From contig NZ_BJYT01000006.1 of the NCBI RefSeq assembly GCF_007991655.1, positions 248,001 through 312,000 on the forward strand: a stretch of DNA of 64,000 nt, written 5' to 3'. This document shows, piece after piece, positions 1-64,000 of the stretch (its first letter is position 1; each line of letters begins with the position of its first letter). Made by a program: the position numbers and the translations under genes. The DNA is from Segetibacter aerophilus (GTDB lineage: Bacteria; Bacteroidota; Bacteroidia; Chitinophagales; Chitinophagaceae). The notes beneath the pieces were generated by a model, which was given only the letters and a program-made list of their open reading frames with translations, was not told where the DNA came from and searched no databases.

Positions 1-2
1 TA

Positions 3-668
3 AAATTTCAACACCGTGAAACTAGCAGAAATAGCAATAGTTCAGTTACTAAAGGATTAACTGGAAACACCGAAGTAACGAGAAATAAAATTGCTAACTC
101 CCCTGTCAATAGCAGCTCTGCTTATACCAAGTATGGCCTTTTATTTCTTATATTTTTGCTCGTAGGCACCGCCATTATTTATTTTTTATCTACTGGTAAG
201 AAAGATCAACCGGACACTAATGCGAGGGTTAATTCTCCTTTAGCTAGTCCAACTACTGAACCTCCGGGAATTCGAGGACAACTACAGAATGCGAAACAAT
301 TTTTGACAGAAGGAAAAATGGCCGAAGCCTTCATCATTTATGGTACTTTGTCTCGGCAACAGGTACCTGAAGCAATGTATTTTTATGGCAAACTAGCGCT
401 GCAGAATAAGAACGCAAACTTAGGATGTGCTGAAGCTTTTGAACTACTTAAAAAGGCGAGTGATAAAGGTTATGCTCCTGCAAAACGAACCCTGGGTTTT
501 TTATACTCTTTTGCAGACGACAAAGAAATACTCTCCCAGGGTAACTATTTCGAACGATGCACTTTTCGCAAAGACGTTGCAAAAGGGTCTACACTATTGA
601 TGGAAGCGACGCTACAAGGAGACACAACTGCAAGCAGGCTTTTAAATATGCTTACTGCAAGCCGTTGA
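3..668 (+). CDS. Membrane-anchored Sel1-like repeat protein, 5' end missing
   Basis: The frame is open from nucleotide 3, so the start lies left of the window; a TTG at 156 falls inside the membrane segment and is unlikely to be the start. What is visible is a polar Ser/Asn/Thr-rich stretch, one hydrophobic helix (about nt 129-195), a Pro/Thr linker, and then helical repeats with the Sel1-like spacing of Ala, Tyr-Gly and Ala-Lys (GKMAEAFIIYG, AMYFYGKLAL, APAKRTLGFLYS). Sel1 repeats usually mediate protein-protein contacts. In this phylum such tails can follow kinase or other regulatory domains, but any N-terminal domain is outside the window, so the function is unknown. Confidence 0.7.
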   Translation, partial: KFQHRETSRNSNSSVTKGLTGNTEVTRNKIANSPVNSSSAYTKYGLLFLIFLLVGTAIIYFLSTGKKDQPDTNARVNSPLASPTTEPPGIRGQLQNAKQFLTEGKMAEAFIIYGTLSRQQVPEAMYFYGKLALQNKNANLGCAEAFELLKKASDKGYAPAKRTLGFLYSFADDKEILSQGNYFERCTFRKDVAKGSTLLMEATLQGDTTASRLLNMLTASR

Positions 669-1023
669 ACTTATATGCTAATTTTAAGACCATCACAGCT
701 ATTACTTCCTCTTCATGTAATTCATACCCCGCGGTGGACTGGCATTTTTTTCGCACCGTCTTTTTGGTTTTACAGAAAAAACAGCTTAAAACATTCATTC
801 CTTTTCGCGGGTAATAATCACTTAGGCATTATCGTCCCATGTTAACTGTTTGAAAAACAGCGAGCAAGATGACATGAAGAATTGTTAGAAAAAAAAGTTA
901 AAACTTTTTGACTTTTTTAAAACTATAGCGATCAACTCTCCGTATCTACCGATTGCTTACCCGATTTATTTGGATTCCTTTTAGTCACGTCCCTCAAATT
1001 TTTTAATTAAAAAATTTTTAGTT
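669..1023. other. Intergenic region, 355 bp, no feature seen
   Basis: This is the gap between the Sel1-like gene and the first DUF4331 gene. I see no convincing small gene, tRNA, terminator or TAnnTTTG promoter. Confidence 0.5.
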
Positions 1024-2790
1024 ATGAGAAAAAAAATTATACACTTTAAAGGTTGGAAACTATGCCTGGTGCTAGCCATGATAGTATGTCTTTCAACCAA
1101 CGTAAAAGCTTCCTCACATCGGGAAGCGCCTTTAATTGCGTTTGACCCACTAGTTGACAACACCGATGTTTACGCTTTCCGTAGTCCCGATGATCCAAAC
1201 ACGGTGACTATTATTGCCAACTATATTCCTCTCGAATTACCTGAAGGGGGACCCAACTACTACAACTTTGGACAAAACATTCGCTACGAAATCCACATTA
1301 AGAATAAAGCGACCACAACGACCGATGATATCACCTATCGTTTCACTTTTTCTTTGGTAAACGAAGATCCTACCACATTCTTCAATATTCGTTTGGGTAA
1401 GCAAAATCAGAAAACAACTTATACCTGTGAAAAGAGTGTAAATGGCGGTGCTTTCATAGCCATCGTTACCAACGGGGTAGTACCTCCACCGAACATTGGC
1501 CCTATCTCAATTGAAAATGCCGTTGGACTAGGGCAACCTAGCTATGAGAGTATTATGACTTCTGCTATTGCGACCACTGCAAATAATGAAAAAGTGTTTT
1601 GTGGTCCTGTAGATGATCCCTTTTTTGTTGATTTAGCAGGTGTAATGGATCTTGGAAACTTCAGGCCTGAAGGCAACACGGTAAATCCTCCTAAAGACAA
1701 ACTGGCCCGTTTCAATGTACACAGTATTGCTCTAAAAATACCTATTGCGCTTTTGCAGAAAGATGGTAAGAGCGTTGATATGGCGTCCAACATATTGGAC
1801 CCAGATTTCGTAATTGGTGTGTGGGCAAGTGCAAGCAGGCAACAAGTGAAAACGCTTGCCGCCGATGGAACACTGAGTTACAGCGGCAATTGGGTGCAGG
1901 TATCACGTTTAGGGATGCCATTAACCAATGAGGCAGTTATTCCTTTAGGAATGAAAGATAAATGGAACACTATTCCTTCAAACGCTTCAGGTGAAGGGCA
2001 ATTTGCTCCTTATTTTAAGAATCCCGAATTGGCTCTTTACATGGACGGCTCACAATTCGGAAATGCTGTTCCAGCTTTAAATGGATTAAGGATACAGTCG
2101 AAATCCCTGGGAATGTTTGATTTTAGAAATGGCAAACCAGGATTATTTCCTGTAAGAGGTACACCGGCTGTCGCCGGAACTGCCTTTGCCGAATCAGCAA
2201 ATGGCGGTTTTGCCGAGCTTTTGCTCCCGGATAATACAAGTCCACGAGCGGTGGATCTACTTCCTATCTTTTTAACAGGTGTCCCTAACGTGAGACCCTA
2301 CCAACTAGCTACAGGAAAGAATGGAGATCCATTAGCTGCAGGAAAACCATTTATACATAATTTCCTCCCCACGATTGGTGACATGTTAAGGCTTAATATG
2401 GCCGTACCTGTTACTCCCCGAAATAGTGCTGATTTTAGTTCTTTAGGATTGGTAAAAGCTGCCGTTCTTGGTTTAACAGACCCACGTTTTAATTCTCCTG
2501 GTCTGCAGGCAATTCCTAATATGGATGGTTTTCCAAATGGTCGCAGGCTCGAGGACGATGTAACAACCATAGAATTGCAAGCTGTTGGCGGTGTAGTACT
2601 TGCTGCTATTGGTCTTTGGTACGATGACTATACACCGGGAAGTTCACCTTCTCCCGTTACAACCAGCTTAGGTAATGTACTCTCCTTTAATGCAGGTGTT
2701 ACTGCGAATGATACTACATTAAAAGCTTCGTTCCCTTACGAGCAAACTCCGTGGAGAGGCTACGATTACACTTTAAAACCAAGGTTCTAA
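1024..2790 (+). CDS. DUF4331 family secreted protein (no sorting domain)
   Basis: A 588-residue protein with a signal peptide (hydrophobic residues about 11-29, cleavage near VKASS). The mature start SSHREAPLIAFDPLVDNTDVYAF is the hallmark of DUF4331. The domain fills the rest of the chain, including the conserved FLTGVPNVRPYQL and MDGFPNGRRLEDDV segments. The biochemical role of DUF4331 is not established. The next gene, 21 bases downstream, is a paralog that also carries a C-terminal sorting domain, which this one lacks. Both probably belong to one transcript. Confidence 0.9.
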   Translation: MRKKIIHFKGWKLCLVLAMIVCLSTNVKASSHREAPLIAFDPLVDNTDVYAFRSPDDPNTVTIIANYIPLELPEGGPNYYNFGQNIRYEIHIKNKATTTTDDITYRFTFSLVNEDPTTFFNIRLGKQNQKTTYTCEKSVNGGAFIAIVTNGVVPPPNIGPISIENAVGLGQPSYESIMTSAIATTANNEKVFCGPVDDPFFVDLAGVMDLGNFRPEGNTVNPPKDKLARFNVHSIALKIPIALLQKDGKSVDMASNILDPDFVIGVWASASRQQVKTLAADGTLSYSGNWVQVSRLGMPLTNEAVIPLGMKDKWNTIPSNASGEGQFAPYFKNPELALYMDGSQFGNAVPALNGLRIQSKSLGMFDFRNGKPGLFPVRGTPAVAGTAFAESANGGFAELLLPDNTSPRAVDLLPIFLTGVPNVRPYQLATGKNGDPLAAGKPFIHNFLPTIGDMLRLNMAVPVTPRNSADFSSLGLVKAAVLGLTDPRFNSPGLQAIPNMDGFPNGRRLEDDVTTIELQAVGGVVLAAIGLWYDDYTPGSSPSPVTTSLGNVLSFNAGVTANDTTLKASFPYEQTPWRGYDYTLKPRF

Positions 2791-2811
2791 TAAAACAATA
2801 AAAAGAAGTTT

Positions 2812-5058
2812 ATGAAAAAATTTTTAAAACTGTGTGCAGCTACTTTGGTTTGCTTAGCTTTCAATCAAACATTAGTAATTGCGTCATCACATAGAGAGGC
2901 TCCATTAATTGCTTACGACCCCTTAGCCGATAATACAGACGTTTACGCCTTTAGGAGTCCCACAAATCCTGATAATGTTGTCTTAATAGCGAATTACATT
3001 CCTTTTGAACACCCTGCAGGTGGCCCTAACTATTATACTTTTGGCCAAAACATCCGGTACGAAATTCACGTAAAAAATAAAACAACTACAACGGGTGACG
3101 ATATTACTTATCGTTTCACTTTCCAGCAGGTCAATGAAGATCCTACTACTTTTTTCAAAATAAGGTTGGGAAAAGAAAATTTAAAGACGACCTACACGTT
3201 AGATCGTAGTGTGAATGGTGGTACTTTCAATGCAATTGTTACTAATGGTATTGTACCCCCTCCTAACATTGGCCCCCGTTCAATTGACAATCCTACTGTC
3301 GGACTCGGTAAGAGTTATGATGCTGTGATGCAGTCAGCGATAGCTACTGCAACTACTGGAGAAAAAGTATTCGCTGGCCAAATTGATGATCCATTTTTTG
3401 TAGACCTTGGGGGCATCTTCGACCTTGCCAACGTTAGAAATCCTGGTAGAGATGGTCTGGCGAAATTTAATGTACACTCTCTGGTCATTGAAGTTCCTAT
3501 AAGCACATTACAGAAGAATAATTTACCTGTTTCTCAAGCTGCTAATATTTTAGATCCTAATTATGTAATAGGTGTTTGGGCTAGCGCCAGTCGTCGTGAG
3601 ATAACTACGTTTGAGCCAACAACCGGGCAGCAAACACCCTATGGTGAGTGGATTCAGGTATCCCGTTTAGGTATGCCTCTTACAAATGAGGTGATTGTTC
3701 CAATTGGAGCAAAAGATAAGTGGAACTCAGTTGCCTCTAATTCAGCAGATGAAGGTCAATTCGCTACCTACTTCAAAAACCCAGAGCTAGCTCTTTACAT
3801 GGACGATTCTAAGTTTGGAGGCTCTGTGCCCTTCCTCACATCTTTACGTATTCAAGCTAATTCATTAGGTGCTTTTGATTTTAGAAACGGCAGACCTGGT
3901 TTATTCCCTGTAAGAGGTACACCTGGCGTTGCCGGAACTGCTTTTGCTGAATCTGCAAATGGAGGTTTCGCCGAGCTTTTACTTCCTGACAACATGAGCC
4001 CCCGCGCAGTAGATTTACTTCCTATATTTCTAACAGGCGTTCCAAACGTCAGGCCTTATCAATTAGCTACGGGTAAAGGCGGAGATCCACTGGCAACAGG
4101 TAAGCCGTTTATAAACAATTTCCTTCCAACAATCGGAGATATGTTACGGTTAAATATGGCCGTGCCAGTAACTCCAAGAAACAGCGCTGATTTTAATTCC
4201 TTAGGATTGATTCAAGCTGCTGTTTTAGGTCTTACGGACCCACGTTTCAACGGGAATGCAAATCTCGAATTTATTCCTAACATGGATGGTTTCCCTAACG
4301 GAAGAAGACTCGAAGATGATGTTACAAGGATAGAATTGCAGGCTGTTAGTGGAGTCGTGCTTGCTGCAATAGGGCTACCTTATGAGAATGCGGATCAACT
4401 TGGTAAAACGCTTGGTTTTAAAGCTGGACCAACTCAAAATGATACTGCCTTCAGAACCGTATATCCCTATGTTCAAGGCCCATGGAGAGGGTTTACAGGT
4501 GCCCAGTATGTAGGCCCAAGAAGTGAGCAAACGCTGCCTTTAGGTTTCCTTGCTTTGAATGCTGAAAAAGCAGGAAAGGAAGTGAATCTGAAGTGGCACG
4601 TCACAAACGAGATCAACAACAATCATTTTGAAGTTGAATACAGTACCGATGGATCAAAATTTGTTGAAGTCGGAAGGGTAAGATCAACTAACGGGGCGAC
4701 TAGCATTTATGAGTTCGTTCATGCTACGCCTTCCTTAAATACTATTAATTATTATAGGATCAAACAAGTTGACAACGACGGAAGATTTAGCTATTCTCCT
4801 TTGAAATCAATTAAGTTCGATTTTGATAATGTGGTTCAAATACTGCCAAACCCTGCAAGCAATTTCATTAAAGTGTACACTAAAATGACTGGCGTTACTG
4901 CAAACTTGTTTGATGGAAGCGGTAAAAAACTTGCCTCTCAAATTGTAACCAATGGTATGACCCAATTCAATATCTCTCATCTACCAAAAGGTAATTACCT
5001 AATCATATCAGAAAGCAACGGTGTGAGAATAGATACCAGGAAGATTATTAAACAATAG
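2812..5058 (+). CDS. DUF4331 family protein with C-terminal T9SS sorting domain
   Basis: A 748-residue paralog of the preceding protein. It has a signal peptide (residues 1-25), a DUF4331 domain (about 26-565), a beta-sandwich linker (about 580-665; NEINNNHFEVEYSTDGSKF is typical of Bacteroidota FN3-like linkers) and a type A type IX secretion sorting domain (about 675-748; ILPNPASNFIKVY, then GNYLIISESNG). It is therefore predicted to cross the outer membrane and be anchored at the surface or released, unlike its neighbour. A stem-loop at 5091-5126 follows it. Confidence 0.92.
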   Translation: MKKFLKLCAATLVCLAFNQTLVIASSHREAPLIAYDPLADNTDVYAFRSPTNPDNVVLIANYIPFEHPAGGPNYYTFGQNIRYEIHVKNKTTTTGDDITYRFTFQQVNEDPTTFFKIRLGKENLKTTYTLDRSVNGGTFNAIVTNGIVPPPNIGPRSIDNPTVGLGKSYDAVMQSAIATATTGEKVFAGQIDDPFFVDLGGIFDLANVRNPGRDGLAKFNVHSLVIEVPISTLQKNNLPVSQAANILDPNYVIGVWASASRREITTFEPTTGQQTPYGEWIQVSRLGMPLTNEVIVPIGAKDKWNSVASNSADEGQFATYFKNPELALYMDDSKFGGSVPFLTSLRIQANSLGAFDFRNGRPGLFPVRGTPGVAGTAFAESANGGFAELLLPDNMSPRAVDLLPIFLTGVPNVRPYQLATGKGGDPLATGKPFINNFLPTIGDMLRLNMAVPVTPRNSADFNSLGLIQAAVLGLTDPRFNGNANLEFIPNMDGFPNGRRLEDDVTRIELQAVSGVVLAAIGLPYENADQLGKTLGFKAGPTQNDTAFRTVYPYVQGPWRGFTGAQYVGPRSEQTLPLGFLALNAEKAGKEVNLKWHVTNEINNNHFEVEYSTDGSKFVEVGRVRSTNGATSIYEFVHATPSLNTINYYRIKQVDNDGRFSYSPLKSIKFDFDNVVQILPNPASNFIKVYTKMTGVTANLFDGSGKKLASQIVTNGMTQFNISHLPKGNYLIISESNGVRIDTRKIIKQ

Positions 5059-5090
5059 AAATACAGTTAGGAAAGATGAAATAGGTTTTT

Positions 5091-5126
5091 ACATATAGCC
5101 CGATCTTGCATCGGGTTATATGTTTT
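5091..5126 (+). terminator. Stem-loop terminator after the DUF4331 pair
   Basis: A 14-bp stem (5091-5104 with 5110-5123, one G-U pair) and a 5-base loop are followed by a short T-run. It lies between the DUF4331 pair and the TPR gene and could attenuate read-through. Confidence 0.65.
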
Positions 5127-5194
5127 AAGGTAGTCAGCAAAAATCCTTTTTTGTAGTATTGATAAAAAACGGCTACATTCTAAAAAATTAAAAA

Positions 5195-6541
5195 ATGAAA
5201 AAGAGTTACGTTTATATAGCGTGTCTAATTGTTTTTCTGCTTGCCATTGTGGCTATTGTGGTAAAGTACAATAACAGTGAAAAAGAAAAAGAGAGTATGG
5301 TGTATGAGTTACTTCCTCGCAAGGGAGCGGCGAATGAGAGTAAGGAATGGAAGGAAGTGCAGAAAAAAGCAGGTGTTTTGTTCGAAGCATTAAAACAAGA
5401 TCCTAATGATATAAATGCTTCATTAAAATTAGCGGCTTTATACATTCAGGAGGCAAGAGAAAGTGGCAATTATATGTATTATGATCGCGCCGCCATGAAA
5501 AGTGTAAACACCGTTTTAAAAATTGATTCTCTGAACTTTAATGGCCTCGTCTTTAAGTCACTAATTTATTTATCGCAACATCATTTTGCGGAGGGTTTAG
5601 CAGCCGCTCAAAAGGCTCGCTCAGTAAATCCATACAATGCTTATGTGTACGGCTTGATGGTTGATGGAAACGTCGAGATGGGAAACTACGACTCAGCGGT
5701 TGCTGATGCAGACAAGATGGTATCTATAAGACCTGACCTTACTTCTTACTCTCGCGTCTCCTATTTGAGAGAAATTTTTGGTAACTATAAGAGTTCTATC
5801 GAAGCAATGAAAATGGCGGCAGAAGCGGGCGGGCAAGGTGACGAACATACAGAATGGACAAGAGTTCAACTCGCTAGTTTGTATGAAAAAACGGGAGATT
5901 ATAAAACAGCGGAAAATTTGTACAGGCAATCACTGAGTATGCGCCCTAACTATCCTTACGCCCTTGCAGGACTTGCTAGGGTAGCAGTTGCTGCAAATGA
6001 TAATAAGAAAGCAATTGAACTTTACGAGAAAGCAGACGGCCTCATAAATGATAACTCAATGAAAGAGGAACTGGTTGATTTATATCGCCAGTCCGGGCAG
6101 GATAAAAAAGCAACTGATTTGGCGAAACAAATAATTGAAGATCTTTCTAAAGATGCAGAGGCAGGTGATAAAGACGAGTCGATAGGGCATTACGCTGATC
6201 GTGAGTTGGCTTATGCCTACTTAAAGGTTAACAATGTAGATAAGGCACTTGAGCACGCTTTACTCGAATACAATCGACGCCCTGAAAATATCGATGCAAA
6301 TGAAACTGTCGCGTGGGTTTACTATAGCAAAGGAGAATACAGCAAAGCTTTGCCCTACATAAAGACTGCTTTAAAAACCAACTCAAAGAACCCCGTTCTT
6401 TTGAGCCGCGCAGGGATGATTTTTTTGAAATCAGGTGAGAAGGAAATGGCTAAGAATATGCTGCAGCAAGCTTCCGGCACTAATTCCTATGTCGGTTATA
6501 CTCTAAAAGCAGAAACCACTACTGCTATGCAAAGTCTCTAG
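5195..6541 (+). CDS. Tetratricopeptide-repeat protein with N-terminal membrane anchor
   Basis: A 448-residue protein with an uncleaved N-terminal hydrophobic segment (residues 5-22, YIACLIVFLLAIVAIVV), then a charged linker and about eight TPR units to residue 440. Repeat signatures include YAYLKVNNVDKALEHALLEYNRRPENIDA and ETVAWVYYSKGEYSKALPYIKTALKTN. It is probably anchored to the inner membrane with the TPR domain in the periplasm, as a scaffold. It lies between the DUF4331 genes and a HupE-like gene, all on the same strand, suggesting a shared but unknown role. Confidence 0.85.
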   Translation: MKKSYVYIACLIVFLLAIVAIVVKYNNSEKEKESMVYELLPRKGAANESKEWKEVQKKAGVLFEALKQDPNDINASLKLAALYIQEARESGNYMYYDRAAMKSVNTVLKIDSLNFNGLVFKSLIYLSQHHFAEGLAAAQKARSVNPYNAYVYGLMVDGNVEMGNYDSAVADADKMVSIRPDLTSYSRVSYLREIFGNYKSSIEAMKMAAEAGGQGDEHTEWTRVQLASLYEKTGDYKTAENLYRQSLSMRPNYPYALAGLARVAVAANDNKKAIELYEKADGLINDNSMKEELVDLYRQSGQDKKATDLAKQIIEDLSKDAEAGDKDESIGHYADRELAYAYLKVNNVDKALEHALLEYNRRPENIDANETVAWVYYSKGEYSKALPYIKTALKTNSKNPVLLSRAGMIFLKSGEKEMAKNMLQQASGTNSYVGYTLKAETTTAMQSL

Positions 6542-6564
6542 AAACAGCTGAATTAAATACATCA

Positions 6565-7257
6565 GTGAAATTACCGGCAACATTTCAAAGGCAACATTTA
6601 AAATGTGGAATTACTTTCATCGCCGCAGTTTTGTTTGTATCCGCTACCCCTTTGTTTGCACATACCATTAATTATGTTTTAGAAAAAGCGCCAACAGAAC
6701 ATGTTATCTGGTTTTATCTGAAGCTTGGCTATACCCATATATTACCCGAAGGATTCGATCACATTCTTTTTGTTGTAGGCCTTTGTTTATTGAGTGATAA
6801 GGTGAAAGCAATTCTGTGGCAGGCGACGGCCTTTACTGTTGCGCACTCTATCACGCTTGCCATGAGCATGAAAAGTATAATTGTTGCACCAAGTGCAGTG
6901 GTGGAACCAATTATAGCTTTGTCTATTTTATTTGTTGCTGTAGAGAACTTACTTCTTACCCAGCTGAAGCCCTGGCGAATTTTGCTTGTTTTTATGTTTG
7001 GATTAATTCACGGCTTAGGCTTCGCCAGTTCCTTGAACGAAATAGGTCTTCCCAGGAACAAGTTTTTTTTATCTATACTTTCCTTCAATGTCGGTGTTGA
7101 ACTTGGGCAAGTCTCCGTCATACTTGCAATGTTTTTACTAGTTATTTTTCCATTAAGGAAAACCCCGAATTATCGAAAGCGCGTGGTCTTTCCTCTCTCA
7201 ATTGTAATTGGGTTGATTGCAATGTATTGGACAGTTCAACGAGTGTTCTTTATATGA
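6565..7257 (+). CDS. HupE/UreJ family membrane protein
   Basis: A 230-residue polytopic membrane protein. The GTG start at 6565 gives a signal-like N-terminus and begins 23 bases after the TPR stop. Family features are visible: YTHILPEGFDHILFVVGL near residues 53-71, FTVAHSITLAMS, a buried Glu in VVEPIIALSI, FGLIHGLGFASS and FNVGVELGQVS. HupE/UreJ proteins have about six helices and His/Glu-lined cores, and several are implicated in nickel or cobalt uptake. The substrate here is unknown, and the DUF4331 neighbours do not indicate a metal. A strong terminator follows. Confidence 0.88.
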   Translation: MKLPATFQRQHLKCGITFIAAVLFVSATPLFAHTINYVLEKAPTEHVIWFYLKLGYTHILPEGFDHILFVVGLCLLSDKVKAILWQATAFTVAHSITLAMSMKSIIVAPSAVVEPIIALSILFVAVENLLLTQLKPWRILLVFMFGLIHGLGFASSLNEIGLPRNKFFLSILSFNVGVELGQVSVILAMFLLVIFPLRKTPNYRKRVVFPLSIVIGLIAMYWTVQRVFFI

Positions 7258-7275
7258 AACAAGAGAGTTATAAAT

Positions 7276-7312
7276 AATAAAAGGGGAAGCAAAACTTCCC
7301 CTTTTATTATTA
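7276..7312 (+). terminator. Rho-independent terminator after hupE-like gene
   Basis: A 14-bp perfect stem (7276-7289 with 7295-7308), loop CAAAA, and an A/T-rich 3' side including TTTTATTATT. It ends the DUF4331-TPR-HupE cluster and may also serve the small leftward gene at 7326-7499. Confidence 0.9.
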
Positions 7313-7325
7313 AGATTTCCTTTGT

Positions 7326-7499
7326 TTAATTGATTTGATCTGCATTTTCTAAAAGGATCAAATTCTCCTTTTGCAGATATTGAAGAATATTTGAGGCGGC
7401 GGTTTTACTGTCAATCAGAAACATTTCCTCCTGGTATCTCGACCTTTCAATGATCTGTTCTATCTGTGACCTGACGGTGTGTTTTTCTATCTCTGACAT
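7326..7499 (-). CDS. Small hypothetical protein (57 aa)
   Basis: An ATG-initiated leftward ORF encoding a 57-residue, mostly helical, charged protein: MSEIEKHTVRSQIEQIIERS, then RYQEEMFLIDSKTAASNILQ and a Leu-rich C-terminus. There is no signal peptide or membrane segment. The amino-acid pattern (amphipathic helix, few rare residues) and the position between two terminator-bounded units support a real gene. It ends 18 bases from the hupE terminator, which could act in both directions. I recognise no family. Confidence 0.55.
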   Translation of the reverse strand: MSEIEKHTVRSQIEQIIERSRYQEEMFLIDSKTAASNILQYLQKENLILLENADQIN

Positions 7500-7965
7500 G
7501 TTGTTTCGTTTTAGACTTGGTTACTATTTTGACTCAAGTTAAAGAAGAATGTTTAACGGCTTCGGACCGTATAAGTAAATGTAATGCTAATGTTAGGCGG
7601 TCGTATAAAATGTGTAAAACATCCTTTTCAGGACTTGCTTTTTGCACCGATCTCATCCTGTACGTTTCAAAAATGTGCTCGTTAAGTTAACATCATGGCT
7701 ACTATACATCATAGTTCTACGGAGCAGCTTCAAATTCTGATCGATGTAGTTTCTTTTCTACTCTTCATTAACTTTTTAATATGTAACCTTTTGGTTTTGA
7801 AAGTATGAGTATCTTAAGGTGCTGGTCTTGTTCAGTTTGAAAATGATTTTTGGCCGGATAATTTTTTAATAAATTTCGCTAGCTCTCAAGGTTTTACACT
7901 ATATTTTTCTGACTTTCGTACTTGGTTTTCAACAAATAGTAAAGAAATCAGTAAAGTTTAAAAAT
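7500..7965. other. 466-bp leader region upstream of leuC
   Basis: This long non-coding stretch precedes the leucine cluster. It holds one short ORF (7695-7808) rich in Leu, Ile and Val, discussed as a possible leader peptide. I found no convincing terminator hairpin or recognisable riboswitch. The gap is long for this genome, so regulatory content is plausible. Confidence 0.4.
7695..7808 (+). CDS. Possible Leu/Ile/Val-rich leader peptide ORF (37 aa)
   Basis: An ATG-to-TGA ORF of 37 codons, 157 bases before leuC. From residue 12 onward it is dominated by branched-chain residues: LQILIDVVSFLLFINFLICN, then LLVLKV. Leucine codons include CTT, CTG, CTA, CTC, TTA and TTG, not a run of one rare codon. 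A branched-chain-rich short ORF upstream of leucine genes fits translation-coupled attenuation, but a tiny membrane peptide or chance in AT-rich DNA explains it equally well. No clear attenuator hairpin follows. Confidence 0.25.
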   Translation: MATIHHSSTEQLQILIDVVSFLLFINFLICNLLVLKV

Positions 7966-9399
7966 ATGAGTAACACTCCAAGTACCTTATTTGATAAAGT
8001 GTGGGATGCACACGTAGTTCGAAAAATTGAAGATGGTCCTGATGTGTTTTTTATTGACAGACATTTTATTCATGAAGTTACCAGCCCGGTTGCTTTTTTA
8101 GGTCTTCAAACCCGCGGTGTCGACGTGATGTCGCCTGAGCGCACTTTTGCTACGGCCGACCATAATACGCCTACGATCAATCAGCACCTTCCTGTTGCAG
8201 ATCCGCTCTCGGCAAACCAGTTAAATCAACTTGAAACAAATAGCGCTAAATACGGTATTTCTCACTGGGGTTTAAACAATCCTAAAAACGGAATTGTACA
8301 CGTTGTCGGTCCTGAAAACGGTATCACCCTTCCCGGAATGACGATCGTTTGTGGAGACTCTCACACCTCGACTCACGGGGCTTTTGGTGCCATCGCTTTT
8401 GGTATCGGAACTTCTGAAGTTGAAATGGTGCTGTCATCTCAATGTATTATGCAGCCTAAGCCTAAAAAGATGCGTATAAGCGTCAATGGAAAATTAGGCA
8501 GGGGTGTTACGCCGAAAGACGTAGCTCTTTACATTATTTCGAAGATGTCTACCAGCGGAGCTACCGGCTATTTTGTTGAATACGCCGGTGATGTTTTTGA
8601 AAACATGAGCATGGAAGGCCGCATGACCGTTTGTAATATGAGCATTGAAATGGGCGCTCGCGGAGGAATGATTGCGCCGGATGAGACTACTTTCAATTAT
8701 ATAAATGGCCGTGAAAAAGCTCCTAAGGGTGAGGCATGGGAGAAAGCACTTGCATATTGGAAGACATTAAAAACCGATCCTGAAGCATCTTTCGATTTAG
8801 AGTATACTTTCGACGCTGCTGATATAGAACCGATGATTACTTATGGTACTAATCCGGGTATGGGCATTGGCATCAGCAAACATATACCGTTGTCAGGGGA
8901 AGTTGAAGGTGGAAAGTCAAGTTATGAGAAGTCTTTAAATTATATGGGCTTTCACGAGGACGAGGAAATGATCGGAAAGAAGGTCGACTATGTTTTTGTG
9001 GGAAGCTGTACCAACGGTCGCATCGAAGATTTCAGGGCTTTCGCATCTATTATCAAAGGCCGTAAAAAAGCTGATAATGTAACGGCATGGATTGTTCCAG
9101 GTTCGCATGTTGTAGAGCAACAAATTAAGGAAGAGGGAATTTTGGATATTTTACATGAAGCAGGTTTTCAATTGCGCCAACCAGGTTGTTCTGCCTGTCT
9201 TGCCATGAACGATGACAAAGTGCCTGCGGGTAAGTACGCTGTAAGTACCAGCAACCGCAACTTCGAAGGTCGCCAGGGACCAAACAGTAGAACGCTGCTT
9301 GCGAGTCCGTTAGTTGCTGCTGCTGCTGCGGTAACCGGTGTAGTTACTGATCCAAGGGAGTTGATGGAAGAGGAGCTGGAGGTATCGGGAACGTACTAG
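7966..9399 (+). CDS. leuC: 3-isopropylmalate dehydratase large subunit
   Basis: A 477-residue protein matching full-length LeuC. With LeuD it isomerises 2-isopropylmalate to 3-isopropylmalate in leucine synthesis. The aconitase-family [4Fe-4S] ligands are visible: Cys348 in [12 protein letters not shown] and Cys408/Cys411 in [11 protein letters not shown]. The N-terminal [36 protein letters not shown] and C-terminal [10 protein letters not shown] motifs are intact. It is the first gene of the leu cluster; an unusually long 305-bp gap holding an interspersed repeat separates it from leuD. Confidence 0.97.
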
Positions 9400-9704
9400 T
9401 GAAAAATGCATCAAGCTGCAGGCTTCACGTTGACCGCCATTTTTAAAAGGACTTCTGGAACGTGTAAGAGTTTTGGGCCTGGCAGAAATGCAACGTGAAT
9501 CATTCTTGCGTGGCTCTTGTACATAGTTATCAGTTCCAGCGATAGTTGATTAAAAAATATCAGTACAAGTGAGTGACACAACGATGCCGAAATTTGAACC
9601 GCAGCTTGTTAACAAGAGTTCCTTAAAATTTCTCTTTTTATAAAAAGAATAATCAAAATATTAAAAGCTCGAAGCTAGCAGCTAAAAGCTAGCAGCTACA
9701 AAAC
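9400..9704. other. 305-bp leuC-leuD gap with repeats
   Basis: This gap inside the leucine cluster contains no ORF I would support. It holds one copy of the 20-bp interspersed repeat (9563-9582), a 9-bp inverted repeat (TTCACGTTG at 9424-9432, CAACGTGAA at 9491-9499) and a tandem duplication of AGCTAGCAGCTA just before leuD (about 9673-9697). It looks like accumulated non-coding insertions. Confidence 0.5.
9563..9582 (+). repeat. Interspersed 20-bp repeat, copy 1
   Basis: An exact copy of GTACAAGTGAGTGACACAAC, followed by GATGCCG. It lies in the non-coding gap between leuC and leuD. The same core occurs at five other intergenic sites in this window. Confidence 0.9.
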
Positions 9705-10301
9705 ATGGCTTACGATAAATTTACTATCCTTAGAAGTTCAGCTGTTCCATTGCCGATAGAAAATGTTGATACTGACCAAATCATTCCCGCGCGTTTTTTA
9801 AAAGCAACGGAGCGTAAGGAGTTTGGCGATAATCTATTTAGAGACTGGCGGTACAACCAGGACGGCACACCTAAAGAAGATTTCATTCTAAATAATCCTG
9901 TTTACTCAGGCAGAATATTGGTGGGTGGAAAAAATTTCGGTAGCGGCAGTAGTCGCGAGCACGCTGCCTGGGCTATTTATGATTACGGTTTCCGCTGTGT
10001 CGTTTCAAGTTTTTTTGCTGATATTTTCAAAGGAAATTCTCTTAATATCGGCGTGCTTCCTGTGCAGATTAGCGGCGAATTTTTAGACAAGATTTTTACC
10101 GCAATTGAAGCCGACCCAAAGACCGAACTTGAAGTAAATCTACCTGAACAAACCATTACTATTCTCGCAACCGGCGAAAGCGAGTCATTTGATATCAACG
10201 GTTACAAAAAGCATAACATGCTAAACGGTTTCGACGATATCGATTATTTGCAAGCCATGAAGGATGAGGTAAAAGCCTTTGCAGCAAGCAGCATGTACTA
10301 G
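9705..10301 (+). CDS. leuD: 3-isopropylmalate dehydratase small subunit
   Basis: A 198-residue swivel-domain subunit that completes isopropylmalate isomerase with LeuC. Family motifs are intact: [15 protein letters not shown] near residues 19-33, the substrate-loop region [18 protein letters not shown], and the terminal DDIDYLQA. Its length is normal for the family. It is followed after 53 bases by the isopropylmalate-synthase-like gene on the same strand. Confidence 0.97.
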
Positions 10302-10354
10302 AGCCTTACCTCGACAACACCGTATTTAATTTTGAATAATTCATTGAAAGAAAT

Positions 10355-11935
10355 ATGCAACTAGCAACAGAAACCAAAGGCAGGCAAATTGCTGCCAAAG
10401 ACAAAAAAAGGTCAAATGTTCAAAGGCATATTGAAATCATGGATACTACGCTTCGTGATGGCGAGCAAACCAGCGGGGTATCGTTTTCGGCTTCTGAAAA
10501 GTTGACTATTGCTCAAATCCTCCTTACAGAAGTAAAAGTCGACAGGATAGAAATTGCGTCTGCAAGAGTTTCTGAAGGCGAGTTTCAGGCTGTAAGAAAT
10601 ATCACCGAATGGGCAGCAGCACACGGCTACCTCGATAGGATAGAAGTGCTAACTTTTGTTGACGGCGATACTTCAATAAATTGGATGTTGCAGGCAGGCG
10701 CAAGAGTAATGAACCTGCTAACAAAAGGTTCTTTAAATCATTTAACGCATCAACTTAAAAAAACTCCCGAACAACATTTTGCTGAAGTTGCTGATGTAAT
10801 TGCACTTGCAAATGAAAAAGGAATAGACTGCAATGTGTACCTCGAGGACTGGAGCAACGGAATGCGTAACTCTCATGAGTACGTCTTGCAGTATCTGGAC
10901 TTTTTGCAGCATCAACCAATCAAACGTGTTCTATTACCCGATACTTTAGGGGTACTAATACCTTCTGAAGTTTTTGAGTTTATCCAGGAACTTGTTTTAA
11001 GATATCCTCAGCTCCATTTTGATTTTCATGCACACAACGATTATGACCTCGGTACTGCAAACGTTTTAGAGGCAGTTAAAGCAGGGATCGATGGAATACA
11101 TTTAACTGTGAACGGGATGGGAGAACGGGCAGGAAATGCGCCACTTGCGAGTGCAGTGGCAGTATTGAACGATTATATGAAAGATGTAAAAACATCTGTA
11201 GTCGAAACTTCTCTGTACTCGGTCAGCAAACTAGTTGAAACTTTTTCGGGTTTTAGAACACCTGATAACAAACCGGTAATCGGCGAAAACGTCTTTACTC
11301 AAACTGCCGGTATCCACGCAGACGGTGACAAAAAAAACAATTTATATTTTAACGATTTGCTCCCCGAGCGTTTTGGTCGCGAGCGCAAGTATGCCCTAGG
11401 CAAGACAAGCGGAAAGGCAAACATCGAGAATAACCTGCATCAACTAGGTATACAGATTTCAGATGAAGATTTGAAAAAAGTTACCCAGCGTATCATAGAG
11501 CTTGGTGATCGCAAAGAAGTCGTAACCCAGGCAGATCTGCCATATATTCTTTCTGATGTTTTAGATAGCAATACAATTAAGGAAAAAGTTCAGTTAGAAA
11601 ACTATGTGTTAACGCATTCAAAAAACTTAAGACCTTCTGTTACGCTAAAGTTGCGGATCGACGACGAGACGTTTGAAGAGCATGCACAAGGTGACGGGCA
11701 ATATGATGCTTTTATGAATGCCTTAAAAATAGTGTATAAAAACAAAGGACTTGAGTTGCCACAACTGACCGACTACGCGGTGCGGATACCTCCAGGAGGA
11801 AAGTCGGACGCCCTTTGCGAAACCATCATATCCTGGATGTGCAGCGATGGAAAACATTTCAAAACCCGTGGCCTTGATAGTGATCAGACAGTTGCGGCAA
11901 TAAAGGCGACTCAGAAAATGCTCAATTTGATTTGA
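10355..11935 (+). CDS. 2-isopropylmalate synthase-like protein (LeuA/CimA/homocitrate synthase superfamily)
   Basis: A 526-residue DRE-TIM metallolyase. The catalytic N-terminus has DTTLRDGEQTSG (Asp30 onward), and the second metal motif HAHNDYDLGTANVLEA is near residue 227. A GERAGNAPLAS segment follows, with a C-terminal LeuA-type regulatory domain (about 385-526). The position between leuD and leuB argues for 2-isopropylmalate synthase, which condenses acetyl-CoA with 2-oxoisovalerate. The sequence is a divergent branch, and citramalate synthase remains possible because those enzymes share the same motifs and regulatory domain. I therefore assign no symbol. Confidence 0.85.
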   Translation: MQLATETKGRQIAAKDKKRSNVQRHIEIMDTTLRDGEQTSGVSFSASEKLTIAQILLTEVKVDRIEIASARVSEGEFQAVRNITEWAAAHGYLDRIEVLTFVDGDTSINWMLQAGARVMNLLTKGSLNHLTHQLKKTPEQHFAEVADVIALANEKGIDCNVYLEDWSNGMRNSHEYVLQYLDFLQHQPIKRVLLPDTLGVLIPSEVFEFIQELVLRYPQLHFDFHAHNDYDLGTANVLEAVKAGIDGIHLTVNGMGERAGNAPLASAVAVLNDYMKDVKTSVVETSLYSVSKLVETFSGFRTPDNKPVIGENVFTQTAGIHADGDKKNNLYFNDLLPERFGRERKYALGKTSGKANIENNLHQLGIQISDEDLKKVTQRIIELGDRKEVVTQADLPYILSDVLDSNTIKEKVQLENYVLTHSKNLRPSVTLKLRIDDETFEEHAQGDGQYDAFMNALKIVYKNKGLELPQLTDYAVRIPPGGKSDALCETIISWMCSDGKHFKTRGLDSDQTVAAIKATQKMLNLI

Positions 11936-11963
11936 TAGGGGTGGAGAAGGTAACGAGGCAACA

Positions 11964-11984
11964 CAAGGCAACAAGGCAACAAGG
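11964..11984. repeat. Left arm of inverted repeat flanking the four-helix-bundle gene
   Basis: A CAAGGCAA-type tandem tract with unit CAAGGCAA/CAAGG inside a wider GGCAAC-rich stretch (11951-11990). Its reverse complement recurs at 12445-12464 with 18 of 20 matches. The two arms bracket the gene at 12057-12413. Confidence 0.75.
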
Positions 11985-12056
11985 CGACAGGCAGCGAGGG
12001 AACAAAGCAGCGAATTGTAAAAATTGTATTTTGCTGAGTGTTTTCGATTAGCAAGT

Positions 12057-12413
12057 ATGACAGCAATAAATAGTTATAGAGATTTGTTGGTATGGCAGAA
12101 ATCGATGTCGCTTGTTACAGATATTTATGCTGCTTCGAACAGCTTTCCTAGCCAGGAGATGTATGGGCTCACAAATCAGCTTCGCCGAAGTGCAGTTTCA
12201 ATTCCCAGTAATATTGCTGAAGGTTACGGCAGAAACTCAACAGGAGATTACAAAAGATTTCTACAAATAGCAGTAGGTTCATTGTTCGAATTACAAACAC
12301 AAGTCGAAATTGCTTTCAACTTAAATTATCTTGCGCAAAATCATTTCAATACCATACTTGGTAATACTAAAGAATTAGATCGAATGTTATTATCATTAAT
12401 AAAAAAGATATGA
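12057..12413 (+). CDS. Four-helix-bundle protein (S23/IVP family)
   Basis: A 118-residue protein from the ATG at 12057; an upstream TTG at 12024 adds residues atypical of the family. Motifs are those of the 23S rRNA intervening-sequence protein family: SYRDLLVWQKSMSLVTDIY, GLTNQLRRSAVSIPSNIAEG and DYKRFLQIAVGSLFELQTQ. Relatives are encoded within rRNA intervening sequences or next to diversity-generating retroelements, and form basic homopentameric bundles. This copy sits between isopropylmalate synthase and leuB and is framed by inverted GGCAAC-rich repeats, which suggests it travelled as an intervening-sequence-like unit. Confidence 0.92.
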   Translation: MTAINSYRDLLVWQKSMSLVTDIYAASNSFPSQEMYGLTNQLRRSAVSIPSNIAEGYGRNSTGDYKRFLQIAVGSLFELQTQVEIAFNLNYLAQNHFNTILGNTKELDRMLLSLIKKI

Positions 12414-12444
12414 CGGGCTCAAAGACAACGGCAACTGTATTTTA

Positions 12445-12464
12445 CTTGTTGCCTCGTTGCCTCG
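12445..12464. repeat. Right arm of inverted repeat flanking the four-helix-bundle gene
   Basis: CTTGTTGCCTCGTTGCCTCG, the near reverse complement (18/20) of 11964-11983. With the left arm it could form a long stem around the four-helix-bundle gene in the leu transcript. Confidence 0.75.
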
Positions 12465-12503
12465 TGCCGCCATGCCTTTAATACCTCTTTCTAAAACCAA
12501 CAA

Positions 12504-13574
12504 ATGAAAAAACATATATTAATCGTTCCCGGAGACGGGATAGGACAGGAAGTAACAGCAGTAGGAAAGAAAGTTTTAGATAAAATAGCTGCAAAATTCG
12601 GACATGAGTTTACGTACGACTCAGCGCTTATTGGTCACGTTGCAATTGAAGCCACTGGTAATCCTTTGCCTGAGGAGACTTTGCAAAAAATGAAAAGTTC
12701 CGACGCGGTATTGTTTGGCGCCGTTGGACATCCTAAGTATGATAATGATCCAACTGCTAAAGTTCGTCCTGAACAAGGGTTGTTGAAGATGCGCAAAGAA
12801 TTAGGGCTGTATGCTAACCTTCGCCCTATAAAACTATTTGATGAATTGCTGAGCGCTTCAAGCATTAAACCTGAAATTCTTAAAGGAGCTGACATCCTGT
12901 TTTTTCGCGAGCTAACTGGTGATATTTACTTTGGCGAAAAAGGTCGTAAAAACAATGGAGATACGGCTTTTGATATGGCAGAGTATAGCCGTTACGAAGT
13001 GGAGAGAATTGCCAGGAAAGCTTTCGAAGCTGCAATGACTCGTAAGAAAAAATTGTGCTCTGTAGATAAAGCCAACGTGTTGGAAACAAGTCGTCTTTGG
13101 CGCGAGGTAGTACAAAAAGTTGCGCTTGAATACCCCGAAGTAGAAGTCGAGCACCAATTTGTAGACGCTACAGCAATGTTGCTAATAAAAGACCCTTGCC
13201 GCTTTGATGTAGTGGTTACTGCTAACCTTTTTGGTGATATTCTAACCGATGAAGCTTCCCAGATTGCTGGTTCTATGGGCATGCTTGCTTCAGCGTCTAT
13301 CGGAGATGGAACCGGGGTTTACGAACCTATCCATGGTTCTGCTCACGACATAACAGGAAAGGGAGTTGCTAATCCTCTTGCTTCTATTTTGTCTGCCGCT
13401 TTACTGCTCGATATTTCTTTTGGATTAAAAGCAGAGTCCGATGCTTTGATTAACGCAGTTGACAAAGTGTTGAAGGCTGGTTTCCGTACCCGTGATATTG
13501 CAGACTCTCAAACAGCCTCTAATATGGTTTTAGGTACCGAAGCAATGGGAGAACAGGTTTTAAACAATATTTAA
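12504..13574 (+). CDS. leuB: 3-isopropylmalate dehydrogenase
   Basis: A 356-residue NAD-dependent decarboxylating dehydrogenase of leucine synthesis. Visible features are the N-terminal IVPGDGIGQEV, the substrate arginine region (LLKMRKELGLYANLRPI), FRELTGDIYFGEKGR, the KANVLETSRLWREVV helix and GSMGMLASASIGDGTGVYEPIHGSAHDI. It completes the leu cluster and is followed by a strong terminator at 13608-13648. Confidence 0.97.
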   Translation: MKKHILIVPGDGIGQEVTAVGKKVLDKIAAKFGHEFTYDSALIGHVAIEATGNPLPEETLQKMKSSDAVLFGAVGHPKYDNDPTAKVRPEQGLLKMRKELGLYANLRPIKLFDELLSASSIKPEILKGADILFFRELTGDIYFGEKGRKNNGDTAFDMAEYSRYEVERIARKAFEAAMTRKKKLCSVDKANVLETSRLWREVVQKVALEYPEVEVEHQFVDATAMLLIKDPCRFDVVVTANLFGDILTDEASQIAGSMGMLASASIGDGTGVYEPIHGSAHDITGKGVANPLASILSAALLLDISFGLKAESDALINAVDKVLKAGFRTRDIADSQTASNMVLGTEAMGEQVLNNI

Positions 13575-13607
13575 ACCGATTTCCTTTTTAGGATATTTTA
13601 TAAAGAT

Positions 13608-13648
13608 GCCTCCTTCTGCGCGCAGCTAAAGGAGGCAATTCTTTTTTT
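13608..13648 (+). terminator. Rho-independent terminator after leuB
   Basis: An 8-bp stem GCCTCCTT/AAGGAGGC (13608-13615 with 13629-13636), an inner CTGCG/CGCAG palindrome, and a run of seven T. It ends the leucine cluster. Confidence 0.9.
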
Positions 13649-13918
13649 ACCAGGTTCATCTCAATTAGCCCTCACTCGTTCCACTCTTAAAAATAGTTTA
13701 AGTTTTTATTCTATAAATTTGGTAGACTAATATAAATGCTTTTAAATTTGCCCCGAAACCAAATATGACCATAAAAGCAATGTCCATATTTTTCAATTCC
13801 TGTTGTCGATGTTGTTCCCATAAGAATATTTTCTTCTAACCTGTTGCCTGCTATACTGAATATTTTTTTGCCTATTTATCCTACTAAACAAGTAGACTGC
13901 TAAAACTTTAGCCCAATC
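13649..13918. other. Region upstream of the TonB receptor, possible promoter
   Basis: A non-coding stretch between the leuB terminator and the receptor. TAAATTTG at 13714-13721 fits the Bacteroidota -7 consensus TAnnTTTG, but there is no good TTTG at the usual spacing and it lies about 200 bases from the start codon, so it is only a candidate. Confidence 0.35.
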
Positions 13919-16888
13919 ATGAGAAAAAATTTATTAAAATTAAAAGAACAAGTATCTGCCTCCAATGCAATCCTAAAACAGGGTTTGATCTTTTTTGCAA
14001 TGTTTCTTTCATTTCAGGCAATTTATGCACAGGGCAATAACCTTATAGAAATTTCAGGAACAGTGCTTGAGCATGATACCAAACACGCAATTCCTTCTGT
14101 AAGTGTGCAAATAAAAGGAACAGTAGCCGGAACCATAACAAACGAACAGGGCGAATTCACTTTAAAAACAAGAAACAGGTTTCCCCTTACCCTTGTCTTT
14201 TCTTCTGTTGGATTTGAAACGCAGGAATTTGAAGTCAAGTCAATCAACTCTAAGCTAGCAATCAATTTAGTTACTCAAACTGTATTAGGCAACGAAGTGG
14301 TTGTTACAGCCTCACGTGTTGCTGAGAATATTTTAAAATCTCCGGTAGCGATCGAAAAATTAGACATCAGGGCTATCCGCGAATCACCGGCACCCAGCTT
14401 TTACGATGCGCTTGAAAATGTAAAAGGCGTTCAAATGATTACTTCGAGCCTTACTTTCAAAGTGCCTAATACCCGCGGTTTCAATATTCCAAACAACTTT
14501 CGTTTTATGCAGTTAGTGGATGGAGTAGACATGCAGGCAGCGACTCTAGGCGTTCCGTTAGGTAATGCAATCGGGCCAACCGAACTAGACATTGCCAGCA
14601 TAGAAATTACTCCAGGCGCAGCTTCTGCCTTATATGGCATGAACGCGATTAATGGGATGGCGAATTTGCTAACTAAAAGTCCTTTTCTATACCAGGGTTT
14701 AAGTGTTTATCAGAAAACAGGAATCAACCATGTTGACGGTAAAGATCATGATCCAAGCCTTTTAACGGAAACTGCGATTCGTTATGCAAAAGCGTTCAAT
14801 AACAAGTGGGCATTTAAGATAAATGCCAGTTATATGCGGGGAACCGACTGGAGGTCCAACACAAGACTTGACCAGAACACAAACAATCTCAAAAGTGCTA
14901 ACCCGGCCTTTCAGCAGTTAAATGGCAGCAACAATGTAGCTTTCGACGGCTGGAATAAATACGGAGACGATGCTTTAGCAGGAAGCAATGTTGTTTCGAT
15001 TAGCGGCCTGAATATAAATGGCGCTCCGAATCAAACTTTGCGCGTTGCCCGTACCGGTTATTGGGAAACTGACCTGGTAAGCCCCAAAGTGGATAATTTG
15101 AAATTGGACGCAGCCCTTCATTATCGTATTAGTGATAAAGCGGAGCTTTCTTATTCTTACCGTGTCGGTAAAATGGATGGAGTTTTTCAAAGAGGAAATA
15201 AAATTCAACTTGATAACGTAGTTGTACAAAACCATAAACTAGAGCTGAAAGGAAATAATTATGTTGTTCGCAGTTACATTTCTGTAGAAAATACCGGCGA
15301 CTCCTACAACGTAAAACCTTTGGCTGATAACCTTGATCTTGCCAGCGGTGGAAGCAACAATGCATGGGCTGCTAAATATAAAACTGCTCTTGTTTCAAAG
15401 TTGAATGACGGTGCTGATCTTGCAACTGCTACTCAGTTTGCTCGTAAGGCAGCTGATGCAGGACGCGTTGAGCCTGGAACGCCAGCATTTGAAGCGCTCA
15501 AGAATACGATCATTAAAATCAACAACTGGGATATCAAGTCTAGCCAGATACCCGACGCACCTGAAACCGGCGGAGCAGCGTTAATCCAAAAAAGCAGGCT
15601 TTACCATACGGAAGCACAGTGGGACCTTTCGAAAGAAGTAAAGGTGGTTGATTTACTAATAGGAGGCGATGCCCGTATTTACCAAATTATCCCTGATGGA
15701 AATAACTTCGTAGACTTTACCCGTTCAATCGCAGATCGCAACAAAGCTTTGGCTAACGGAAGTTTCGGTGACAATGTTTACTACAAGAAGTTTGGTGGGT
15801 TTGCGCAGGTTACTAAGACTTTTTTCGATGAGAAACTCAAATTATTCAGTTCTCTTCGTTATGACTATAACCCTGAGTTTGATCCTAAGCTTACCCCACG
15901 CCTCGCTGCTGTTTATACATTTAAAAAAAACCACAACTTCCGTATTACATGGCAGCAGGGGTATCGTTTCCCGGCTTTGTTTGAAGCTTTATCGTACGTA
16001 AATAACGGAAGGGTTAAACGTGTTGGTAGCCTGTCTTATATAAATGAGGGTTTAGGATACCTAGAGAACAGTTATTCCCAGGCATCAGTCATTGATTTTA
16101 ACGCGGCAGTAAGTGCTGCCGGAAACACTGACCAGGCTGCCCTGGCAAACAGGAGTTTATTGAAAGTTGCCAACCTTCCTAAAGCACGTCCTGAGCGCAT
16201 CAACTCTTTAGAGGTGGGTTACAAGAGTGTGTTATTCAACAATAAGCTGGTATTGGATATCGACGCCTACAGCAACCAGTACGATGGGTTTTTAGGACAA
16301 GTGCAGGTGTTTGTTCCAAAGGGTGAAACGGTGGGTTCTGATGCCTCGGTGCTTGCTATGCTTGACAGAAACAGGGATGCCACTACTGCAACTTCGACAA
16401 CTGCTGCAAGTAAAGGGCAGGATCGTTATCGTGTGTATACCAACGCAAAAAACACTTACCGTAATTACGGCTCCGCTCTTGGTATCACTTACAACTTTTA
16501 TAAAAAGTACACTATTTCAGGAAACGTAAACTATAACAAGATTAGGTCAAACGAAGTCAACGACATATTTGTGACAGGCTTCAACACGCCTGATTGGTCT
16601 ACCAACCTTTCATTTGGTAACCGGCAAATTGCGAAGAATGTTGGTTTCAACGTTGTCTGGAGATGGCAAAATGCCTTTTTGTGGGAAAGCCCGTTGGTTA
16701 CTGGTGACATTAGTGCTTACAGTACCATCGACGCGCAGGTCACTTTTAAAGTCCCTGTGGCAAAAGCCAGTATTAAAGTTGGTGCTGCTGATATTTTTAA
16801 TCATCGCTATCTACAATACGCAGGTGGTCCTACAATTGGCGGTCTATATTATGTTGCCTTTACTTTTGATAACCTTTTAAATAAGTAG
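13919..16888 (+). CDS. TonB-dependent receptor with N-terminal carboxypeptidase-like domain
   Basis: A 989-residue outer-membrane protein. It has an N-terminal signal (hydrophobic about 22-37, ending YAQG), a CarboxypepD_reg-like domain (about 43-118; ISGTVLEHDTKHAIPSVSVQIKGT), a plug (about 125-255; SPVAIEKLDIRAIRESPAPS, PGAASALYGMNAINGMANL) and a beta barrel to the C-terminus. It imports an unidentified ligand using TonB/ExbBD energy. No SusD partner follows, so it is not a standard SusCD polysaccharide unit. The next genes are tRNA-Cys and a DUF2490 protein, which give no substrate hint. Confidence 0.93.
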   Translation: MRKNLLKLKEQVSASNAILKQGLIFFAMFLSFQAIYAQGNNLIEISGTVLEHDTKHAIPSVSVQIKGTVAGTITNEQGEFTLKTRNRFPLTLVFSSVGFETQEFEVKSINSKLAINLVTQTVLGNEVVVTASRVAENILKSPVAIEKLDIRAIRESPAPSFYDALENVKGVQMITSSLTFKVPNTRGFNIPNNFRFMQLVDGVDMQAATLGVPLGNAIGPTELDIASIEITPGAASALYGMNAINGMANLLTKSPFLYQGLSVYQKTGINHVDGKDHDPSLLTETAIRYAKAFNNKWAFKINASYMRGTDWRSNTRLDQNTNNLKSANPAFQQLNGSNNVAFDGWNKYGDDALAGSNVVSISGLNINGAPNQTLRVARTGYWETDLVSPKVDNLKLDAALHYRISDKAELSYSYRVGKMDGVFQRGNKIQLDNVVVQNHKLELKGNNYVVRSYISVENTGDSYNVKPLADNLDLASGGSNNAWAAKYKTALVSKLNDGADLATATQFARKAADAGRVEPGTPAFEALKNTIIKINNWDIKSSQIPDAPETGGAALIQKSRLYHTEAQWDLSKEVKVVDLLIGGDARIYQIIPDGNNFVDFTRSIADRNKALANGSFGDNVYYKKFGGFAQVTKTFFDEKLKLFSSLRYDYNPEFDPKLTPRLAAVYTFKKNHNFRITWQQGYRFPALFEALSYVNNGRVKRVGSLSYINEGLGYLENSYSQASVIDFNAAVSAAGNTDQAALANRSLLKVANLPKARPERINSLEVGYKSVLFNNKLVLDIDAYSNQYDGFLGQVQVFVPKGETVGSDASVLAMLDRNRDATTATSTTAASKGQDRYRVYTNAKNTYRNYGSALGITYNFYKKYTISGNVNYNKIRSNEVNDIFVTGFNTPDWSTNLSFGNRQIAKNVGFNVVWRWQNAFLWESPLVTGDISAYSTIDAQVTFKVPVAKASIKVGAADIFNHRYLQYAGGPTIGGLYYVAFTFDNLLNK

Positions 16889-17030
16889 TCAAAAAGTCGA
16901 AAGCTGATTTTTCTAGGAAGCCAACTTTCGTATTCCATAGTAACATCGTTGCGACGCTTCGTTGACCTACGGAAAATTAGTTGAACCAAGACAAGCAACA
17001 ATAAAAAATCATTAAAAACACCTTTTAAAA

Positions 17031-17101
17031 AGTTGCGTGGCCGAGTGGCAAGGCAGGGGTCTGCAAAACCTTTCACGGTGGTTCAAATCCACCCGCAACG
17101 T
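17031..17101 (+). tRNA. tRNA-Cys (anticodon GCA)
   Basis: The cloverleaf can be drawn by hand: acceptor 17031-17037, D stem GCC/GGC, anticodon stem GGGGT/ACCTT with loop CTGCAAA (anticodon GCA), a 4-base variable region, T arm GGTGG-TTCAAAT-CCACC, 3' strand CGCAACG and discriminator T at 17101, the base expected for tRNA-Cys. The outermost pair would be A1 opposite G72, an unusual mismatch; the other six acceptor pairs are Watson-Crick. CCA is not encoded. Confidence 0.9.
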
Positions 17102-17290
17102 CTCTTATTTTTAAACAAGCAATCGTTAGTGGGCGGTGTTTTTACACTGCCCTTTTTCAAAATGTACGTCGATCTTAGTGACCAATCTCATATGAACAAT
17201 AGAATTACAACAGCCGAACGGAGCGTCGCAACCAAAGTTTAACAAGAGAAATAAAGCTGGCTAAAAAATAAACCTAAGAAATAATAAGAA

Positions 17291-18040
17291 ATGAATAAAC
17301 TGATACTAGCACTCGTAATTTTTACTTTTTCAACTCTATCGCTTTCGGCTCAGCAAACTAAGAGCACAAGCGACGTACAACAAATTTGGCTTGGTTACTT
17401 TAACCAGGCAAGACTGACTAACAAGTTCGGCATATGGACTGATTTGCACTTGCGTACTAAAGAAGATTTTACCAACAATTTTTCTCAGTCAATTGCCCGT
17501 GTCGGCCTTACTTATTACGCTACTGACAATACAAAACTAACAGTAGGGTATGCCTACGTTTCCAATTATGCTGCAGAAGGTCATACCAATGTCACGCAAC
17601 CGGAGCATCGCGCCTGGCAGCAGGTTCAGTGGCATACGAAGTATGGTAAAAACCGGACGATGCAATGGATAAGATTGGAGGAAAAATACAGGCGCAAAAT
17701 CTTAAACGACTCCACACTGGCAAGCGGCTACAACTTTAATTACAAATTACGCTACAACCTGTTTTACGAAATCCCCTTCAGCCAAAAGCCTGAAAATCGA
17801 CTTTCATTTGTAGTGAACGATGAAGTACATTTAAACTTCGGGAAACAGGTTGTTTACAATTATTTTGATCAAAACAGGTTTTTCCTAGGCTTTAAGTTCA
17901 ATACCAATAAGCATGACAATGTACAGCTAGGCTATATGAACCAGTTTCAGCAATTGGCAGCTGGCAACAGGTATAGAAACAATCATGTTATTAGGCTTTT
18001 CTACTTCCAAAACCTCGATTGGCGGAAGAAAAAAAGCTAG
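17291..18040 (+). CDS. DUF2490 family outer-membrane protein
   Basis: A 249-residue protein with a signal peptide (residues 1-20, ending LSAQQ) and an alternating beta-strand pattern typical of a small outer-membrane barrel. DUF2490 features are present: QIWLGYFNQARLTNKFGIWTDLHLR near the start, HRAWQQVQWHTKYG, RLEEKYRRK in the middle and the terminal HVIRLFYFQNLDWRKK. DUF2490 has no established biochemical role. It has its own region between tRNA-Cys and the PorP/SprF gene. Confidence 0.88.
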   Translation: MNKLILALVIFTFSTLSLSAQQTKSTSDVQQIWLGYFNQARLTNKFGIWTDLHLRTKEDFTNNFSQSIARVGLTYYATDNTKLTVGYAYVSNYAAEGHTNVTQPEHRAWQQVQWHTKYGKNRTMQWIRLEEKYRRKILNDSTLASGYNFNYKLRYNLFYEIPFSQKPENRLSFVVNDEVHLNFGKQVVYNYFDQNRFFLGFKFNTNKHDNVQLGYMNQFQQLAAGNRYRNNHVIRLFYFQNLDWRKKKS

Positions 18041-18251
18041 GCGGGAAAACTTTTTTCCCTCTGCAGATCACTCCGTTCACTATTAATCGTTTATCTTCAA
18101 AACTGGAATACTTATCGTTTGATCCCTAATCTTGTCACGGTTAAATACCTTTTAGCTGTTTCAAAAAGGGGTTCGTTAATTATTGCTAAAACCAATTTCT
18201 ATTCAATAAAACTTTAAAGTTGACGTTATATCTGGTATCCAATCCTGTGTT

Positions 18252-19292
18252 ATGACAAACTTTCGAAACTTATTAATTAGTGCCATTGTTCTGGCATTCT
18301 TTATACCGGCTGTCGCGGGGGCACAGGACATTCATTTCTCTCAATTTTTTGAAACTCCTTTACTACGTAATCCTTCGCTTGCAGGTATTTTTAATGGTGA
18401 CATTCGTATACAAGGCGTTTATCGTAGCCAGTGGGGTAGTGTGACAGTTCCTTATAAAACGGGTTCATTTAACATGGAGTACAAAAAACCGATTGGCCAA
18501 GGCGATGATTTCATAACCACCGGATTACAACTTGTTTACGATAAAGCGGGAACCACAAATTTTACCACAAGTAATGTTTTGCCTGCGCTGAACTATCACA
18601 AATCATTGGGTTCTAACAAAAGCAGTTACTTGTCCCTGGGTTTTATGGGTGGGCTGGTACAACGAAGAATTGACCGCAGCAAAATGACCACTAATAGTCA
18701 GTTTGACGGCAATGGGTACAATCCTTCACTTGCAGATGGGGAGGCTTTTGTAAATGATAACTTCTCTTACCTTGATGGAAGTGTTGGGATGACTTTTAAC
18801 TCTGCAATGTCCCCCGATCGTCCGCAGGACAACTACTTTATAGGTGTTGCGTACCATCACTTTAATCGCCCCAAAAATAGCTTTTATCGCAGGCCCGAGA
18901 TTGAACTAAGCCCCAAGTGGGTATATTCTACAGGCGTTCGTTTTGGAGTAAGTGAAACTTCGTACTTAACTATACAAGCTGATCATACAACCCAAGGCCC
19001 TTCAAAGGAAACTGTGGCAGGGGTGATGTATTCTACAAAAATTGGAGATGATTATCAGAACCCCGACTATACTCTACATTTTGGTGGTTTCCTGCGTTTG
19101 GAAGATGCCTTTATACCTGTGGTTAAACTAGATTACAATCCTTTTTCTATTGCATTTAGCTACGACGTAAACGTCAGCCAATTAAGGACGGCCAGCCAGG
19201 GTCATGGAGGTTTGGAGCTTTCTGTTACCTATATCGGATTTTTCGATAGAGACAATAGCAGTAAGAATGCCACCAAATGCCCACGGTTCTAA
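18252..19292 (+). CDS. PorP/SprF family type IX secretion-associated membrane protein
   Basis: A 346-residue protein with a signal peptide (cleavage near GAQD) and the diagnostic start DIHFSQFFETPLLRNPSLAGIFNGDIRIQGVYRSQWGSV, followed by a predicted outer-membrane barrel. PorP/SprF proteins work with the type IX secretion system, often alongside a specific exported adhesin. A small T9SS-sorted protein is encoded 250 bp downstream, but the partner is not proven. Confidence 0.92.
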   Translation: MTNFRNLLISAIVLAFFIPAVAGAQDIHFSQFFETPLLRNPSLAGIFNGDIRIQGVYRSQWGSVTVPYKTGSFNMEYKKPIGQGDDFITTGLQLVYDKAGTTNFTTSNVLPALNYHKSLGSNKSSYLSLGFMGGLVQRRIDRSKMTTNSQFDGNGYNPSLADGEAFVNDNFSYLDGSVGMTFNSAMSPDRPQDNYFIGVAYHHFNRPKNSFYRRPEIELSPKWVYSTGVRFGVSETSYLTIQADHTTQGPSKETVAGVMYSTKIGDDYQNPDYTLHFGGFLRLEDAFIPVVKLDYNPFSIAFSYDVNVSQLRTASQGHGGLELSVTYIGFFDRDNSSKNATKCPRF

Positions 19293-19542
19293 CAGTTATT
19301 TAATACTTCAAGAGAGGCGGGATCACTCCCATTAAACGATTTCAGATTTCAGCACAAGGATAAAATCGGTAAGTTAAAGAGCGATTTTGCAGGAAATTAT
19401 AGAGGTTTCACACAATTAGGTTTCAAAAAGAAGCGTTAAGGTTAATATCGGTAGAGGCTTTCACTTTTTACAATTGTGGCCAAAATTTTGTATATCGATA
19501 ATAATAATTAATTTTAAATAAATCGAGAGGCGATAGCTAAAC

Positions 19543-19896
19543 ATGAATAAATTTTACTTAGTTATTTTTTTTACTGCACTTACTTTGTTTACTCAGGCCC
19601 AGGATGGTAAACCAAGTGACACTCCTTTTTCTGCAGAGATAGTAAAAGCTAAAGTGTTAAAGTTTTACCCCAATCCTGCTACCGGTGTTATCAACTTCGA
19701 ATTTTTAAAACCCGTCCAACGAGACCTGACGTTACAGGTGTTTAATTTTATAGGTAAAAAAGTATTTGAACTGAACGGAGTATCCCAAAAAACATCCGTT
19801 CCTCTTAACGACTTTTATCGCGGCGTTTACATCTTCCAGTTGCGGGATAAGTCGGGGCATATAGTTGAGTCGGGCAAATTCCAGGTAAGCAAGTAG
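19543..19896 (+). CDS. Small exported protein with T9SS type A sorting domain
   Basis: A 117-residue protein with a signal peptide (residues 1-19, ending TQAQ), a linker of about 20 residues, and a complete type A sorting domain from residue 40 (KFYPNPATGVINFEF ... GVYIFQLRDKSGHIVESGKF). It is almost nothing but the sorting domain, so there is little or no cargo. It could be a minimal surface anchor or a small signalling protein. It ends 4 bases from the convergent methyltransferase gene. Confidence 0.85.
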   Translation: MNKFYLVIFFTALTLFTQAQDGKPSDTPFSAEIVKAKVLKFYPNPATGVINFEFLKPVQRDLTLQVFNFIGKKVFELNGVSQKTSVPLNDFYRGVYIFQLRDKSGHIVESGKFQVSK

Positions 19897-19900
19897 GCTG

Positions 19901-21073
19901 TTATAGAACCTGTACAATCAGAAACTTTAGGTAATTCGTATTTTCTATTCCCCAAATAATAGGATGGTCGCTTGCCTGCGCTCTAAATGTTACCTGCCTA
20001 AGTCTTCTTCTTGCGTCTTTTGCCGCCAGGTTTATTGTTTCTAAAAAACGCTCAGGCGAAACAAGATTAGTACAGCTACTTGTTACCAAAAAACCTCCGG
20101 GTTTAACTAGTTTCATCCCTCTTAGGTTTATCTCTTTATAACCCGTTAAAGCTTTATCGATATTTTCCCGGCTTTTTGTAAATGCTGGAGGGTCAAGCAT
20201 TACTACATCGTATTGACGTCCATCTTTGCCCCACTGTTTTAATACATCGAAAGCATTGACCGCCTCAAACCGGCAAACTTTAGATAGTCCGTTTAACTCC
20301 GCATTCTTTGTTGCCTGCAGAACAGCATTTTCCGAAATGTCTAATCCTAATACACTTTTTGCCCCATAGTGAGCGGCGTGGATTTCGAACGTCCCCGTGT
20401 AGGTAAAAACACCAAGAACATCTGCCCCTTTTACAATGTGGCGAATAGCTCGCCTGTTGTCTTGCTGATCAAGAAAATAACCAGTCTTCTGTCCGTTTTC
20501 TATGTCGACGTAAAATTGTAGCCCGTTTTCTTTAATAAGAATGGTCGTATCCTGCGGTTCTGTCAACCAGCCCTTTTTTTGTTCAAGGCCTTCTAATTCT
20601 CTTACAGGCACATCGTTTCTTTCGTAGATGCCCTTTGGATTAAAAATGGATTGGAGTGCGTTGACGATAGCTGGTTTCCAAACTTCCATCCCATATGAGA
20701 GGGTTTGTAAAACAAAATAGTCATTGAACTTATCGATAATTAAGGCAGGCATAAAATCGGCCTCGCCGAAAATCAGCCTGCAGTTTTCGGTGTAACCTAT
20801 TTTTTTCCTGTAATCCCAGGCAGATTGGATGCGGTTGAAAATGAACTGCTCATTGATTGTTTCACTTCTATCACGTGTGAGCAGTCGTACCGTAATTTGA
20901 GATTTTGGATTGATATATCCTTTTCCTACAAATTTTTTGTCATGGGTAAGCACCTCAACTATATCCCCCGGTTTAGTTTCGCCTTCGATTCTATCAATCT
21001 CGTTTGAAAAAATCCAGGGATGACCGTTCGCAACCCTTTGACTGATCTTCTTTTGTAAAACAGCATTTGCCAT
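19901..21073 (-). CDS. Class I SAM-dependent rRNA methyltransferase, RlmI-like
   Basis: A 390-residue protein with an N-terminal PUA-like domain (RVANGHPWIFSNEIDRIEG), a central linker domain, and a Rossmann methyltransferase domain (VLGVFTYTGTFEIHAAHYGA; VMLDPPAFTKS motif IV; SSCTN with the likely catalytic Cys). This is the architecture of RlmI, the 23S rRNA m5C1962 methyltransferase. Site specificity is inferred from the family. A TATATTTG box (21078-21085, minus strand) ends only 4 bases before the ATG, suggesting a leaderless or nearly leaderless mRNA. The gene is divergent from grpE. Confidence 0.9.
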   Translation of the reverse strand: MANAVLQKKISQRVANGHPWIFSNEIDRIEGETKPGDIVEVLTHDKKFVGKGYINPKSQITVRLLTRDRSETINEQFIFNRIQSAWDYRKKIGYTENCRLIFGEADFMPALIIDKFNDYFVLQTLSYGMEVWKPAIVNALQSIFNPKGIYERNDVPVRELEGLEQKKGWLTEPQDTTILIKENGLQFYVDIENGQKTGYFLDQQDNRRAIRHIVKGADVLGVFTYTGTFEIHAAHYGAKSVLGLDISENAVLQATKNAELNGLSKVCRFEAVNAFDVLKQWGKDGRQYDVVMLDPPAFTKSRENIDKALTGYKEINLRGMKLVKPGGFLVTSSCTNLVSPERFLETINLAAKDARRRLRQVTFRAQASDHPIIWGIENTNYLKFLIVQVL

Positions 21074-21077
21074 TTTG

Positions 21078-21085
21078 CAAATATA
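21078..21085 (-). promoter_or_regulatory. -7 element TATATTTG of the methyltransferase gene
   Basis: A perfect match to TAnnTTTG on the minus strand, 4 bases upstream of the ATG at 21073. If used, transcription would begin at or within a few bases of the start codon. Confidence 0.5.
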
Positions 21086-21142
21086 ATTTTACATATTGTC
21101 TTTGCCTGTTTTTTCAAAATGTCAATTTGACCTTAAAACCTC

Positions 21143-21171
21143 TTTGGCAAAGTGTTTGACCTTTACCTTTG
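21143..21171 (+). promoter_or_regulatory. Promoter of grpE-dnaJ
   Basis: TTTG (21143-21146), 17 bases, then TACCTTTG (21164-21171): a close match to the Bacteroidota primary sigma consensus TTTG-N17-TAnnTTTG. It overlaps the upstream-extended reading frame beginning at 21152 and so decides the true grpE start, the ATG at 21188, leaving a leader of roughly 10 bases. Confidence 0.8.
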
Positions 21172-21187
21172 CGAAAAAAAGAAAAGT

Positions 21188-21751
21188 ATGGCAGATCAAG
21201 AAACACAGCAAACCAACGGTCAATCAATGGAGGGAGTTGATATAAATTCTGATGACAATATTCCTGGAACTTCTCACCTAAGTGATACTTTAACCGACGA
21301 GGGAGAAACTGAGAAACTTAGGAGCGAGTTGCAAGAGCAAAAGGACAAATATCTAAGGCTTTTTGCTGAATTCGATAACTACAAAAGACGAACTGCAAAA
21401 GAAAGAATAGAGTTAATGCAAACCGCAGGCAAAGAAGTTATTGCTTCTATGCTTGACGTGTTGGATGACTGTGACCGCGCTGAAAAGCAATTACAGTCAA
21501 CAACAGATCTTGACCAGATTAAAGAAGGTGTTCAACTGGTATTTAATAAGCTAAGAACAACGTTACAAAGTAAAGGTCTGAAGGCAATGGAAAGTGTGAA
21601 GACAGACTTCGATGTTGAAAAGCACGAAGCAATTACCGAAATTCCAGCACCGACAGAAGATTTAAAAGGTAAGGTTGTGGATGAGGTAACCAAAGGATAT
21701 TACCTCAACGACAAATTGATCCGTTTTGCTAAAGTGGTGGTAGGTAAATGA
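21188..21751 (+). CDS. grpE: Nucleotide exchange factor GrpE
   Basis: A 187-residue protein. GrpE releases ADP from DnaK and resets the chaperone cycle. There is an acidic disordered N-terminus, a long coiled-coil helix (ETEKLRSELQEQKDKYLRLFAEFDNYKRRTAKER, about 40-80) and the C-terminal beta domain (ATTEIPAP-like EAITEIPAPTEDLKGKVVDEV and GYYLNDKLIRFAKVVVGK). I start at 21188 because the upstream TTG at 21152 falls inside the promoter. dnaJ follows after 293 bases. Confidence 0.95.
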   Translation: MADQETQQTNGQSMEGVDINSDDNIPGTSHLSDTLTDEGETEKLRSELQEQKDKYLRLFAEFDNYKRRTAKERIELMQTAGKEVIASMLDVLDDCDRAEKQLQSTTDLDQIKEGVQLVFNKLRTTLQSKGLKAMESVKTDFDVEKHEAITEIPAPTEDLKGKVVDEVTKGYYLNDKLIRFAKVVVGK

Positions 21752-21956
21752 AAGGGTTTGGGTAAAAAGGGTTAAAGCGTGTAAGACTAATTAATGTTTT
21801 TGTTTCGGGGAAATAAGAACTTAAAAGATAAAAGTGGCAACAGGTTGGAGAATACAATTAGTCGGGAGTATTTAAAAGCAACTTTCAATAAACCATTGTC
21901 TATTGCGTTTAATATAGGATTTGATTTGGAAGCTGAAGGGGAGTGTACTAGTGGAA

Positions 21957-21976
21957 GTACAAGTGAGTGACACAAC
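21957..21976 (+). repeat. Interspersed 20-bp repeat, copy 2
   Basis: GTACAAGTGAGTGACACAAC, followed by AATGACG, in the grpE-dnaJ intergenic region. The 3' flank resembles that of copy 1 (GATGCCG). Confidence 0.9.
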
Positions 21977-22044
21977 AATGACGGGCTGAGAGAAAATGTT
22001 TATAAAATAAAATAATACTTCCTTTAAAGGGCGGTGAAATATTT

Positions 22045-23217
22045 ATGTCAACGAAAAGAGATTATTACGAGGTGCTGGGTGTAGGCAAGTCTGCTGGCGC
22101 TGATGAAATAAAAAAGGCATACCGTAAGGTGGCAATGCAGTACCATCCTGACCGAAACCCGGGTGATCATGAAGCTGAAGAAAAGTTTAAGGAGGCGGCT
22201 GAAGCATACGAAGTCTTAAGTGATTCTGATAAGAAAGCGAAGTATGATCGGTACGGTCACCAGGCATTTGCACCCGGAAGTGGTGGTTTTGGCGGCGGTC
22301 ATGCAAGCAACATGGAAGATATCTTTAGCCAATTTGGAGACATTTTTGGCGATGATATTTTTGGCGGCTTCTTTGGAAATCAAAGCGGCGGAAGAGGTCG
22401 CGGCGGTGGAAGAAGAGCAACCGGCCAACGTGGAAGTAACTTACGGGTGAAGTTGAAACTGAACTTTGAGGAAATTTCGAAAGGTGTCACAAAAAACATT
22501 AAAGTAAAAAAGTACGTAAGCTGTAATACTTGTAGCGGAAGCGGCGCGAAGGACAAGGGTAGCATGCAGACATGTAGTAGCTGTAATGGTAGCGGGCAGG
22601 TACGAAAGGTTCAAAATACTTTTCTTGGCCAGATGCAAACCGTTACTACTTGTCCTACATGTAATGGTGAGGGAACGACCATTACTGCTAAATGTCCTGC
22701 ATGTAAAGGCGAAGGAAGAGTATATGGTGAAGAAATGGTGAGCCTTGATATACCGGCAGGAGTGCAGGAGGGTATGCAACTAAGCTTAAGCGGAAAGGGA
22801 AATGCCGGCGAAAGAGGCGGCGCAAATGGAGACCTGATAATTTTAATTGAAGAAGAAGCGCATCCTCATTTACATCGTGATGGATTGAATGTAGCTTTTG
22901 AGTTGTTTATTACTTTTCCTGATGCTGTTTTTGGAACTAATGTAGAAGTGCCAACGATTGATGGTAAAGCAAAAATCAAAATACCACCCGGAACGCAAAG
23001 TGGTAAGATCTTTAGGTTGAAAGGCAAAGGCTTTCCGGAAGTGAACGGGTATTCTAAAGGAGATCAATTGATCCACGTAAATGTATGGACTCCACAAAAC
23101 GTAAGCAGTGAAGAAAGATCAATGTTGGAGAGAATGAACGATAGCAATAACTTTAAACCTCATCCTGATAAAAACGATAAAAGCTTTTTTGAAAAACTAA
23201 AGGAAGCTTTTAGTTAG
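22045..23217 (+). CDS. dnaJ: Chaperone protein DnaJ
   Basis: A 390-residue type I DnaJ: J domain (residues 4-70, HPD at 34-36), Gly/Phe-rich linker (about 75-135), a zinc-finger domain with four CxxCxGxG motifs ([32 protein letters not shown]) and C-terminal substrate-binding domains. It stimulates DnaK ATPase and delivers clients. All zinc ligands are intact. It lies downstream of grpE, and a strong terminator follows. Confidence 0.97.
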
Positions 23218-23253
23218 TCAAAAAGTTTTTTGGGATAATACTGCCGAGTTAAA

Positions 23254-23286
23254 AAAACGCTGGATAATTCTTCCAGCGTTTTTCGT
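23254..23286 (+). terminator. Rho-independent terminator after dnaJ
   Basis: An 11-bp stem AAAACGCTGGA/TCCAGCGTTTT (23254-23264 with 23272-23282) and a T-run ending TTTTTC. It may also serve the leftward VWA gene. Confidence 0.9.
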
Positions 23287-23332
23287 TAACGCGATCTTCA
23301 AATCTTGCTTGAAAATCATTTAAAGTAATCAG

Positions 23333-25099
23333 CTAGTTTGAAGGTTTGCTGGCAACATTTTTCTTTTTGGTTGTTTTTGGATAAAGTTTTTTAGCCTTCC
23401 CAATTAGATCTACAAATTCCATCTGCAACAAATCTTTCTTATTAGCCGAAGACGCAGCGAGATTGGATAAATCGTCCCACGAAAACGAATTGGAAAATTC
23501 AGATTGTTTCAATAAAGTTCCAAACATTATGACTGCAGATGCAAATCGTAAACAACTATCTGCAGGTTGATAATTATAAACGGCCTCGTGTCTTTCTGTT
23601 ATAATTTGATCGCTTCCAGGTACTTTATAAGATAGTTGCAAAGATGCCAGGGGAACAGGTTTGCTATCAATTTTTATAGAAGAAGCGGGCACAATTTCAA
23701 AGGCAGCAAGTAACGAGTGGCCGCTGCCTACTTCGCCTCCTTCAAGCACAGTGCTCCTATCAGCTAAAGCGCTTTTCTTGTTATCAAAACCTATCAGCCT
23801 ATATTTCTCTACTAAGCTTGCATCGAAAGTTGCATTTAAAAAGACGTTGCTTGCTACCGTATAGATTGTTTGCGCGAATTCTTCTACCAATACTTTTTCA
23901 GCTTCACCCTCATTATCGAGGTAAGCAAAATTTCCATGACCTTTTTTTGCCAGCACTTCCAACTTACTGTCTTTATAATTGCCCATTCCAACGCCGAGGC
24001 ACGTTAAGTAAATACCGGCTTTGCTTTCTTGGGTTATCAAATCTTCTAATTCTTTCTCACTTGTTTGTCCAACATTAAAATCTCCGTCTGTTGCTAAAAT
24101 CACCCGGTTATTTCCATTTGCTATAAAGGTATTTCTTGCTAATCTGTAAGCCATACGAATAGCAGATGCTCCTGGTGTAAAACCATGTGGTCTTAAACCT
24201 TCAATCGCTTCAATGATTTGTTGTTTGTAAAAACCTGATGTAGCAGGCAGCAATTCTGTTACCTGGTCACCGTAAGTAACGATGGTAACCTGGTCCTTTG
24301 GTCGCAGGTTTTCACTTAATAGTTTAAAAGCACTTTTTAGTAGTGGAAGGCGGTTAGGCATGTCCATGCTGGCCGACACATCAATTAAAAAAATAAGATT
24401 GGCCGGCGGAGTATTGTCCAGATTTATTTTTCTTGCCTGGAGGTTTATAAATAGCAACAAGTTGTTTTTATTCCAGGGACATTCTGTAAGGTTAGAGCTG
24501 AATGAAAATGTCTCTTTTTGATTACTTGCTGCCTTCATTTTCAGGTTGAAATAGTTCAACATTTCTTCAATCCGGACAGCGTCAACGGGAGGTTTTTCTT
24601 TTTGATTTAAAAACCGCCTGATATTGCTGTAACTAGCTCTATCTACATGAATAGCAAACCCCGTTTCAGGAAAGCTTTTAGTGGAAACAAAAGGATTTTC
24701 GATAGTGGAAGAATAAGTCTCCCCATCTCCCAAGGTCGTCTCAAGATTTGCTGGTTGAAGATTTTTTGTAAAAGAAGCGAGTTGTAAGGTTGTAGAAAGC
24801 GCTTTTCGGTTAGAACTTTTTAAAGTGAAGTGACCATATTGACTTGTGATAACGGCTGTTTTCAAAGTATCGTAACCGGGTAAGGAGAAAGTTATTGTAT
24901 CTACTTTCAAGCTGGTCGGTATTCCAAACGTGCCGGAACTTCCGGTGTTAAAAGGATAGCTCCCTTTAGAAGCAAGAGTAATGCGGGCACCTTGCAAACC
25001 GTTTCCCTTTTCATCTTTTAGTTCGCCCCGCAAATAATATTGCGAGTCTGCCGCAGTTGCTGTAAGCAACAAGAATATAGTAAACGCAAGCGAACGCAC
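23333..25099 (-). CDS. Secreted VWA domain protein (YfbK-like)
   Basis: A 588-residue protein with a signal peptide (1-19), a carboxypeptidase-regulatory-like domain (about 22-95), the N-terminal domain typical of YfbK-type proteins (FPETGFAIHVDRASYSNIRRFL, about 143-200), a von Willebrand A domain from about 232 (MIDAS Asp240-x-Ser242-x-Ser244 in LIDVSASMD; ATDGDFNVG) and a C-terminal DUF3520-like region. It probably binds a protein ligand through the metal site in the periplasm or outer membrane. It is last in a leftward run with hpt, a LysM protein and an O-methyltransferase. Confidence 0.9.
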   Translation of the reverse strand: MRSLAFTIFLLLTATAADSQYYLRGELKDEKGNGLQGARITLASKGSYPFNTGSSGTFGIPTSLKVDTITFSLPGYDTLKTAVITSQYGHFTLKSSNRKALSTTLQLASFTKNLQPANLETTLGDGETYSSTIENPFVSTKSFPETGFAIHVDRASYSNIRRFLNQKEKPPVDAVRIEEMLNYFNLKMKAASNQKETFSFSSNLTECPWNKNNLLLFINLQARKINLDNTPPANLIFLIDVSASMDMPNRLPLLKSAFKLLSENLRPKDQVTIVTYGDQVTELLPATSGFYKQQIIEAIEGLRPHGFTPGASAIRMAYRLARNTFIANGNNRVILATDGDFNVGQTSEKELEDLITQESKAGIYLTCLGVGMGNYKDSKLEVLAKKGHGNFAYLDNEGEAEKVLVEEFAQTIYTVASNVFLNATFDASLVEKYRLIGFDNKKSALADRSTVLEGGEVGSGHSLLAAFEIVPASSIKIDSKPVPLASLQLSYKVPGSDQIITERHEAVYNYQPADSCLRFASAVIMFGTLLKQSEFSNSFSWDDLSNLAASSANKKDLLQMEFVDLIGKAKKLYPKTTKKKNVASKPSN

Positions 25100-25151
25100 A
25101 GTTTAGAGTTTGGATAAAAATAAACTTTATTTACCGTTACAGTAAATTCTG

Positions 25152-25691
25152 CTACTCTTCCTTAAGCTGGTATAGCTGCGACAGGTTTCTGCCTAGCCCG
25201 TTATAGTCCAGTCCGTAACCTAGTACAAACTTGTTGGGAATCGAAAAACAAGTGTAGTCGATGTCAACTGGATGAACGGTAGCTTCAGGCTTATGAAGGA
25301 GTACTGCAATTTTTAATGAAGCTGGTTGCTGATTAAATACCTGCGGTAAAAACTGGCTGAGCGTTTTGCCAGTATCAATAATGTCTTCAAGAATAATAAT
25401 ATCTCTTCCGTGGATGTCTGTATCAAGCCCAATGGCAGTAATAACTTGTCCAGAACTTTTTGTGCCTTTATAGGATGCGAGTTTGATAAAACAGATCTCA
25501 GATTCAATAGTAAGAAATTTGAACAGGTCGGCTGAGAACATGAACGAACCATTGAGGATAGAAATAAAAAGCGGCCTTTTGTCCTTGTAATCAGAATTAA
25601 TTCGTTCAGCTAGCTGCTTTACTTTTTCAATGATTTTTTCTTCAGATAGATAGGGAATGAAAAATTTATCGTGAACTTGTATTGTAGACAT
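25152..25691 (-). CDS. hpt: Hypoxanthine phosphoribosyltransferase
   Basis: A 179-residue purine-salvage enzyme converting hypoxanthine or guanine plus PRPP to IMP or GMP. The PRPP loop is clear (DIIILEDIIDTGKTLSQF), as are LFISILNGSFMFSADL and the C-terminal YTCFSIPNKFVLGYGLDYNGLGRNL. I use the ATG at 25691; an in-frame codon six residues upstream (25709) lies only 14 bases from the preceding gene's stop and adds a non-family extension. Gaps of 52 and 32 bases suggest co-transcription with its neighbours. Confidence 0.94.
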   Translation of the reverse strand: MSTIQVHDKFFIPYLSEEKIIEKVKQLAERINSDYKDKRPLFISILNGSFMFSADLFKFLTIESEICFIKLASYKGTKSSGQVITAIGLDTDIHGRDIIILEDIIDTGKTLSQFLPQVFNQQPASLKIAVLLHKPEATVHPVDIDYTCFSIPNKFVLGYGLDYNGLGRNLSQLYQLKEE

Positions 25692-25723
25692 CAGGCACTT
25701 TTGGGGCACAAGATAAGGTCTAA

Positions 25724-26797
25724 TTACATATTCGATCCGCTTTTAAGCGAAGCAGTTGACGCAAGTCTTGGGGAAGAAGGCGCAGGATATTTTAGGTAAA
25801 TTTTTTCGCCGATCGCAGGTTGCATTCCTTTTTGCAAGCCATTAAATTCCATAATCGTGGAAAGTTGGATGCCTTCCTTTTGAGCTATGTCGTGCATTGA
25901 TTCGTTCTCTTCTACAATATGCAAATCTTTAGTTCCTTTTTTAGGTTTTTTCTGTAAGAAAATTAGCTGGTTAGTTGCAAGAATGTCTATTTGCTCCAAT
26001 TCGTTAAACTCAATTAATTTCTTTAAACCAACGTTATGGTTATTTGCGAGAGCAAGTAACGAAGTGCCAGCTTCAGCATACACTACTTTAGCCTCATTGA
26101 TATTAAAAACCGAATTAAGTGGATAGCCTAAATTTTTAAACTTCTCTTTTCCTGCATTTTTTACCCCTAAAACAGGAGAACTTTTTATTTCAGCGTCAAT
26201 ATCCAATTCATCAGGCTGTTTTTGATTAATGCTTCCGGTAGCGAACAACTCGTCACCCATCTCCTGGTGTTGCATAGCCAGAAGGGTATATGACTGTAGA
26301 TTATTTTCGACAATTATCCTAATAAGCTGCTGAGCGTATACAGGATTTGTAGCATATCCAGCCTTCTTTAATCCTTTGGCCCAGCCTTCATAATCAGTAG
26401 GATCCAATTTGAAAAGAAAGGCGTACATCGGCCTTGTCTTTAAAAAGTCTGAATGATCTTTATACGAATCCTCAACTGACGGATATTTCCTAAAACATTC
26501 ATTCTTAGCATCATCGTCGTGACGCATCGTTTCTCCTGTCCATTCAGCTTTACATTTTATTCCGAAATGATTATTTGCTAATGATGCCAAATCACTTTGG
26601 CCACCTGCTGTTTCAAGTATTCCCTGGGCCAGTGTTACCGACGCCGGTACCCCTGTGCGAAGCATTTCAGAGATGGCAAGTTCTTTGTAATTATTTACGT
26701 AAGCCTGTATTCTTATTTTGTCAGATTGACCAAAAGCAGAGGATAATAATAAGATTGCTGAAAGCAGTGTTGTAGTAAGCTTAGGTAATTTTATCAT
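25724..26797 (-). CDS. Exported glucosaminidase-domain protein with LysM repeats
   Basis: A 357-residue protein with a signal peptide (1-23), a GH73-type glucosaminidase domain (about 30-175; GVPASVTLAQGILETAGGQSDLASLANNHFGIKC with the likely catalytic Glu in LETAGG) and a LysM region (about 215-345; GTSLLALANNHNVGLKKLIEFN and ESMHDIAQKEGIQLSTIMEFN). It is predicted to bind and cleave peptidoglycan during growth or separation. Its ATG shares one base with the stop codon of the upstream O-methyltransferase (TAATG), so the two are translationally coupled. Confidence 0.92.
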   Translation of the reverse strand: MIKLPKLTTTLLSAILLLSSAFGQSDKIRIQAYVNNYKELAISEMLRTGVPASVTLAQGILETAGGQSDLASLANNHFGIKCKAEWTGETMRHDDDAKNECFRKYPSVEDSYKDHSDFLKTRPMYAFLFKLDPTDYEGWAKGLKKAGYATNPVYAQQLIRIIVENNLQSYTLLAMQHQEMGDELFATGSINQKQPDELDIDAEIKSSPVLGVKNAGKEKFKNLGYPLNSVFNINEAKVVYAEAGTSLLALANNHNVGLKKLIEFNELEQIDILATNQLIFLQKKPKKGTKDLHIVEENESMHDIAQKEGIQLSTIMEFNGLQKGMQPAIGEKIYLKYPAPSSPRLASTASLKSGSNM

Positions 26798-27441
26798 TAT
26801 AGTTTTTTTATTAATAATAATCCGTCTCTAACAGAGAGCATAACCTGTTCAACCCTAGGGTCTTCGCGAACATGTTTATTAAATGCATCTATTGCAAGTG
26901 CATTCTTTCCTTTAATGGGTTGTTCCAGTACCTGCCCGTGAAATAGTACATTATCAGCTATGATAATTCCCTTTTTAGATAAGCGTGGTAAAACAAGTTC
27001 ATAGTAGTCTACATAACTTACTTTATCAGCGTCAATAAAAACAAGATCCCATTCATGCGACAGTGTTGGAATAATATCTCTCGCATTACCTACGTGTAAA
27101 GTAATGAGATTATTGTTTTCAGCAAATTTAAAATTTGCTAATGCAGTATCTGCATCCTCCTGCCGAATCTCAATCGTGTGAAGTTCTCCGTCTCCCTTAA
27201 TGCCCTTCAACAAACACAAAGCACTATAACCAGTAAAGGTTCCTATCTCTAAAATATATTTCGGCGCGAGGATATTGCTGATAAAAGCCAACAGTTTTCC
27301 TTGTACATGCCCACTTATCATATGTGCAAGTGGATGACCTTCAACTGTTTCTTTATTTATTCTTCGTAAAAGTTCGTCTTCTTCACTTGTAAACTGATCA
27401 ACATATGCTTCGGCCAGGGTTGAGATTATTTCAAAAGGCAT
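26797..27441 (-). CDS. O-methyltransferase, class I SAM-dependent
   Basis: A 214-residue protein of the caffeoyl-CoA/catechol O-methyltransferase-like family. Motifs: HMISGHVQGKLLAFISNIL, the SAM-binding ILEIGTFTGYSALCLLKGI, WDLVFIDADKVSYVDYYELVLPRL and the C-terminal GLLLIKKL. I start at the ATG at 27441 (MPFEIISTLAEAYVDQFTS), which matches the usual family N-terminus; the upstream 27489 start adds atypical residues. The substrate is unknown. It overlaps the next gene by one base. Confidence 0.9.
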   Translation of the reverse strand: MPFEIISTLAEAYVDQFTSEEDELLRRINKETVEGHPLAHMISGHVQGKLLAFISNILAPKYILEIGTFTGYSALCLLKGIKGDGELHTIEIRQEDADTALANFKFAENNNLITLHVGNARDIIPTLSHEWDLVFIDADKVSYVDYYELVLPRLSKKGIIIADNVLFHGQVLEQPIKGKNALAIDAFNKHVREDPRVEQVMLSVRDGLLLIKKL

Positions 27442-27897
27442 TGAATCAAAACTAGTAAAAATCTGAAAAAGCAACGGCGGCCCCAGCAAAAAGAAAGTGC
27501 TTCATTTTGAAAACTTTAACAGTTAAACAAGCAGCGGAAAGAAAATAAATTGAGGTTTCTGCTTTTTTCGAACTCATTTTTCAAACTCGTCAAATTCTTT
27601 TTGAGGAAGGATGGCTCTATTTTTTGCCACTAGTTCTACCATTATCAAATTTTGAAAAACGTCTTTCTGTATTCAACCTATTGCTTTTCTCATAGTAGAA
27701 TGCACCTTTATTCCACCTAGTTCTATAAAAGATAGGTCTAGACATTATTTTAACTGATTCGATTAAATATCTAAAAAAGTAGAAGAGGGAAGAGGAGAAG
27801 TTATTTGTAAAGAGGTACCAGCCTCGGAAGAAGATTTATGAAAAGAATGAACCGAAGAGATTGTTGGTTGCCAACTACACCCATTAAATGAGCTTTA

Positions 27898-27917
27898 GTT
27901 GTGTCACTCACTTGTAC
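27898..27917 (-). repeat. Interspersed 20-bp repeat, copy 3
   Basis: The minus-strand copy of GTACAAGTGAGTGACACAAC, complete at 20/20, in the gene-poor stretch upstream of the O-methyltransferase. Confidence 0.88.
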
Positions 27918-27953
27918 GTCATCTTGTTAAGCAGCTCTAAAAGCGGATATCCA

Positions 27954-28130
27954 CTATGCTACTACTCGTTTTTCCACACCTTCTTCCTTTGGGTTTGCCG
28001 CTTCCTTAAACTTGGTCTGTATGGCCGATTCTTTTATTTCTTTTTTGCTCGAAGCCGTCAAATAATTAAAATAAAAAATCATTGTTACGCCTGAAACAAA
28101 CATAGCCGAAATCGTGACACTAAGAATCAT
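27954..28130 (-). CDS. Possible small single-span membrane protein (58 aa)
   Basis: From the ATG at 28130 the product is 58 residues: one hydrophobic helix (SVTISAMFVSGVTMIFYFNY) followed by a charged tail (SSKKEIKESAIQTKF ...). The helix-plus-charged-tail pattern looks protein-like, but there is no clear promoter or recognised family, and a TTG extension to 28160 is also possible. Confidence 0.35.
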   Translation of the reverse strand: MILSVTISAMFVSGVTMIFYFNYLTASSKKEIKESAIQTKFKEAANPKEEGVEKRVVA

Positions 28131-28459
28131 AGGAAGAAAATTTGGTTGAACCAGTTGCAAAACGAGCTATCAAGTAACTATCTTTTAAACAATCCATACC
28201 TTTTTGATGACCTAGACTAAAAGTCCTGGGTCTCAATTGTAGTACAGATTTTATTTAAAGATGAAGACACAGTTCAAAGGGTTGCAAACGAACTGTCAAT
28301 AAACCACCGAGATGCAAGCTTTTGAAAGAAAGCAGCAATGCGCTTGGAACGCTTTCATTACCACAACAAATTCTACTATCGACCTTTTAGCAATAGAATC
28401 TCAAAAACAGGAAACTGAGGTTGTAAAAATTTTGATGTTTGATCCCATGCGTAGGTTTA

Positions 28460-29011
28460 TTATTCTTCCCTTCTGCCAAAAGTGAATGCATGGGAAATCC
28501 TCAACGCGAAAAGATTAGTGACCGCGTTGCCAAAAGTATGTTCATAACGAAGTCCTACATTAAACTGGACTCTTCCTGCCGGTTCGAAAAGGTAACCAAA
28601 ACCAATTCCGGCCGCCGGTCCGGCTACTTTTTCATGCGCCCATCCATTGGTACTGTAGTCCGCAACAGGAGTATTGTTTTCGTAAATTCCTATAGTAGTC
28701 TCGCCGAAAGTATACCCGATATTAGGTTCAACATACAAGCCGGTGCCAGTTTGATTAAGGGTATACCGAAAACCTAACAATGCCGGAATTAAAGCTACCT
28801 CATCGTCCTCTTTATCTTTGAAGTATTGCAACGCCCCTTCCGCTGTGATATAATTAGCTTTAGATATAGGCACGCTAAAATTTAAAAAGCCTGCAAAACC
28901 CGTTGCTTTAAAGTTCTTTACCGATATGTGCGCAACCTCTATTTGCGCATTAGAAACGACGGACATTAATAACATAAAGTATAAAACAACGAATGGCTTT
29001 GTCAATAACAT
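28460..29011 (-). CDS. Hypothetical outer-membrane beta-barrel protein
   Basis: A 183-residue protein with a signal peptide (1-22, ending SNAQ) and repeated alternating amphipathic strands rich in Gly, Tyr and Phe (GLYVEPNIGYTFGE, GPAAGIGFGYLFEPAGRVQFNVGLRYEHTFGN), ending ALRISHAFTFGRREE. This is the layout of the small outer-membrane beta-barrel families of Bacteroidota. No specific function can be assigned. It stands alone between sparse intergenic regions. Confidence 0.78.
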   Translation of the reverse strand: MLLTKPFVVLYFMLLMSVVSNAQIEVAHISVKNFKATGFAGFLNFSVPISKANYITAEGALQYFKDKEDDEVALIPALLGFRYTLNQTGTGLYVEPNIGYTFGETTIGIYENNTPVADYSTNGWAHEKVAGPAAGIGFGYLFEPAGRVQFNVGLRYEHTFGNAVTNLFALRISHAFTFGRREE

Positions 29012-29331
29012 GGAACAATTTTTAAAATTTTATAACCCTGAAACAAATTCAGGCAACACATTAATACGATCCATAAAATTTATTGTCTGAAAGGGATTGA
29101 ACTTGTTTTAATGTTTTTAAGACACTTTTTGGTAAATTCTAAGAACGAGATAAAGGTGGGCATCAACACCACATGAAAGCTTTTCTAAAACGCCTTCATA
29201 AATTCCTTGTTTGTCCAGTTAGTATTGTGCTTCGAAAGCGTGTCTGCCGCAAACACCCCCTTAATTTGACGTTTCTAGAAGTTAAGCGCTCAAGCTGCAG
29301 CGGTATATTTGTCCTAAACAAAATCGAAAAA
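29012..29331. other. 320-bp gap with a candidate promoter
   Basis: This divergent intergenic region contains TATATTTG at 29304-29311 (a TAnnTTTG match), 20 bases upstream of the VOC gene ATG. No upstream TTTG is at the expected distance. A TTG-started extension of the VOC gene back to 29173 would run through this promoter and is not supported. Nothing else is seen. Confidence 0.5.
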
Positions 29332-29658
29332 ATGAAATCAGTAAAAATAATTATGATTCCGGTTAATGACAGGCAAAAAGCTAAGGAGTTTTATCTGAAA
29401 CTTGGGTTTCAAGTGCTAGTAGAAGCTCCTGCTGCTCATGGTGAGACGTGGATCCAGATGGGTCTTCCTGGTAGTGATACCAGCATTTCACTTGCAAGCT
29501 TTAGCGGCATCATTTGCGAAACGGATGATATTGAAGCTAAAGTTAAAGAGCTAAAAGAAAAAGGAATTGAGGTTGGCAAAATCGACAATACACCCTGGGG
29601 ACGCTTCGCATGGCTGAAAGATCTGGATGGCAACAGTTTGTGTCTGCAGCAGAATTAG
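29332..29658 (+). CDS. VOC (glyoxalase/bleomycin-resistance fold) protein
   Basis: A 108-residue single-module VOC protein: VKIIMIPVNDRQKAKEFYLKLGFQVL is the classic first beta-alpha-beta unit, and WGRFAWLKDLDGNSLCLQQN the metal/ligand strand near the C-terminus. Such proteins are often dioxygenases, lyases or ligand-sequestering resistance proteins; no specific reaction can be inferred. I start at the ATG at 29332 because the upstream 53 residues do not look like the family and cross a -7 box. Confidence 0.88.
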   Translation: MKSVKIIMIPVNDRQKAKEFYLKLGFQVLVEAPAAHGETWIQMGLPGSDTSISLASFSGIICETDDIEAKVKELKEKGIEVGKIDNTPWGRFAWLKDLDGNSLCLQQN

Positions 29659-29847
29659 TTTGAGGATATAATTTAAGAGTTCAACCGATGCTTACCATTA
29701 ACTTAATTGATTTGTTTCTTGAAAGCTCTTACGCTTTTGAGAAATAAAGTTTGTATTTAAAGAAATGAAGATTTAAAATTTTTTGCAATTTAGGTTTCAG
29801 CTGCGCCCTTTTCTGCCGTGGTTTTTATTACACTTGAAAATCAGTAC

Positions 29848-29890
29848 AGAAAAATAAAAAACCCCTGGAAAGCAACGCAGACAGGGGTAT
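29848..29890 (-). terminator. Rho-independent terminator, probably of tRNA-Arg before island insertion
   Basis: A 7-bp stem ACCCCTG/CAGGGGT (29861-29867 with 29882-29888). On the minus strand it is followed by a run of T. It lies 12 bases outside the left att repeat. If the island were excised, it would sit immediately downstream of the tRNA-Arg 3' end, which is its likely original role. Confidence 0.7.
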
Positions 29891-29899
29891 AAAAATTAT

Positions 29900-29916
29900 T
29901 TGTAGCCTTGACAGGA
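29900..29916 (+). other. Left island attachment site (att repeat, 17 bp)
   Basis: TTGTAGCCTTGACAGGA, identical to 47780-47796, where it forms the 3' end of tRNA-Arg(CCU). It lies 181 bases upstream of the integrase start, the usual layout of tRNA-targeting islands. Confidence 0.9.
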
Positions 29917-30035
29917 CTACCACCTATTTAATTTGCATCTTTTTTGTTCTTATTAAATAATACTCTTTCTAAAGGGGAAACTGAGTTTTGCAAGTAAAAA
30001 CGAGCAAAGAGAGATTAAGGAAAGATAAAAAAAAC

Positions 30036-30055
30036 GTTACCCCTAAAGTTCCCCC
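30036..30055 (+). repeat. Subterminal 20-bp repeat, left copy
   Basis: GTTACCCCTAAAGTTCCCCC, containing two GTTMCCCC-like units 12 bases apart. A 19/20 match in the same orientation lies at 47707-47726, near the other end of the island. Possible arm-type sites for the integrase N-terminal domain. Confidence 0.7.
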
Positions 30056-30097
30056 ATAACAAAAGTTGACTACCTTGTAGAGACTTAATTAACTGTT

Positions 30098-31381
30098 ATG
30101 ACAATTTCCTTTTACCTTAAACGTCCTTCCTCAGATATTGACACTTCTATTTATGCTATTCTGTTTTACGAAGGATTGAGAATGAAGTATTATACTCCTG
30201 AAAAGATACTTCCTAAGCATTGGAACAAGGATGCACAAAAGGCGAAGCAAACGGATAAGTTCAGAGAACATTCAGAATTTAATCAAAGGTTGCAAGATTG
30301 GAAAAGTGATGTAGGCAATATTTATAGGAAATGGATAAATAACAATAAGGTTATTCCAAATACTGCAACATTGAAAGAACTGCTTGATAAGGAACTTAAA
30401 AAAGTTGAAGCAAAGAAGGAGTTGAACGAAACATTTACCGGATACTTTCAGCAATTGATTAATGAAACAAAGGAAGGGATACGGCTACAACCTAAAAGCG
30501 GAAAACCTTATTCTAAAAACACAGTAAAGGCTTATACAACGACGTTCAATACTCTAACCAGTTTCGCTGCTACTTACAAACCTATTATAGACTTTAAAAA
30601 CATTAACCTAGACTTCTATGCTAACTTTACGAGGTACTTAACCAAAGACCTAAAATTTACCTCTAATACTATAGGCAAGCATATTAAAATTATTAAGGTT
30701 GTAATGAATGACGCGACTGAACGAGGTGTTAATACGAATATGCAGTTTAGAAGCAGAAAGTTTAGTGTAACAAGTGAAAACACAGACGCACTTTATTTAA
30801 ATGAAAAAGAGGTAAGGGAGATAGAAAACCTGGACCTAAGTAAAAACAAAAGATTAGACAATGTCCGGGATTTATTTCTTGTTGGTTGTTATACAGGGTT
30901 GCGCTATTCTGACTTCTCAATATTAAAACCGGAACAAATTCAAGACGGTTTTATTGAAACTACTCAAATAAAAACCGGTGATCCTGTTGTAATTCCGATA
31001 CACCCAACTGTAGAAAAAATTCTTGCAAAGTATGATGGACAATTACCGAGGTCAATAAGCAATCAAAAGACAAATGAGTATCTGAAAGAATTAGGTAAAT
31101 TAATTCCTTCACTTAATACTTCCACGTCTAAAACATTTACTAAGGGTGGTTTAAAGGTTACTAATAATCATCTTAAATGGGAAATATTATCATCTCACAC
31201 TGCCAGAAGGTCGTTTGCTACAAATGAATATTTAGCCGGCACGCCTTCAATAACTATTATGGCTATTACAGGACATAAAACAGAAAAGGCATTTCTGAGA
31301 TATATAAAACTTACACCAAATGAACATGCGAAATTGCTAAAACTACATTGGCAAAACAGAGATCAATTAAAGGCAGTATAA
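30098..31381 (+). CDS. Site-specific tyrosine recombinase (island integrase)
   Basis: A 427-residue integrase of the Bacteroidota type: an arm-DNA-binding domain (about 1-105), a SAM-like core-binding domain (about 110-212) and a catalytic domain. The catalytic set is complete: Arg269 (YTGLRYSD), Lys292 in the beta hairpin, His367-x-x-Arg370 (SSHTARRSFA), His393 (TGHKTEKAF) and the nucleophile Tyr402 (LRYIK). Its position next to the left att repeat identifies it as the enzyme integrating at tRNA-Arg. It lacks the extra insertion expected of integron integrases, so it is unlikely to act on the attC sites. Confidence 0.95.
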   Translation: MTISFYLKRPSSDIDTSIYAILFYEGLRMKYYTPEKILPKHWNKDAQKAKQTDKFREHSEFNQRLQDWKSDVGNIYRKWINNNKVIPNTATLKELLDKELKKVEAKKELNETFTGYFQQLINETKEGIRLQPKSGKPYSKNTVKAYTTTFNTLTSFAATYKPIIDFKNINLDFYANFTRYLTKDLKFTSNTIGKHIKIIKVVMNDATERGVNTNMQFRSRKFSVTSENTDALYLNEKEVREIENLDLSKNKRLDNVRDLFLVGCYTGLRYSDFSILKPEQIQDGFIETTQIKTGDPVVIPIHPTVEKILAKYDGQLPRSISNQKTNEYLKELGKLIPSLNTSTSKTFTKGGLKVTNNHLKWEILSSHTARRSFATNEYLAGTPSITIMAITGHKTEKAFLRYIKLTPNEHAKLLKLHWQNRDQLKAV

Positions 31382-31391
31382 AAGAAAACTA

Positions 31392-32186
31392 ATGGAAGTA
31401 AAAACTGCCGAAATTGAAAAATTTTTAGAATTAGGCCACGCATACGCTTGGTACTTAAAGGATTTGATAGAACAAATTATACCTCTTGATTTGCCAAGTG
31501 CAAATCAAACTCTTATAGATTTCGAACAGAAAACTCCAGTGGACCTAAGATTTAAAAGTTTATTGAATGAGGTTCGGAAAAATTTAATTCTAATGAATGA
31601 CGTGTCTGTTATTTATAACTACAAATCTTATATCGAAAAGTCTTTTAATGATAATCTTTCTCTAGTGCAAGGTTGGTTCGATGCTGAGCAGGAAGTAGTG
31701 CCGGAAGAATTACAACTTTATAGATTGGAAGGTGATCCTCCTTACAAAAATTTGTCATCTACGCGTCTTTTAGCACTTAATCATCTAAACCTGCTTAAAG
31801 CAAATTTCTGGCACATAAAACAAATTATTTTGGACGAGGTTGATTTCGAGTTAGAACTAAGAAGTAGTGATGTTATGCCGGTTGAGAAATATCGGGTAGC
31901 TGTGAATAGACGAGAAGGCCAAGAAAAGTTTGAAAAATTAACTCACAAACAGCAAATTTTACTTTTGCACTTTCTGGGATCATTTGAATTACCAACTTTA
32001 GCAAGTTTGACAGACATTCAGAAGGGATATCTTTTTGGAAGATTGTTAGGGTTAGATAAGGACAATACTGAAAATTATATACGATATAAAAATGGTCGAA
32101 ACGTAAAAGATCAGTATAACATTAAAACAGAAAAGAATATTCAAATAGTAAAAGGAATACTTAAAGAGGTAGGTTTAGAAAAATAG
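31392..32186 (+). CDS. Hypothetical protein in the integration module
   Basis: A 264-residue, mostly helical, soluble protein starting 10 bases after the integrase stop, so probably co-transcribed. The C-terminal part (LTHKQQILLLHFLGSFE ... IQKGYLFGRLLGLDKDNTENYIRY) resembles a helix-turn-helix-like region often seen in accessory proteins of Bacteroidota mobile elements. No catalytic motif is visible and I do not recognise the family. The position between int and the excisionase-like gene suggests a regulatory or recombination-accessory role. Confidence 0.75.
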   Translation: MEVKTAEIEKFLELGHAYAWYLKDLIEQIIPLDLPSANQTLIDFEQKTPVDLRFKSLLNEVRKNLILMNDVSVIYNYKSYIEKSFNDNLSLVQGWFDAEQEVVPEELQLYRLEGDPPYKNLSSTRLLALNHLNLLKANFWHIKQIILDEVDFELELRSSDVMPVEKYRVAVNRREGQEKFEKLTHKQQILLLHFLGSFELPTLASLTDIQKGYLFGRLLGLDKDNTENYIRYKNGRNVKDQYNIKTEKNIQIVKGILKEVGLEK

Positions 32187-32252
32187 TAGTAACTACACTA
32201 CCTACTACATCTAATTAAACTAAGTCAATTTGTGTAAACAAACATAACGTTT

Positions 32253-32549
32253 ATGCAAGACTACATCCTTTCTCCTTTTACTCGAGATGAATTAAAACTT
32301 GACTTCTCAGAAGTGGTAAAAAAAGAGTTCCAAAATTTGCTTTCTGCATTACAAGATGCTAAACCGGCCAACGCTCCAAGGTTTTTGACTCGCAAACAAG
32401 CCGCCGCTAAATTAAGTATATCTCTACCAACATTAAACGAATGGACTAAAACTGGAAAGGTTATAGGCTATCGGGTTGCGTCGCGCGTACGTTACAAAGA
32501 AGATGAATTAGAAAGTTCTCTTTCCAAGATTAAAACACGCAGGAATTAG
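32253..32549 (+). CDS. Excisionase-like helix-turn-helix DNA-binding protein
   Basis: A 98-residue protein. The C-terminal half is a MerR/excisionase-type winged helix: FLTRKQAAAKLSISLPTLNEWTKTGKVIGYRVASRVRYKEDELESSL. The N-terminal half is a short acidic helical extension. Proteins of this family act as recombination directionality factors (Xis) or repressors in mobile elements. Located between int and rep, it probably controls excision. Confidence 0.85.
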   Translation: MQDYILSPFTRDELKLDFSEVVKKEFQNLLSALQDAKPANAPRFLTRKQAAAKLSISLPTLNEWTKTGKVIGYRVASRVRYKEDELESSLSKIKTRRN

Positions 32550-32583
32550 AGTTTTAATTTATTCATCTCTACATGCAAGTTCG

Positions 32584-33729
32584 ATGTATGATTACGTAAA
32601 GCTATGGGTTCGAGAGAAGGAGCAAATAGATAAAATACTAGATAATCCTCTACTATCCTTTAAGCAGCTTTTTAGCATTGATACAGGCGAAGTAATAAGC
32701 TATCCTATTACTTGTACCTGGAATGTTTTTACCCTTAAATTAAAATCTCCTACATGGTTGCAAATAACAGGAAGTTTACACAAGTATTGGAATAACGGTA
32801 CTAATGAAAACGATTTTACGTTTTCCGATGTTAATCAAACTATTGAAAAGTTTTGCAGGCAACTTGACCTCAGTCCTTCACTTGCTACAATACATAACCT
32901 TGAGTATGGCATTAACATAAGACCTTCAATCAATGCAAGTACGATTATTCAACAGGTGATTTGTTTTAAAAATACACCTCCTAGTAAGCCTTATGAGGGC
33001 AATAAAAATCATTTTCCATTTATAGAGTTTTCGATAGATGCCTATTACTTCAAAATATATGATAAGGGTAAACAGTATAACACAGATAATATTTTGAGAA
33101 TTGAAGTAAAGGCCATGACAGCTAATAAAATAAAGTTCGCCGGTGCAGTTACGCTTGAGGATTTGACGAAGGTGGAAGTAATGCAATTACTAGGTATGGA
33201 ATTAGACCACTTTTGCAGTTTCATTATTTTCAATGATCCTTCCATTAACCCAAATGAATTAAAAAGAAAAGATAAGGACATTTATAACCGGTTGAAGTAT
33301 TGTGAGGAATGGACGCAGTACGATGGACATAAAACGACAACTCAAAAAAGGTATGAAGCGAGATTTAAAGATGTAGTTGACCAATACGGAGTCCGACATA
33401 TCTACAGTCATCTTAAATTGCTGGTAAAAGAGAAAGTTGGCTACCTATCTAAACCTTCTAAATGGCCTATTTCCTTATCTATATATACCAAGGAAGTAGA
33501 CCAAAAACGTTATTGTAAGTCTTGCAATAAACCTCTCAACCCGAGCCAGAAGAAAGAGAGTTTATACTGTTCAGCTAAATATGTGGGATTAGAGGCGGCT
33601 CACAAGTGTAGAAACTCGAATAGTAATGCAATCAATAACCTAAAAAGGAAAATAGAAAAGATAGAAAGTAAGGGTGTATTATTTGACATTACGCCTTATG
33701 TTATCAAACAAAAAGTAAAGGCCGTATAA
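32584..33729 (+). CDS. Rolling-circle-type replication initiator-like protein
   Basis: A 381-residue protein. Segments resemble the replication initiators of filamentous phages and related rolling-circle elements: ITGSLHKYWNNGTNENDFTF, LEYGINI, and the YFKIYDKGKQYN ... NILRIEVKA block. The C-terminus has a zinc-ribbon-like Cys cluster (YCKSCNKP, then LYCSAKYVGLEAAHKC). It probably nicks or binds the element's origin to replicate the excised circle. A classical HUH motif is not obvious by eye, so the assignment rests on these blocks and on position after the xis-like gene. Confidence 0.6.
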   Translation: MYDYVKLWVREKEQIDKILDNPLLSFKQLFSIDTGEVISYPITCTWNVFTLKLKSPTWLQITGSLHKYWNNGTNENDFTFSDVNQTIEKFCRQLDLSPSLATIHNLEYGINIRPSINASTIIQQVICFKNTPPSKPYEGNKNHFPFIEFSIDAYYFKIYDKGKQYNTDNILRIEVKAMTANKIKFAGAVTLEDLTKVEVMQLLGMELDHFCSFIIFNDPSINPNELKRKDKDIYNRLKYCEEWTQYDGHKTTTQKRYEARFKDVVDQYGVRHIYSHLKLLVKEKVGYLSKPSKWPISLSIYTKEVDQKRYCKSCNKPLNPSQKKESLYCSAKYVGLEAAHKCRNSNSNAINNLKRKIEKIESKGVLFDITPYVIKQKVKAV

Positions 33730-33748
33730 GTGTTTTTAAATTCCACTG

Positions 33749-34420
33749 ATGAAAGACAAATTACAGAAGCAATCATTCAAGTCTAAAACAGAAGAAAAAA
33801 TCAAAGGCCTACTAAGCAAAGGCAAGTTTAAAGAAGGGGATTTAAAACTCTTTGACGATGAAGAAATGACGGTGTTAGGAGAATACTTTACCAAAAAGCT
33901 CAATGAACTAAAAGGAACTGAATTTGATGACTTTTACGATAAAATTGAAGCAATAACTCCAAAGGATACTAAGACTCAATTATGGTATAAAATACATAAT
34001 TCTATTACTTGGGCTATATCTACATTTATTCATGATAATGGCAGAATGCCGTCTCCTTTTGAAATCGCTAATAAAACTGAGATGAGCAGTTATTTAGTAA
34101 ACCAACACATGAAGGAATATAGCAAGGACAGCAAGTATATAAATAGCAAAGAGCAGTTTGAATTTATGACTTCAAAGGTGTTAGCCAAAGTTTTCAAATT
34201 TGCTGTTGATGGTGACATGCGAGCAGCTAAACTTTATTTTGAAGTTGTTGGTAATTTAAAGGGAGAAAATTCAAATAACCCAGTTATAAACAATCAGAAT
34301 AATTACATTCAGATAAATCAATTAAAGCTAAGCCAGGAAGCAATTGAACAACTTGCGCCGGAGCAATTAAAAGAAGTAGAACGCCTTTTTCAGCAGGTAG
34401 TATTAAAGGTGAAGGATTAG
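33749..34420 (+). CDS. Terminase small-subunit-like DNA-binding protein
   Basis: A 223-residue protein starting 19 bases after rep. It has a charged N-terminus, a central helix-turn-helix-like segment (NGRMPSPFEIANKTEMSSYLVNQHM), a helical block ending VLAKVFKFAVDGDMRAAKLYFEVVGNL, and an Asn-rich linker before LSQEAIEQLAPEQLKEVERLF. The GDMRAAKLYFEVVGNL block and the tail resemble phage terminase small subunits, which recognise DNA for packaging. There is no large terminase in the window. Alternatively it is an accessory replication or regulatory protein. Confidence 0.45.
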   Translation: MKDKLQKQSFKSKTEEKIKGLLSKGKFKEGDLKLFDDEEMTVLGEYFTKKLNELKGTEFDDFYDKIEAITPKDTKTQLWYKIHNSITWAISTFIHDNGRMPSPFEIANKTEMSSYLVNQHMKEYSKDSKYINSKEQFEFMTSKVLAKVFKFAVDGDMRAAKLYFEVVGNLKGENSNNPVINNQNNYIQINQLKLSQEAIEQLAPEQLKEVERLFQQVVLKVKD

Positions 34421-34454
34421 GAATGCAAAACTAAAAAACAACCGAGTCATGTTT

Positions 34455-34871
34455 TTAACTGGGGTGTTGCGCAATGTCCCAATAATGGGTCACACTCCTT
34501 AAAAGAGTTATCAACGAGCGGTAGTCATTGGGTTTAGTAAAAAAACCTTGAGCCAATAAATTATATGCTTCTAATATATCTTTTTTAGAATTAGATGTTG
34601 TTAAGAACACGAAGGGAATACTTTGCGTTCTCAATTTTTCGTCTTTGTTAATTTGCTTTTTTAGCTCTAAACCATTAAGTAAAGGCATACTTAGGTCTGA
34701 GAGGATTAAAAATGTTTTTTCGGAGGTTGTTTGCAAATACCTTAATGCTTTTTCGCCATCTTCGAAACACTTCCTTTCATTTTGAATGCCGATGTCTGCA
34801 AGGGCTTGTACAATCAATTCGCAATCATCTAGATCGTCCTCTATAATCAAAATCGGGTGTGCAGTTTTCAT
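34455..34871 (-). CDS. Stand-alone response-regulator receiver protein (REC-1)
   Basis: A 138-residue single receiver domain without an output domain. The acidic pocket (ILIIEDDLDD), phospho-acceptor Asp (LILSDLSMP), Thr/Ser switch (FLTTSNSKKD) and conserved Lys (GFFTKPND) are all present. The sequence belongs to the Rcp1-like group of single-domain regulators that relay phosphate from histidine kinases. Two paralogs lie at 36599-37027 and 40633-41070. No histidine kinase is encoded in the window, so the partner kinase is presumably elsewhere. Confidence 0.92.
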   Translation of the reverse strand: MKTAHPILIIEDDLDDCELIVQALADIGIQNERKCFEDGEKALRYLQTTSEKTFLILSDLSMPLLNGLELKKQINKDEKLRTQSIPFVFLTTSNSKKDILEAYNLLAQGFFTKPNDYRSLITLLRSVTHYWDIAQHPS

Positions 34872-35039
34872 TATTTACATAGCGTTAACGGTGAAAGTAG
34901 TTTAAGGCCATTTTAAAACACTTTAAAATATTTTAAGTATTACATCGTTAAGTGCAGCAATATAGAAAATTCGAATATCATCAAATGGTGTAGAGTGCGG
35001 ATATGAACGCTCATATAATCTGTTTACCTCTAGGTGCTT

Positions 35040-35198
35040 GATTGTAATTATCCCATCACTCCTAAAGTTACCTAAAAGACTTTGTACATGCCTTTCCTGC
35101 AGGTTGGGTGTTTAATTGCCCCCCCTTACCCGGAATTAAACGAATTAGCAAATCATTTCGGTTATGCTGTTAGGGCCTGGGTAGACAGCGGTAAATGA
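35040..35198 (+). pseudogene. Decayed remnant of a small-protein family (family D)
   Basis: Translating with frame changes gives LSHHS, an internal stop, then VHAFPAGWVFNC, a shift at a run of seven C, and PELNELANHFGYAVRAWVDS. This parallels the C-terminal part of the frameshifted gene at 39420-39697 (LSYSQGSKGFNGGVHSFLAG and PELTQFAEQFGYAVMAWIDS). It carries at least one stop and one frameshift, so it is a degraded paralog. Confidence 0.6.
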
Positions 35199-35221
35199 TC
35201 GTCTGGCTGCACTCCGAAGTA

Positions 35222-35851
35222 TCATTTGAGCCGGTATACATCAAAGTCACTTTTTTGAGTGACTTTTTTGCTTCCCTTATAGATTAATACCGTTTTAGTA
35301 ATAAACAAAAAAGCAAGGATCGATATTATTGATAGCAAGAACAAAAAACCTAAAGAAGGGTAGTACTTTAATACCAATCCTAAAATAATCATATCTATCA
35401 AATACATAAATAGTATCAAAATGTATTCTGCTGAGTACTGGGCGCTAAAAACTTTCAACTTCAAAACATTATGCTGCCTGTCTCTAATATTGAACAGGCT
35501 ATCGTAGGTATAGGAATTGTCGTACATCATAATCCTTACTCGACGCATCACATCTTCATAATGTCTAAGTACAAAACCTGTTTTTTTAATATTTAAATAG
35601 ATATATAAGGAAAAAATATTCAGGCAAAAAAACAGAACAAAAATTCCCAACAAAACCCATGTTAAATATCTTTTGTCAAAATCTTTTATTACCGTAAGAC
35701 TGAGCCCAACTACTACGAATAGCACCGTGTAAAAAAAGTTCATAGCCTTAACTCGCCCCTCTTCGAGATGCCTATAATGCGTCCATGCTTGTCTAAATTC
35801 CTCCGTTACAAAATCATGATTTATTTTAGTTGGGTGTATGTTTTCCATCAA
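35222..35851 (-). CDS. Multi-pass membrane protein of unknown function
   Basis: A 209-residue protein with a soluble helical N-terminus (EEFRQAWTHYRHLEEGRVKAMNFF), then two transmembrane hairpins (about 40-58 and 68-90; about 140-160 and 165-188) separated by a helical cytoplasmic segment. This N-terminal-helix plus 2+2 TM layout resembles several small effector-type membrane protein groups in prokaryotic defence loci, but I cannot assign a family. It stands alone, leftward, between a pseudogene remnant and the first hairpin block. Confidence 0.75.
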   Translation of the reverse strand: MMENIHPTKINHDFVTEEFRQAWTHYRHLEEGRVKAMNFFYTVLFVVVGLSLTVIKDFDKRYLTWVLLGIFVLFFCLNIFSLYIYLNIKKTGFVLRHYEDVMRRVRIMMYDNSYTYDSLFNIRDRQHNVLKLKVFSAQYSAEYILILFMYLIDMIILGLVLKYYPSLGFLFLLSIISILAFLFITKTVLIYKGSKKVTQKSDFDVYRLK

Positions 35852-35996
35852 AAGCGGTTTAATGCAATCAGCTGATTAATAAATATACTTACTACCCGCA
35901 TTAAACCACCTCAGAAGTGCAAGTTTATAACTGCAATGTCAGGTCCTTCCTAATCAAGCAATAGTTATAATGTTGTAATTACTGTTATTTCGCGAT

Positions 35997-36072
35997 ATAT
36001 TAGTACTCTCATTTGTTACTTTGAGAGTGTTGACATTTAAAAGCCTTGCAGTAATGTGAGGCTTTTTTAATT
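35997..36072 (+). repeat. Hairpin block, copy 1 (CATTTG-containing repeat ending in a terminator-like stem)
   Basis: This block ends in the stem AAAAGCCT/AGGCTTTT (36039-36046 with 36059-36066) plus a T-run. Its first 22 bases (35997-36018) are identical to the reverse complement of the start of the block at 42255-42327. It lies 69 bases upstream of the first small paralog gene (family A). Confidence 0.75.
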
Positions 36073-36140
36073 AAAATATAAGAAGAATAATAATATTAGT
36101 ATTTGTTGATATATTTATCTTCGTGTTTATAATTTTGCTA

Positions 36141-36341
36141 ATGGGGGACGAAGATTTAACGTACTCGTATAAAGAATTACAATTGTTAGTCCCTCAATCA
36201 GACTTTGAAGAATTAAAGCGGCTCACGCTAATTGTCCAGAGAGAGCGCAGATTATATTACTACATAACCCTTAGTCGCATAACAAGAATGATAACTAGAA
36301 GAACAGTTGAACTGACGCCGACTTCGAAAGTCTCATTCTAA
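36141..36341 (+). CDS. Small island protein, family A member 1 (66 aa)
   Basis: A 66-residue soluble protein from the ATG at 36141; the GTG at 36123 adds only six residues. It shares a pattern with two other island proteins (36370-36561 and 40364-40552): LTYSYKELQLLVPQSDFEEL, KRLT, V, then Y-x-x-I-T-[LM]-S-[RK]-I and a terminal RTVEL. I recognise no named family. All three sit beside stand-alone receiver proteins, which suggests a functional link such as an adaptor or anti-regulator; this is inference. Confidence 0.65.
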   Translation: MGDEDLTYSYKELQLLVPQSDFEELKRLTLIVQRERRLYYYITLSRITRMITRRTVELTPTSKVSF

Positions 36342-36369
36342 ATTATACTACAATTACTAATCCAGTCAG

Positions 36370-36561
36370 ATGATCGAAGCCCCAACTTATACGTTAGAGC
36401 AATTACAAGAGATCATACCTCTACTAGAATTAGATGAGCTAAAATCTATTACTGCAAAGGTTAAGAACGAAAAATCTAGCTATACTACAATTACGATGTC
36501 CAAAATTCTTGTAATGATTAGTGCAAGAACACTTGAATTGGTAAGGCGGACACGTTATTAA
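36370..36561 (+). CDS. Small island protein, family A member 2 (63 aa)
   Basis: A 63-residue protein, closest to member 3: both carry PTYT, EQLQEIIP, ELK, IT, TMSKILV and RTLEL at the same positions. It begins 28 bases after member 1 and is convergent with the receiver protein at 36599-37027, with a gap of 37 bases. The conserved Tyr, Glu-Leu-Lys and SKILV positions argue for selection on protein sequence. Function unknown. Confidence 0.7.
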   Translation: MIEAPTYTLEQLQEIIPLLELDELKSITAKVKNEKSSYTTITMSKILVMISARTLELVRRTRY

Positions 36562-36598
36562 CGCACCAAAGGGTATTATGATGCATGGAGGAGAATTA

Positions 36599-37027
36599 CT
36601 ACGGCTCGAAACTATTTGGTGAGGAGCATCTTTTCCAGTACTCCATAATCACTGAAATTGTTTTCACTAATTCTGCCATCGTATTTTGCTTTATAAAGAA
36701 TCCCTGAACAGAAGCGCTATAAGCATCTATGACCGCTTTTTGGGTTGCCCCGGTAGTAAAAAAAAGATAGGGGATGCATTTGACTTGAAGTTTTGCATCC
36801 AGCCTAATTTTTTCTCTCATCGCAAAGCCGTTAAGTTTGGGCATGTTGATGTCAGAAAGAATTAAAAAAGGCGTTATGTCGGTCCTGTTTAAGTAATTTA
36901 ACGCTTCTTCTCCATCACTAAAAAACTTGATCTCGTTTGGGTAGTTGAGCTCTTTAAACACCAACGATAGCACTTCCTGGTCATCGACGTCATCTTCTAT
37001 AACAACAACAGGTCCACTACGATCCAT
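36599..37027 (-). CDS. Stand-alone response-regulator receiver protein (REC-2)
   Basis: A 142-residue single receiver domain: acidic residues in VVVIEDDVDDQEV, phospho-acceptor Asp in LILSDINMPKLNG, switch Thr in LFFTTGATQK and the conserved Lys in GFFIKQN. No output domain. It shares ILSD-x-[NS]-MP-x-[LM] and SVQGFF with its island paralogs. It is convergent with family A member 2, mirroring the tandem pairing of member 3 with REC-3. The cognate kinase is not in the window. Confidence 0.92.
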   Translation of the reverse strand: MDRSGPVVVIEDDVDDQEVLSLVFKELNYPNEIKFFSDGEEALNYLNRTDITPFLILSDINMPKLNGFAMREKIRLDAKLQVKCIPYLFFTTGATQKAVIDAYSASVQGFFIKQNTMAELVKTISVIMEYWKRCSSPNSFEP

Positions 37028-37140
37028 AGAGAAAGTATTAAAAACAAACCTGGCGGAATTTTCAATTTCCTATTCTTTTTTCAGTCTAAAGAAGCCTCAG
37101 TTCTTTTTTCTGACAGTTGGAAATAGAAGAAAGTAGTAAA

Positions 37141-37203
37141 TTAGTAGCCTCATTTGTATACATGGTTAATCTTTAGAGCCCGCATTCCTGCTGGGCTCTT
37201 TAT
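37141..37203 (+). repeat. Hairpin block, divergent copy with terminator-like stem
   Basis: TTAGTAGCCTCATTTGTATA resembles the start of copy 1 (TTAGTACTCTCATTTGTTAC). It is followed by the stem AGAGCCC/GGGCTCT (37175-37181 with 37193-37199) and TTATT. No rightward gene precedes it, so it may end a short transcript of its own. Confidence 0.5.
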
Positions 37204-37218
37204 TGGAACTACTTATAA

Positions 37219-37497
37219 TTAGATATATGTAAAATGCTTTTGCTTGTCTATTGCACGTTCAACAATATTCTCCGCTACTTTTCCGGCATAGTTTAGAGGA
37301 ATGTCTTTAAGAGCATAAGTGTTCAAAATTTTCCTGAATTTAAATATGACACTTTTACTAACCTCAACATAAAAGTCTTCTATTCTAAAAAGTTCATAAG
37401 TAGAAATCTCATCTTCATGCTCATCAATTTTAAATGCATCTATTAATAACTCTTTCTTTTGCCTGTCTGGTAAGTTGTTGTATTGTTCCAAGTTCAT
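37219..37497 (-). CDS. Small hypothetical protein (92 aa), family C
   Basis: A 92-residue soluble protein: MNLEQYNNLPDRQKKELLID, then an acidic middle and KFRKILNTYALKDIPLNYAG ... ENIVERAIDKQKHFTYI. A truncated rightward copy of its C-terminal half lies at 41228-41371 (SFKFRGILNSYYLKDIPLKY). Conservation of the C-terminal reading frame between the two copies shows this was a real gene. No known domain recognised. Confidence 0.7.
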   Translation of the reverse strand: MNLEQYNNLPDRQKKELLIDAFKIDEHEDEISTYELFRIEDFYVEVSKSVIFKFRKILNTYALKDIPLNYAGKVAENIVERAIDKQKHFTYI

Positions 37498-37695
37498 AGT
37501 TGCAGTATTCTAATTCGCGCCTATTTGAATTGGAACTAACACAACAAATATTCCAGTTTTGTCTAATGGATGTTGCGGGAAATGTACTCCCAAGTTAGAC
37601 AAACATGTGGAAAGGTGTATACAAATGTTATCGTTGCAAGGGGGGAAAGGTGGACGAAGCCCGGGACATAAAGGATTATTAAATAAATTTTATAA

Positions 37696-37899
37696 TCACT
37701 TCAGCATTTGTTTCAGTACCTTAATTTTTTCTCGAATTGCCTTAACTACTTCAAAAGTCCGGTCTGCCCGTATCGCCGCTTTGAACTTCAGTTCTTCTTG
37801 TTCTATTTGTTTTTGAAGATCTACGTCATCGTTTTTTTCCTGCTTGCAAGTATCTTGGGAGCGATCAAACGATGTGTCGCGAGGAGTTGATGATAACAT
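37696..37899 (-). CDS. Small coiled-coil-like protein (67 aa)
   Basis: A 67-residue ORF with a Ser/Asp/Lys-rich N-terminus and a C-terminal amphipathic helix pair: LQKQIEQEELKFKAAIRADR, then TFEVVKAIREKIKVLKQMLK. Heptad-like Leu/Ile spacing suggests a short helical hairpin, a pattern seen in small uncharacterised Bacteroidota proteins. An overlapping rightward ORF exists but is composition-poor; this frame is the more protein-like. Confidence 0.5.
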   Translation of the reverse strand: MLSSTPRDTSFDRSQDTCKQEKNDDVDLQKQIEQEELKFKAAIRADRTFEVVKAIREKIKVLKQMLK

Positions 37900-38150
37900 A
37901 AAGTGTAATTATTTAGATGAATGCGTCTGTAGGGTTACAATTGACTTTCTAAACAATTACCTATGCCTTTTAAGAAGGGGAACGGTAGCTTTTTAAACAA
38001 ACGTGAAGTAATATACGAATTAGAATTTTAAAAAGCAAAGCCTGAACAAGTTGGCAAAAATTTTGACTGTAACAGAGGGTTTAAGCGTATGGAAGATTGC
38101 AACCCTCCTCCCAACTAACCAACATTTTGAAAATCGTTTAAAGATTATTA

Positions 38151-38414
38151 ATGGCGCGGCATTTAAATAGCGTTGACTTTGAAACAAAAAACTGGAAGAA
38201 TCTTTATAACCTACTTACTAAGCATCAAGAGGGAGAAATTGTAAGCGAGGTCGAACCACCTGGATTGTTTGTCAGATATATTGAAGCAAGACCTTTTACT
38301 AGTTTGGCAGTGGAATTATTCAACGATGAAGACCGCTTCTTGTATAGACTTAAATTTACATCTAATATTCTTCCTTCTACTAGCTATTTTCCCTGGCAAT
38401 CATTTAGGTTGTAG
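38151..38414 (+). CDS. Small hypothetical protein (87 aa)
   Basis: An 87-residue ORF starting at an ATG. It has a globular, mixed composition (NWKNLYNLLTKHQEGEIVSE, FVRYIEARPFTSLAVELFND) and no signal or membrane segment. The balanced hydrophobic pattern suggests a real beta/alpha protein. It lies alone among small island genes. I do not recognise the family. Confidence 0.5.
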   Translation: MARHLNSVDFETKNWKNLYNLLTKHQEGEIVSEVEPPGLFVRYIEARPFTSLAVELFNDEDRFLYRLKFTSNILPSTSYFPWQSFRL

Positions 38415-38655
38415 GAGGTGAGTTGGCTTTTAAATCAGCGTTTCCGGCGATGTTATTTTATGTTAATGACTAAAGTATTAATAATTTAGTCGTTCACAAC
38501 ACCGTATTAGCCACAAGGAAAGTAGTACAAGAGATTGATGCTTGTAAATAGCTTTTTGTCTCAACTGCGAAATGAATTTGTGTTTTATAAAGCCACGGTG
38601 GTATTAAGGTGCTAATTGTGTAGTTGTTACCAATCCTTTAGACAACTATCAACGT

Positions 38656-38823
38656 ATGTTCTCGTGCAAGCGTCATGCTGCATCTAAAGCATCTCTTATG
38701 ATCCTACTAAAGTTATTATCGGTTCTCGCTGTTGTTCTAGTGCTAGTTGCTATTTTTTTAAATTCCTACAAAAATGAGGTCAGCCCGAAGAACAATTCTA
38801 TTAATAAACCTCCTGCTAAATGA
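38656..38823 (+). CDS. Small single-span membrane protein (55 aa)
   Basis: An ATG-started ORF encoding a short basic N-terminus (MFSCKRHAASKA), one strong hydrophobic helix (SLMILLKLLSVLAVVLVLVA) and a polar Lys/Asn/Pro tail ending PPAK. Such tail-anchored micropeptides are plausible in islands. It ends 3 bases from the convergent sigma-like gene. No family recognised. Confidence 0.42.
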   Translation: MFSCKRHAASKASLMILLKLLSVLAVVLVLVAIFLNSYKNEVSPKNNSINKPPAK

Positions 38824-38826
38824 GCT

Positions 38827-39096
38827 TTACTTAATTCTTTGAGCTATTTTATACAGACAAAAGAATATTGTTTCCTCACCTATTTGTGCAGCTTTAACCC
38901 TCGCTATAAATTCTTTAAAAACTTCTAAGAGAATGTCAGATGCTTTATCAGTATCGTTAACTGTTTTTAAAATTGAACCATAAATGACACTTGCGTAAAC
39001 ATCATATAGTTCTGTTATTCCATCACTAGGATTATTTAATAGTACTTTCAGCAAGTCCTCTTCTACACTCGAACGCATTATCTTACTCTTTGTCAT
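38827..39096 (-). CDS. Sigma-70 region 2-like protein lacking region 4 (89 aa)
   Basis: An 89-residue protein whose middle resembles ECF sigma region 2: ITELYDVYASVIYGSILKTV, then NDTDKASDILLEVFKEFIAR, followed by a helix and stop. ECF factors are usually 160-200 residues with a region 4 that binds the -35 site; here nothing follows region 2. Upstream sequence shows no fused region 4. It could be a natural core-binding-only regulator or a truncated remnant with an intact frame. Confidence 0.6.
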   Translation of the reverse strand: MTKSKIMRSSVEEDLLKVLLNNPSDGITELYDVYASVIYGSILKTVNDTDKASDILLEVFKEFIARVKAAQIGEETIFFCLYKIAQRIK

Positions 39097-39219
39097 TGTG
39101 TTACTAGCATCTTATAGAAAGGAATAACATAACAATCAGAACCAGCACTCAAAATAACACAGAAAGAATTTTTATAAGCATACTCTAAAATGCAATCCTT
39201 CTGAATTACCAACACTTAA

Positions 39220-39411
39220 ATCCTACTTGAACTGATTAATTCTGATTCTTCCCTTTCTATAGTTAGAGTATATAAGCAATTATACAACCACGTTACTGCT
39301 AAAGATCTAGGAGATGTAAAAATGTATCTATTTAAAGAGGTAGCCCTTACCCCAACATCAGATCCAAATCTAATTTGTCGAATATTAGAAGACCTAATAT
39401 TGAAATTATAG
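39220..39411 (+). pseudogene. Open frame without a start, possible gene remnant
   Basis: A 63-codon open frame that reads like protein (SLSIVRVYKQLYNHVTAKDL, then DPNLICRILEDLILKL) but has no ATG, GTG or TTG until codon 35. It may be a 5'-truncated gene or use an unrecognised start. Weak. Confidence 0.25.
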
Positions 39412-39419
39412 AATGTAGC

Positions 39420-39697
39420 TCAATTGTGACTATCAATCCAGGCCATAACAGCATAACCAAATTGCTCAGCAAACTGGGTTAACTCCGGATGCGAAGCGCT
39501 ATCAAAATTCCAACCTGCAAGAAAGCTATGTACACCGCCGTTAAATCCTTTACTTCCTTGGCTATAGGATAATGTTCCCCAGTAGTAGTTGTTAGCCATT
39601 AAGTGGTAATTTTCTGTTGTTCCTGCGCCACTTAGGGGCTAGGAGTCCCTTTAAACTCCTTTCCATTAAGGTCAAATACTACCGTGATGTTGTCCAT
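39420..39697 (-). pseudogene. Frameshifted small-protein gene (family D)
   Basis: From the ATG at 39697 the frame reads MDNITVVFDLNGKEFKGTPS and then stops. A +1 shift near 39635-39642 (CCCCTAAG) restores a frame reading LSGAGTTENYHLMANNYYWG ... SFLAGWNFDSASHPEL ... FGYAVMAWIDSHN. The total of 278 bases is two short of a full frame at 92 codons plus stop. Rejoined, it is a small globular protein resembling the remnant at 35040-35198. A sequencing error or programmed shift is possible, but a second decayed copy favours gene decay. Confidence 0.65.
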
Positions 39698-39957
39698 GTC
39701 AGCAAAACTATTTTTATGGTGCAAAGCTGCTTAAATAAATACTTAAAAGATTTAATACGATAGGAATAGACTTTATATGTTTAGACCTTACGTGAAACGA
39801 GTTAGATATGATTAAGTCTTCACCTGCGGCTTTTACCAGGTATCTTATCGGAGTTTTTTTATAATTCGTGTATGGACTGCAACCCAAACTATGTGCTTTT
39901 CCTCCTTTCTTAGAAAGAAAATATTTTAACCCCATTAATTGTTTGACCTTTTTAAAT

Positions 39958-40179
39958 ATGCAGCAAAAAGAACGAGTTAAACTAGCCGAACTAACTAGAA
40001 TAGCAATATATATTAACAAGGAGCTATTAGCAAATGAAAAGAAGTTTCTTGAAGCAGTATCTTCTAACCAAAGCCGGTTGTATCTGCAAGACTTGAACGA
40101 AAAAATAAACTACCGGTGCCGCAAAGAGCGTCTATACCTAGGCGCAGCAAAATCTCTATTGAGGATAGGTGAGAAATAG
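39958..40179 (+). CDS. Small helical protein (73 aa)
   Basis: From the ATG at 39958 the product is 73 residues, highly helical and charged: MQQKERVKLAELTRIAIYIN, KELLANEKKFLEAVSSNQSR, and a basic C-terminus. An upstream TTG-started extension (39868) is composition-poor and rejected. No known family. It precedes the hairpin block and family A member 3 on the same strand. Confidence 0.5.
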   Translation: MQQKERVKLAELTRIAIYINKELLANEKKFLEAVSSNQSRLYLQDLNEKINYRCRKERLYLGAAKSLLRIGEK

Positions 40180-40228
40180 TTGCTAGCTATTGAATTGATC
40201 CTCTCAATAGACCTATTGCAATAATGCC

Positions 40229-40300
40229 ATTCATTTGGTATATTCAATTTGAGTTGGGGGGAGTTACTTGAAGGCCTTGTAGAAATGCGAGGCTTTCTTA
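40229..40300 (+). repeat. Hairpin block upstream of family A member 3
   Basis: A CATTTG box and, about 40 bases later, the stem AAGGCCT/AGGCTTT (40271-40277 with 40290-40296) with loop TGTAGAAATGCG. The loop and stem resemble copy 1 at 36039-36066 (loop TGCAGTAATGTG). Both lie just upstream of a family A gene. Confidence 0.55.
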
Positions 40301-40363
40301 TTTGCTATGTAAAAGCATCCCTCATTATATGCAATCATACTTTGTATCTTGTACTTTTGATAT

Positions 40364-40552
40364 ATGCCCAATATCCCTACCTATACTTCAGAGCAATTGC
40401 AAGAGATTATACCTCTATCAAACCTAAAAGAGCTTAAATTAATTACCGAAATTGTCAAGAGTGAAAAAGCATGCTATAGCACCTTTACGATGTCAAAAAT
40501 TCTTGTAATCATTAGCAAAAGGACACTCGAATTGGGAAGCAACCTTTTATAA
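40364..40552 (+). CDS. Small island protein, family A member 3 (62 aa)
   Basis: A 62-residue protein sharing with member 2 the pattern PTYT-x-EQLQEIIP, LKELK-x-IT, S-E-K, Y, T-[MF]-SKILV-x-IS and RTLEL. It lies 80 bases upstream of the receiver protein REC-3 on the same strand. TACTTTTG at 40352-40359 fits the TAnnTTTG element but is very close to the ATG. Function unknown; repeated linkage with receiver proteins is the main clue. Confidence 0.7.
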   Translation: MPNIPTYTSEQLQEIIPLSNLKELKLITEIVKSEKACYSTFTMSKILVIISKRTLELGSNLL

Positions 40553-40632
40553 GTCATCACTTATTGACAGTGATCTAACTGGTCATAGTATAAAATTTCA
40601 ACTAATGACATTTTAGGAGTTATCTTTCCAAC

Positions 40633-41070
40633 ATGCATAAAAAGGGTGAAATAATTTTTATTGAAGACGACCTAGACGACAGAGAACTTTTCGAGGAGGC
40701 TTATAAAGAATTAGCAATTCCAAATCGGCTAGTCATTTTTAAAAACGGACGTGAAGCATACGAATATTTCAACAATATGAAGAAATCGTTATTTCTGATA
40801 ATCTCGGATATTAATATGCCAGGAATGTCTGGAATACAATTGAGAGACAAAATGCAGCAGGTGGGAGAAATGAATTTACGTACTATACCTTTTTTGCTCC
40901 TTACAAACGGAACGTCACCACAAAATATTTTGTATTCATATAGCCACTCTGTACAAGGCTTTTTTAGAAAGCCGTCTACTTATCCTGAACTAAAAAATCT
41001 CTTGCAAAAGATATATACGTATTGGACAAATGTCACTGAAGCTACCTTTTCTAACTTGCCACCTGAGTAA
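40633..41070 (+). CDS. Stand-alone response-regulator receiver protein (REC-3)
   Basis: A 145-residue single receiver domain: acidic pocket IIFIEDDLDDREL, phospho-acceptor Asp in LIISDINMPGMSG, switch Thr in LLLTNGTSPQ and conserved Lys in GFFRKPSTY. No output domain. It follows family A member 3 directly. A remnant of a family C gene comes next, so this neighbourhood repeats the content of 36-37.5 kb. Confidence 0.93.
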   Translation: MHKKGEIIFIEDDLDDRELFEEAYKELAIPNRLVIFKNGREAYEYFNNMKKSLFLIISDINMPGMSGIQLRDKMQQVGEMNLRTIPFLLLTNGTSPQNILYSYSHSVQGFFRKPSTYPELKNLLQKIYTYWTNVTEATFSNLPPE

Positions 41071-41227
41071 GAAAAAATCGAGCTATTTTCTATTAATGTA
41101 CCTAAGTCTTCTAACGCGTCTACAGTTACCACGCATGTTAAATAAAAAAAAGCCCCGCGTAAAAACAGCAGAGCTATTAAACCTATTAATCAAAACATAT
41201 AAACTGTAATATTAATAAAAATCCTAT

Positions 41228-41371
41228 TCCACAGTCGTCCGGTCATTTAAATTCAGGGGAATTTTAAATTCGTATTATCTTAAAGACATTCCCTTAAAGT
41301 ACGCAGACAAGGTAGCAGCAAATATTATTGAAACTGCTATCGGCAAGCAAAAACAGATGACTTTTATCTGA
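41228..41371 (+). pseudogene. Truncated copy of the family C small protein
   Basis: A 5'-truncated frame: TVVRSFKFRGILNSYYLKDI, then PLKYADKVAANIIETAIGKQ and a stop. It aligns without gaps to the C-terminal part of the protein encoded at 37219-37497 (FKFRKILNTYALKDIPLNYA ... ENIVERAIDKQKHFTYI). There is no start codon and the N-terminal half is missing. Confidence 0.7.
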
Positions 41372-42254
41372 TCAAAATCAAGTCTTTGTCTTTTAAATTA
41401 GTAGTCCAATGCATCAATTTTTTTTTTGCTGTAGAACCTTATGCGACTAAGAAGGCAACTATGTAAACGATGGTGGTATTCTGCCGATCTTACACCGTAT
41501 TAAAGCGTCCCCTGTTCCATCAGTTTGCCTAACAACTCCCTCGCTTTCACTGCGTTTATTTAGTCAAGTAGGTTATCATATATTATAAGTAAAACCTTCC
41601 CTAGTTTCTTACATAGTTTCATAGGAAATATTGTTTGTTCATCCATCTTTTGGTCTTGTATTGGGAGCGAAAATCAAAACGATTAGAGGAGACCGAAGTA
41701 CTACTAATGGATAAAATAGCGAATGGGCAGGATAACCCCCAGCCCATTCAAAAAAAGAAACCCCCAAAGTCTCAATTAGAACGAAATTACATCATTGTGA
41801 AGTAAGCGTTCAAACATTAAAAAAAATTAATTACTTGCATAGACAACCTTTTTTTATCTTGCCACTACAATAAGAAAATTACCCCCAAGGTGAAAAGGGA
41901 GTGCCGGAAGGCCTTCCTTTCTTATTTTAAGAAAGCATAAGCGGTAAAAGAAGTGCCAGATAAAGATTTCAGTCCGTTCTAAAAACAACTACTAAATCGT
42001 AAGCGGCAAGCAAAATACGATTACACTATTATAACTACCTTGGTTATCTCAAAAAATTCTATTTCCTTCACTCTAGGTATAAGGCGTAGTATTGAAGTTA
42101 ATCCTCTACCCATAAAACTTTCAGTATAGAACAGTAGCAGTTAGGGCCTTAGCGCATCAAAGGATTTGCGATAAGCCCACACCATAAAAACTTACAGAAT
42201 TAGCAGTTTGGTTTTTTACAAAAAGAGGATTTGAAATAAAAGTTGGACAAGGCA
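41372..42254. other. About 0.9 kb of gene-free island DNA
   Basis: No supported ORF. It contains an 8-bp hairpin GAATGGGC/GCCCATTC (41721-41728 with 41742-41749), a palindrome GGAAGGCCTTCC (41906-41917) and CTTTCTTA/TAAGAAAG (41917-41924 with 41928-41935). This hairpin cluster might hold an origin or regulatory RNA, but nothing specific can be claimed. Confidence 0.4.
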
Positions 42255-42327
42255 CTAAAAAAGCCTCGCATAGCTGCAAGGCTTTCAACGTCAACATTTT
42301 CAAGTTAACAAATGAGAGTACTAATAT
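42255..42327 (-). repeat. Hairpin block, inverted copy
   Basis: Read on the minus strand it begins ATATTAGTACTCTCATTTGT, shares 22 identical bases with 35997-36018, and ends in the stem AAAGCCT/AGGCTTT with a T-run. On the minus strand no gene follows it, unlike copies 1 and 3. Confidence 0.75.
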
Positions 42328-42393
42328 CTGTGCTTTAACAGTGAATAAAAGGCTACTTTCCCTAATAATTTAGGTTATTAGAAAAAAGATACT

Positions 42394-42969
42394 ATGGCAA
42401 AGCCTTCTTCTTGTCCTGACTTGTACGATGAGTGTAGAACAATTTCAATTACAAAACTCAAGGAGTGGAATTACTTAAATCGTAATGATTTAAAGACGGG
42501 TAATATAAGCTGGAGCAGAAATAATACCGTGCATTCAAGAATAGGAATATTAGTCAATACTATTTCAACTCGTCCTTTTGTAGAGTTGGACTATAAATGC
42601 AACGATCAAGTTATTAACTACAAAGTTTACTTAATTAGTAAGCCAACAAATATTGGTAAAGGCGAGCAATGGTTTTTCGAATGCCCAAGTACCAAAAAAC
42701 TCTGCCGGAAACTTTATATGATTAGTACTTACTTTCTTCACCGGAGTGCCTTTAAAGGGGCTCTATATGGGAAGCAGACCTATTCTAAAAACAACAGAGA
42801 TCAATTCAGAGAGTTTAAAAAGGAATTTGATATAGAGGATGCTTACGAGACAACTTATAGCCGGTATTTTAAAAAGTCTTATAACGGTAAGCCAACAAAG
42901 AGATATAGCCGGATTTGCAAAAAGTTGAGCGGAAGTAAAATCGGTTCTTTAGATAGATTTGGTATTTAA
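42394..42969 (+). CDS. Conserved-looking hypothetical island protein (191 aa)
   Basis: A 191-residue soluble protein. An N-terminal block (CRTISITKLKEWNYLNRND, GNISWSRNNTVHSRIGILVN) is followed by FVELDYKCNDQVINYKV and a Cys pair in WFFECPSTKKLCRKLY that could bind zinc. The C-terminus is very basic (KRYSRICKKLSG), suggesting nucleic-acid contact. I associate this layout with accessory genes of Bacteroidota mobile elements but can name no function. It lies upstream of the cassette array. Confidence 0.7.
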   Translation: MAKPSSCPDLYDECRTISITKLKEWNYLNRNDLKTGNISWSRNNTVHSRIGILVNTISTRPFVELDYKCNDQVINYKVYLISKPTNIGKGEQWFFECPSTKKLCRKLYMISTYFLHRSAFKGALYGKQTYSKNNRDQFREFKKEFDIEDAYETTYSRYFKKSYNGKPTKRYSRICKKLSGSKIGSLDRFGI

Positions 42970-42971
42970 AC

Positions 42972-43030
42972 TTGCGTCTTTTGTGTTGATAAATTAGGAT
43001 TTCAGAATTTCCTCAACACAAAATGCGCAA
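42972..43030. repeat. Large hairpin between the 191-aa gene and the cassette array
   Basis: TTTTGTGTTGA/TCAACACAAAA (42979-42989 with 43013-43023) extended by TTGCG/CGCAA. It begins 3 bases after the stop codon. There is no T-run, so it is not a standard terminator; it may be a degenerate cassette site. Confidence 0.5.
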
Positions 43031-43108
43031 TTGCAAGAGATTGAAAAAGAGCATTTAACACCAATTTTTATTCTGCAACTAAATTGGGTAAGTTGCGTTT
43101 ATTTAAGA

Positions 43109-43117
43109 GTTATGCGC
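43109..43117 (+). other. Possible left boundary box of the first cassette (R'-like)
   Basis: GTTATGCGC fits GTTRRRY loosely. Its reverse complement matches 7 of 9 bases of the box after the first cassette gene (GCCCGTAAC at 43723-43731). Confidence 0.4.
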
Positions 43118-43139
43118 ACTAAAAAAACACTAAATCTAC

Positions 43140-43715
43140 ATGAGTGACACATTAAATAAAAAATGTCCTTACTGTAAGGAACTTATTAAAAGAGATGCAC
43201 TTTTTTGTATTAAATGCAATAACTTTTTAAATTGGCGTAGGTATCTAAACTTTGGAAATACTTTTTTGGCACTTTTAGTCGCTTTGATTTCTGTGCTCTC
43301 TTTCGCAATACCTGCAATAAAAAATTCTTTAACAGCAGAAAATTCTGTTCTACATGTAAATTACTCATTTGTTTATGGTGGCCATATTATGATGATTGTA
43401 TCTAATTCAGGAACTAAGCCGGGACACATAATAAATGGACTTATTTCTTATAACAATGGTGCTCAGAAGAACATAAATGTCCAAGTGGTCGGAGTAGCCG
43501 CAGGTGAGAATTATATTGCTCAAGGAAGCTCTAAAGAATTTCAGTTATTTATTGACGACGATGGCAAACGTGAGATACAGAACGACCTTCGCAATCTAAA
43601 TAATTTAAGTGAAATAATTTTACTCGTTAACGTTATCAACTTCAACGGAAAGAGAGAAACGTACAAATACAAACTGGAGAAAGCTGACTTTGTAAAACTA
43701 AATGAAGCAGAATGA
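43140..43715 (+). CDS. Cassette 1: zinc-ribbon membrane protein
   Basis: A 191-residue protein with an N-terminal double-CxxC zinc ribbon (CPYCKELIKRDALFCIKCNNF, residues about 9-30), one transmembrane helix (about 40-62, TFLALLVALISVLSFAIPAI) and a C-terminal beta-rich domain (about 70-191), probably on the other side of the membrane. The zinc ribbon is probably cytoplasmic. It is the first of six co-oriented genes separated by attC-like sites. Function unknown. Confidence 0.8.
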   Translation: MSDTLNKKCPYCKELIKRDALFCIKCNNFLNWRRYLNFGNTFLALLVALISVLSFAIPAIKNSLTAENSVLHVNYSFVYGGHIMMIVSNSGTKPGHIINGLISYNNGAQKNINVQVVGVAAGENYIAQGSSKEFQLFIDDDGKREIQNDLRNLNNLSEIILLVNVINFNGKRETYKYKLEKADFVKLNEAE

Positions 43716-43722
43716 CGAAACT

Positions 43723-43858
43723 GCCCGTAACATGAGTGTTTATAAAATTGTGGCTGGATGTGGGGCATTCAACTGTGAATCACTATTTTGCTTTTGTGGT
43801 AATTGAAACCAGACGTTTTTTAAATGCGACAACTTCATGAACACTTTATCGTGGCTGC
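43723..43858 (+). other. attC-like site A
   Basis: The outer left box GCCCGTAAC (43723-43731) is followed by arm AGTGTTTATAAAATTGTGGC (43735-43754); the right arm GCGACAACTTCATGAACACT (43826-43845) is its imperfect inverse. The right box is GTGGCTGC (43851-43858). Total length about 135 bases. Confidence 0.75.
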
Positions 43859-43898
43859 AAACGAAGACAGTCTCCTTTAAGTGATTGACATTTATAAA

Positions 43899-44528
43899 AT
43901 GACAATGAAATATTATTCTTTCTTATTCTTTTTACTCACTCTATTCAGTTATGCTTATGCCCAAACTCCGACTACCATCCCCGGGTATTACGTAACTAAC
44001 ACAAACGATACGGTTAACGCTCAAATAAAAATGCCCCATTATATATTTAGCAATAAAGCAATGCTAATAAAATTTGCTGAGAAGGTAACCATTGTTGACA
44101 GCGTAAAGGGAAACATGGTATTTAAAGTAAATGATATTAAAGGTTTTGGCTTCTTATATAATGATAATAGGTATCAATTTTTATCGAAAGATTTTGGGCG
44201 AGAGAACGCTTTTAGTGCAAGTACTCATAGATTTTATCAAGCTATCATTCTTGGACAAAAAAGCAATCTTTACCACAGGTTAACAACTGTGGACCCGAGT
44301 GGACGCATACTAGGTATCACCTATTTTTTAGAAAAGTCAAATGGTACAAATACAGCCATCTATTTATTTGCACGAATACAACCGGAGTTTATTAGAAATC
44401 TTTTAAAACAGTTTTACAAAGACAATGTTGTAGTTCACACATTAATTGACAGTAAATTTCAAAACAAATCCTTTGAAACATGGCAAAATGATATAATAGA
44501 AATAGTGCAAGCCGTAAATAAGTTATAA
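43899..44528 (+). CDS. Cassette 2: exported hypothetical protein
   Basis: About 209 residues from the ATG at 43899; a GTG at 43881 adds six residues. It has a signal peptide (KYYSFLFFLLTLFSYAYAQ), then a soluble domain (GYYVTNTNDTVNAQIKMP, IKGFGFLYNDNRYQFLSKDF). The opening IPGYYVTNTNDTVNAQI is typical of secreted Bacteroidota proteins of unknown function. The left box GTGGCTGC and the box after the gene, GCAGCCGAC, are complementary over six bases. Confidence 0.8.
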   Translation: MTMKYYSFLFFLLTLFSYAYAQTPTTIPGYYVTNTNDTVNAQIKMPHYIFSNKAMLIKFAEKVTIVDSVKGNMVFKVNDIKGFGFLYNDNRYQFLSKDFGRENAFSASTHRFYQAIILGQKSNLYHRLTTVDPSGRILGITYFLEKSNGTNTAIYLFARIQPEFIRNLLKQFYKDNVVVHTLIDSKFQNKSFETWQNDIIEIVQAVNKL

Positions 44529-44536
44529 ACTGCTGT

Positions 44537-44671
44537 GCAGCCGACACTATGTTTATAAAATCGTGGCTGGACATTAAGCATTCGACTTTAAATCAGTATT
44601 TTTCTTTAGTGGTTAATTGAGACCGAAGTTTTTCAATTGCCACAACTTCATAAACACTTAACGTTAGCTGT
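44537..44671 (+). other. attC-like site B
   Basis: Left box GCAGCCGAC (44537-44545), arm GTTTATAAAATCGTGGC (44551-44567), inverse arm GCCACAACTTCATAAAC (44639-44655), right box GTTAGCTGT (44663-44671). It shares its interior with sites A and F (GTGGTTAATTGAGACCGAAG). Confidence 0.85.
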
Positions 44672-44700
44672 TAATTACACCTTGGTGACAAACATTAAAA

Positions 44701-45582
44701 ATGTTTTTAGAAAAATATCAAACAATAGGAGTAGCATCAGATGAAGCCAAGTTAAAATTAGCTGCTATTCTTTTCGATAAAGTTTGTTGTACAGTAAAAG
44801 ACATCCCGGTTCCAAAAAACCTGCAAGCCCCTTTTCTTTTAGATGATAAGGAACTCGACACTATTCATTCTCATATCTCAAATCAGATTGAGAAGGGTTT
44901 CATGGATGTTTACAGAGAAAGATTCATGGACAAGTACGTTAAAAAAGAACAGACTATAAGTAGAGATAAGGTAATAGAACATATGGAAGCATTTGCAACC
45001 GAACCTGTTTCAAAGTTTCGTAACCTTATTGTTGTGGAAGCATCTAAAAAGCTTTTTGGAAATAAGACGTTGCCAATACCAATATTCAACCAAACAATCT
45101 TTCAAGATTATCTTGAAAATGATTACCGAAATCAATTAATGTTAGACAAAGTCGAAGTAGAAATTATAAATGCACCCATTATCGTTGCTTCAGAATTACA
45201 ATGGAGCCAGATATCGGAGGCAAAAAAGGATTCCGACTTTAATAAAAAAGTAAAACGTTTTTCGCTCTTTATCAATAAGAATTACAAAGGAAAGGACATT
45301 TCGTTTATTATTGATGACCTCTCAATTCAGATTGAAGATTATAAAGAGGCTTGCAATAAACACGGTATTAGACTTGCAAACGAAACGTTCAAATCACTAT
45401 CAACTTCCAAGTCATTATTTGGTACAGTAGCAGTAGTACTTTGCTCATTGTTACTAAAAATGCCAGAATATGCAATTGTATCAGGTTTAGCCGGAGCATC
45501 ACTGGAGCTCTTGAATTTGAAAGTCACCGTAAATCAATTTACAGATAACTTTGAGACTTTCGTTTCACAAAGCCCCATTTAG
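44701..45582 (+). CDS. Cassette 3: hypothetical protein with C-terminal membrane hairpin
   Basis: A 293-residue protein with a long soluble helical/acidic region (1-235) and a C-terminal hydrophobic hairpin (about 240-275; LFGTVAVVLCSLLLKMPEYA, IVSGLAGASLELLNL). No catalytic motif visible. The ATG lies 29 bases after the right box of site B. Its two boundary boxes, GTTAGCTGT and ACAGCTAAC, are exact reverse complements. Function unknown. Confidence 0.8.
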   Translation: MFLEKYQTIGVASDEAKLKLAAILFDKVCCTVKDIPVPKNLQAPFLLDDKELDTIHSHISNQIEKGFMDVYRERFMDKYVKKEQTISRDKVIEHMEAFATEPVSKFRNLIVVEASKKLFGNKTLPIPIFNQTIFQDYLENDYRNQLMLDKVEVEIINAPIIVASELQWSQISEAKKDSDFNKKVKRFSLFINKNYKGKDISFIIDDLSIQIEDYKEACNKHGIRLANETFKSLSTSKSLFGTVAVVLCSLLLKMPEYAIVSGLAGASLELLNLKVTVNQFTDNFETFVSQSPI

Positions 45583-45626
45583 TTGATTTTGGAAATTGAC
45601 AAGATGAAAGACAGAAAATGAAGACT

Positions 45627-45763
45627 ACAGCTAACAGCATGTTTATGTAATACTGGCGGAAGAACATAAACCAATCTTTCTATCTTTTATCATCATCAAC
45701 AAGTTTTTGGAACATTAGTATTTTAAATACCAGTACTACATAAACACGTTCAACGTTATAAGC
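45627..45763 (+). other. attC-like site C
   Basis: Left box ACAGCTAAC (45627-45635), arm GTTTATGTAATACTGGC (45641-45657), inverse arm CCAGTACTACATAAAC (45730-45745), right box GTTATAAGC (45755-45763). Confidence 0.85.
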
Positions 45764-45777
45764 AACCTTGAAAACAC

Positions 45778-46185
45778 TTGTTTAAACCCGAACACTACGT
45801 ATTGATTTTATGCTGCCTACTGTTAACGAGCTGTTTCTTTGACAGTAGGTTTGAGACTATTAAAGGGGAGTATCAAATAGGGTGGATTGATGTAAGCGAA
45901 AGCCGTGCTATTTATAATCAAGAGAGGTTAATTACTCCATATGTTTTTGCCGTAGGGCATAATTCAAGATTTATCATTGCTAAACAACATCCTTCCACTG
46001 ATTTCCCTAAAAATTCTATTGATAAAAGCATAACCAATTACTTTGCAATTGACATGTCTAAAAATCCGTATCCAGGTCAAGATGGAATATATGGTCCAAT
46101 GCCCAAAGCAGAATTTGATAATTTTTGCAATAGAGAAAATATCAACAATATTGAGTTCGATATGACTTATGATGGAGTACCGTAA
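45778..46185 (+). CDS. Cassette 4: small lipoprotein
   Basis: A 135-residue predicted lipoprotein: a short N-terminus, hydrophobic YVLILCCLLL and lipobox LTSC, so the mature protein would begin at Cys19. The rest is soluble (GEYQIGWIDVSESRAIYNQE, FAVGHNSRFIIAKQHP). The start appears to be TTG at 45778, because an in-frame stop lies 9 bases upstream and no ATG precedes the signal. Boundary boxes GTTATAAGC and GCTTATAAC are exact reverse complements. Function unknown. Confidence 0.75.
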   Translation: MFKPEHYVLILCCLLLTSCFFDSRFETIKGEYQIGWIDVSESRAIYNQERLITPYVFAVGHNSRFIIAKQHPSTDFPKNSIDKSITNYFAIDMSKNPYPGQDGIYGPMPKAEFDNFCNRENINNIEFDMTYDGVP

Positions 46186-46189
46186 GGCT

Positions 46190-46326
46190 GCTTATAACAA
46201 CAGCTTCTATGCAATAGTGGCTTTAGGAATAGACTTAAACTGAATATCTTTAATGAGCTTTAGAACAGCAGTAAGGCAGTAGTGCAACGAATACCGCTAC
46301 TGCATAAAGCTGAAAAGCGTTAGGCG
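46190..46326 (+). other. attC-like site D
   Basis: Left box GCTTATAAC (46190-46198), arm AGCTTCTATGCAATAGTGGC (46202-46221), inverse arm CCGCTACTGCATAAAGCT (46294-46311), right box GCGTTAGGC (46317-46325). The right box GTTAGGC is a perfect GTTRRRY. Confidence 0.9.
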
Positions 46327-46357
46327 TAAGTTTATTGGAACATTGTAACTAATAAGA

Positions 46358-46801
46358 ATGGAAAAGATTAAAGCAGGGATTGAACATTATGGTTGGTATG
46401 TTATACAGGTTTTAGAAGATGACAATAATCCTCCGTTTGGCTATTCTATTGGCCTATTTGAAACATTCGGACATCCTGAGGTTTTGATAGTAGGTCTTAA
46501 ACTTGAATTGATCCATTCTCTTATTAATATAATTGGCGAACAAATTAGAAACGGAGAAACTTTTCAAGAAAGCCATTTTTATTCAGACATCTTAACCAAT
46601 TATCAGTGTTACTTTACTTCTGTCAATCCTGAGAGTTATAATGACTATGTTTATCAGGCAATTAATTACTATAACGAAAGCAATTTCCCATTATTACAAT
46701 ATATCTATCCTACGGTTAAAGGCATTTATCCCTGGGAGGCAGAATGGCCTGAAGAAATTGCTTACTTACAACCTATTTTAGGTAAATCTCCCTACGCCTA
46801 A
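46358..46801 (+). CDS. Cassette 5: DUF4262 family protein
   Basis: A 147-residue protein of the DUF4262 type: IKAGIEHYGWYVIQVLEDDN, then PPFGYSIGLFETFGHPEVLI and the C-terminal YPWEAEWPEEIAYLQPILG. The domain has no established function but is widespread in variable gene pools. The stop codon TAA lies inside the box GCCTAAC of the next site, the tight gene-to-attC packing typical of cassettes. Boundary boxes GTTAGGCGTA and TACGCCTAAC are exact reverse complements over ten bases. Confidence 0.88.
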   Translation: MEKIKAGIEHYGWYVIQVLEDDNNPPFGYSIGLFETFGHPEVLIVGLKLELIHSLINIIGEQIRNGETFQESHFYSDILTNYQCYFTSVNPESYNDYVYQAINYYNESNFPLLQYIYPTVKGIYPWEAEWPEEIAYLQPILGKSPYA

Positions 46802-46930
46802 CAACAGCTTCCATGCAATAGTGGCTTTAGTGATAACGTTAAACAGAATATCTTTAATGAGCTTTACAACAGTAGTGGATGATACAAATATTACTGCCAC
46901 TACTAGATAAAGCCGAAACACGTGGGTTGC
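46796..46930 (+). other. attC-like site E
   Basis: Left box GCCTAAC (46796-46802, a perfect RYYYAAC), arm AGCTTCCATGCAATAGTGGC (46806-46825), inverse arm GCCACTACTAGATAAAGC (46896-46913), right box GTGGGTTGC (46922-46930). Close relative of site D, sharing TATCTTTAATGAGCTTTA in the interior. Confidence 0.9.
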
Positions 46931-46939
46931 AATTTTTTT

Positions 46940-47485
46940 ATGACACATCCTATACTTCCAATCTTAATAGGAATAATTTCTTTTCTACTTTTTGTTTTCT
47001 ATTTGGTGACAGGGATTAAAAGGAAAAATTTTTTTCGATTTATTTCTTCGTTAGCCTTCGTTCTGGTTTTAGTTTTATGTTTTTTGTGGCTCGGAATTTT
47101 AGCAGCAGGGAAAGCGACTTCCAAAGCGACGGAAGCAATAGACAGAGTTAAGAGTAAATTCGCATCGAGAACCGGAGGAGAAATATACTTAGCATTATTT
47201 GGGGAACCAACTGTCAGCTGCTTGAAAGTTGTCAATAAAACAGACCAAATTGTACCAAAACTTGATTGCTGTATATTGTTGGAATTTAAAACTTGTCCAG
47301 AAGAACTGCGAAGGATAATTAGCCTTGAAAACTATCACTCCGAAGTTTATGACTCCAAGGACACGGCTCAGTATATCCCGACTTATAGTCCTAAACCTAG
47401 GTGGTGGACACCAAATAATTTAAACAAAACGGTTATGGTTTTAAGGAGCTATAATTCGGATAATCCAAATCGAGACAAGTTTTAA
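46940..47485 (+). CDS. Cassette 6: hypothetical two-span membrane protein
   Basis: 181 residues from the ATG at 46940; the GTG at 46922 lies inside the right box of site E and is rejected. Two transmembrane helices (PILPILIGIISFLLFVFYLV and SLAFVLVLVLCFLWLGILAA) precede a soluble C-terminal domain with a Cys pair (LDCCILLEFKTCPEELRRII). Function unknown. Boundary boxes GTGGGTTGC and GCAACCAAC match at 8 of 9 positions as reverse complements. Confidence 0.78.
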   Translation: MTHPILPILIGIISFLLFVFYLVTGIKRKNFFRFISSLAFVLVLVLCFLWLGILAAGKATSKATEAIDRVKSKFASRTGGEIYLALFGEPTVSCLKVVNKTDQIVPKLDCCILLEFKTCPEELRRIISLENYHSEVYDSKDTAQYIPTYSPKPRWWTPNNLNKTVMVLRSYNSDNPNRDKF

Positions 47486-47539
47486 TTTTTGCGAGTGACA
47501 GTACCCGTGCGTATTATTGCGATATGGCAGATTAAAACT

Positions 47540-47640
47540 GCAACCAACGGTGTGTTTACAAATTGTGGCTGGACGTCAAGCATTCAGCTATAAATCGCTA
47601 TTTTGCCTTTGTGGTTAATCGAAACTAAGTTTCCAAATAC
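47540..47640 (+). other. attC-like site F, right half lost
   Basis: Left box GCAACCAAC (47540-47548) and arm GTGTTTACAAATTGTGGC (47552-47569) are followed by the interior shared with sites A and B. The similarity breaks after AAGTTT near 47632, and no inverse arm or GTTRRRY box follows. Confidence 0.7.
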
Positions 47641-47706
47641 CAAAGATTTTAAAAGCTCCTTTACCTCACTAAAGTTTCAGTTACTTTCTAATCAATTGTT
47701 ACTAAA

Positions 47707-47726
47707 GTTACCCCTACAGTTCCCCC
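47707..47726 (+). repeat. Subterminal 20-bp repeat, right copy
   Basis: GTTACCCCTACAGTTCCCCC, 19/20 identical to 30036-30055 and in the same orientation, 54 bases inside the right att repeat. Confidence 0.7.
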
Positions 47727-47779
47727 TAGTTACTTTTATTCTTTCAAAACGTTGGTAATAAACAACTTAACATCGGTAG

Positions 47780-47796
47780 TTGTAGCCTTGACAGGA
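47780..47796 (+). other. Right island attachment site inside tRNA-Arg 3' end
   Basis: TTGTAGCCTTGACAGGA, the second copy of the 17-bp direct repeat. On the minus strand it covers the end of the T arm, the acceptor 3' strand and the discriminator of tRNA-Arg, so the tRNA remains intact. Confidence 0.9.
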
Positions 47797-47854
47797 ATCG
47801 AACCTGTATCTAAAGTTTAGGAAACTTCTATTCTATCCATTGAACTACAAGGCC
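47783..47854 (-). tRNA. tRNA-Arg (anticodon CCT)
   Basis: Hand-folded cloverleaf on the minus strand, 72 bases: acceptor GGCCTTG/CAAGGCT (one G-U), D stem GTTC/GAAT, anticodon stem GAAGT/ACTTT with loop TTCCTAA (anticodon CCT, reading AGG), a 4-base variable region, T arm ACAGG-TTCGATT-CCTGT and discriminator A. CCA is not encoded. Its 3' end is the island integration target, and its probable terminator is now 17.9 kb away at 29848-29890. Confidence 0.95.
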
Positions 47855-47924
47855 TCTTAAATTCCGGCAAAAATAATCGTTTCTCGCATTCGATTTATAG
47901 CTATTTTTCCTCCAAACTATTTTT

Positions 47925-48389
47925 ATGATAAAGACATTGCTCCGCCATTTATTAATTCTAGGCATTTTTACAACTACTACTTACAACGCAAATGCACAAA
48001 CTAAAAAGCCGGTGATGTTAAACCATATTGCAGTGTATGTAAAAGACCTGCAAGCAATGACCGAATTTTATAGAACTATTGTTGGGATAGATACAATGCC
48101 CGAGCCTTTCCACGACGGAAGGCATTCTTGGTTCCCGATAGCTGAGCATAGCCAACTTCATTTTATTAAAGGAGCAAAAGACATCACACCTCATGATAAA
48201 AACGCGCACTTATGTTTTACGGTAAGCTCTGTGGATGAATTTGTAAAACGTTTAATCGCGGCAAAAATTCATTACGAGGATTGGCCCGGAAAAGCTAATT
48301 CTATTACCACCAGGGTTGATGGCGTGAAGCAGGTTTATTTCCAGGACCCGGAGAACTATTGGGTTGAAATTAATGACGATAAGTATTAA
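47925..48389 (+). CDS. Exported VOC-fold protein
   Basis: A 154-residue protein with a signal peptide (1-24, ending NANAQ) and one VOC module: VMLNHIAVYVKDLQAMTEFY begins the fold, with possible metal ligands His34 region, HFIKGAKDITPHDKNAHLCF and a terminal Glu in YWVEINDD. Family members include glyoxalases and dioxygenases; periplasmic versions are usually uncharacterised. It is the first core gene to the right of the island. Confidence 0.9.
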   Translation: MIKTLLRHLLILGIFTTTTYNANAQTKKPVMLNHIAVYVKDLQAMTEFYRTIVGIDTMPEPFHDGRHSWFPIAEHSQLHFIKGAKDITPHDKNAHLCFTVSSVDEFVKRLIAAKIHYEDWPGKANSITTRVDGVKQVYFQDPENYWVEINDDKY

Positions 48390-48414
48390 CAACTGATCAT
48401 GTAATCTTACATGG

Positions 48415-48440
48415 TTGTCTTTAATTCGCGCTTATCTTTG
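48415..48440 (+). promoter_or_regulatory. Promoter of the TPR-like gene
   Basis: TTG at 48415-48417 and TATCTTTG at 48433-48440 (a full TAnnTTTG match). Spacing of 15 is slightly short. The ATG is 17 bases downstream of the -7 element. Confidence 0.6.
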
Positions 48441-48457
48441 CAGCCCAATTTTAAAAT

Positions 48458-49108
48458 ATGAAGTTTTATAACCTTTTAATAAAGTACCGTTTTTATTTAA
48501 GCATCCTGGCTCTTGTTCTGGCAATCATCGTAAATATCAGTGCAGGCTTTTGGGCCTCTTTCATTCTTTATTTCCTCGCTGTAATAGGTTTGGCAAGTCA
48601 TTTCTTCATTGGCCCGCTTCGTCTTATCCAGGAGCCGATGGAACAGGGTAACATGGAAGAAGTGCAGAAGATAATGGCTTCCATTTGGTTCCCGAACTTG
48701 CTATACAAGCCTATTCGTTCTACCTATTATACTCTCAAAGGCAACCTTGCCATGATGGACCAAGATTTCGACTCTGCTGAAAAGCATATGAAAAAGAGTT
48801 TAGACTTGGGGTCACCGATGGCAGAAGCTGAAGGCGCCAACAAACTACAACTTGGAATGATGGCTTTGCAAAAAGGCGATATGAAGACTGGAGAAAGTTA
48901 TGTGCGGCAGGCTATTCGTGCTGGCATTGCTGATAAGGAGAGCCAAGCTGTTGCTTTTTTAAGCATGTGTCAAATCTTTATGAACAAAAGAGAGTTCCGG
49001 GCCGCCAAAGACTACTTCAGAAAAGCCAAAGCATTAAAGCCGACTACGAAGCAGGTAACTGACCAGATAAAAGAAATTGAAAAATATATTTCCAGAATGC
49101 CTGGATAA
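48458..49108 (+). CDS. Membrane-anchored tetratricopeptide-like protein
   Basis: A 216-residue protein with two N-terminal transmembrane helices (about 12-30 and 33-53), then a soluble helical-repeat domain with TPR pattern (YTLKGNLAMMDQDFDSAEKHMKKSLDLG, LQLGMMALQKGDMKTGESYVRQAIRAG, AAKDYFRKAKALKPTTKQV). Probably a membrane-bound scaffold facing the cytoplasm. It has its own promoter and is not part of an evident operon. Confidence 0.82.
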   Translation: MKFYNLLIKYRFYLSILALVLAIIVNISAGFWASFILYFLAVIGLASHFFIGPLRLIQEPMEQGNMEEVQKIMASIWFPNLLYKPIRSTYYTLKGNLAMMDQDFDSAEKHMKKSLDLGSPMAEAEGANKLQLGMMALQKGDMKTGESYVRQAIRAGIADKESQAVAFLSMCQIFMNKREFRAAKDYFRKAKALKPTTKQVTDQIKEIEKYISRMPG

Positions 49109-49136
49109 AATTTTAGAAACGATTGTGTTGCTAGCT

Positions 49137-49403
49137 CTATTTCTTCACTATAGTAAGATTGTCTTTTAGCTCTTCAAACGTTTTTTTATATGATGCCGGA
49201 ATCTTTTCCCAATCAATGGAAATAGTTCCGGCATTATACTTTAACTGATAATCTGATGCATCTCTTCTTTGACCCGGCCCATCGTCTTTACTCTCTATTG
49301 CCTGTATCAGTTCTTTCAACTCAGCACTTGTCCAATTAACCTCTTTTTCGGCTTTTTTCGTAATTGGAATGATTCCACCGGTTCTTAGAAGTGTAATACG
49401 CAT
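49137..49403 (-). CDS. Emfourin-type protease inhibitor (protealysin inhibitor family)
   Basis: 88 residues from the ATG at 49403 (MRITLLRTGGIIPITKKAEK). The short N-terminal strand with Gly-Gly, the central TSAELKELIQAIES helix and the C-terminal DYQLKYNAGTISIDW fit the emfourin fold, small cytoplasmic inhibitors of M4 proteases. It starts only 7 bases after the stop of an M4 protease of the protealysin type, the usual protease-inhibitor pairing. A TTG-started extension overlapping the protease is rejected. Confidence 0.82.
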   Translation of the reverse strand: MRITLLRTGGIIPITKKAEKEVNWTSAELKELIQAIESKDDGPGQRRDASDYQLKYNAGTISIDWEKIPASYKKTFEELKDNLTIVKK

Positions 49404-49410
49404 AATTATT

Positions 49411-50505
49411 TTATTTGACTTTGGCTGCATTCCAGCCATCTGTTACGGCTTTAGCCTCCAGGCTTTTTGTGCCGTATAGTTGTCCTGCTATTTTTATAGT
49501 TAGTTTTCTCATGTCACTAAAACTCGCGTTCTTCTTTAGATTTGTTTTGTCCGTTAAAGCTGTGTACCAAATTTTACCGGCTTTCTCCCATGCAAACCCT
49601 CCCATATTAAAGGCTGCAACATAAAAAGCAAAATTTGGAATCCCTGAATTATAGTGCACTCCTCCCCAGTCGCCAGACGAGGTATCGGGAAGCTTTACAA
49701 ATCCATCCATGGTTGCAGGTTGAGGATCGTCACCGAGCTCGGGATGATTTCTATACCCGGTTCCCGGCTCTTTCATACTTCTTAACGCGTACTCGTTTCC
49801 TAATAAAACGTTTTCGCCGATTAACCAGTTCGACTTTTTCACATCCTGGTTTAGCATCCGTTGCTTAATTAAGATTCCAAAAACATCGGAGAACGATTCG
49901 TTCAGCGCTCCCGATTGCAAATGGTATTCGAGATTGGCTTCGTACTGGGTAACTCCATGAGTAAGTTCGTGACCTATAACATCGATGTCGGTTGTAAAGC
50001 TACCGAAGATAGTGCCGTCACCATCTCCGAAGATCATTCTTCGACCATCCCAAAAGGCGTTGTCGTATTTCTTATCATAGTGAACATACTGTTGAATAGT
50101 CAGGCCGAGATTATCGACAGAATTGCGCCCAAAAAGTTCGTAGTAAAACTTCCATGTTCCGCTACCTGCGTTGATAACGTTTTTAGCATCTTTATCGGTT
50201 GGAAGTTTAGGAGAAGTGTCGCTCCAAAGAAGTGTTGCACCCGTAGTACTTGCTTTTCTGTTGCAGCTATACACTTCCATTTTCAAAACCGGCACCTTGG
50301 TTGGTTTCTTTGCTACTGCACATAGTATCGCTTGTTCTGTTGCACTGGTATCTTTAAAAAATTCACGATCACTTCTTAATCTGAAACTTCGAAACTTGGT
50401 ATTAACAGCAATTTTTGATAGGTTTTTATTTTCAGAGTCGACTAACTTGTCGGTGAGGTAAGGAGGTAAAATGCATTGAATCGGGGAGAAGTGATTTTTA
50501 CACAT
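49411..50505 (-). CDS. Protealysin-like M4 family metallopeptidase
   Basis: 364 residues from the ATG at 50505 (MCKNHFSPIQCILPPYLTDK). There is no signal peptide; the short propeptide with the PPYL motif is typical of protealysin-type enzymes rather than thermolysins with long FTP propeptides. The zinc site is intact: HELTHGVTQYE (His179, Glu180, His183) and the third ligand Glu203 in GALNESFSDVFG. A C-terminal M4 helical domain follows. It probably acts on cytoplasmic or translocated targets and is held in check by the adjacent inhibitor. Confidence 0.92.
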   Translation of the reverse strand: MCKNHFSPIQCILPPYLTDKLVDSENKNLSKIAVNTKFRSFRLRSDREFFKDTSATEQAILCAVAKKPTKVPVLKMEVYSCNRKASTTGATLLWSDTSPKLPTDKDAKNVINAGSGTWKFYYELFGRNSVDNLGLTIQQYVHYDKKYDNAFWDGRRMIFGDGDGTIFGSFTTDIDVIGHELTHGVTQYEANLEYHLQSGALNESFSDVFGILIKQRMLNQDVKKSNWLIGENVLLGNEYALRSMKEPGTGYRNHPELGDDPQPATMDGFVKLPDTSSGDWGGVHYNSGIPNFAFYVAAFNMGGFAWEKAGKIWYTALTDKTNLKKNASFSDMRKLTIKIAGQLYGTKSLEAKAVTDGWNAAKVK

Positions 50506-50650
50506 ACAGTAGTTAGTTTTAAAAAGAATAAAGAGGTTGTTGAAGATAATATTAAAGGCGAGTTTATACAAACACAATTTTAGGGAGCTGGAGGGATGGA
50601 CGTCCTTAGATCTTTTGCGTTTACAAACTTTAAGCTATCAATTTAGCACT

Positions 50651-50670
50651 GTTGTGTCACTCACTTGTAC
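50651..50670 (-). repeat. Interspersed 20-bp repeat, copy 4
   Basis: The minus-strand copy of GTACAAGTGAGTGACACAAC, 20/20, between the M4 protease and SRPBCC genes. Confidence 0.9.
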
Positions 50671-50768
50671 CGTTATTAACTAGTGGGCACGAGGTGAGTT
50701 ACGCCAAACAGTTTTTAAAAGCTTTGAAGGTATTTTCGTGTAGTTCCCTAAATAAGAAAAAGTGGCAG

Positions 50769-51248
50769 TTATCCTTGTGACTTAAATTCTCCAAATCTTT
50801 GAACTACTGATTGGTAGCGGAAATCAAATATTTGTTGGAGCTGTTTTTTTATGAATAAGCTATTTGCCATGTCTCCCAAAAACCAGAAAGGAATTTTATA
50901 GTGTACTATGTCGGTCATTTCTACACCACCTGCAACTTCTTTAAAATGGTGTTGGTGATGCCATAGGCTATATGGTCCAAATCTTTGCTCGTCGATAAAA
51001 TAGCTGTTATCTTTTACGTGTGTAATCTCCGTCATCCAGTACACGGGAATGCCGAAAAGAGGCTTAACGGTATATTCTATAATCTGCCCCTCATACATCC
51101 GTTCGCCGTGGTGTTTACTTCTTATCGTAAAACCCATATAAGCGGGTGTGATGTCTTTTAAGTTATCCGGTCTGCTAAAAAAGGCCCATGCTTCATTTAA
51201 AGTTATAGGGATAGTTTGAACCGTTTTTAAAGAGTACACCTTAGACAT
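50769..51248 (-). CDS. SRPBCC (START-like) ligand-binding protein
   Basis: 159 residues from the ATG at 51248 (MSKVYSLKTVQTIPITLNEA). It has the helix-grip pattern: WAFFSRPDNLKDITPAYMGF, a beta-sheet core (YTVKPLFGIPVYWMTEITHV, FGPYSLWHHQHHFKEV) and the long C-terminal helix. SRPBCC proteins bind hydrophobic ligands, and many act as cyclases or lipid carriers. The ligand is unknown; it is encoded alone between sparse regions. Confidence 0.88.
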   Translation of the reverse strand: MSKVYSLKTVQTIPITLNEAWAFFSRPDNLKDITPAYMGFTIRSKHHGERMYEGQIIEYTVKPLFGIPVYWMTEITHVKDNSYFIDEQRFGPYSLWHHQHHFKEVAGGVEMTDIVHYKIPFWFLGDMANSLFIKKQLQQIFDFRYQSVVQRFGEFKSQG

Positions 51249-51424
51249 GCTTTTAGAATTAGTCAGTACTAACAATACCAGCAATGAAAGGTTTATAAAC
51301 TTTATGAGCTTGAAAAAAAATGGGCTAAAATTATCAAATGTAAGAAGTCGTTAATGCTGCAAACGGGAATGGCAGAATCGATGTTTTTCGAATGCTTTTT
51401 TAAAAGAAGAATAACGATTTGCGG

Positions 51425-51450
51425 TAGAAGTGTGCGACGCAACGATGACG
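51425..51450 (+). repeat. Divergent relative of the interspersed repeat
   Basis: TAGAAGTGTGCGACGCAACG, compared with copy 6 (TAGAAGTGAGTGACACAACC), differs at only a few positions; the following ATGACG matches the flank of copy 2. Probably an older or variant copy. Confidence 0.5.
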
Positions 51451-51518
51451 ATTGGTGTACAAATGCACAATCAAAAAAAGAATTTAGACTAAAACCAAAG
51501 GCCTCTCAGCCTCTTACT

Positions 51519-52313
51519 TTAAACGTTAGCCGGCTCTTTTTTGTCTTGCTCTTCGTGCATCATTCGCATCTGTTTGGCGTCTTGCAGAAAGTCAGATGCA
51601 AAAATGAATTCATTAAGTTTTTCGTCGTTGCTGCGAATAATCTCTTTGTTTGAACCTTCCCATTGTTTACGGCCCTGGTACATATAAAAGATGTGATCAC
51701 CAATCTCCATTACGCTATTCATGTCATGCGTAACTACGACAGTGGTAATCTTATATTCAAGAGTGATGTCGCGAATAAGGCGATCGATAACAAGTGAAGT
51801 TTGTGGATCTAAACCAGAGTTAGGCTCGTCGCAAAAAAGGTACTTAGGGTTGAGTACGATTGCTCTGGCAATACCCACTCTTTTTTTCATACCTCCACTA
51901 ATTTCTGAGGGAAGTTTTTTATTGGCGCCTTCCATGTTTACCCTTGCAAGAACTTCATTTACCTTTTTCAATTTCTCACCTGAGGTAAGTGTTGTAAACA
52001 TATCTAGCGGAAACCTGATATTCTTTTCAACAGTCATACTATCGAACAGGGCTGAACCTTGAAAGAGCATTCCTATCTGCTGGCGTAATTCCTTTTTTTC
52101 GTCTTTAGATGCATCAATCATACTCATTCCGTCATACACGACCTTTCCCTCGTCCGGGGTAAAGAGGCCTATAATGCATTTAAGTAAGACGGTCTTGCCA
52201 CTACCGCTCGAGCCTATAATAAGATTTGATTTCCCTGTTTCCATCACCAGGTTCACATCATTAAGAATAGTTTTGTCGCCAAAGCTTTTCTTTAAATTCT
52301 TGACTTCAATCAT
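51519..52313 (-). CDS. ABC transporter ATP-binding protein, MlaF-like
   Basis: A 264-residue ATPase: Walker A GSSGSGKT (residues about 34-41), signature EISGGMKKR, Walker B YLFCDEPNSGLDP and switch His in VVTHDMNSV. The ISGGMKKRVGIARAI form is typical of MlaF/Ttg2A-type ATPases that power phospholipid trafficking with an MlaE permease, which is encoded 9 bases upstream. No MlaD (MCE) gene is in the window. Confidence 0.92.
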   Translation of the reverse strand: MIEVKNLKKSFGDKTILNDVNLVMETGKSNLIIGSSGSGKTVLLKCIIGLFTPDEGKVVYDGMSMIDASKDEKKELRQQIGMLFQGSALFDSMTVEKNIRFPLDMFTTLTSGEKLKKVNEVLARVNMEGANKKLPSEISGGMKKRVGIARAIVLNPKYLFCDEPNSGLDPQTSLVIDRLIRDITLEYKITTVVVTHDMNSVMEIGDHIFYMYQGRKQWEGSNKEIIRSNDEKLNEFIFASDFLQDAKQMRMMHEEQDKKEPANV

Positions 52314-52322
52314 AATATAAAT

Positions 52323-53060
52323 TTATAACAACAGAGCTGCAAGAGCGTAATCCGCAACAAGGATTAAGATACAACTTACTACTACTGATGTTGTACTTGA
52401 CCGTCCAATTTCCAAGGAACCCCCGGTAACAAAGTAGCCAAAATAAGCAGGAATGCTGCTTACGATAAATGCAAAGGTGTATGCTTTACTAAGTGCGAAC
52501 CATACGTTTTTAGGAAGAAAATTAGAGCGAAGCCCTATGTCAAAAATATCTGAAGCTACAATGCTAGACATGTTTGCTGCAGTACGTCCACCCCAAATTC
52601 CTAGAAAAGCAGATAACGTAATTAAACAAGGAATCATTAAAAGTGCGGCAAGAATTTTTGGAAGGACAAGGTAAGTTTTGGTGTTAATGCCCATGATTTC
52701 CAAGGCATCGATTTGTTCGCTGATCCTCATATTACCAAGTTCGCTGGCTATCTTACTTCCAACAACACCTGCCAATACGATACTGACCACCGTTGGCGAA
52801 AGTTCGAGGATCATACTATCTCTTACTATCTGCCCGATTGTGCTTGCCGGCACTAATGGACTCACCAACTGGTAAGCAGTTTGAACAGTAGTTACTGCAC
52901 CTAAAAACAGGGAGATAATAACGACGATGGGTAAAGAGCCTATTCCAATTTCAACACATTGGTGCATAAATTCTTTCCAATACATCTTAGGGTTTTCGGG
53001 TCGGCTAAACATGCCCTTAAGCATCAGCAGGTATTGCCCGAATTTTGTAAAAAACTTCAT
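52323..53060 (-). CDS. MlaE family ABC transporter permease
   Basis: A 245-residue membrane protein: MYWKEFMHQCVEIGIGSLPI, VIISLFLGAVTTVQTAYQLV, ELSPTVVSIVLAGVVGSKIA and ELGNMRISEQIDALEIMGIN are the conserved MlaE/YrbE segments, with five or six membrane helices. It partners with the downstream MlaF-like ATPase in retrograde or anterograde phospholipid transport. It begins 18 bases after malic enzyme ends, so all three may share a transcript. Confidence 0.93.
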   Translation of the reverse strand: MKFFTKFGQYLLMLKGMFSRPENPKMYWKEFMHQCVEIGIGSLPIVVIISLFLGAVTTVQTAYQLVSPLVPASTIGQIVRDSMILELSPTVVSIVLAGVVGSKIASELGNMRISEQIDALEIMGINTKTYLVLPKILAALLMIPCLITLSAFLGIWGGRTAANMSSIVASDIFDIGLRSNFLPKNVWFALSKAYTFAFIVSSIPAYFGYFVTGGSLEIGRSSTTSVVVSCILILVADYALAALLL

Positions 53061-53078
53061 GTAATAGCCTGAACTGTT

Positions 53079-55421
53079 TTATTTATTGATAGGTGAATTC
53101 CTTCGTCTCTTCCACCAGGAACTTTTACTTACGGCGTCCCCGGTATTACTTTTAGACTTCATTTGAGCATCGATTACAGCTACAAGAGTCATGTTTATGA
53201 TATTCCTTACACTGCTTCCCAACTGAAGAACATGGACAGGTTTCTTTAAACCTAATAAAATCGGGCCAATAGCATCAGCGCCGCCTACCTCTTTAAGCAA
53301 GTTATAGGCAATATTGCCAGCTGCAAGATTGGGAAAGATCAGGGTGTTTACGTCATGTTCGGCTAATTCACTGAATGGATAATTGTCTCTTACCACTTCT
53401 TTGCTGAACGCAAGACTTGCCTGCATTTCTCCATCAACAATCAACTTCGGATTGCGATGTTTTACAATTGCAGTGGCTTGGGCAACTATTTGTGCCTCCG
53501 GCGAATTGCTGCTGCCAAAATTCGAATAGCTCAACATGGCAATTCTTGGTGTAATGTTGAAGTTGCTAACTTCCCGGGCTACCATAATGGTAATGTCGGC
53601 GAGTTCTTCAGCAGTTGGGTTGAAATTTACGGTAGTATCTGCCAGAAACAAAGGACCCTTCTTTGTAATCATGATATACATACCGGCAATTTTCTTTACC
53701 GATTCTTCTTTACCTATAATTTGTAGCGCTGGACGAATAGCATCAGGATAATTTTTCAAGAGACCAGATATCATTGCATCCGCATCGCCGGTTTCGACCA
53801 TCATACTACCATAGTAGTTACGGTCTCTCATCATCTTTTTGCTCTCGTAGAAATTAACGCCTTTTCGCTTTCTCTTATCGAAAAACAAAGCAGCGTATGC
53901 GTTTCTTTTTTCTTCCGTCTCATCACTAAGTGGATCGATGATAGGAAGTTCTGTAAGATCAATACTATTTTCAGCAGCTATCGCCTGGATCTTTTTAGTA
54001 TTTCCCAGTAGTATAGGGTAAGCTATTCCTTCGTCAAAAACAATTTGAGCAGCTTTTAAAATTTTGAGATTATCAGCATCAGCAAATACGACCCTCTTCG
54101 GATTGCTGCGCGCTTTGGCGCTGATTACCCTTAATAGTTGATTATCTAAACCAAGGCGCTTGTTTAATTCAACCTTATACAAATTCCAATCTGAAATGGG
54201 ATGTTGTGCGACGCCACTTTCCATGGCCGCTCTTGCCACCGCTGGCGCAACTACACTTAACAATCGTGGGTCAAGTGGTTTAGGAATAATGTACTCTGGA
54301 CCAAAAACAATGTTTTTTTCATTATAGGCTAAATTCACAATCTCCGGTACGGCTGTCTTAGCCATTTCTGCAAGGGCCTTTACCGCCGCGAGTTTCATGG
54401 CTTCGTTTATCTGGGTTGCTCTCACATCAAGAGCGCCGCGGAAAATATAAGGAAAGCCAAGTACGTTATTGACCTGGTTGGGATAGTCAGATCTACCCGT
54501 AGCCATTATTACGTCTTTTCTCGCTTCAACTGCGAGTTCGTATGGAATCTCAGGATCAGGATTAGCCATGGCAAACACAATCGGATTTTTCGCCATACTT
54601 TTTACCATATCGGTAGTAACAACGTTGCCTACGCTCAAACCTAAAAACACGTCGGCGTCTTTCATTGCTTTTTCGAGCGTCCAGTCTGTACGATTTACCG
54701 CGAACTTTCGTTTTTCATCATCGAGATCAGTTCTGCCTTTATGAAGCACACCATCCTTGTCAAACAAAATAAAGTTTTCGTATCGGGCCCCCAGCGAAAT
54801 ATATAACCTCACACAGGCCATCGCCGCCGCACCTGCACCGTTTACAACAAATTCTACTTTTTCTATCTTTTTCCTTTGAAGCTCTAGCGCGTTTAATAGA
54901 GCTGCACTACTAATGATGGCGGTACCATGCTGGTCGTCATGCATTACCGGGATTTTCAATCTTTCGCGCAGCTTTGTCTCTATTTCAAAACACTCCGGTG
55001 CTTTTATGTCTTCGAGATTTATGCCTCCAAAAGTTGGTTCAAGGGCAGCGACAATGTCAACAAATTTTTGAGGGTCCTTTTCATTTACCTCAATATCAAA
55101 TACATCAATGTCAGCAAAAATTTTAAATAAAACTCCCTTTCCTTCCATTACGGGTTTGCTTGCTTCTGGACCAATATCACCTAAACCGAGCACGGCTGTA
55201 CCATTACTTATTACTGCAACCAGGTTTCCTTTTGCTGTGTATTTGTATGCATTTTCTTTATTTGCTGCAATTTCTTTGCAAGGTTCGGCCACTCCAGGAC
55301 TATATGCCAAAGACAAATCGCGTTGGGTCTTCGCTTCTTTTGTAGGGATTACCTCTATTTTTCCCGGCCTGCCTTTCGAATGATATTCCAGGGCTTGCTC
55401 TCGTCGTAGTTCTTTAGACAT
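53079..55421 (-). CDS. maeB: NADP-dependent malic enzyme with phosphotransacetylase-like C-terminal domain
   Basis: 780 residues from the ATG at 55421 ([20 protein letters not shown]). The N-terminal malic enzyme domain (about 1-430) has [38 protein letters not shown] and [12 protein letters not shown]-like [14 protein letters not shown]; the C-terminal PTA-like domain (about 440-775) is regulatory in MaeB-type enzymes. It converts malate to pyruvate with NADPH production. An extension to 55439 adds six residues and is not preferred. Confidence 0.95.
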
Positions 55422-55524
55422 AGGTATATAAATATGCAAATTACAACAATTGGTTGCATCGATAGAATTACCGGAGATTTAAGTTAGGAAGGTAAAATAA
55501 GCAGGTAGAAGGGATATTAAAAAT

Positions 55525-55559
55525 AGTAAAGGGGTGAAGAAAGACTTCACCCCTTTACT
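55525..55559 (-). terminator. Strong terminator after the ferredoxin gene
   Basis: A 15-bp perfect stem (55525-55539 with 55545-55559) and a 5-base loop. On the minus strand it is followed by TATTTTTAATATC, giving a T-rich tail. It isolates ferredoxin from the malic enzyme gene. Confidence 0.9.
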
Positions 55560-55600
55560 GAATTGCGGTTTTTGAAACCGTTTATATAACAAGGTAGTAG

Positions 55601-55945
55601 CTAGTGCATCCGTTCTTTTTTTGCCATCAGTTCTTCAACTGTTTCTACATACATTTCGTCTGGTACGCAACAATCTACGGGGCAAACAGCAGCACATTGA
55701 GGTTCTTCATGAAAACCCTGGCATTCTGTACACTTATTAGGAGTAATGTAGTAAGTATCTACTGCAACTGGCGCCAATCTTTGATCGGCAGATACCACCG
55801 TTCCGTCTAATAAAGTGAATGTACCTTTCACCGCAGTTCCATCACTCATCGACCATTCTACACCGCCTTCATAGATAGCGTTGTTCGGGCATTCAGGCTC
55901 ACATGCGCCGCAGTTGATACATTCATCAGTTATTTTTATTGCCAT
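55601..55945 (-). CDS. 2[4Fe-4S] ferredoxin
   Basis: A 114-residue ferredoxin: first cluster motif [12 protein letters not shown] (Cys9, 12, 15, 19), then an insertion of about 40 residues ([20 protein letters not shown]), then the second motif [22 protein letters not shown]. The long insertion between the motifs is the Bacteroidota form. It carries electrons in the cytoplasm. It is divergent from acyl-CoA reductase, a pairing I consider common in the phylum, though a shared reaction is not proven. Confidence 0.94.
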
Positions 55946-55977
55946 TTTGTTTTCAGTTTAAATAGTGTTATTCAATG

Positions 55978-55985
55978 TACTTTTG
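55978..55985 (+). promoter_or_regulatory. -7 element of the acyl-CoA reductase gene
   Basis: TACTTTTG, a TAnnTTTG match, 24 bases upstream of the ATG at 56010. No well-spaced TTTG lies upstream, so the promoter is incomplete by consensus. Confidence 0.45.
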
Positions 55986-56009
55986 CTCAGCAAAAATAAG
56001 GTTTGAGAG

Positions 56010-57005
56010 ATGACTTTACAACATCGAATTGATCTATTAGTAAGACTGGGAGAATATTTGCAAAGAAGCGGCCACGAATGGCAGCACATTAAGGAACAGG
56101 CCAACAGAAAAAACCCCTGGTTCGCGCCCGAGTTTATTGAAATGGCGACTAATAACATTGTCAACTCCTTTTTGCAAAAAGATAAACTTGAAAGGTGGGT
56201 GAAAGAATACAACGTTCCTGCTGAAAACAATGCACCTCTAGTGGTGGGGATAGTGATGGCTGGCAATATTCCGTTAGTAGGTTTTCATGACCTGCTTTGC
56301 ATTTTTATTACAGGACATATTTCTAAAATAAAGCTATCCTCAAAAGATGAAGTGCTTTTACAACACATTGTGTCATCGTTGAAGGAGTGGGAATCCGAAA
56401 CAGCAGATTTAATCAGTATAGCTGATAATCTAAAAGGATGTGATGCATACATTGCTACAGGAAGCAATAACTCGGGAAGGTACTTTGACTACTATTTTGG
56501 AAAGTATCCTCATATTATTCGTCGCAACCGTACCAGTGTAGCTGTATTAGATGGAACAGAAACCAGTGAGGAACTTGAAAAGTTAGCTGACGATATTCAA
56601 ACCTTTTTTGGGCTAGGTTGTCGTAATGTGACGAAGTTGTTTGTGCCATTAGGATATGACTTTTCGGCTCTTTTAAAAGCTCTTAACAAGTACGAGCATT
56701 ACGAGAATTTTCATAAATACAAGCACAATTACGATTACCAGCTTGCGTTACTGATGATGGGAAATAAGTTCTACATGACTAACGGAACTATTTTACTTTC
56801 TAAAAATGAGTCACTTTTTACTGCCGTTAGCCAGGTGAATTACGAGTTTTACAACGATAAGAAAGAACTTGCATCACTGAAAGAAAATAAAGATGTACAG
56901 TGTATTGTTGGACATAATTCGATACCTTTTGGACAGGCACAACAACCTTCTTTGTTTGATTATCCTGACGGAGTTGATACAATGAAATTTGCTGTGTCTT
57001 TGTAG
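56010..57005 (+). CDS. Acyl-CoA reductase (LuxC-like)
   Basis: A 331-residue protein resembling LuxC-type acyl-CoA reductases, which make fatty aldehydes from acyl-CoA with NADPH. Visible blocks: LVVGIVMAGNIPLVGFHDLL (about 76-95), AYIATGSNNSGRYFDYYFGK, RRNRTSVAVLDGTETSEELE and FFGLGCRNVTKLFVPLGYDF, where Cys is the likely acyl acceptor. It is shorter than LuxC (about 480 residues) but typical for the Bacteroidota version. It is divergent from ferredoxin. Confidence 0.88.
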   Translation: MTLQHRIDLLVRLGEYLQRSGHEWQHIKEQANRKNPWFAPEFIEMATNNIVNSFLQKDKLERWVKEYNVPAENNAPLVVGIVMAGNIPLVGFHDLLCIFITGHISKIKLSSKDEVLLQHIVSSLKEWESETADLISIADNLKGCDAYIATGSNNSGRYFDYYFGKYPHIIRRNRTSVAVLDGTETSEELEKLADDIQTFFGLGCRNVTKLFVPLGYDFSALLKALNKYEHYENFHKYKHNYDYQLALLMMGNKFYMTNGTILLSKNESLFTAVSQVNYEFYNDKKELASLKENKDVQCIVGHNSIPFGQAQQPSLFDYPDGVDTMKFAVSL

Positions 57006-57237
57006 TTTTACGGAAGTAGCAGCTTTAGCAAAAGAATGGGTTTGTATGAGTAAGGTGTAAATGTCTTTCCGTCACAGCAGTTGAAGAATGACATTATGAT
57101 TCTGACTTTTTTGCTGATCTACGACAACCTTCGTCAATTTTATGTTAAATGGTTCTTTTGATTTTCAATGATTTAAACACTTTTATTAGTTTGCTGTTCA
57201 TAGGCATATTATTTGACAACCTTAATTAAAAAGATAG

Positions 57238-58752
57238 ATGATGAAACTTAAGAACATTCTCTTGGTAATTCTCATCAGTGCCGCCACCTCCTTTTTGAGT
57301 GTGTGGGGCTACAACCGATGGGAGGCGAAGCAGACAGCAGGAGTGCAGGAACCCGGAAAATTGCCAATTAACTACGCAGGCTTTTTTGACGGCGAGAGAG
57401 CAGCAGGAGCTGTTGATTTTACCGCGGCCTCTACCTCTGCAACACCTGCAGTGGTTCATATAAAAACAAAAACAAAAGCGCGGCAAGTGACTAACAACCT
57501 ACCTCGTAGTCGTAGCCGTAATCCTTTTTCGGATCTTTTTGGTGATGACTTTGGCGATTTGTTTGGAGGTCCTCAATCGCAGACTATCCCTGAACAACGT
57601 GCAAGTGGAAGCGGAGTCTTAATCAGTAACGATGGTTTTATTGTAACTAACAATCACGTCATTGATGGTGCTGATGACATTAATATCACGCTCAACAATA
57701 AACGGTCGTACAAGGCGACTTTAATTGGTGCTGACCCAAGTAGCGATATTGCTGTTCTTAAAATTGAAGGCAAAAACTTTCCATACCTTGTTTACGGAAA
57801 TAGCGACGATGTGAAGCTCGGTCAATGGGTTTTAGCTGTAGGTTATCCGCTTACTTTAGATGTTACCGTAACAGCAGGAATTATTAGTGCGAAAGCCAGG
57901 TCAATAGGCATTAACCGCAGGCAAAGTGAAAGTCCAATTGAGAGTTTTCTTCAAACAGACGCAGCGGTTAACCCAGGAAATAGCGGAGGCGCTTTAATTA
58001 ATACAGATGGCCAACTAATCGGTATTAATTCGGCCATTGCATCTCCAACAGGTAGTTATGCGGGTTACTCTTACGCAGTACCAGTTAACATTGTGAAGAA
58101 AGTAGTGAACGATTTAATGAAGTTCGGAACAGTTCAAAGAGCATATTTAGGTATTCAATACTCAATGGGCGAGCCTACTGAGGATGAGAAAAAAGAATAT
58201 GGATTAAGAGATGGTGAAGGGGTTGTAGTAACAGATGTTCCCGTAGGCGGAGCCGCAAGTGTTGCCGGCATCAAAAAAGGAGATATTGTTACGAAAATAA
58301 ACGAGGTGAAAGTTACTACCGGACCTGAAATGGTTGAACAAGTGACGCGTTATAAGCCAGGTGATAAAATCACTGTTACTTACCTTAGAGATGGCAAAGA
58401 AAATACTGCTACCCTTACACTTAAGAATCGTTCAGGTAATACAAACGTTGTAAAAAATGCTACTATTCTTGAAAAACTGGGTGGTACATTAGAAAACCTT
58501 GACAAGAAAACGGCAGCAACATACGATGTTCCCGGTGGAGTTGTAGTGAGAAAAATTGGAAGTGGCGCCTTAAGCAAAACCAAAATGCAGGACGGTTTTG
58601 TAATCACAAGTGTAAATGGAATTGTGATTAAAAACACAGACGATTTGCGTGCTGCTTTAGAAAGAAACAAAGGTAATAACGTGAAATTGGAAGGAATGTA
58701 TCCAGGCTATGAAGGCAGCTACGGATATCCATTAAATTTAGAGGGAGAATAA
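57238..58752 (+). CDS. Do-family (HtrA/DegQ-like) periplasmic serine protease
   Basis: A 504-residue protease with an N-terminal signal or anchor (about 4-25), a trypsin-like domain with the triad His140 (VTNNHVIDG), Asp170 (PSSDIAVLK) and Ser249 (NPGNSGGALIN), then two PDZ domains (about 300-390 and 410-500). It degrades or refolds misfolded envelope proteins. Two adjacent ATG codons (57238 and 57241) make the first residue ambiguous. A terminator follows at 58780-58811. Several close paralogs share this layout, so no symbol is given. Confidence 0.95.
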   Translation: MMKLKNILLVILISAATSFLSVWGYNRWEAKQTAGVQEPGKLPINYAGFFDGERAAGAVDFTAASTSATPAVVHIKTKTKARQVTNNLPRSRSRNPFSDLFGDDFGDLFGGPQSQTIPEQRASGSGVLISNDGFIVTNNHVIDGADDINITLNNKRSYKATLIGADPSSDIAVLKIEGKNFPYLVYGNSDDVKLGQWVLAVGYPLTLDVTVTAGIISAKARSIGINRRQSESPIESFLQTDAAVNPGNSGGALINTDGQLIGINSAIASPTGSYAGYSYAVPVNIVKKVVNDLMKFGTVQRAYLGIQYSMGEPTEDEKKEYGLRDGEGVVVTDVPVGGAASVAGIKKGDIVTKINEVKVTTGPEMVEQVTRYKPGDKITVTYLRDGKENTATLTLKNRSGNTNVVKNATILEKLGGTLENLDKKTAATYDVPGGVVVRKIGSGALSKTKMQDGFVITSVNGIVIKNTDDLRAALERNKGNNVKLEGMYPGYEGSYGYPLNLEGE

Positions 58753-58779
58753 CTCAGCTGATATAAAATCGAATAAGTG

Positions 58780-58811
58780 AAAGGCCGTCTTGAAAGGACG
58801 GCCTTTTTTTA
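58780..58811 (+). terminator. Rho-independent terminator after the Do protease
   Basis: A 10-bp stem AAAGGCCGTC/GACGGCCTTT (58780-58789 with 58797-58806) followed by a T-run. Confidence 0.92.
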
Positions 58812-58870
58812 TGACTTTATTCTTTGTTTAATTTCGAAAAGCCTGGTCAAAACGTTCAAACCGTGACCAT

Positions 58871-60400
58871 TTACAAAACGGCACTTATCTCATGGCCCTT
58901 ACCTTTTGAGATTATAAACAGCCCGATAAAGGTTAGCAACCCATTTAAGATTAAAAGTTCGACGCCTATTTGATAACCTCCAAACCATGTAGCGGAATGT
59001 TCGCTGACATAATAACAAATAGCAGGAGCTACCAGGCAAATAATAGGTACAACGATTCCATCGGCTATTTTTCTTTTTGTCAAAATTCCAAAAGCAAATA
59101 GTCCCAGCAACGGTCCGTAAGTATATCCTGCAAGTTTTAAAATGATGTCAATAATAGACTTGTTATCAATCCACTTAAACAATAGTACGCACAAGAAGAA
59201 AATCAGGGCAAAAATCATGTGCGTCGTTATCCTGATATTCTTCTTTTTATTTTCTGTCCAGGCTTCGTTTCTTTTTAAGCCAATTATGTCAATACAGAAA
59301 GAGGATGTTAATGCTGTTAAAGCGCCGTCGGCACTTGGAAAGAGTGCAGAAATTAAGCCTATTATAAAAATGATCCCAATGACGGGTGGCAGGTAGTTGA
59401 ATGCAATCTGCGGAAAAATATTGTCGCCTATAATGTTTTTCCCATCTAATAAAAATTGTGTTTGTTGTTTACCATTTACCAATACCTGCTCAAATGCTCC
59501 ACCCTTATTAATAGCAAACAGGTACAAAAGTCCACCTAACACCAGGAAGATAAACACAACTACCCCTTGTAAAAGGCTCAATGTAATCATGTTTTTCTGA
59601 GAATCTCCAAGGGTACGTACGCTGATATTTTTCTGCATCATCTCCTGGTCAAGACCGGTCATAGCAATGGTGATAAACGCCCCGCCAATAATAGACTTTA
59701 GAAAGTAACCAGCACTTTTATAATCAGTATTTAGGAGGTGTAAATAATTGTGGGATTTTAGTTCGCCCCAGGTACTGGCCATTCCAAGGTTAAGGGAATT
59801 CATTATATAAGCCACACACACCAGCAAACCAATAAGTATAAATGAGGTTTGCAACGTATCGGTAAACACAATCGTTTTCACACCCCCTTTAAAGGTATAG
59901 AGAATGATCATTAGCAAGATAACAAAGGTGGTTAACCAGAACGGAACACCCATGTTATCGAGAATGAAAATCTGGAGTACGTTTATGACAAGGTAAAGTC
60001 TTGCTGTAGCGCCGAAGGTTCGAGAGATAATAAAAAACAAAGCACCTGTTTTGTAAGATGAAACGCCCAGCCGCTGTAATAGGTAACTATAAATAGACGT
60101 GAGGTTCATGCGGTAATACAAGGGCAGCAGTACAAATGCAACAACAAAATATCCGAGGAAATATCCAATAACAACCTGGAAATAGCCAAAGCTTCCAAGC
60201 CCTACTGTACCCGGAACACTTACAAAAGTTACCCCGCTTAAAGAAGTTCCTATCATACCAAACGCTACCAGCATCCAGTTGCTGCTGCGATTGCCAATGA
60301 AGAAAGTGTCGTTGTTACTGTTGCGGCTGGTATACCACGCTACTCCCAACAAAAGGAAAAAGTATCCAAAAACGAATGTAAACAGGAGAGTTGGAGACAT
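58871..60400 (-). CDS. Sodium:solute symporter family transporter
   Basis: A 509-residue polytopic protein with about 13 transmembrane helices. SSS-family segments are present: LGVAWYTSRNSNNDTFFIGN near the start, GMIGTSLSGVTFVSVPGTVG in TM2, and the conserved GLISALFPSADGALTALTSSFCIDI around TM8. It imports an organic solute with sodium. The substrate cannot be read; the divergent LOG-family neighbour gives no clue. Confidence 0.93.
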   Translation of the reverse strand: MSPTLLFTFVFGYFFLLLGVAWYTSRNSNNDTFFIGNRSSNWMLVAFGMIGTSLSGVTFVSVPGTVGLGSFGYFQVVIGYFLGYFVVAFVLLPLYYRMNLTSIYSYLLQRLGVSSYKTGALFFIISRTFGATARLYLVINVLQIFILDNMGVPFWLTTFVILLMIILYTFKGGVKTIVFTDTLQTSFILIGLLVCVAYIMNSLNLGMASTWGELKSHNYLHLLNTDYKSAGYFLKSIIGGAFITIAMTGLDQEMMQKNISVRTLGDSQKNMITLSLLQGVVVFIFLVLGGLLYLFAINKGGAFEQVLVNGKQQTQFLLDGKNIIGDNIFPQIAFNYLPPVIGIIFIIGLISALFPSADGALTALTSSFCIDIIGLKRNEAWTENKKKNIRITTHMIFALIFFLCVLLFKWIDNKSIIDIILKLAGYTYGPLLGLFAFGILTKRKIADGIVVPIICLVAPAICYYVSEHSATWFGGYQIGVELLILNGLLTFIGLFIISKGKGHEISAVL

Positions 60401-60488
60401 AGGCTAGTATGATATTAATGTTACTCTATTAGAGGGTGAAAAGTAGGAAAAAATAATGAGCTAATATTGCCGTGTCAAAAGCAATCAG

Positions 60489-61040
60489 ATGAATCTAACA
60501 TCAATAGCAGTCTTCTGCGGATCTCAAAAAGGATCTGATCCGGTATTTGTGCAACATGCAACAGAGTTAGGCGAATACATGGGCAGAAACAACATTACGT
60601 TGATTTACGGCGGCGGTAAAAAAGGGCTTATGGGAGCTGTAGCAGACGCTGCAATGAAAAGTGGAGGAAAGGTGACCGGCATTATCCCCGAAATCTTAAT
60701 AGGATGGGAGCATCAACATACTGCTATAACGGACTTGCAGGTGGTCGCTGACATGCATGCACGCAAGAAGATTATGTATGACCTCTGCGACGCTGCTATT
60801 ATTTTACCCGGTGGTAACGGTACGCTTGATGAAATGTTTGAGATGCTTACATGGAACACGCTCAAGATCCACAACAAAAAAATAATCCTGCTGAATTCAG
60901 CAGGATTCTATAATCACTTAATCAGTCATATTGCTCACATGCAGGCGTGCGACTTTTTATACGAAGACTGGCACGATCGCATCTTAGTAGTGGAAACGGC
61001 CCAACAACTTATTTCCTTCTTGGACGAAGATAAAAGTTAA
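60489..61040 (+). CDS. LOG family protein (TIGR00730-type nucleotide phosphoribohydrolase)
   Basis: A 183-residue Rossmann-like protein. SIAVFCGSQKGSDPVF near the start, LIYGGGKKGLMGAVADAAM and the signature PGGNGTLDEMFEMLTW identify the LONELY GUY family, which cleaves cytokinin riboside or purine 5'-monophosphates to base plus ribose 5-phosphate. The bacterial role is probably nucleotide metabolism. The 3' end overlaps the convergent outer-membrane gene by 32 bases. Confidence 0.93.
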   Translation: MNLTSIAVFCGSQKGSDPVFVQHATELGEYMGRNNITLIYGGGKKGLMGAVADAAMKSGGKVTGIIPEILIGWEHQHTAITDLQVVADMHARKKIMYDLCDAAIILPGGNGTLDEMFEMLTWNTLKIHNKKIILLNSAGFYNHLISHIAHMQACDFLYEDWHDRILVVETAQQLISFLDEDKS

Positions 61041-61602
61041 AACCAGTTCTTAGTATTGGTTGTTTTGAACCTAAGTATCCTATGTAAGGAGACTCTGGGT
61101 TGTTACCGACATCAAACATAATTACCGTATAAAAGCTACTTCTACCTATTTCACGGCTTGTATAGCCAGCACCTAACAGAAGGCTTGGAGCCTGTTGTTT
61201 ATAGATCGTCTCCTGTCCCGAATAAACATCTCTGAGAGTAGTGTTGATCCTGTTATATTCAGGTAAAACCTGGAGAAAAACGCTCCTGATCGGAAACACC
61301 CGTACAAACATTCCCGCTCCGTAATTGAAACTTCTTTGCCGTATTCCTCCGTTGTATTCTGCTGAATAGGAATTGTAATTGAAGTTGGTCGAAATTCCTG
61401 CATCAAGCCACTGGGCAATGCTATAACCTATCTCCGGATTTGCTCCTCCACTAAACCCGCCGCTACTTAATCCCAGTCCTATTGCAGCTCCGATAAAAAT
61501 ATTATCTCTTCTAAATTTGTGGCTTTTTTCCTCTTCTTCCTCCTGCGCAAAAACCGACACGCTTAAAGAAACTAAACCTAACACAACTAATACTCGCTTC
61601 AT
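61009..61602 (-). CDS. Hypothetical outer-membrane beta-barrel protein
   Basis: A 197-residue protein with a signal peptide (1-19, ending VFAQ), an acidic run of Glu, then amphipathic strands rich in Gly, Tyr and Asn (NIFIGAAIGLGLSSGGFSGG, YNYGAGMFVRVFPIRSVFLQ) ending with aromatic strand residues before a basic tail. This fits a small outer-membrane barrel of unknown function. It is transcribed toward and overlaps the LOG gene. Confidence 0.8.
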   Translation of the reverse strand: MKRVLVVLGLVSLSVSVFAQEEEEEKSHKFRRDNIFIGAAIGLGLSSGGFSGGANPEIGYSIAQWLDAGISTNFNYNSYSAEYNGGIRQRSFNYGAGMFVRVFPIRSVFLQVLPEYNRINTTLRDVYSGQETIYKQQAPSLLLGAGYTSREIGRSSFYTVIMFDVGNNPESPYIGYLGSKQPILRTGFNFYLRPRRK

Positions 61603-61926
61603 TCTTTTTACTTTAGTTTAAATCAAAAATACTGCCTTTCCTAAAAACGTTGAAACCAACATTTGTCCTTTGTTATACCCCGGTTGTGTCACTCACTTGT
61701 ACTGCTTGTTTTATTGCATCTTTTATAAGTGCGGATATTTAAAACTACAAGATTGCTTCCTACGTTAGAAGGTTGGGTAGCTTAAAAACAAAGTAAAGAA
61801 ACATGATAAAGAAATCCTCAATTGTTAAAATTTGGTAACAAAATTGTGAGTTGTTAAAGAAATACGAAGTAGATCGTATATTTGATACGAAACTATTCGT
61901 AATAAAGAAATTAAAACCAACATGTC
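61603..61926. other. 324-bp divergent region with a repeat and a candidate promoter
   Basis: Contains interspersed repeat copy 5 (61683-61702) and TATATTTG at 61877-61884, a TAnnTTTG match 42 bases upstream of the coiled-coil gene. The nearest TTG (61851) is 23 bases upstream, longer than consensus. Confidence 0.5.
61683..61702 (-). repeat. Interspersed 20-bp repeat, copy 5
   Basis: The minus-strand copy of GTACAAGTGAGTGACACAAC, intergenic, upstream of the outer-membrane protein gene. Confidence 0.9.
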
Positions 61927-62730
61927 ATGGAAAAAACTTCATCATTTGCAAAAATTGTTTATCTGTTGGCTCTTATTGCTACTATCATTGGCTTTAGGGC
62001 ATTTAGTCAAAAGCCTGAGACAAATCCCAACCGAAAAGAGCAAGCAACAAAAGATAATGATACCACCAAATCAAGTAAACGTTTTAGGTATGAAGACAAT
62101 CTGAATTCAGATAGGCTTGACATGGAATTAAATCAACTCAACATGAATTTGGAGCAATTGAATGAGAGGCTAAAAAACATCGATTTTAGCAAGGCGCAAA
62201 GGCAAATTGACCAGGCTATGAAAAAGATCGACGCTGAAAAAATTTCAGCGGAAGTAAACCGTTCTCTAAAAAGCATAGATTGGAACCGGATGAACAGGGA
62301 AATAGATGAAAGCATTGCAAAAGTAGATAAGGTAAAAATGATGGAAGTCAGAAGAGAGATGGAGAAGATGAAAGAGAAATTTCAGAACCAGAAGATGGAC
62401 TTCAAGTTCGACATGCCGGATATTGATACTAAAAAAATAAGGCTAAATACTGAAAAGGCGATGAAAGAGGCGCGTAAGTCAATGGAGAAAGCGCGGGGTT
62501 CAATGGAAAAGGCAAGAGAGGAAATGAAGAGTCTTCGTGACTTTACCAATGCATTGCAAAGCGAAGGACTAATAGACAAGTCAAAGCCTTACAAGATTGA
62601 GGTGAAAGATGGCGAACTGTACATCAACGGAAACAAGCAATCTAAAGAAGTGAATGATAAATACCGCAAGTACTTCAAGAAGGAAAACTTTACCATCAAC
62701 ATGAACCGGGATGAGGGGATAAGGATTTGA
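61927..62730 (+). CDS. Membrane-anchored coiled-coil protein of unknown function
   Basis: A 267-residue protein with an N-terminal hydrophobic segment (FAKIVYLLALIATIIGFRAF), a short charged linker, and a long heptad-rich region (about 60-220) with tandem motifs such as NQLNMNLEQLNERLKNIDFS, KISAEVNRSLKSIDWNRMNR and AMKEARKSMEKARGSMEKAR. A short C-terminal globular part follows (IEVKDGELYINGNKQSKEVN). Coiled-coil anti-regulator-like proteins of this type occur in Chitinophagaceae. No catalytic motif. Confidence 0.8.
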   Translation: MEKTSSFAKIVYLLALIATIIGFRAFSQKPETNPNRKEQATKDNDTTKSSKRFRYEDNLNSDRLDMELNQLNMNLEQLNERLKNIDFSKAQRQIDQAMKKIDAEKISAEVNRSLKSIDWNRMNREIDESIAKVDKVKMMEVRREMEKMKEKFQNQKMDFKFDMPDIDTKKIRLNTEKAMKEARKSMEKARGSMEKAREEMKSLRDFTNALQSEGLIDKSKPYKIEVKDGELYINGNKQSKEVNDKYRKYFKKENFTINMNRDEGIRI

Positions 62731-62735
62731 TGGAA

Positions 62736-62782
62736 ATATGTATTAACTGAAACAGCGCAAGCTTGTTTCAGTTAATACATAT
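62736..62782. repeat. 19-bp perfect inverted repeat between convergent genes
   Basis: 62736-62754 and 62764-62782 are exact reverse complements (ATATGTATTAACTGAAACA) around a 9-base loop. It could terminate both convergent genes by its stem alone; no T-run follows on the plus strand. Confidence 0.75.
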
Positions 62783-62813
62783 CATAGTAGAAAATGCTAA
62801 ATAGAAATTATCT

Positions 62814-62833
62814 GTAGAAGTGAGTGACACAAC
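62814..62833 (+). repeat. Interspersed 20-bp repeat, copy 6 (one mismatch)
   Basis: GTAGAAGTGAGTGACACAAC, 19/20 to the consensus, in the convergent intergenic region before the helicase gene. Confidence 0.88.
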
Positions 62834-62905
62834 CAACGCTGAAAAGGGTTATAAAGCTGGGAGCAAAATTTATCTCAAAAAGATTAAAAGCTGCAAACAG
62901 GATGG

Positions 62906-64000
62906 CTACTTCGCTATATCGATCTTAACCTTTTTATTTTTAATTTTTTCGTCTTTAATATTCACCAGAATATTGCTCACCTTAACCTTTCTTACGGCGA
63001 CAAAAGAGAAGAAATCTTTTACTTCTATCAGTCCAATATCCTCCTTCTTCAATTGACCTTTATTGGTAAGAAAGCCAACAATATCGATTTTGTTTACTTT
63101 ATCTTTTTTACCTGCTGCTATAAATAGGGTAGACCACTTTGGTTTTTCGGGCAGTTCGTTGCTCTCAGGTAACTCTATTTCCTGCGTATTAGTTGGAATA
63201 TAATCAGGCACTTTTTCCTCAGGGCCAATAATTAGAATTGCTGTTCCACTTGCTTCCATGCGGGCAGTTCGTCCGTTGCGATGTGTAAACACATCTTCCG
63301 TTGCAGGCAAATGATAATGGATAATGTAGCGGATATTAGGTATGTCGAGACCGCGCGATGCAAGGTCGGTAGTGACTAGAATATTCGAAGTCCCGTTCCT
63401 GAATTTTGCCAGCGCACTTTCACGTTCCTGTTGCTCAAGTGCCCCGTGGTAGTAGACGTTTACAATACCCTTATCAGCAAGCAAAGCACTGGTTCGTTCA
63501 ACAGCTTCGCGATGGTTACAAAAAATAATCGTAGACCTGTTGCCAAAATAACAAACGAGTCTAAAGAGTGTATCAGATTTGTCTTTATCATCACTCATTA
63601 TAACTTTTACTTCCAGTGCAGCTTCTTTTTCGCCTGTTAAAAAATTTAGTCGCAGGGGATCGTTTAGTTGAATAAAGTCGGGAATTTCTGTCGCTTCGGT
63701 CGCAGAAGTTAGGATCCTTTTTTTGAGGTTTTTTACGGACTCGATAATGAACGCCATTTCCTCCTGGAAACCTAATTCGAGCGATTTATCAAATTCATCT
63801 AGCACCAGCGTTTCTATACTGTCTACCTGCATATTTCCTCTGCGGATGTGATCTCCAATGCGGCCTGGAGTTCCAACGATCAGCGCCGGAGCTTGCAACA
63901 GATTGTTTTCTTCAATCTCTCGCTTGTGACCACCGTAACAACTGGTTACTTTGAAACCGGTGCCCATTGTCTTAAAAACTTGCTCGATTTGTAAAGCAAG
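62906..64000 (-). CDS. DEAD-box RNA helicase, 5' end beyond the window
   Basis: At least 364 residues are visible; the frame stays open through nucleotide 64000, so the true start lies to the right and the ATG at 63967 is internal. Motifs: ALIVGTPGRI (Ib), LVLDEFDKSLE (variant of motif II, DEFD), LTSATE (III), IIFCNHREAVERT (IV), VTTDLASRGLDIPNIRYIIHY (V) and HRNGRTARM (VI). A basic C-terminal extension follows. Likely roles are ribosome assembly or RNA turnover. Motifs Q and I are off the edge. Confidence 0.93.
   Translation of the reverse strand, partial: LALQIEQVFKTMGTGFKVTSCYGGHKREIEENNLLQAPALIVGTPGRIGDHIRRGNMQVDSIETLVLDEFDKSLELGFQEEMAFIIESVKNLKKRILTSATEATEIPDFIQLNDPLRLNFLTGEKEAALEVKVIMSDDKDKSDTLFRLVCYFGNRSTIIFCNHREAVERTSALLADKGIVNVYYHGALEQQERESALAKFRNGTSNILVTTDLASRGLDIPNIRYIIHYHLPATEDVFTHRNGRTARMEASGTAILIIGPEEKVPDYIPTNTQEIELPESNELPEKPKWSTLFIAAGKKDKVNKIDIVGFLTNKGQLKKEDIGLIEVKDFFSFVAVRKVKVSNILVNIKDEKIKNKKVKIDIAK

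Follow-up and report, generated by a model that had tools for sequence, protein, structure and literature searches.

What moves gene cassettes in a genomic island that carries no integron integrase? The window, the whole 64-kb stretch of Segetibacter aerophilus DNA analysed here, holds at 43109..47640 six co-oriented genes with an attC-type site at the end of each, and an earlier note had read them as a cluster of attC sites without integrase (CALIN) inside a tRNA-Arg mobile island. Sequence comparisons make it very likely, in our view, that these genes form a cassette array of a Bacteroidota integron system that here lacks its integrase; the enzyme is probably one of the tyrosine recombinases linked to such attC sites, a group that we label BI. 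The array is a CALIN, though apparently not one that descends from a canonical IntI integron. The features are as follows.

29900..47854: tRNA-Arg island, with 17 nt of the tRNA end repeated at its borders (29900 and 47780)
30098..31381, + strand: island tyrosine integrase, 427 aa, arm-binding type, neither of the BI nor of the IntI kind
32253..32549, + strand: excisionase-like protein (phrog_66, E=1e-8)
42394..42969, + strand: ORF before the array, 191 aa, product without assignment; distant relative in the C41 island
43090..43118, + strand: attI-like site GCGTTTATTTAAGAG|TTATGCGCA at the array head, recognised by comparison with the sites after BI integrases
43110..43851, + strand: cassette 1; gene 43140-43715, zinc-ribbon-like membrane protein (below the Pfam cut-off); site A 43723-43857
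43852..44663, + strand: cassette 2; gene 43899-44528, product without assignment; site B 44537-44671
44664..45755, + strand: cassette 3; gene 44701-45582, product without assignment; site C 45627-45763
45756..46319, + strand: cassette 4; gene 45778-46185, lipoprotein-like, weak DUF3997; site D 46190-46327
46320..46922, + strand: cassette 5; gene 46358-46801, DUF4262; site E 46794-46930
46923..47640, + strand: cassette 6; gene 46940-47485, membrane protein; truncated site F 47541 to ~47640, no R1 match
47782..47854, - strand: tRNA-Arg (cct), the integration target

The tRNA-Arg island that had been proposed is supported: besides the flanking 17-nt repeat, a congener (G925) has 218 nt in place of window positions 28290-47768 and lacks the island, so that the difference reaches ~1.6 kb beyond the repeat on the left. 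Its recombinase is the ordinary tRNA-targeting kind that had been described, and neither an IntI over the cut-off nor a BI was found in the window's 5.9-Mb draft genome, which extends to the genome the claim that the island has no integron integrase.

Reading the right boxes as G|TT or G|TG places the crossovers at 43109/10, 43851/52, 44663/64, 45755/56, 46319/20 and 46922/23 and divides the region into six cassettes. The ends of these cassettes match one another as integron logic predicts: with 10-base strings positioned by eye, the real pairing of head and tail boxes scores 53 identities out of 60, the highest among all 720 permutations (mean 38.5), cassettes 1 and 2 pairing with mismatches. 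The coordinates given earlier stand, and the kinship of site interiors within A, B and F and within D and E reappeared as the same repeat families on re-examination. Less uniform than claimed is the right box: two of five, those of A and E, read GTG instead of GTT, and F no longer has a right arm or a right box. The left box of site B ends in GAC instead of AAC. A truncated site F and three off-consensus boxes are what a decaying array would present, and they weigh against our explanation.

To look for such sites independently of the window we used R1, a covariance model built from 48 sites at 15 of 17 scanned loci, all outside the window genome; length, arm score and the letters of the boxes guided the selection. 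All 17 predicted pairs of its hairpin show changes on both sides somewhere among the 48 sites. R1 matches five of the six window sites (D 63.4 bits, C 46.8, E 40.1, B 38.2 and A 23.6; E 3e-12 to 2e-3), so that a conserved hairpin with variable sequence is present in all but the truncated site F, which R1 does not match. The next match in the rest of the window has only E=0.85, and 59 control loci (258,872 bases) gave none at E<=0.1. The draft genome holds at least three further attC loci. The covariance check that had been proposed succeeds with R1, but Rfam gave no attC match at E<=1 across 42.0-48.6 kb. The shorter sites on plasmids of Rufibacter, Pontibacter and Parabacteroides escape R1 at E<=0.1, so the sites are not uniform, a point against our explanation. 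A scan for ungapped arms was abandoned as over-strict, since the majority of the Rufibacter sites and several of those in the window went undetected.

Complementarity between cassette ends is not peculiar to this array. Outside the window, 39 of 56 pairs of adjacent sites show a perfect six-base head/tail match, and only 6 do so among 311 pairs of sites that are not neighbours (p=5e-23); the full test on 93 matches, which omits an L045 match cut by the locus end and the weakest R1 matches, gives 42/60 against 6/327 and means of 5.22 against 2.44, with 12 of the 60 adjacent pairs poor (four or fewer of six bases matching). An earlier round had omitted window site A, both L196 matches, three L045 matches and all loci with a single match. 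When the array was searched as DNA against 117 genomes of the family, it found 20 matches besides itself, every one inside an attC site and none in a cassette gene; a shared set of genes in conserved order across distant genomes, one of the outcomes that the earlier note had named as telling against a cassette array, did not appear.

Which enzyme do these sites accompany? Across 80 fetched loci, 62 of 65 R1 matches lie downstream of a BI gene and are co-oriented with it, the remaining three lying upstream on the opposite strand. Among the 117 family genomes, R1 matches are found in 32 of the 40 that encode BI and in 30 of the 77 that do not (p=3e-5, from a Fisher table counted by hand). Those 30 BI-less genomes, and the 8 of 40 with BI that have no R1 match at E<=1e-3, speak against our explanation. 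A chain scan of BI loci (39, of which four with <150 nt downstream were set aside; six shuffles per locus, hence illustrative) placed 19 of 35 above their own shuffles with at least two sites, L085, L096, L109 and L115 only marginally so. The other 16, which have no array above their shuffles, likewise count against it. BI is often followed by an attI-like site, perfect in 11 of the 15 loci tested (taken from 20 named loci with downstream matches) and in 1 of 210 controls, and the window's own attI-like site is shared with a second island. Two other candidates for a constant array head did not hold. Homologues of the ORF at 42394-42969 occur in 4 of 117 family genomes, its own included, and outside its own genome sit on contigs other than those of the listed R1 matches; a 170-nt element before the array occurs in 4 of 294 family genomes, again including its own and in the other three over 36-54 nt only, and looks like a feature of the island.

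BI recombinases are not IntI enzymes by another name. They lack the IntI-specific insert: 42 alignment columns are filled in >70% of IntI rows, of which there are only 8, and in <20% of 37 BI rows, 41 of these columns forming one block (6 of 39 integrases were left out for ragged ends, duplication or an in-frame stop). The alignment with IntI4 (2a3v) is interrupted between residues 208 and 246, and four intact plasmid BI score ~194-207 bits on TIGR02249, where the cut-off is 265. In trees BI forms its own branch outside that of IntI, and so falls outside the IntI family. A narrow, midpoint-rooted quick tree joins the two as sisters with support 99; in a wider tree (4 of 37 loci lacked an open frame and were dropped) XerA-like and rhizobial lineages also group with the two, which counts against our explanation, and we do not claim a strict sister relation. 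Most BI carry an N-terminal extension. In an AlphaFold model of a Flavobacterium BI (mean pLDDT 86, pTM 0.62) residues 1-60 make up a small beta-beta-alpha-beta-beta-alpha unit. Our BI count, 207 of 395 at E<=1e-50, is slightly too high because it includes one canonical IntI (G037).

It is nevertheless worth asking whether the cassettes came from, and were moved by, ordinary IntI enzymes. The attC logic is identical; the array shares with IntI integrons attC-hairpin cassettes, a G|TT crossover, a landing site of the kind that follows the integrase and co-oriented genes, and its R1 sites without IntI or BI in the draft genome make it a CALIN, which a section of PMC9024848 counts from two attC sites without integrase, in line with the IntegronFinder definition. 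IntI enzymes are described as tolerating diverse attC sites (part of PMC9668308), and of 296 genomes sampled from the phylum, 84 have an IntI above the TIGR02249 cut-off. Yet in that sample only G037 was listed over the cut-off from the window's class or nearer, the 20 kb beside its IntI hold a single weak R1 match (E=0.023), 30 IntI loci hold none in flanks of up to ~1.5 kb, and sites of this type adjoin BI rather than IntI. In its account of Bacteroidetes, PMC9024848 mentions only In0 elements from earlier work and adds a single complete integron, that of Salinibacter ruber. We therefore think an IntI origin improbable; the label CALIN holds, but the linked enzyme belongs to another recombinase group.

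The host XerC/XerD pair is a still weaker candidate for the mover. Both genes are in the window genome, they are by sequence the nearest recombinases always available, and they share with BI a catalytic domain without the IntI insert, but BI separates from them in trees and mostly has the N-terminal extension. XerC/D were found in 13 of 13 genomes checked, and so explain neither the linkage of arrays to BI nor the co-occurrence in the family; we give this explanation very little credence. Equally hard to credit are REP-like palindromic repeats or terminators with no cassette function, which would account for hairpins between co-oriented genes and for similar copies elsewhere in the genome, but would not be expected to show head/tail complementarity across genes, crossover boxes, attI-like sites and linkage to BI.

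We return, then, to a BI-type system. Each gene would form, together with its attC site, a cassette that was cut out as a circle and integrated through site-specific recombination, the likely catalyst being BI, with its Xer/IntI-like catalytic domain and extra N-terminal domain, and the likely substrate a folded strand. Complete systems run from BI to an attI-like site, with crossover before TT, to the array. The window is not a complete integron of this type: its island carries six cassettes behind an attI-like landing site but lacks a BI gene, and the cassettes would move only with BI from elsewhere, supplied in trans, or else the array is frozen and decaying.

How far might this system reach? 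A Parabacteroides plasmid array (L147), which we take for a rAID system of gut Bacteroidales, has exact head/tail complements in 7 of 7 cassettes (strings picked by eye, then checked) and a recombinase that groups with BI. It differs in its immunity-gene cargo, its right box (CCATTA vs CGTTA) and sites that R1 does not match. The window itself is no rAID: it has no such recombinase, Pfam recognised no immunity family among the six cassette genes and PADLOC matched none of seven proteins; PHROGs matched neither of the two cassette genes tried. In Riemerella anatipestifer, part of PMC13148043 describes homology-free, site-specific insertion of an aph(3')-IVb gene after transformation, naming no enzyme there, and a 140-bp 3' element with an attC-like fold, which we liken to these sites by that description.

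The window cassettes would belong to an integron type that is widespread yet little described. We give even chances to a broader picture, in which Bacteroidota have their own integron class with an insert-less integrase, attC hairpins maybe being read by the extra N-terminal domain, which would unite environmental, plasmid and gut rAID immunity arrays and probably Riemerella resistance cassettes, and in which some tRNA islands like this one would be satellite integrons, equipped with no more than an attI-like landing site and dependent on an integrase supplied in trans. Messier and Roy reportedly found in 2001 that the additional domain of IntI is necessary for activity. A survey chose integrases by that domain (part of PMC2426708), and with such selection integrons without it would be overlooked in a very large phylum. 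The system opens a test of how a recombinase reads folded attC without the IntI domain, R1 and the attI-like motif give a means to map such arrays, and BI is a candidate enzyme for the assembly of rAID arrays and for the unexplained homology-free cassette insertion in Riemerella.

Six genes lie in one orientation at 43.14-47.49 kb of the window, each with a terminal site made up of a left box, an arm, an interior, a second arm and a right box, and they form six cassettes delimited by crossover points, between G and TT or between G and TG, from 43110 to about 47640. Cassette heads and tails are complementary (for example GTTATAAGCA/TGCTTATAAC and GTTAGGCGTA/TACGCCTAAC), with mismatches in cassettes 1 and 2, and in a permutation test the true head-to-tail pairing scored highest among 720 assignments (53/60 identities versus a mean of 38.5). 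The sites might be read as hairpin repeats only, but complementary ends are required for a circular cassette and are not expected from repeats alone. We conclude that the cassette array in the window is real and belongs to a type of integron whose enzyme is unusual; in the window it is integrase-less.

R1, a covariance model of attC trained on 48 sites from 15 loci and none from the window, captures a hairpin common to all 48, with two-sided changes in 17/17 predicted pairs. Run against the window, it matched sites D, C, E, B and A, with no other match below E=0.85, a positive result for attC in the array. With boxes and arms present, the pairing best of 720 and five sites matched, the attC architecture that the earlier note proposed for the six genes is borne out; it holds for sites A-E and fails at F, where the right half is missing. 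No R1 match at E<=0.1 was found in 59 control loci. Among the best 80 loci of at least 591 matches in a scan of named genome contigs, R1 gave 65 matches at E<=0.01, in 23 loci; 62/65 lie downstream of the integrase on the same strand and 3/65 upstream on the opposite strand. Carriers in these 80 include Flavobacterium, Algoriphagus, Winogradskyella, Algibacter, Seonamhaeicola and Rufibacter, and the loci titled Pseudomonadota, Patescibacteria or archaea had no matches. When six-base boxes were compared across genomes (93 R1 matches, 30 locus-strands), complementarity averaged 5.22 between neighbouring sites (42/60 perfect) versus 2.44 between non-neighbouring pairs (6/327 perfect); excluding the window, 39/56 adjacent versus 6/311 non-adjacent pairs are perfect (p=5e-23). 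All 20 DNA matches to the array, from 11 other family genomes and a second place in its own genome, are confined to sites A, B, C, D and F (77-91% identity), and among the 117 family genomes searched no conserved order of the six genes, which the earlier note named as refuting its reading, was seen.

A search of 72,556 plasmid records with the array DNA returned a single distant match, 125 nt of site B at 85% identity; it lies on a plasmid of Hymenobacter volaticus, close to a tyrosine recombinase that is duplicated and frame-broken. We call this recombinase group BI; two loci with BI or BI-like recombinases are:

L009:15550-18570, Hymenobacter plasmid: BI-like recombinase, two copies, frame-broken in the record, where other genes are also annotated split
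L146:5139-5804, plasmid pHH1107: TnpF, beside tet(X), grouping with BI in the wider tree

The C-terminal Hymenobacter piece led to relatives on plasmids of Chryseobacterium, Rufibacter and Pontibacter, each followed by co-oriented genes with intervening boxes, and to a Flagellimonas relative with no array visible in the annotation. Amid the Chryseobacterium cassettes is a ~280-nt repeat in four copies (L045:9390-9671, 11485-11766, 13866-14147, 16935-17216). BI proteins span 278-547 aa, mostly 344-401, and 42 alignment columns occupied in the canonical integrase IntI are vacant in most BI rows. The best stretch of the IntI profile TIGR02249 on BI starts at position 7 and ends at about 180, and the C-terminal Hymenobacter piece aligned only from 238. 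Most BI proteins are extended at the N-terminus, where the resemblance to DUF5710 is very weak (E=0.0025, below cut-off); in the AlphaFold model of the Flavobacterium BI protein the extension folds compactly (residues 1-60, pLDDT about 82-92). Tree support is 87 for the BI branch (unstarred), 100 for IntI and 99 for BI plus IntI versus XerC/D. In a wider tree the BI branch (33 rows, 90) takes in a Parabacteroides recombinase and TnpF, and because TnpF adjoins tet(X), BI-type recombinases also occur near drug-resistance genes.

At E<=1e-50, a BI profile built from four proteins matched 207/395 genomes sampled from the window's class, including one matched via canonical IntI. We extracted 39 BI loci, nine on contigs ending within 600 nt of the integrase; where at least 150 nt lay downstream, a chain scan found chains of sites above six shuffles in 19/35 and none in 16/35, with nine sites at L110 (87.5 versus 8.0 in shuffles) and seven at L117 (60.5 versus 15.5). 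From the tail of an array's first attC, six bases can be predicted to follow TT at an attI-like site. At 15 named loci these were sought up to 200 nt from the integrase stop and found perfectly at 11, with five bases at two and four at two, as against 1/210 perfect for control tails from other loci. Both four-base loci have perfect matches farther off, at 355 and 940 nt, once the range is unrestricted. Surroundings are A+T-rich, such as GCATATATACAAG or CGTTTATCCAATTG directly before TT.

Gut Bacteroidales immunity-gene arrays (rAID) may, reportedly, already have been likened to integrons in a 2019 paper on acquired interbacterial defence. The Parabacteroides array L147 resembles rAID, with exact head/tail complements of 8-11 bases in 7/7 consecutive cassettes; its sites were missed by both R1 and the chain scan. 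One account describes rAID as a tyrosine recombinase accompanied by immunity genes in a single orientation, with conserved motifs between the genes, and leaves its biogenesis open (PMC12247911); another reports homology-free insertion of Riemerella aph(3')-IVb with a 140-bp attC-like element (PMC13148043). Among the matches listed from the open PMC literature, no title or abstract opening described BI-type integrons.

The tRNA-Arg island in which the earlier note placed the array has a 17-nt repeat of the tRNA end at both borders. The congener whose flanks match best (about 80% DNA identity) has 218 nt in place of window 28290-47768, a span exceeding the repeat-bounded island by 1.6 kb; in congener G801 an integrase related to that of the island (67%) is found some 9 kb away from the same tRNA, and the six congener stretches taken had no R1 matches. 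The island also encodes three small response-regulator-like proteins (34455-34871, 36599-37027, 40633-41070). R1 made 19 matches at E<=1 across the window genome, five in the window, seven on contig C16, four on C41 and three on C2:

L162:8055-14883, C16: second array, ten R1 matches in a locus search, all on one strand; upstream lies a 405-aa integrase of the arm-binding type
L163, C41: another attC array
L164:3160-3235, C2: tRNA-Val, near the 419-aa integrase of a region that also bears attC sites

The window array starts at GCGTTTATTTAAGAG followed by TTATGCG, 140 nt past an ORF, and the C41 island has the same motif but with A before TT; its head agrees with the tail of the first R1 site there at 5/6 bases. 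Both islands share a response regulator (79% identity to window 40633-41070) and a pre-array element, whose BLAST alignment is limited to the first 84 nt (77%).

The lack of an integron integrase noted earlier extends genome-wide, in a 79-contig draft assembly with a completeness rating of 100%: BI profile searches gave no match at E<=1e-70 or 1e-50, and the IntI profile reached XerD and XerC at best. Over 117 family genomes, R1 matches at E<=1e-3 occur in 32/40 with BI versus 30/77 without (p=3e-5). Given those 30 BI-less genomes, arrays without their enzyme look common.
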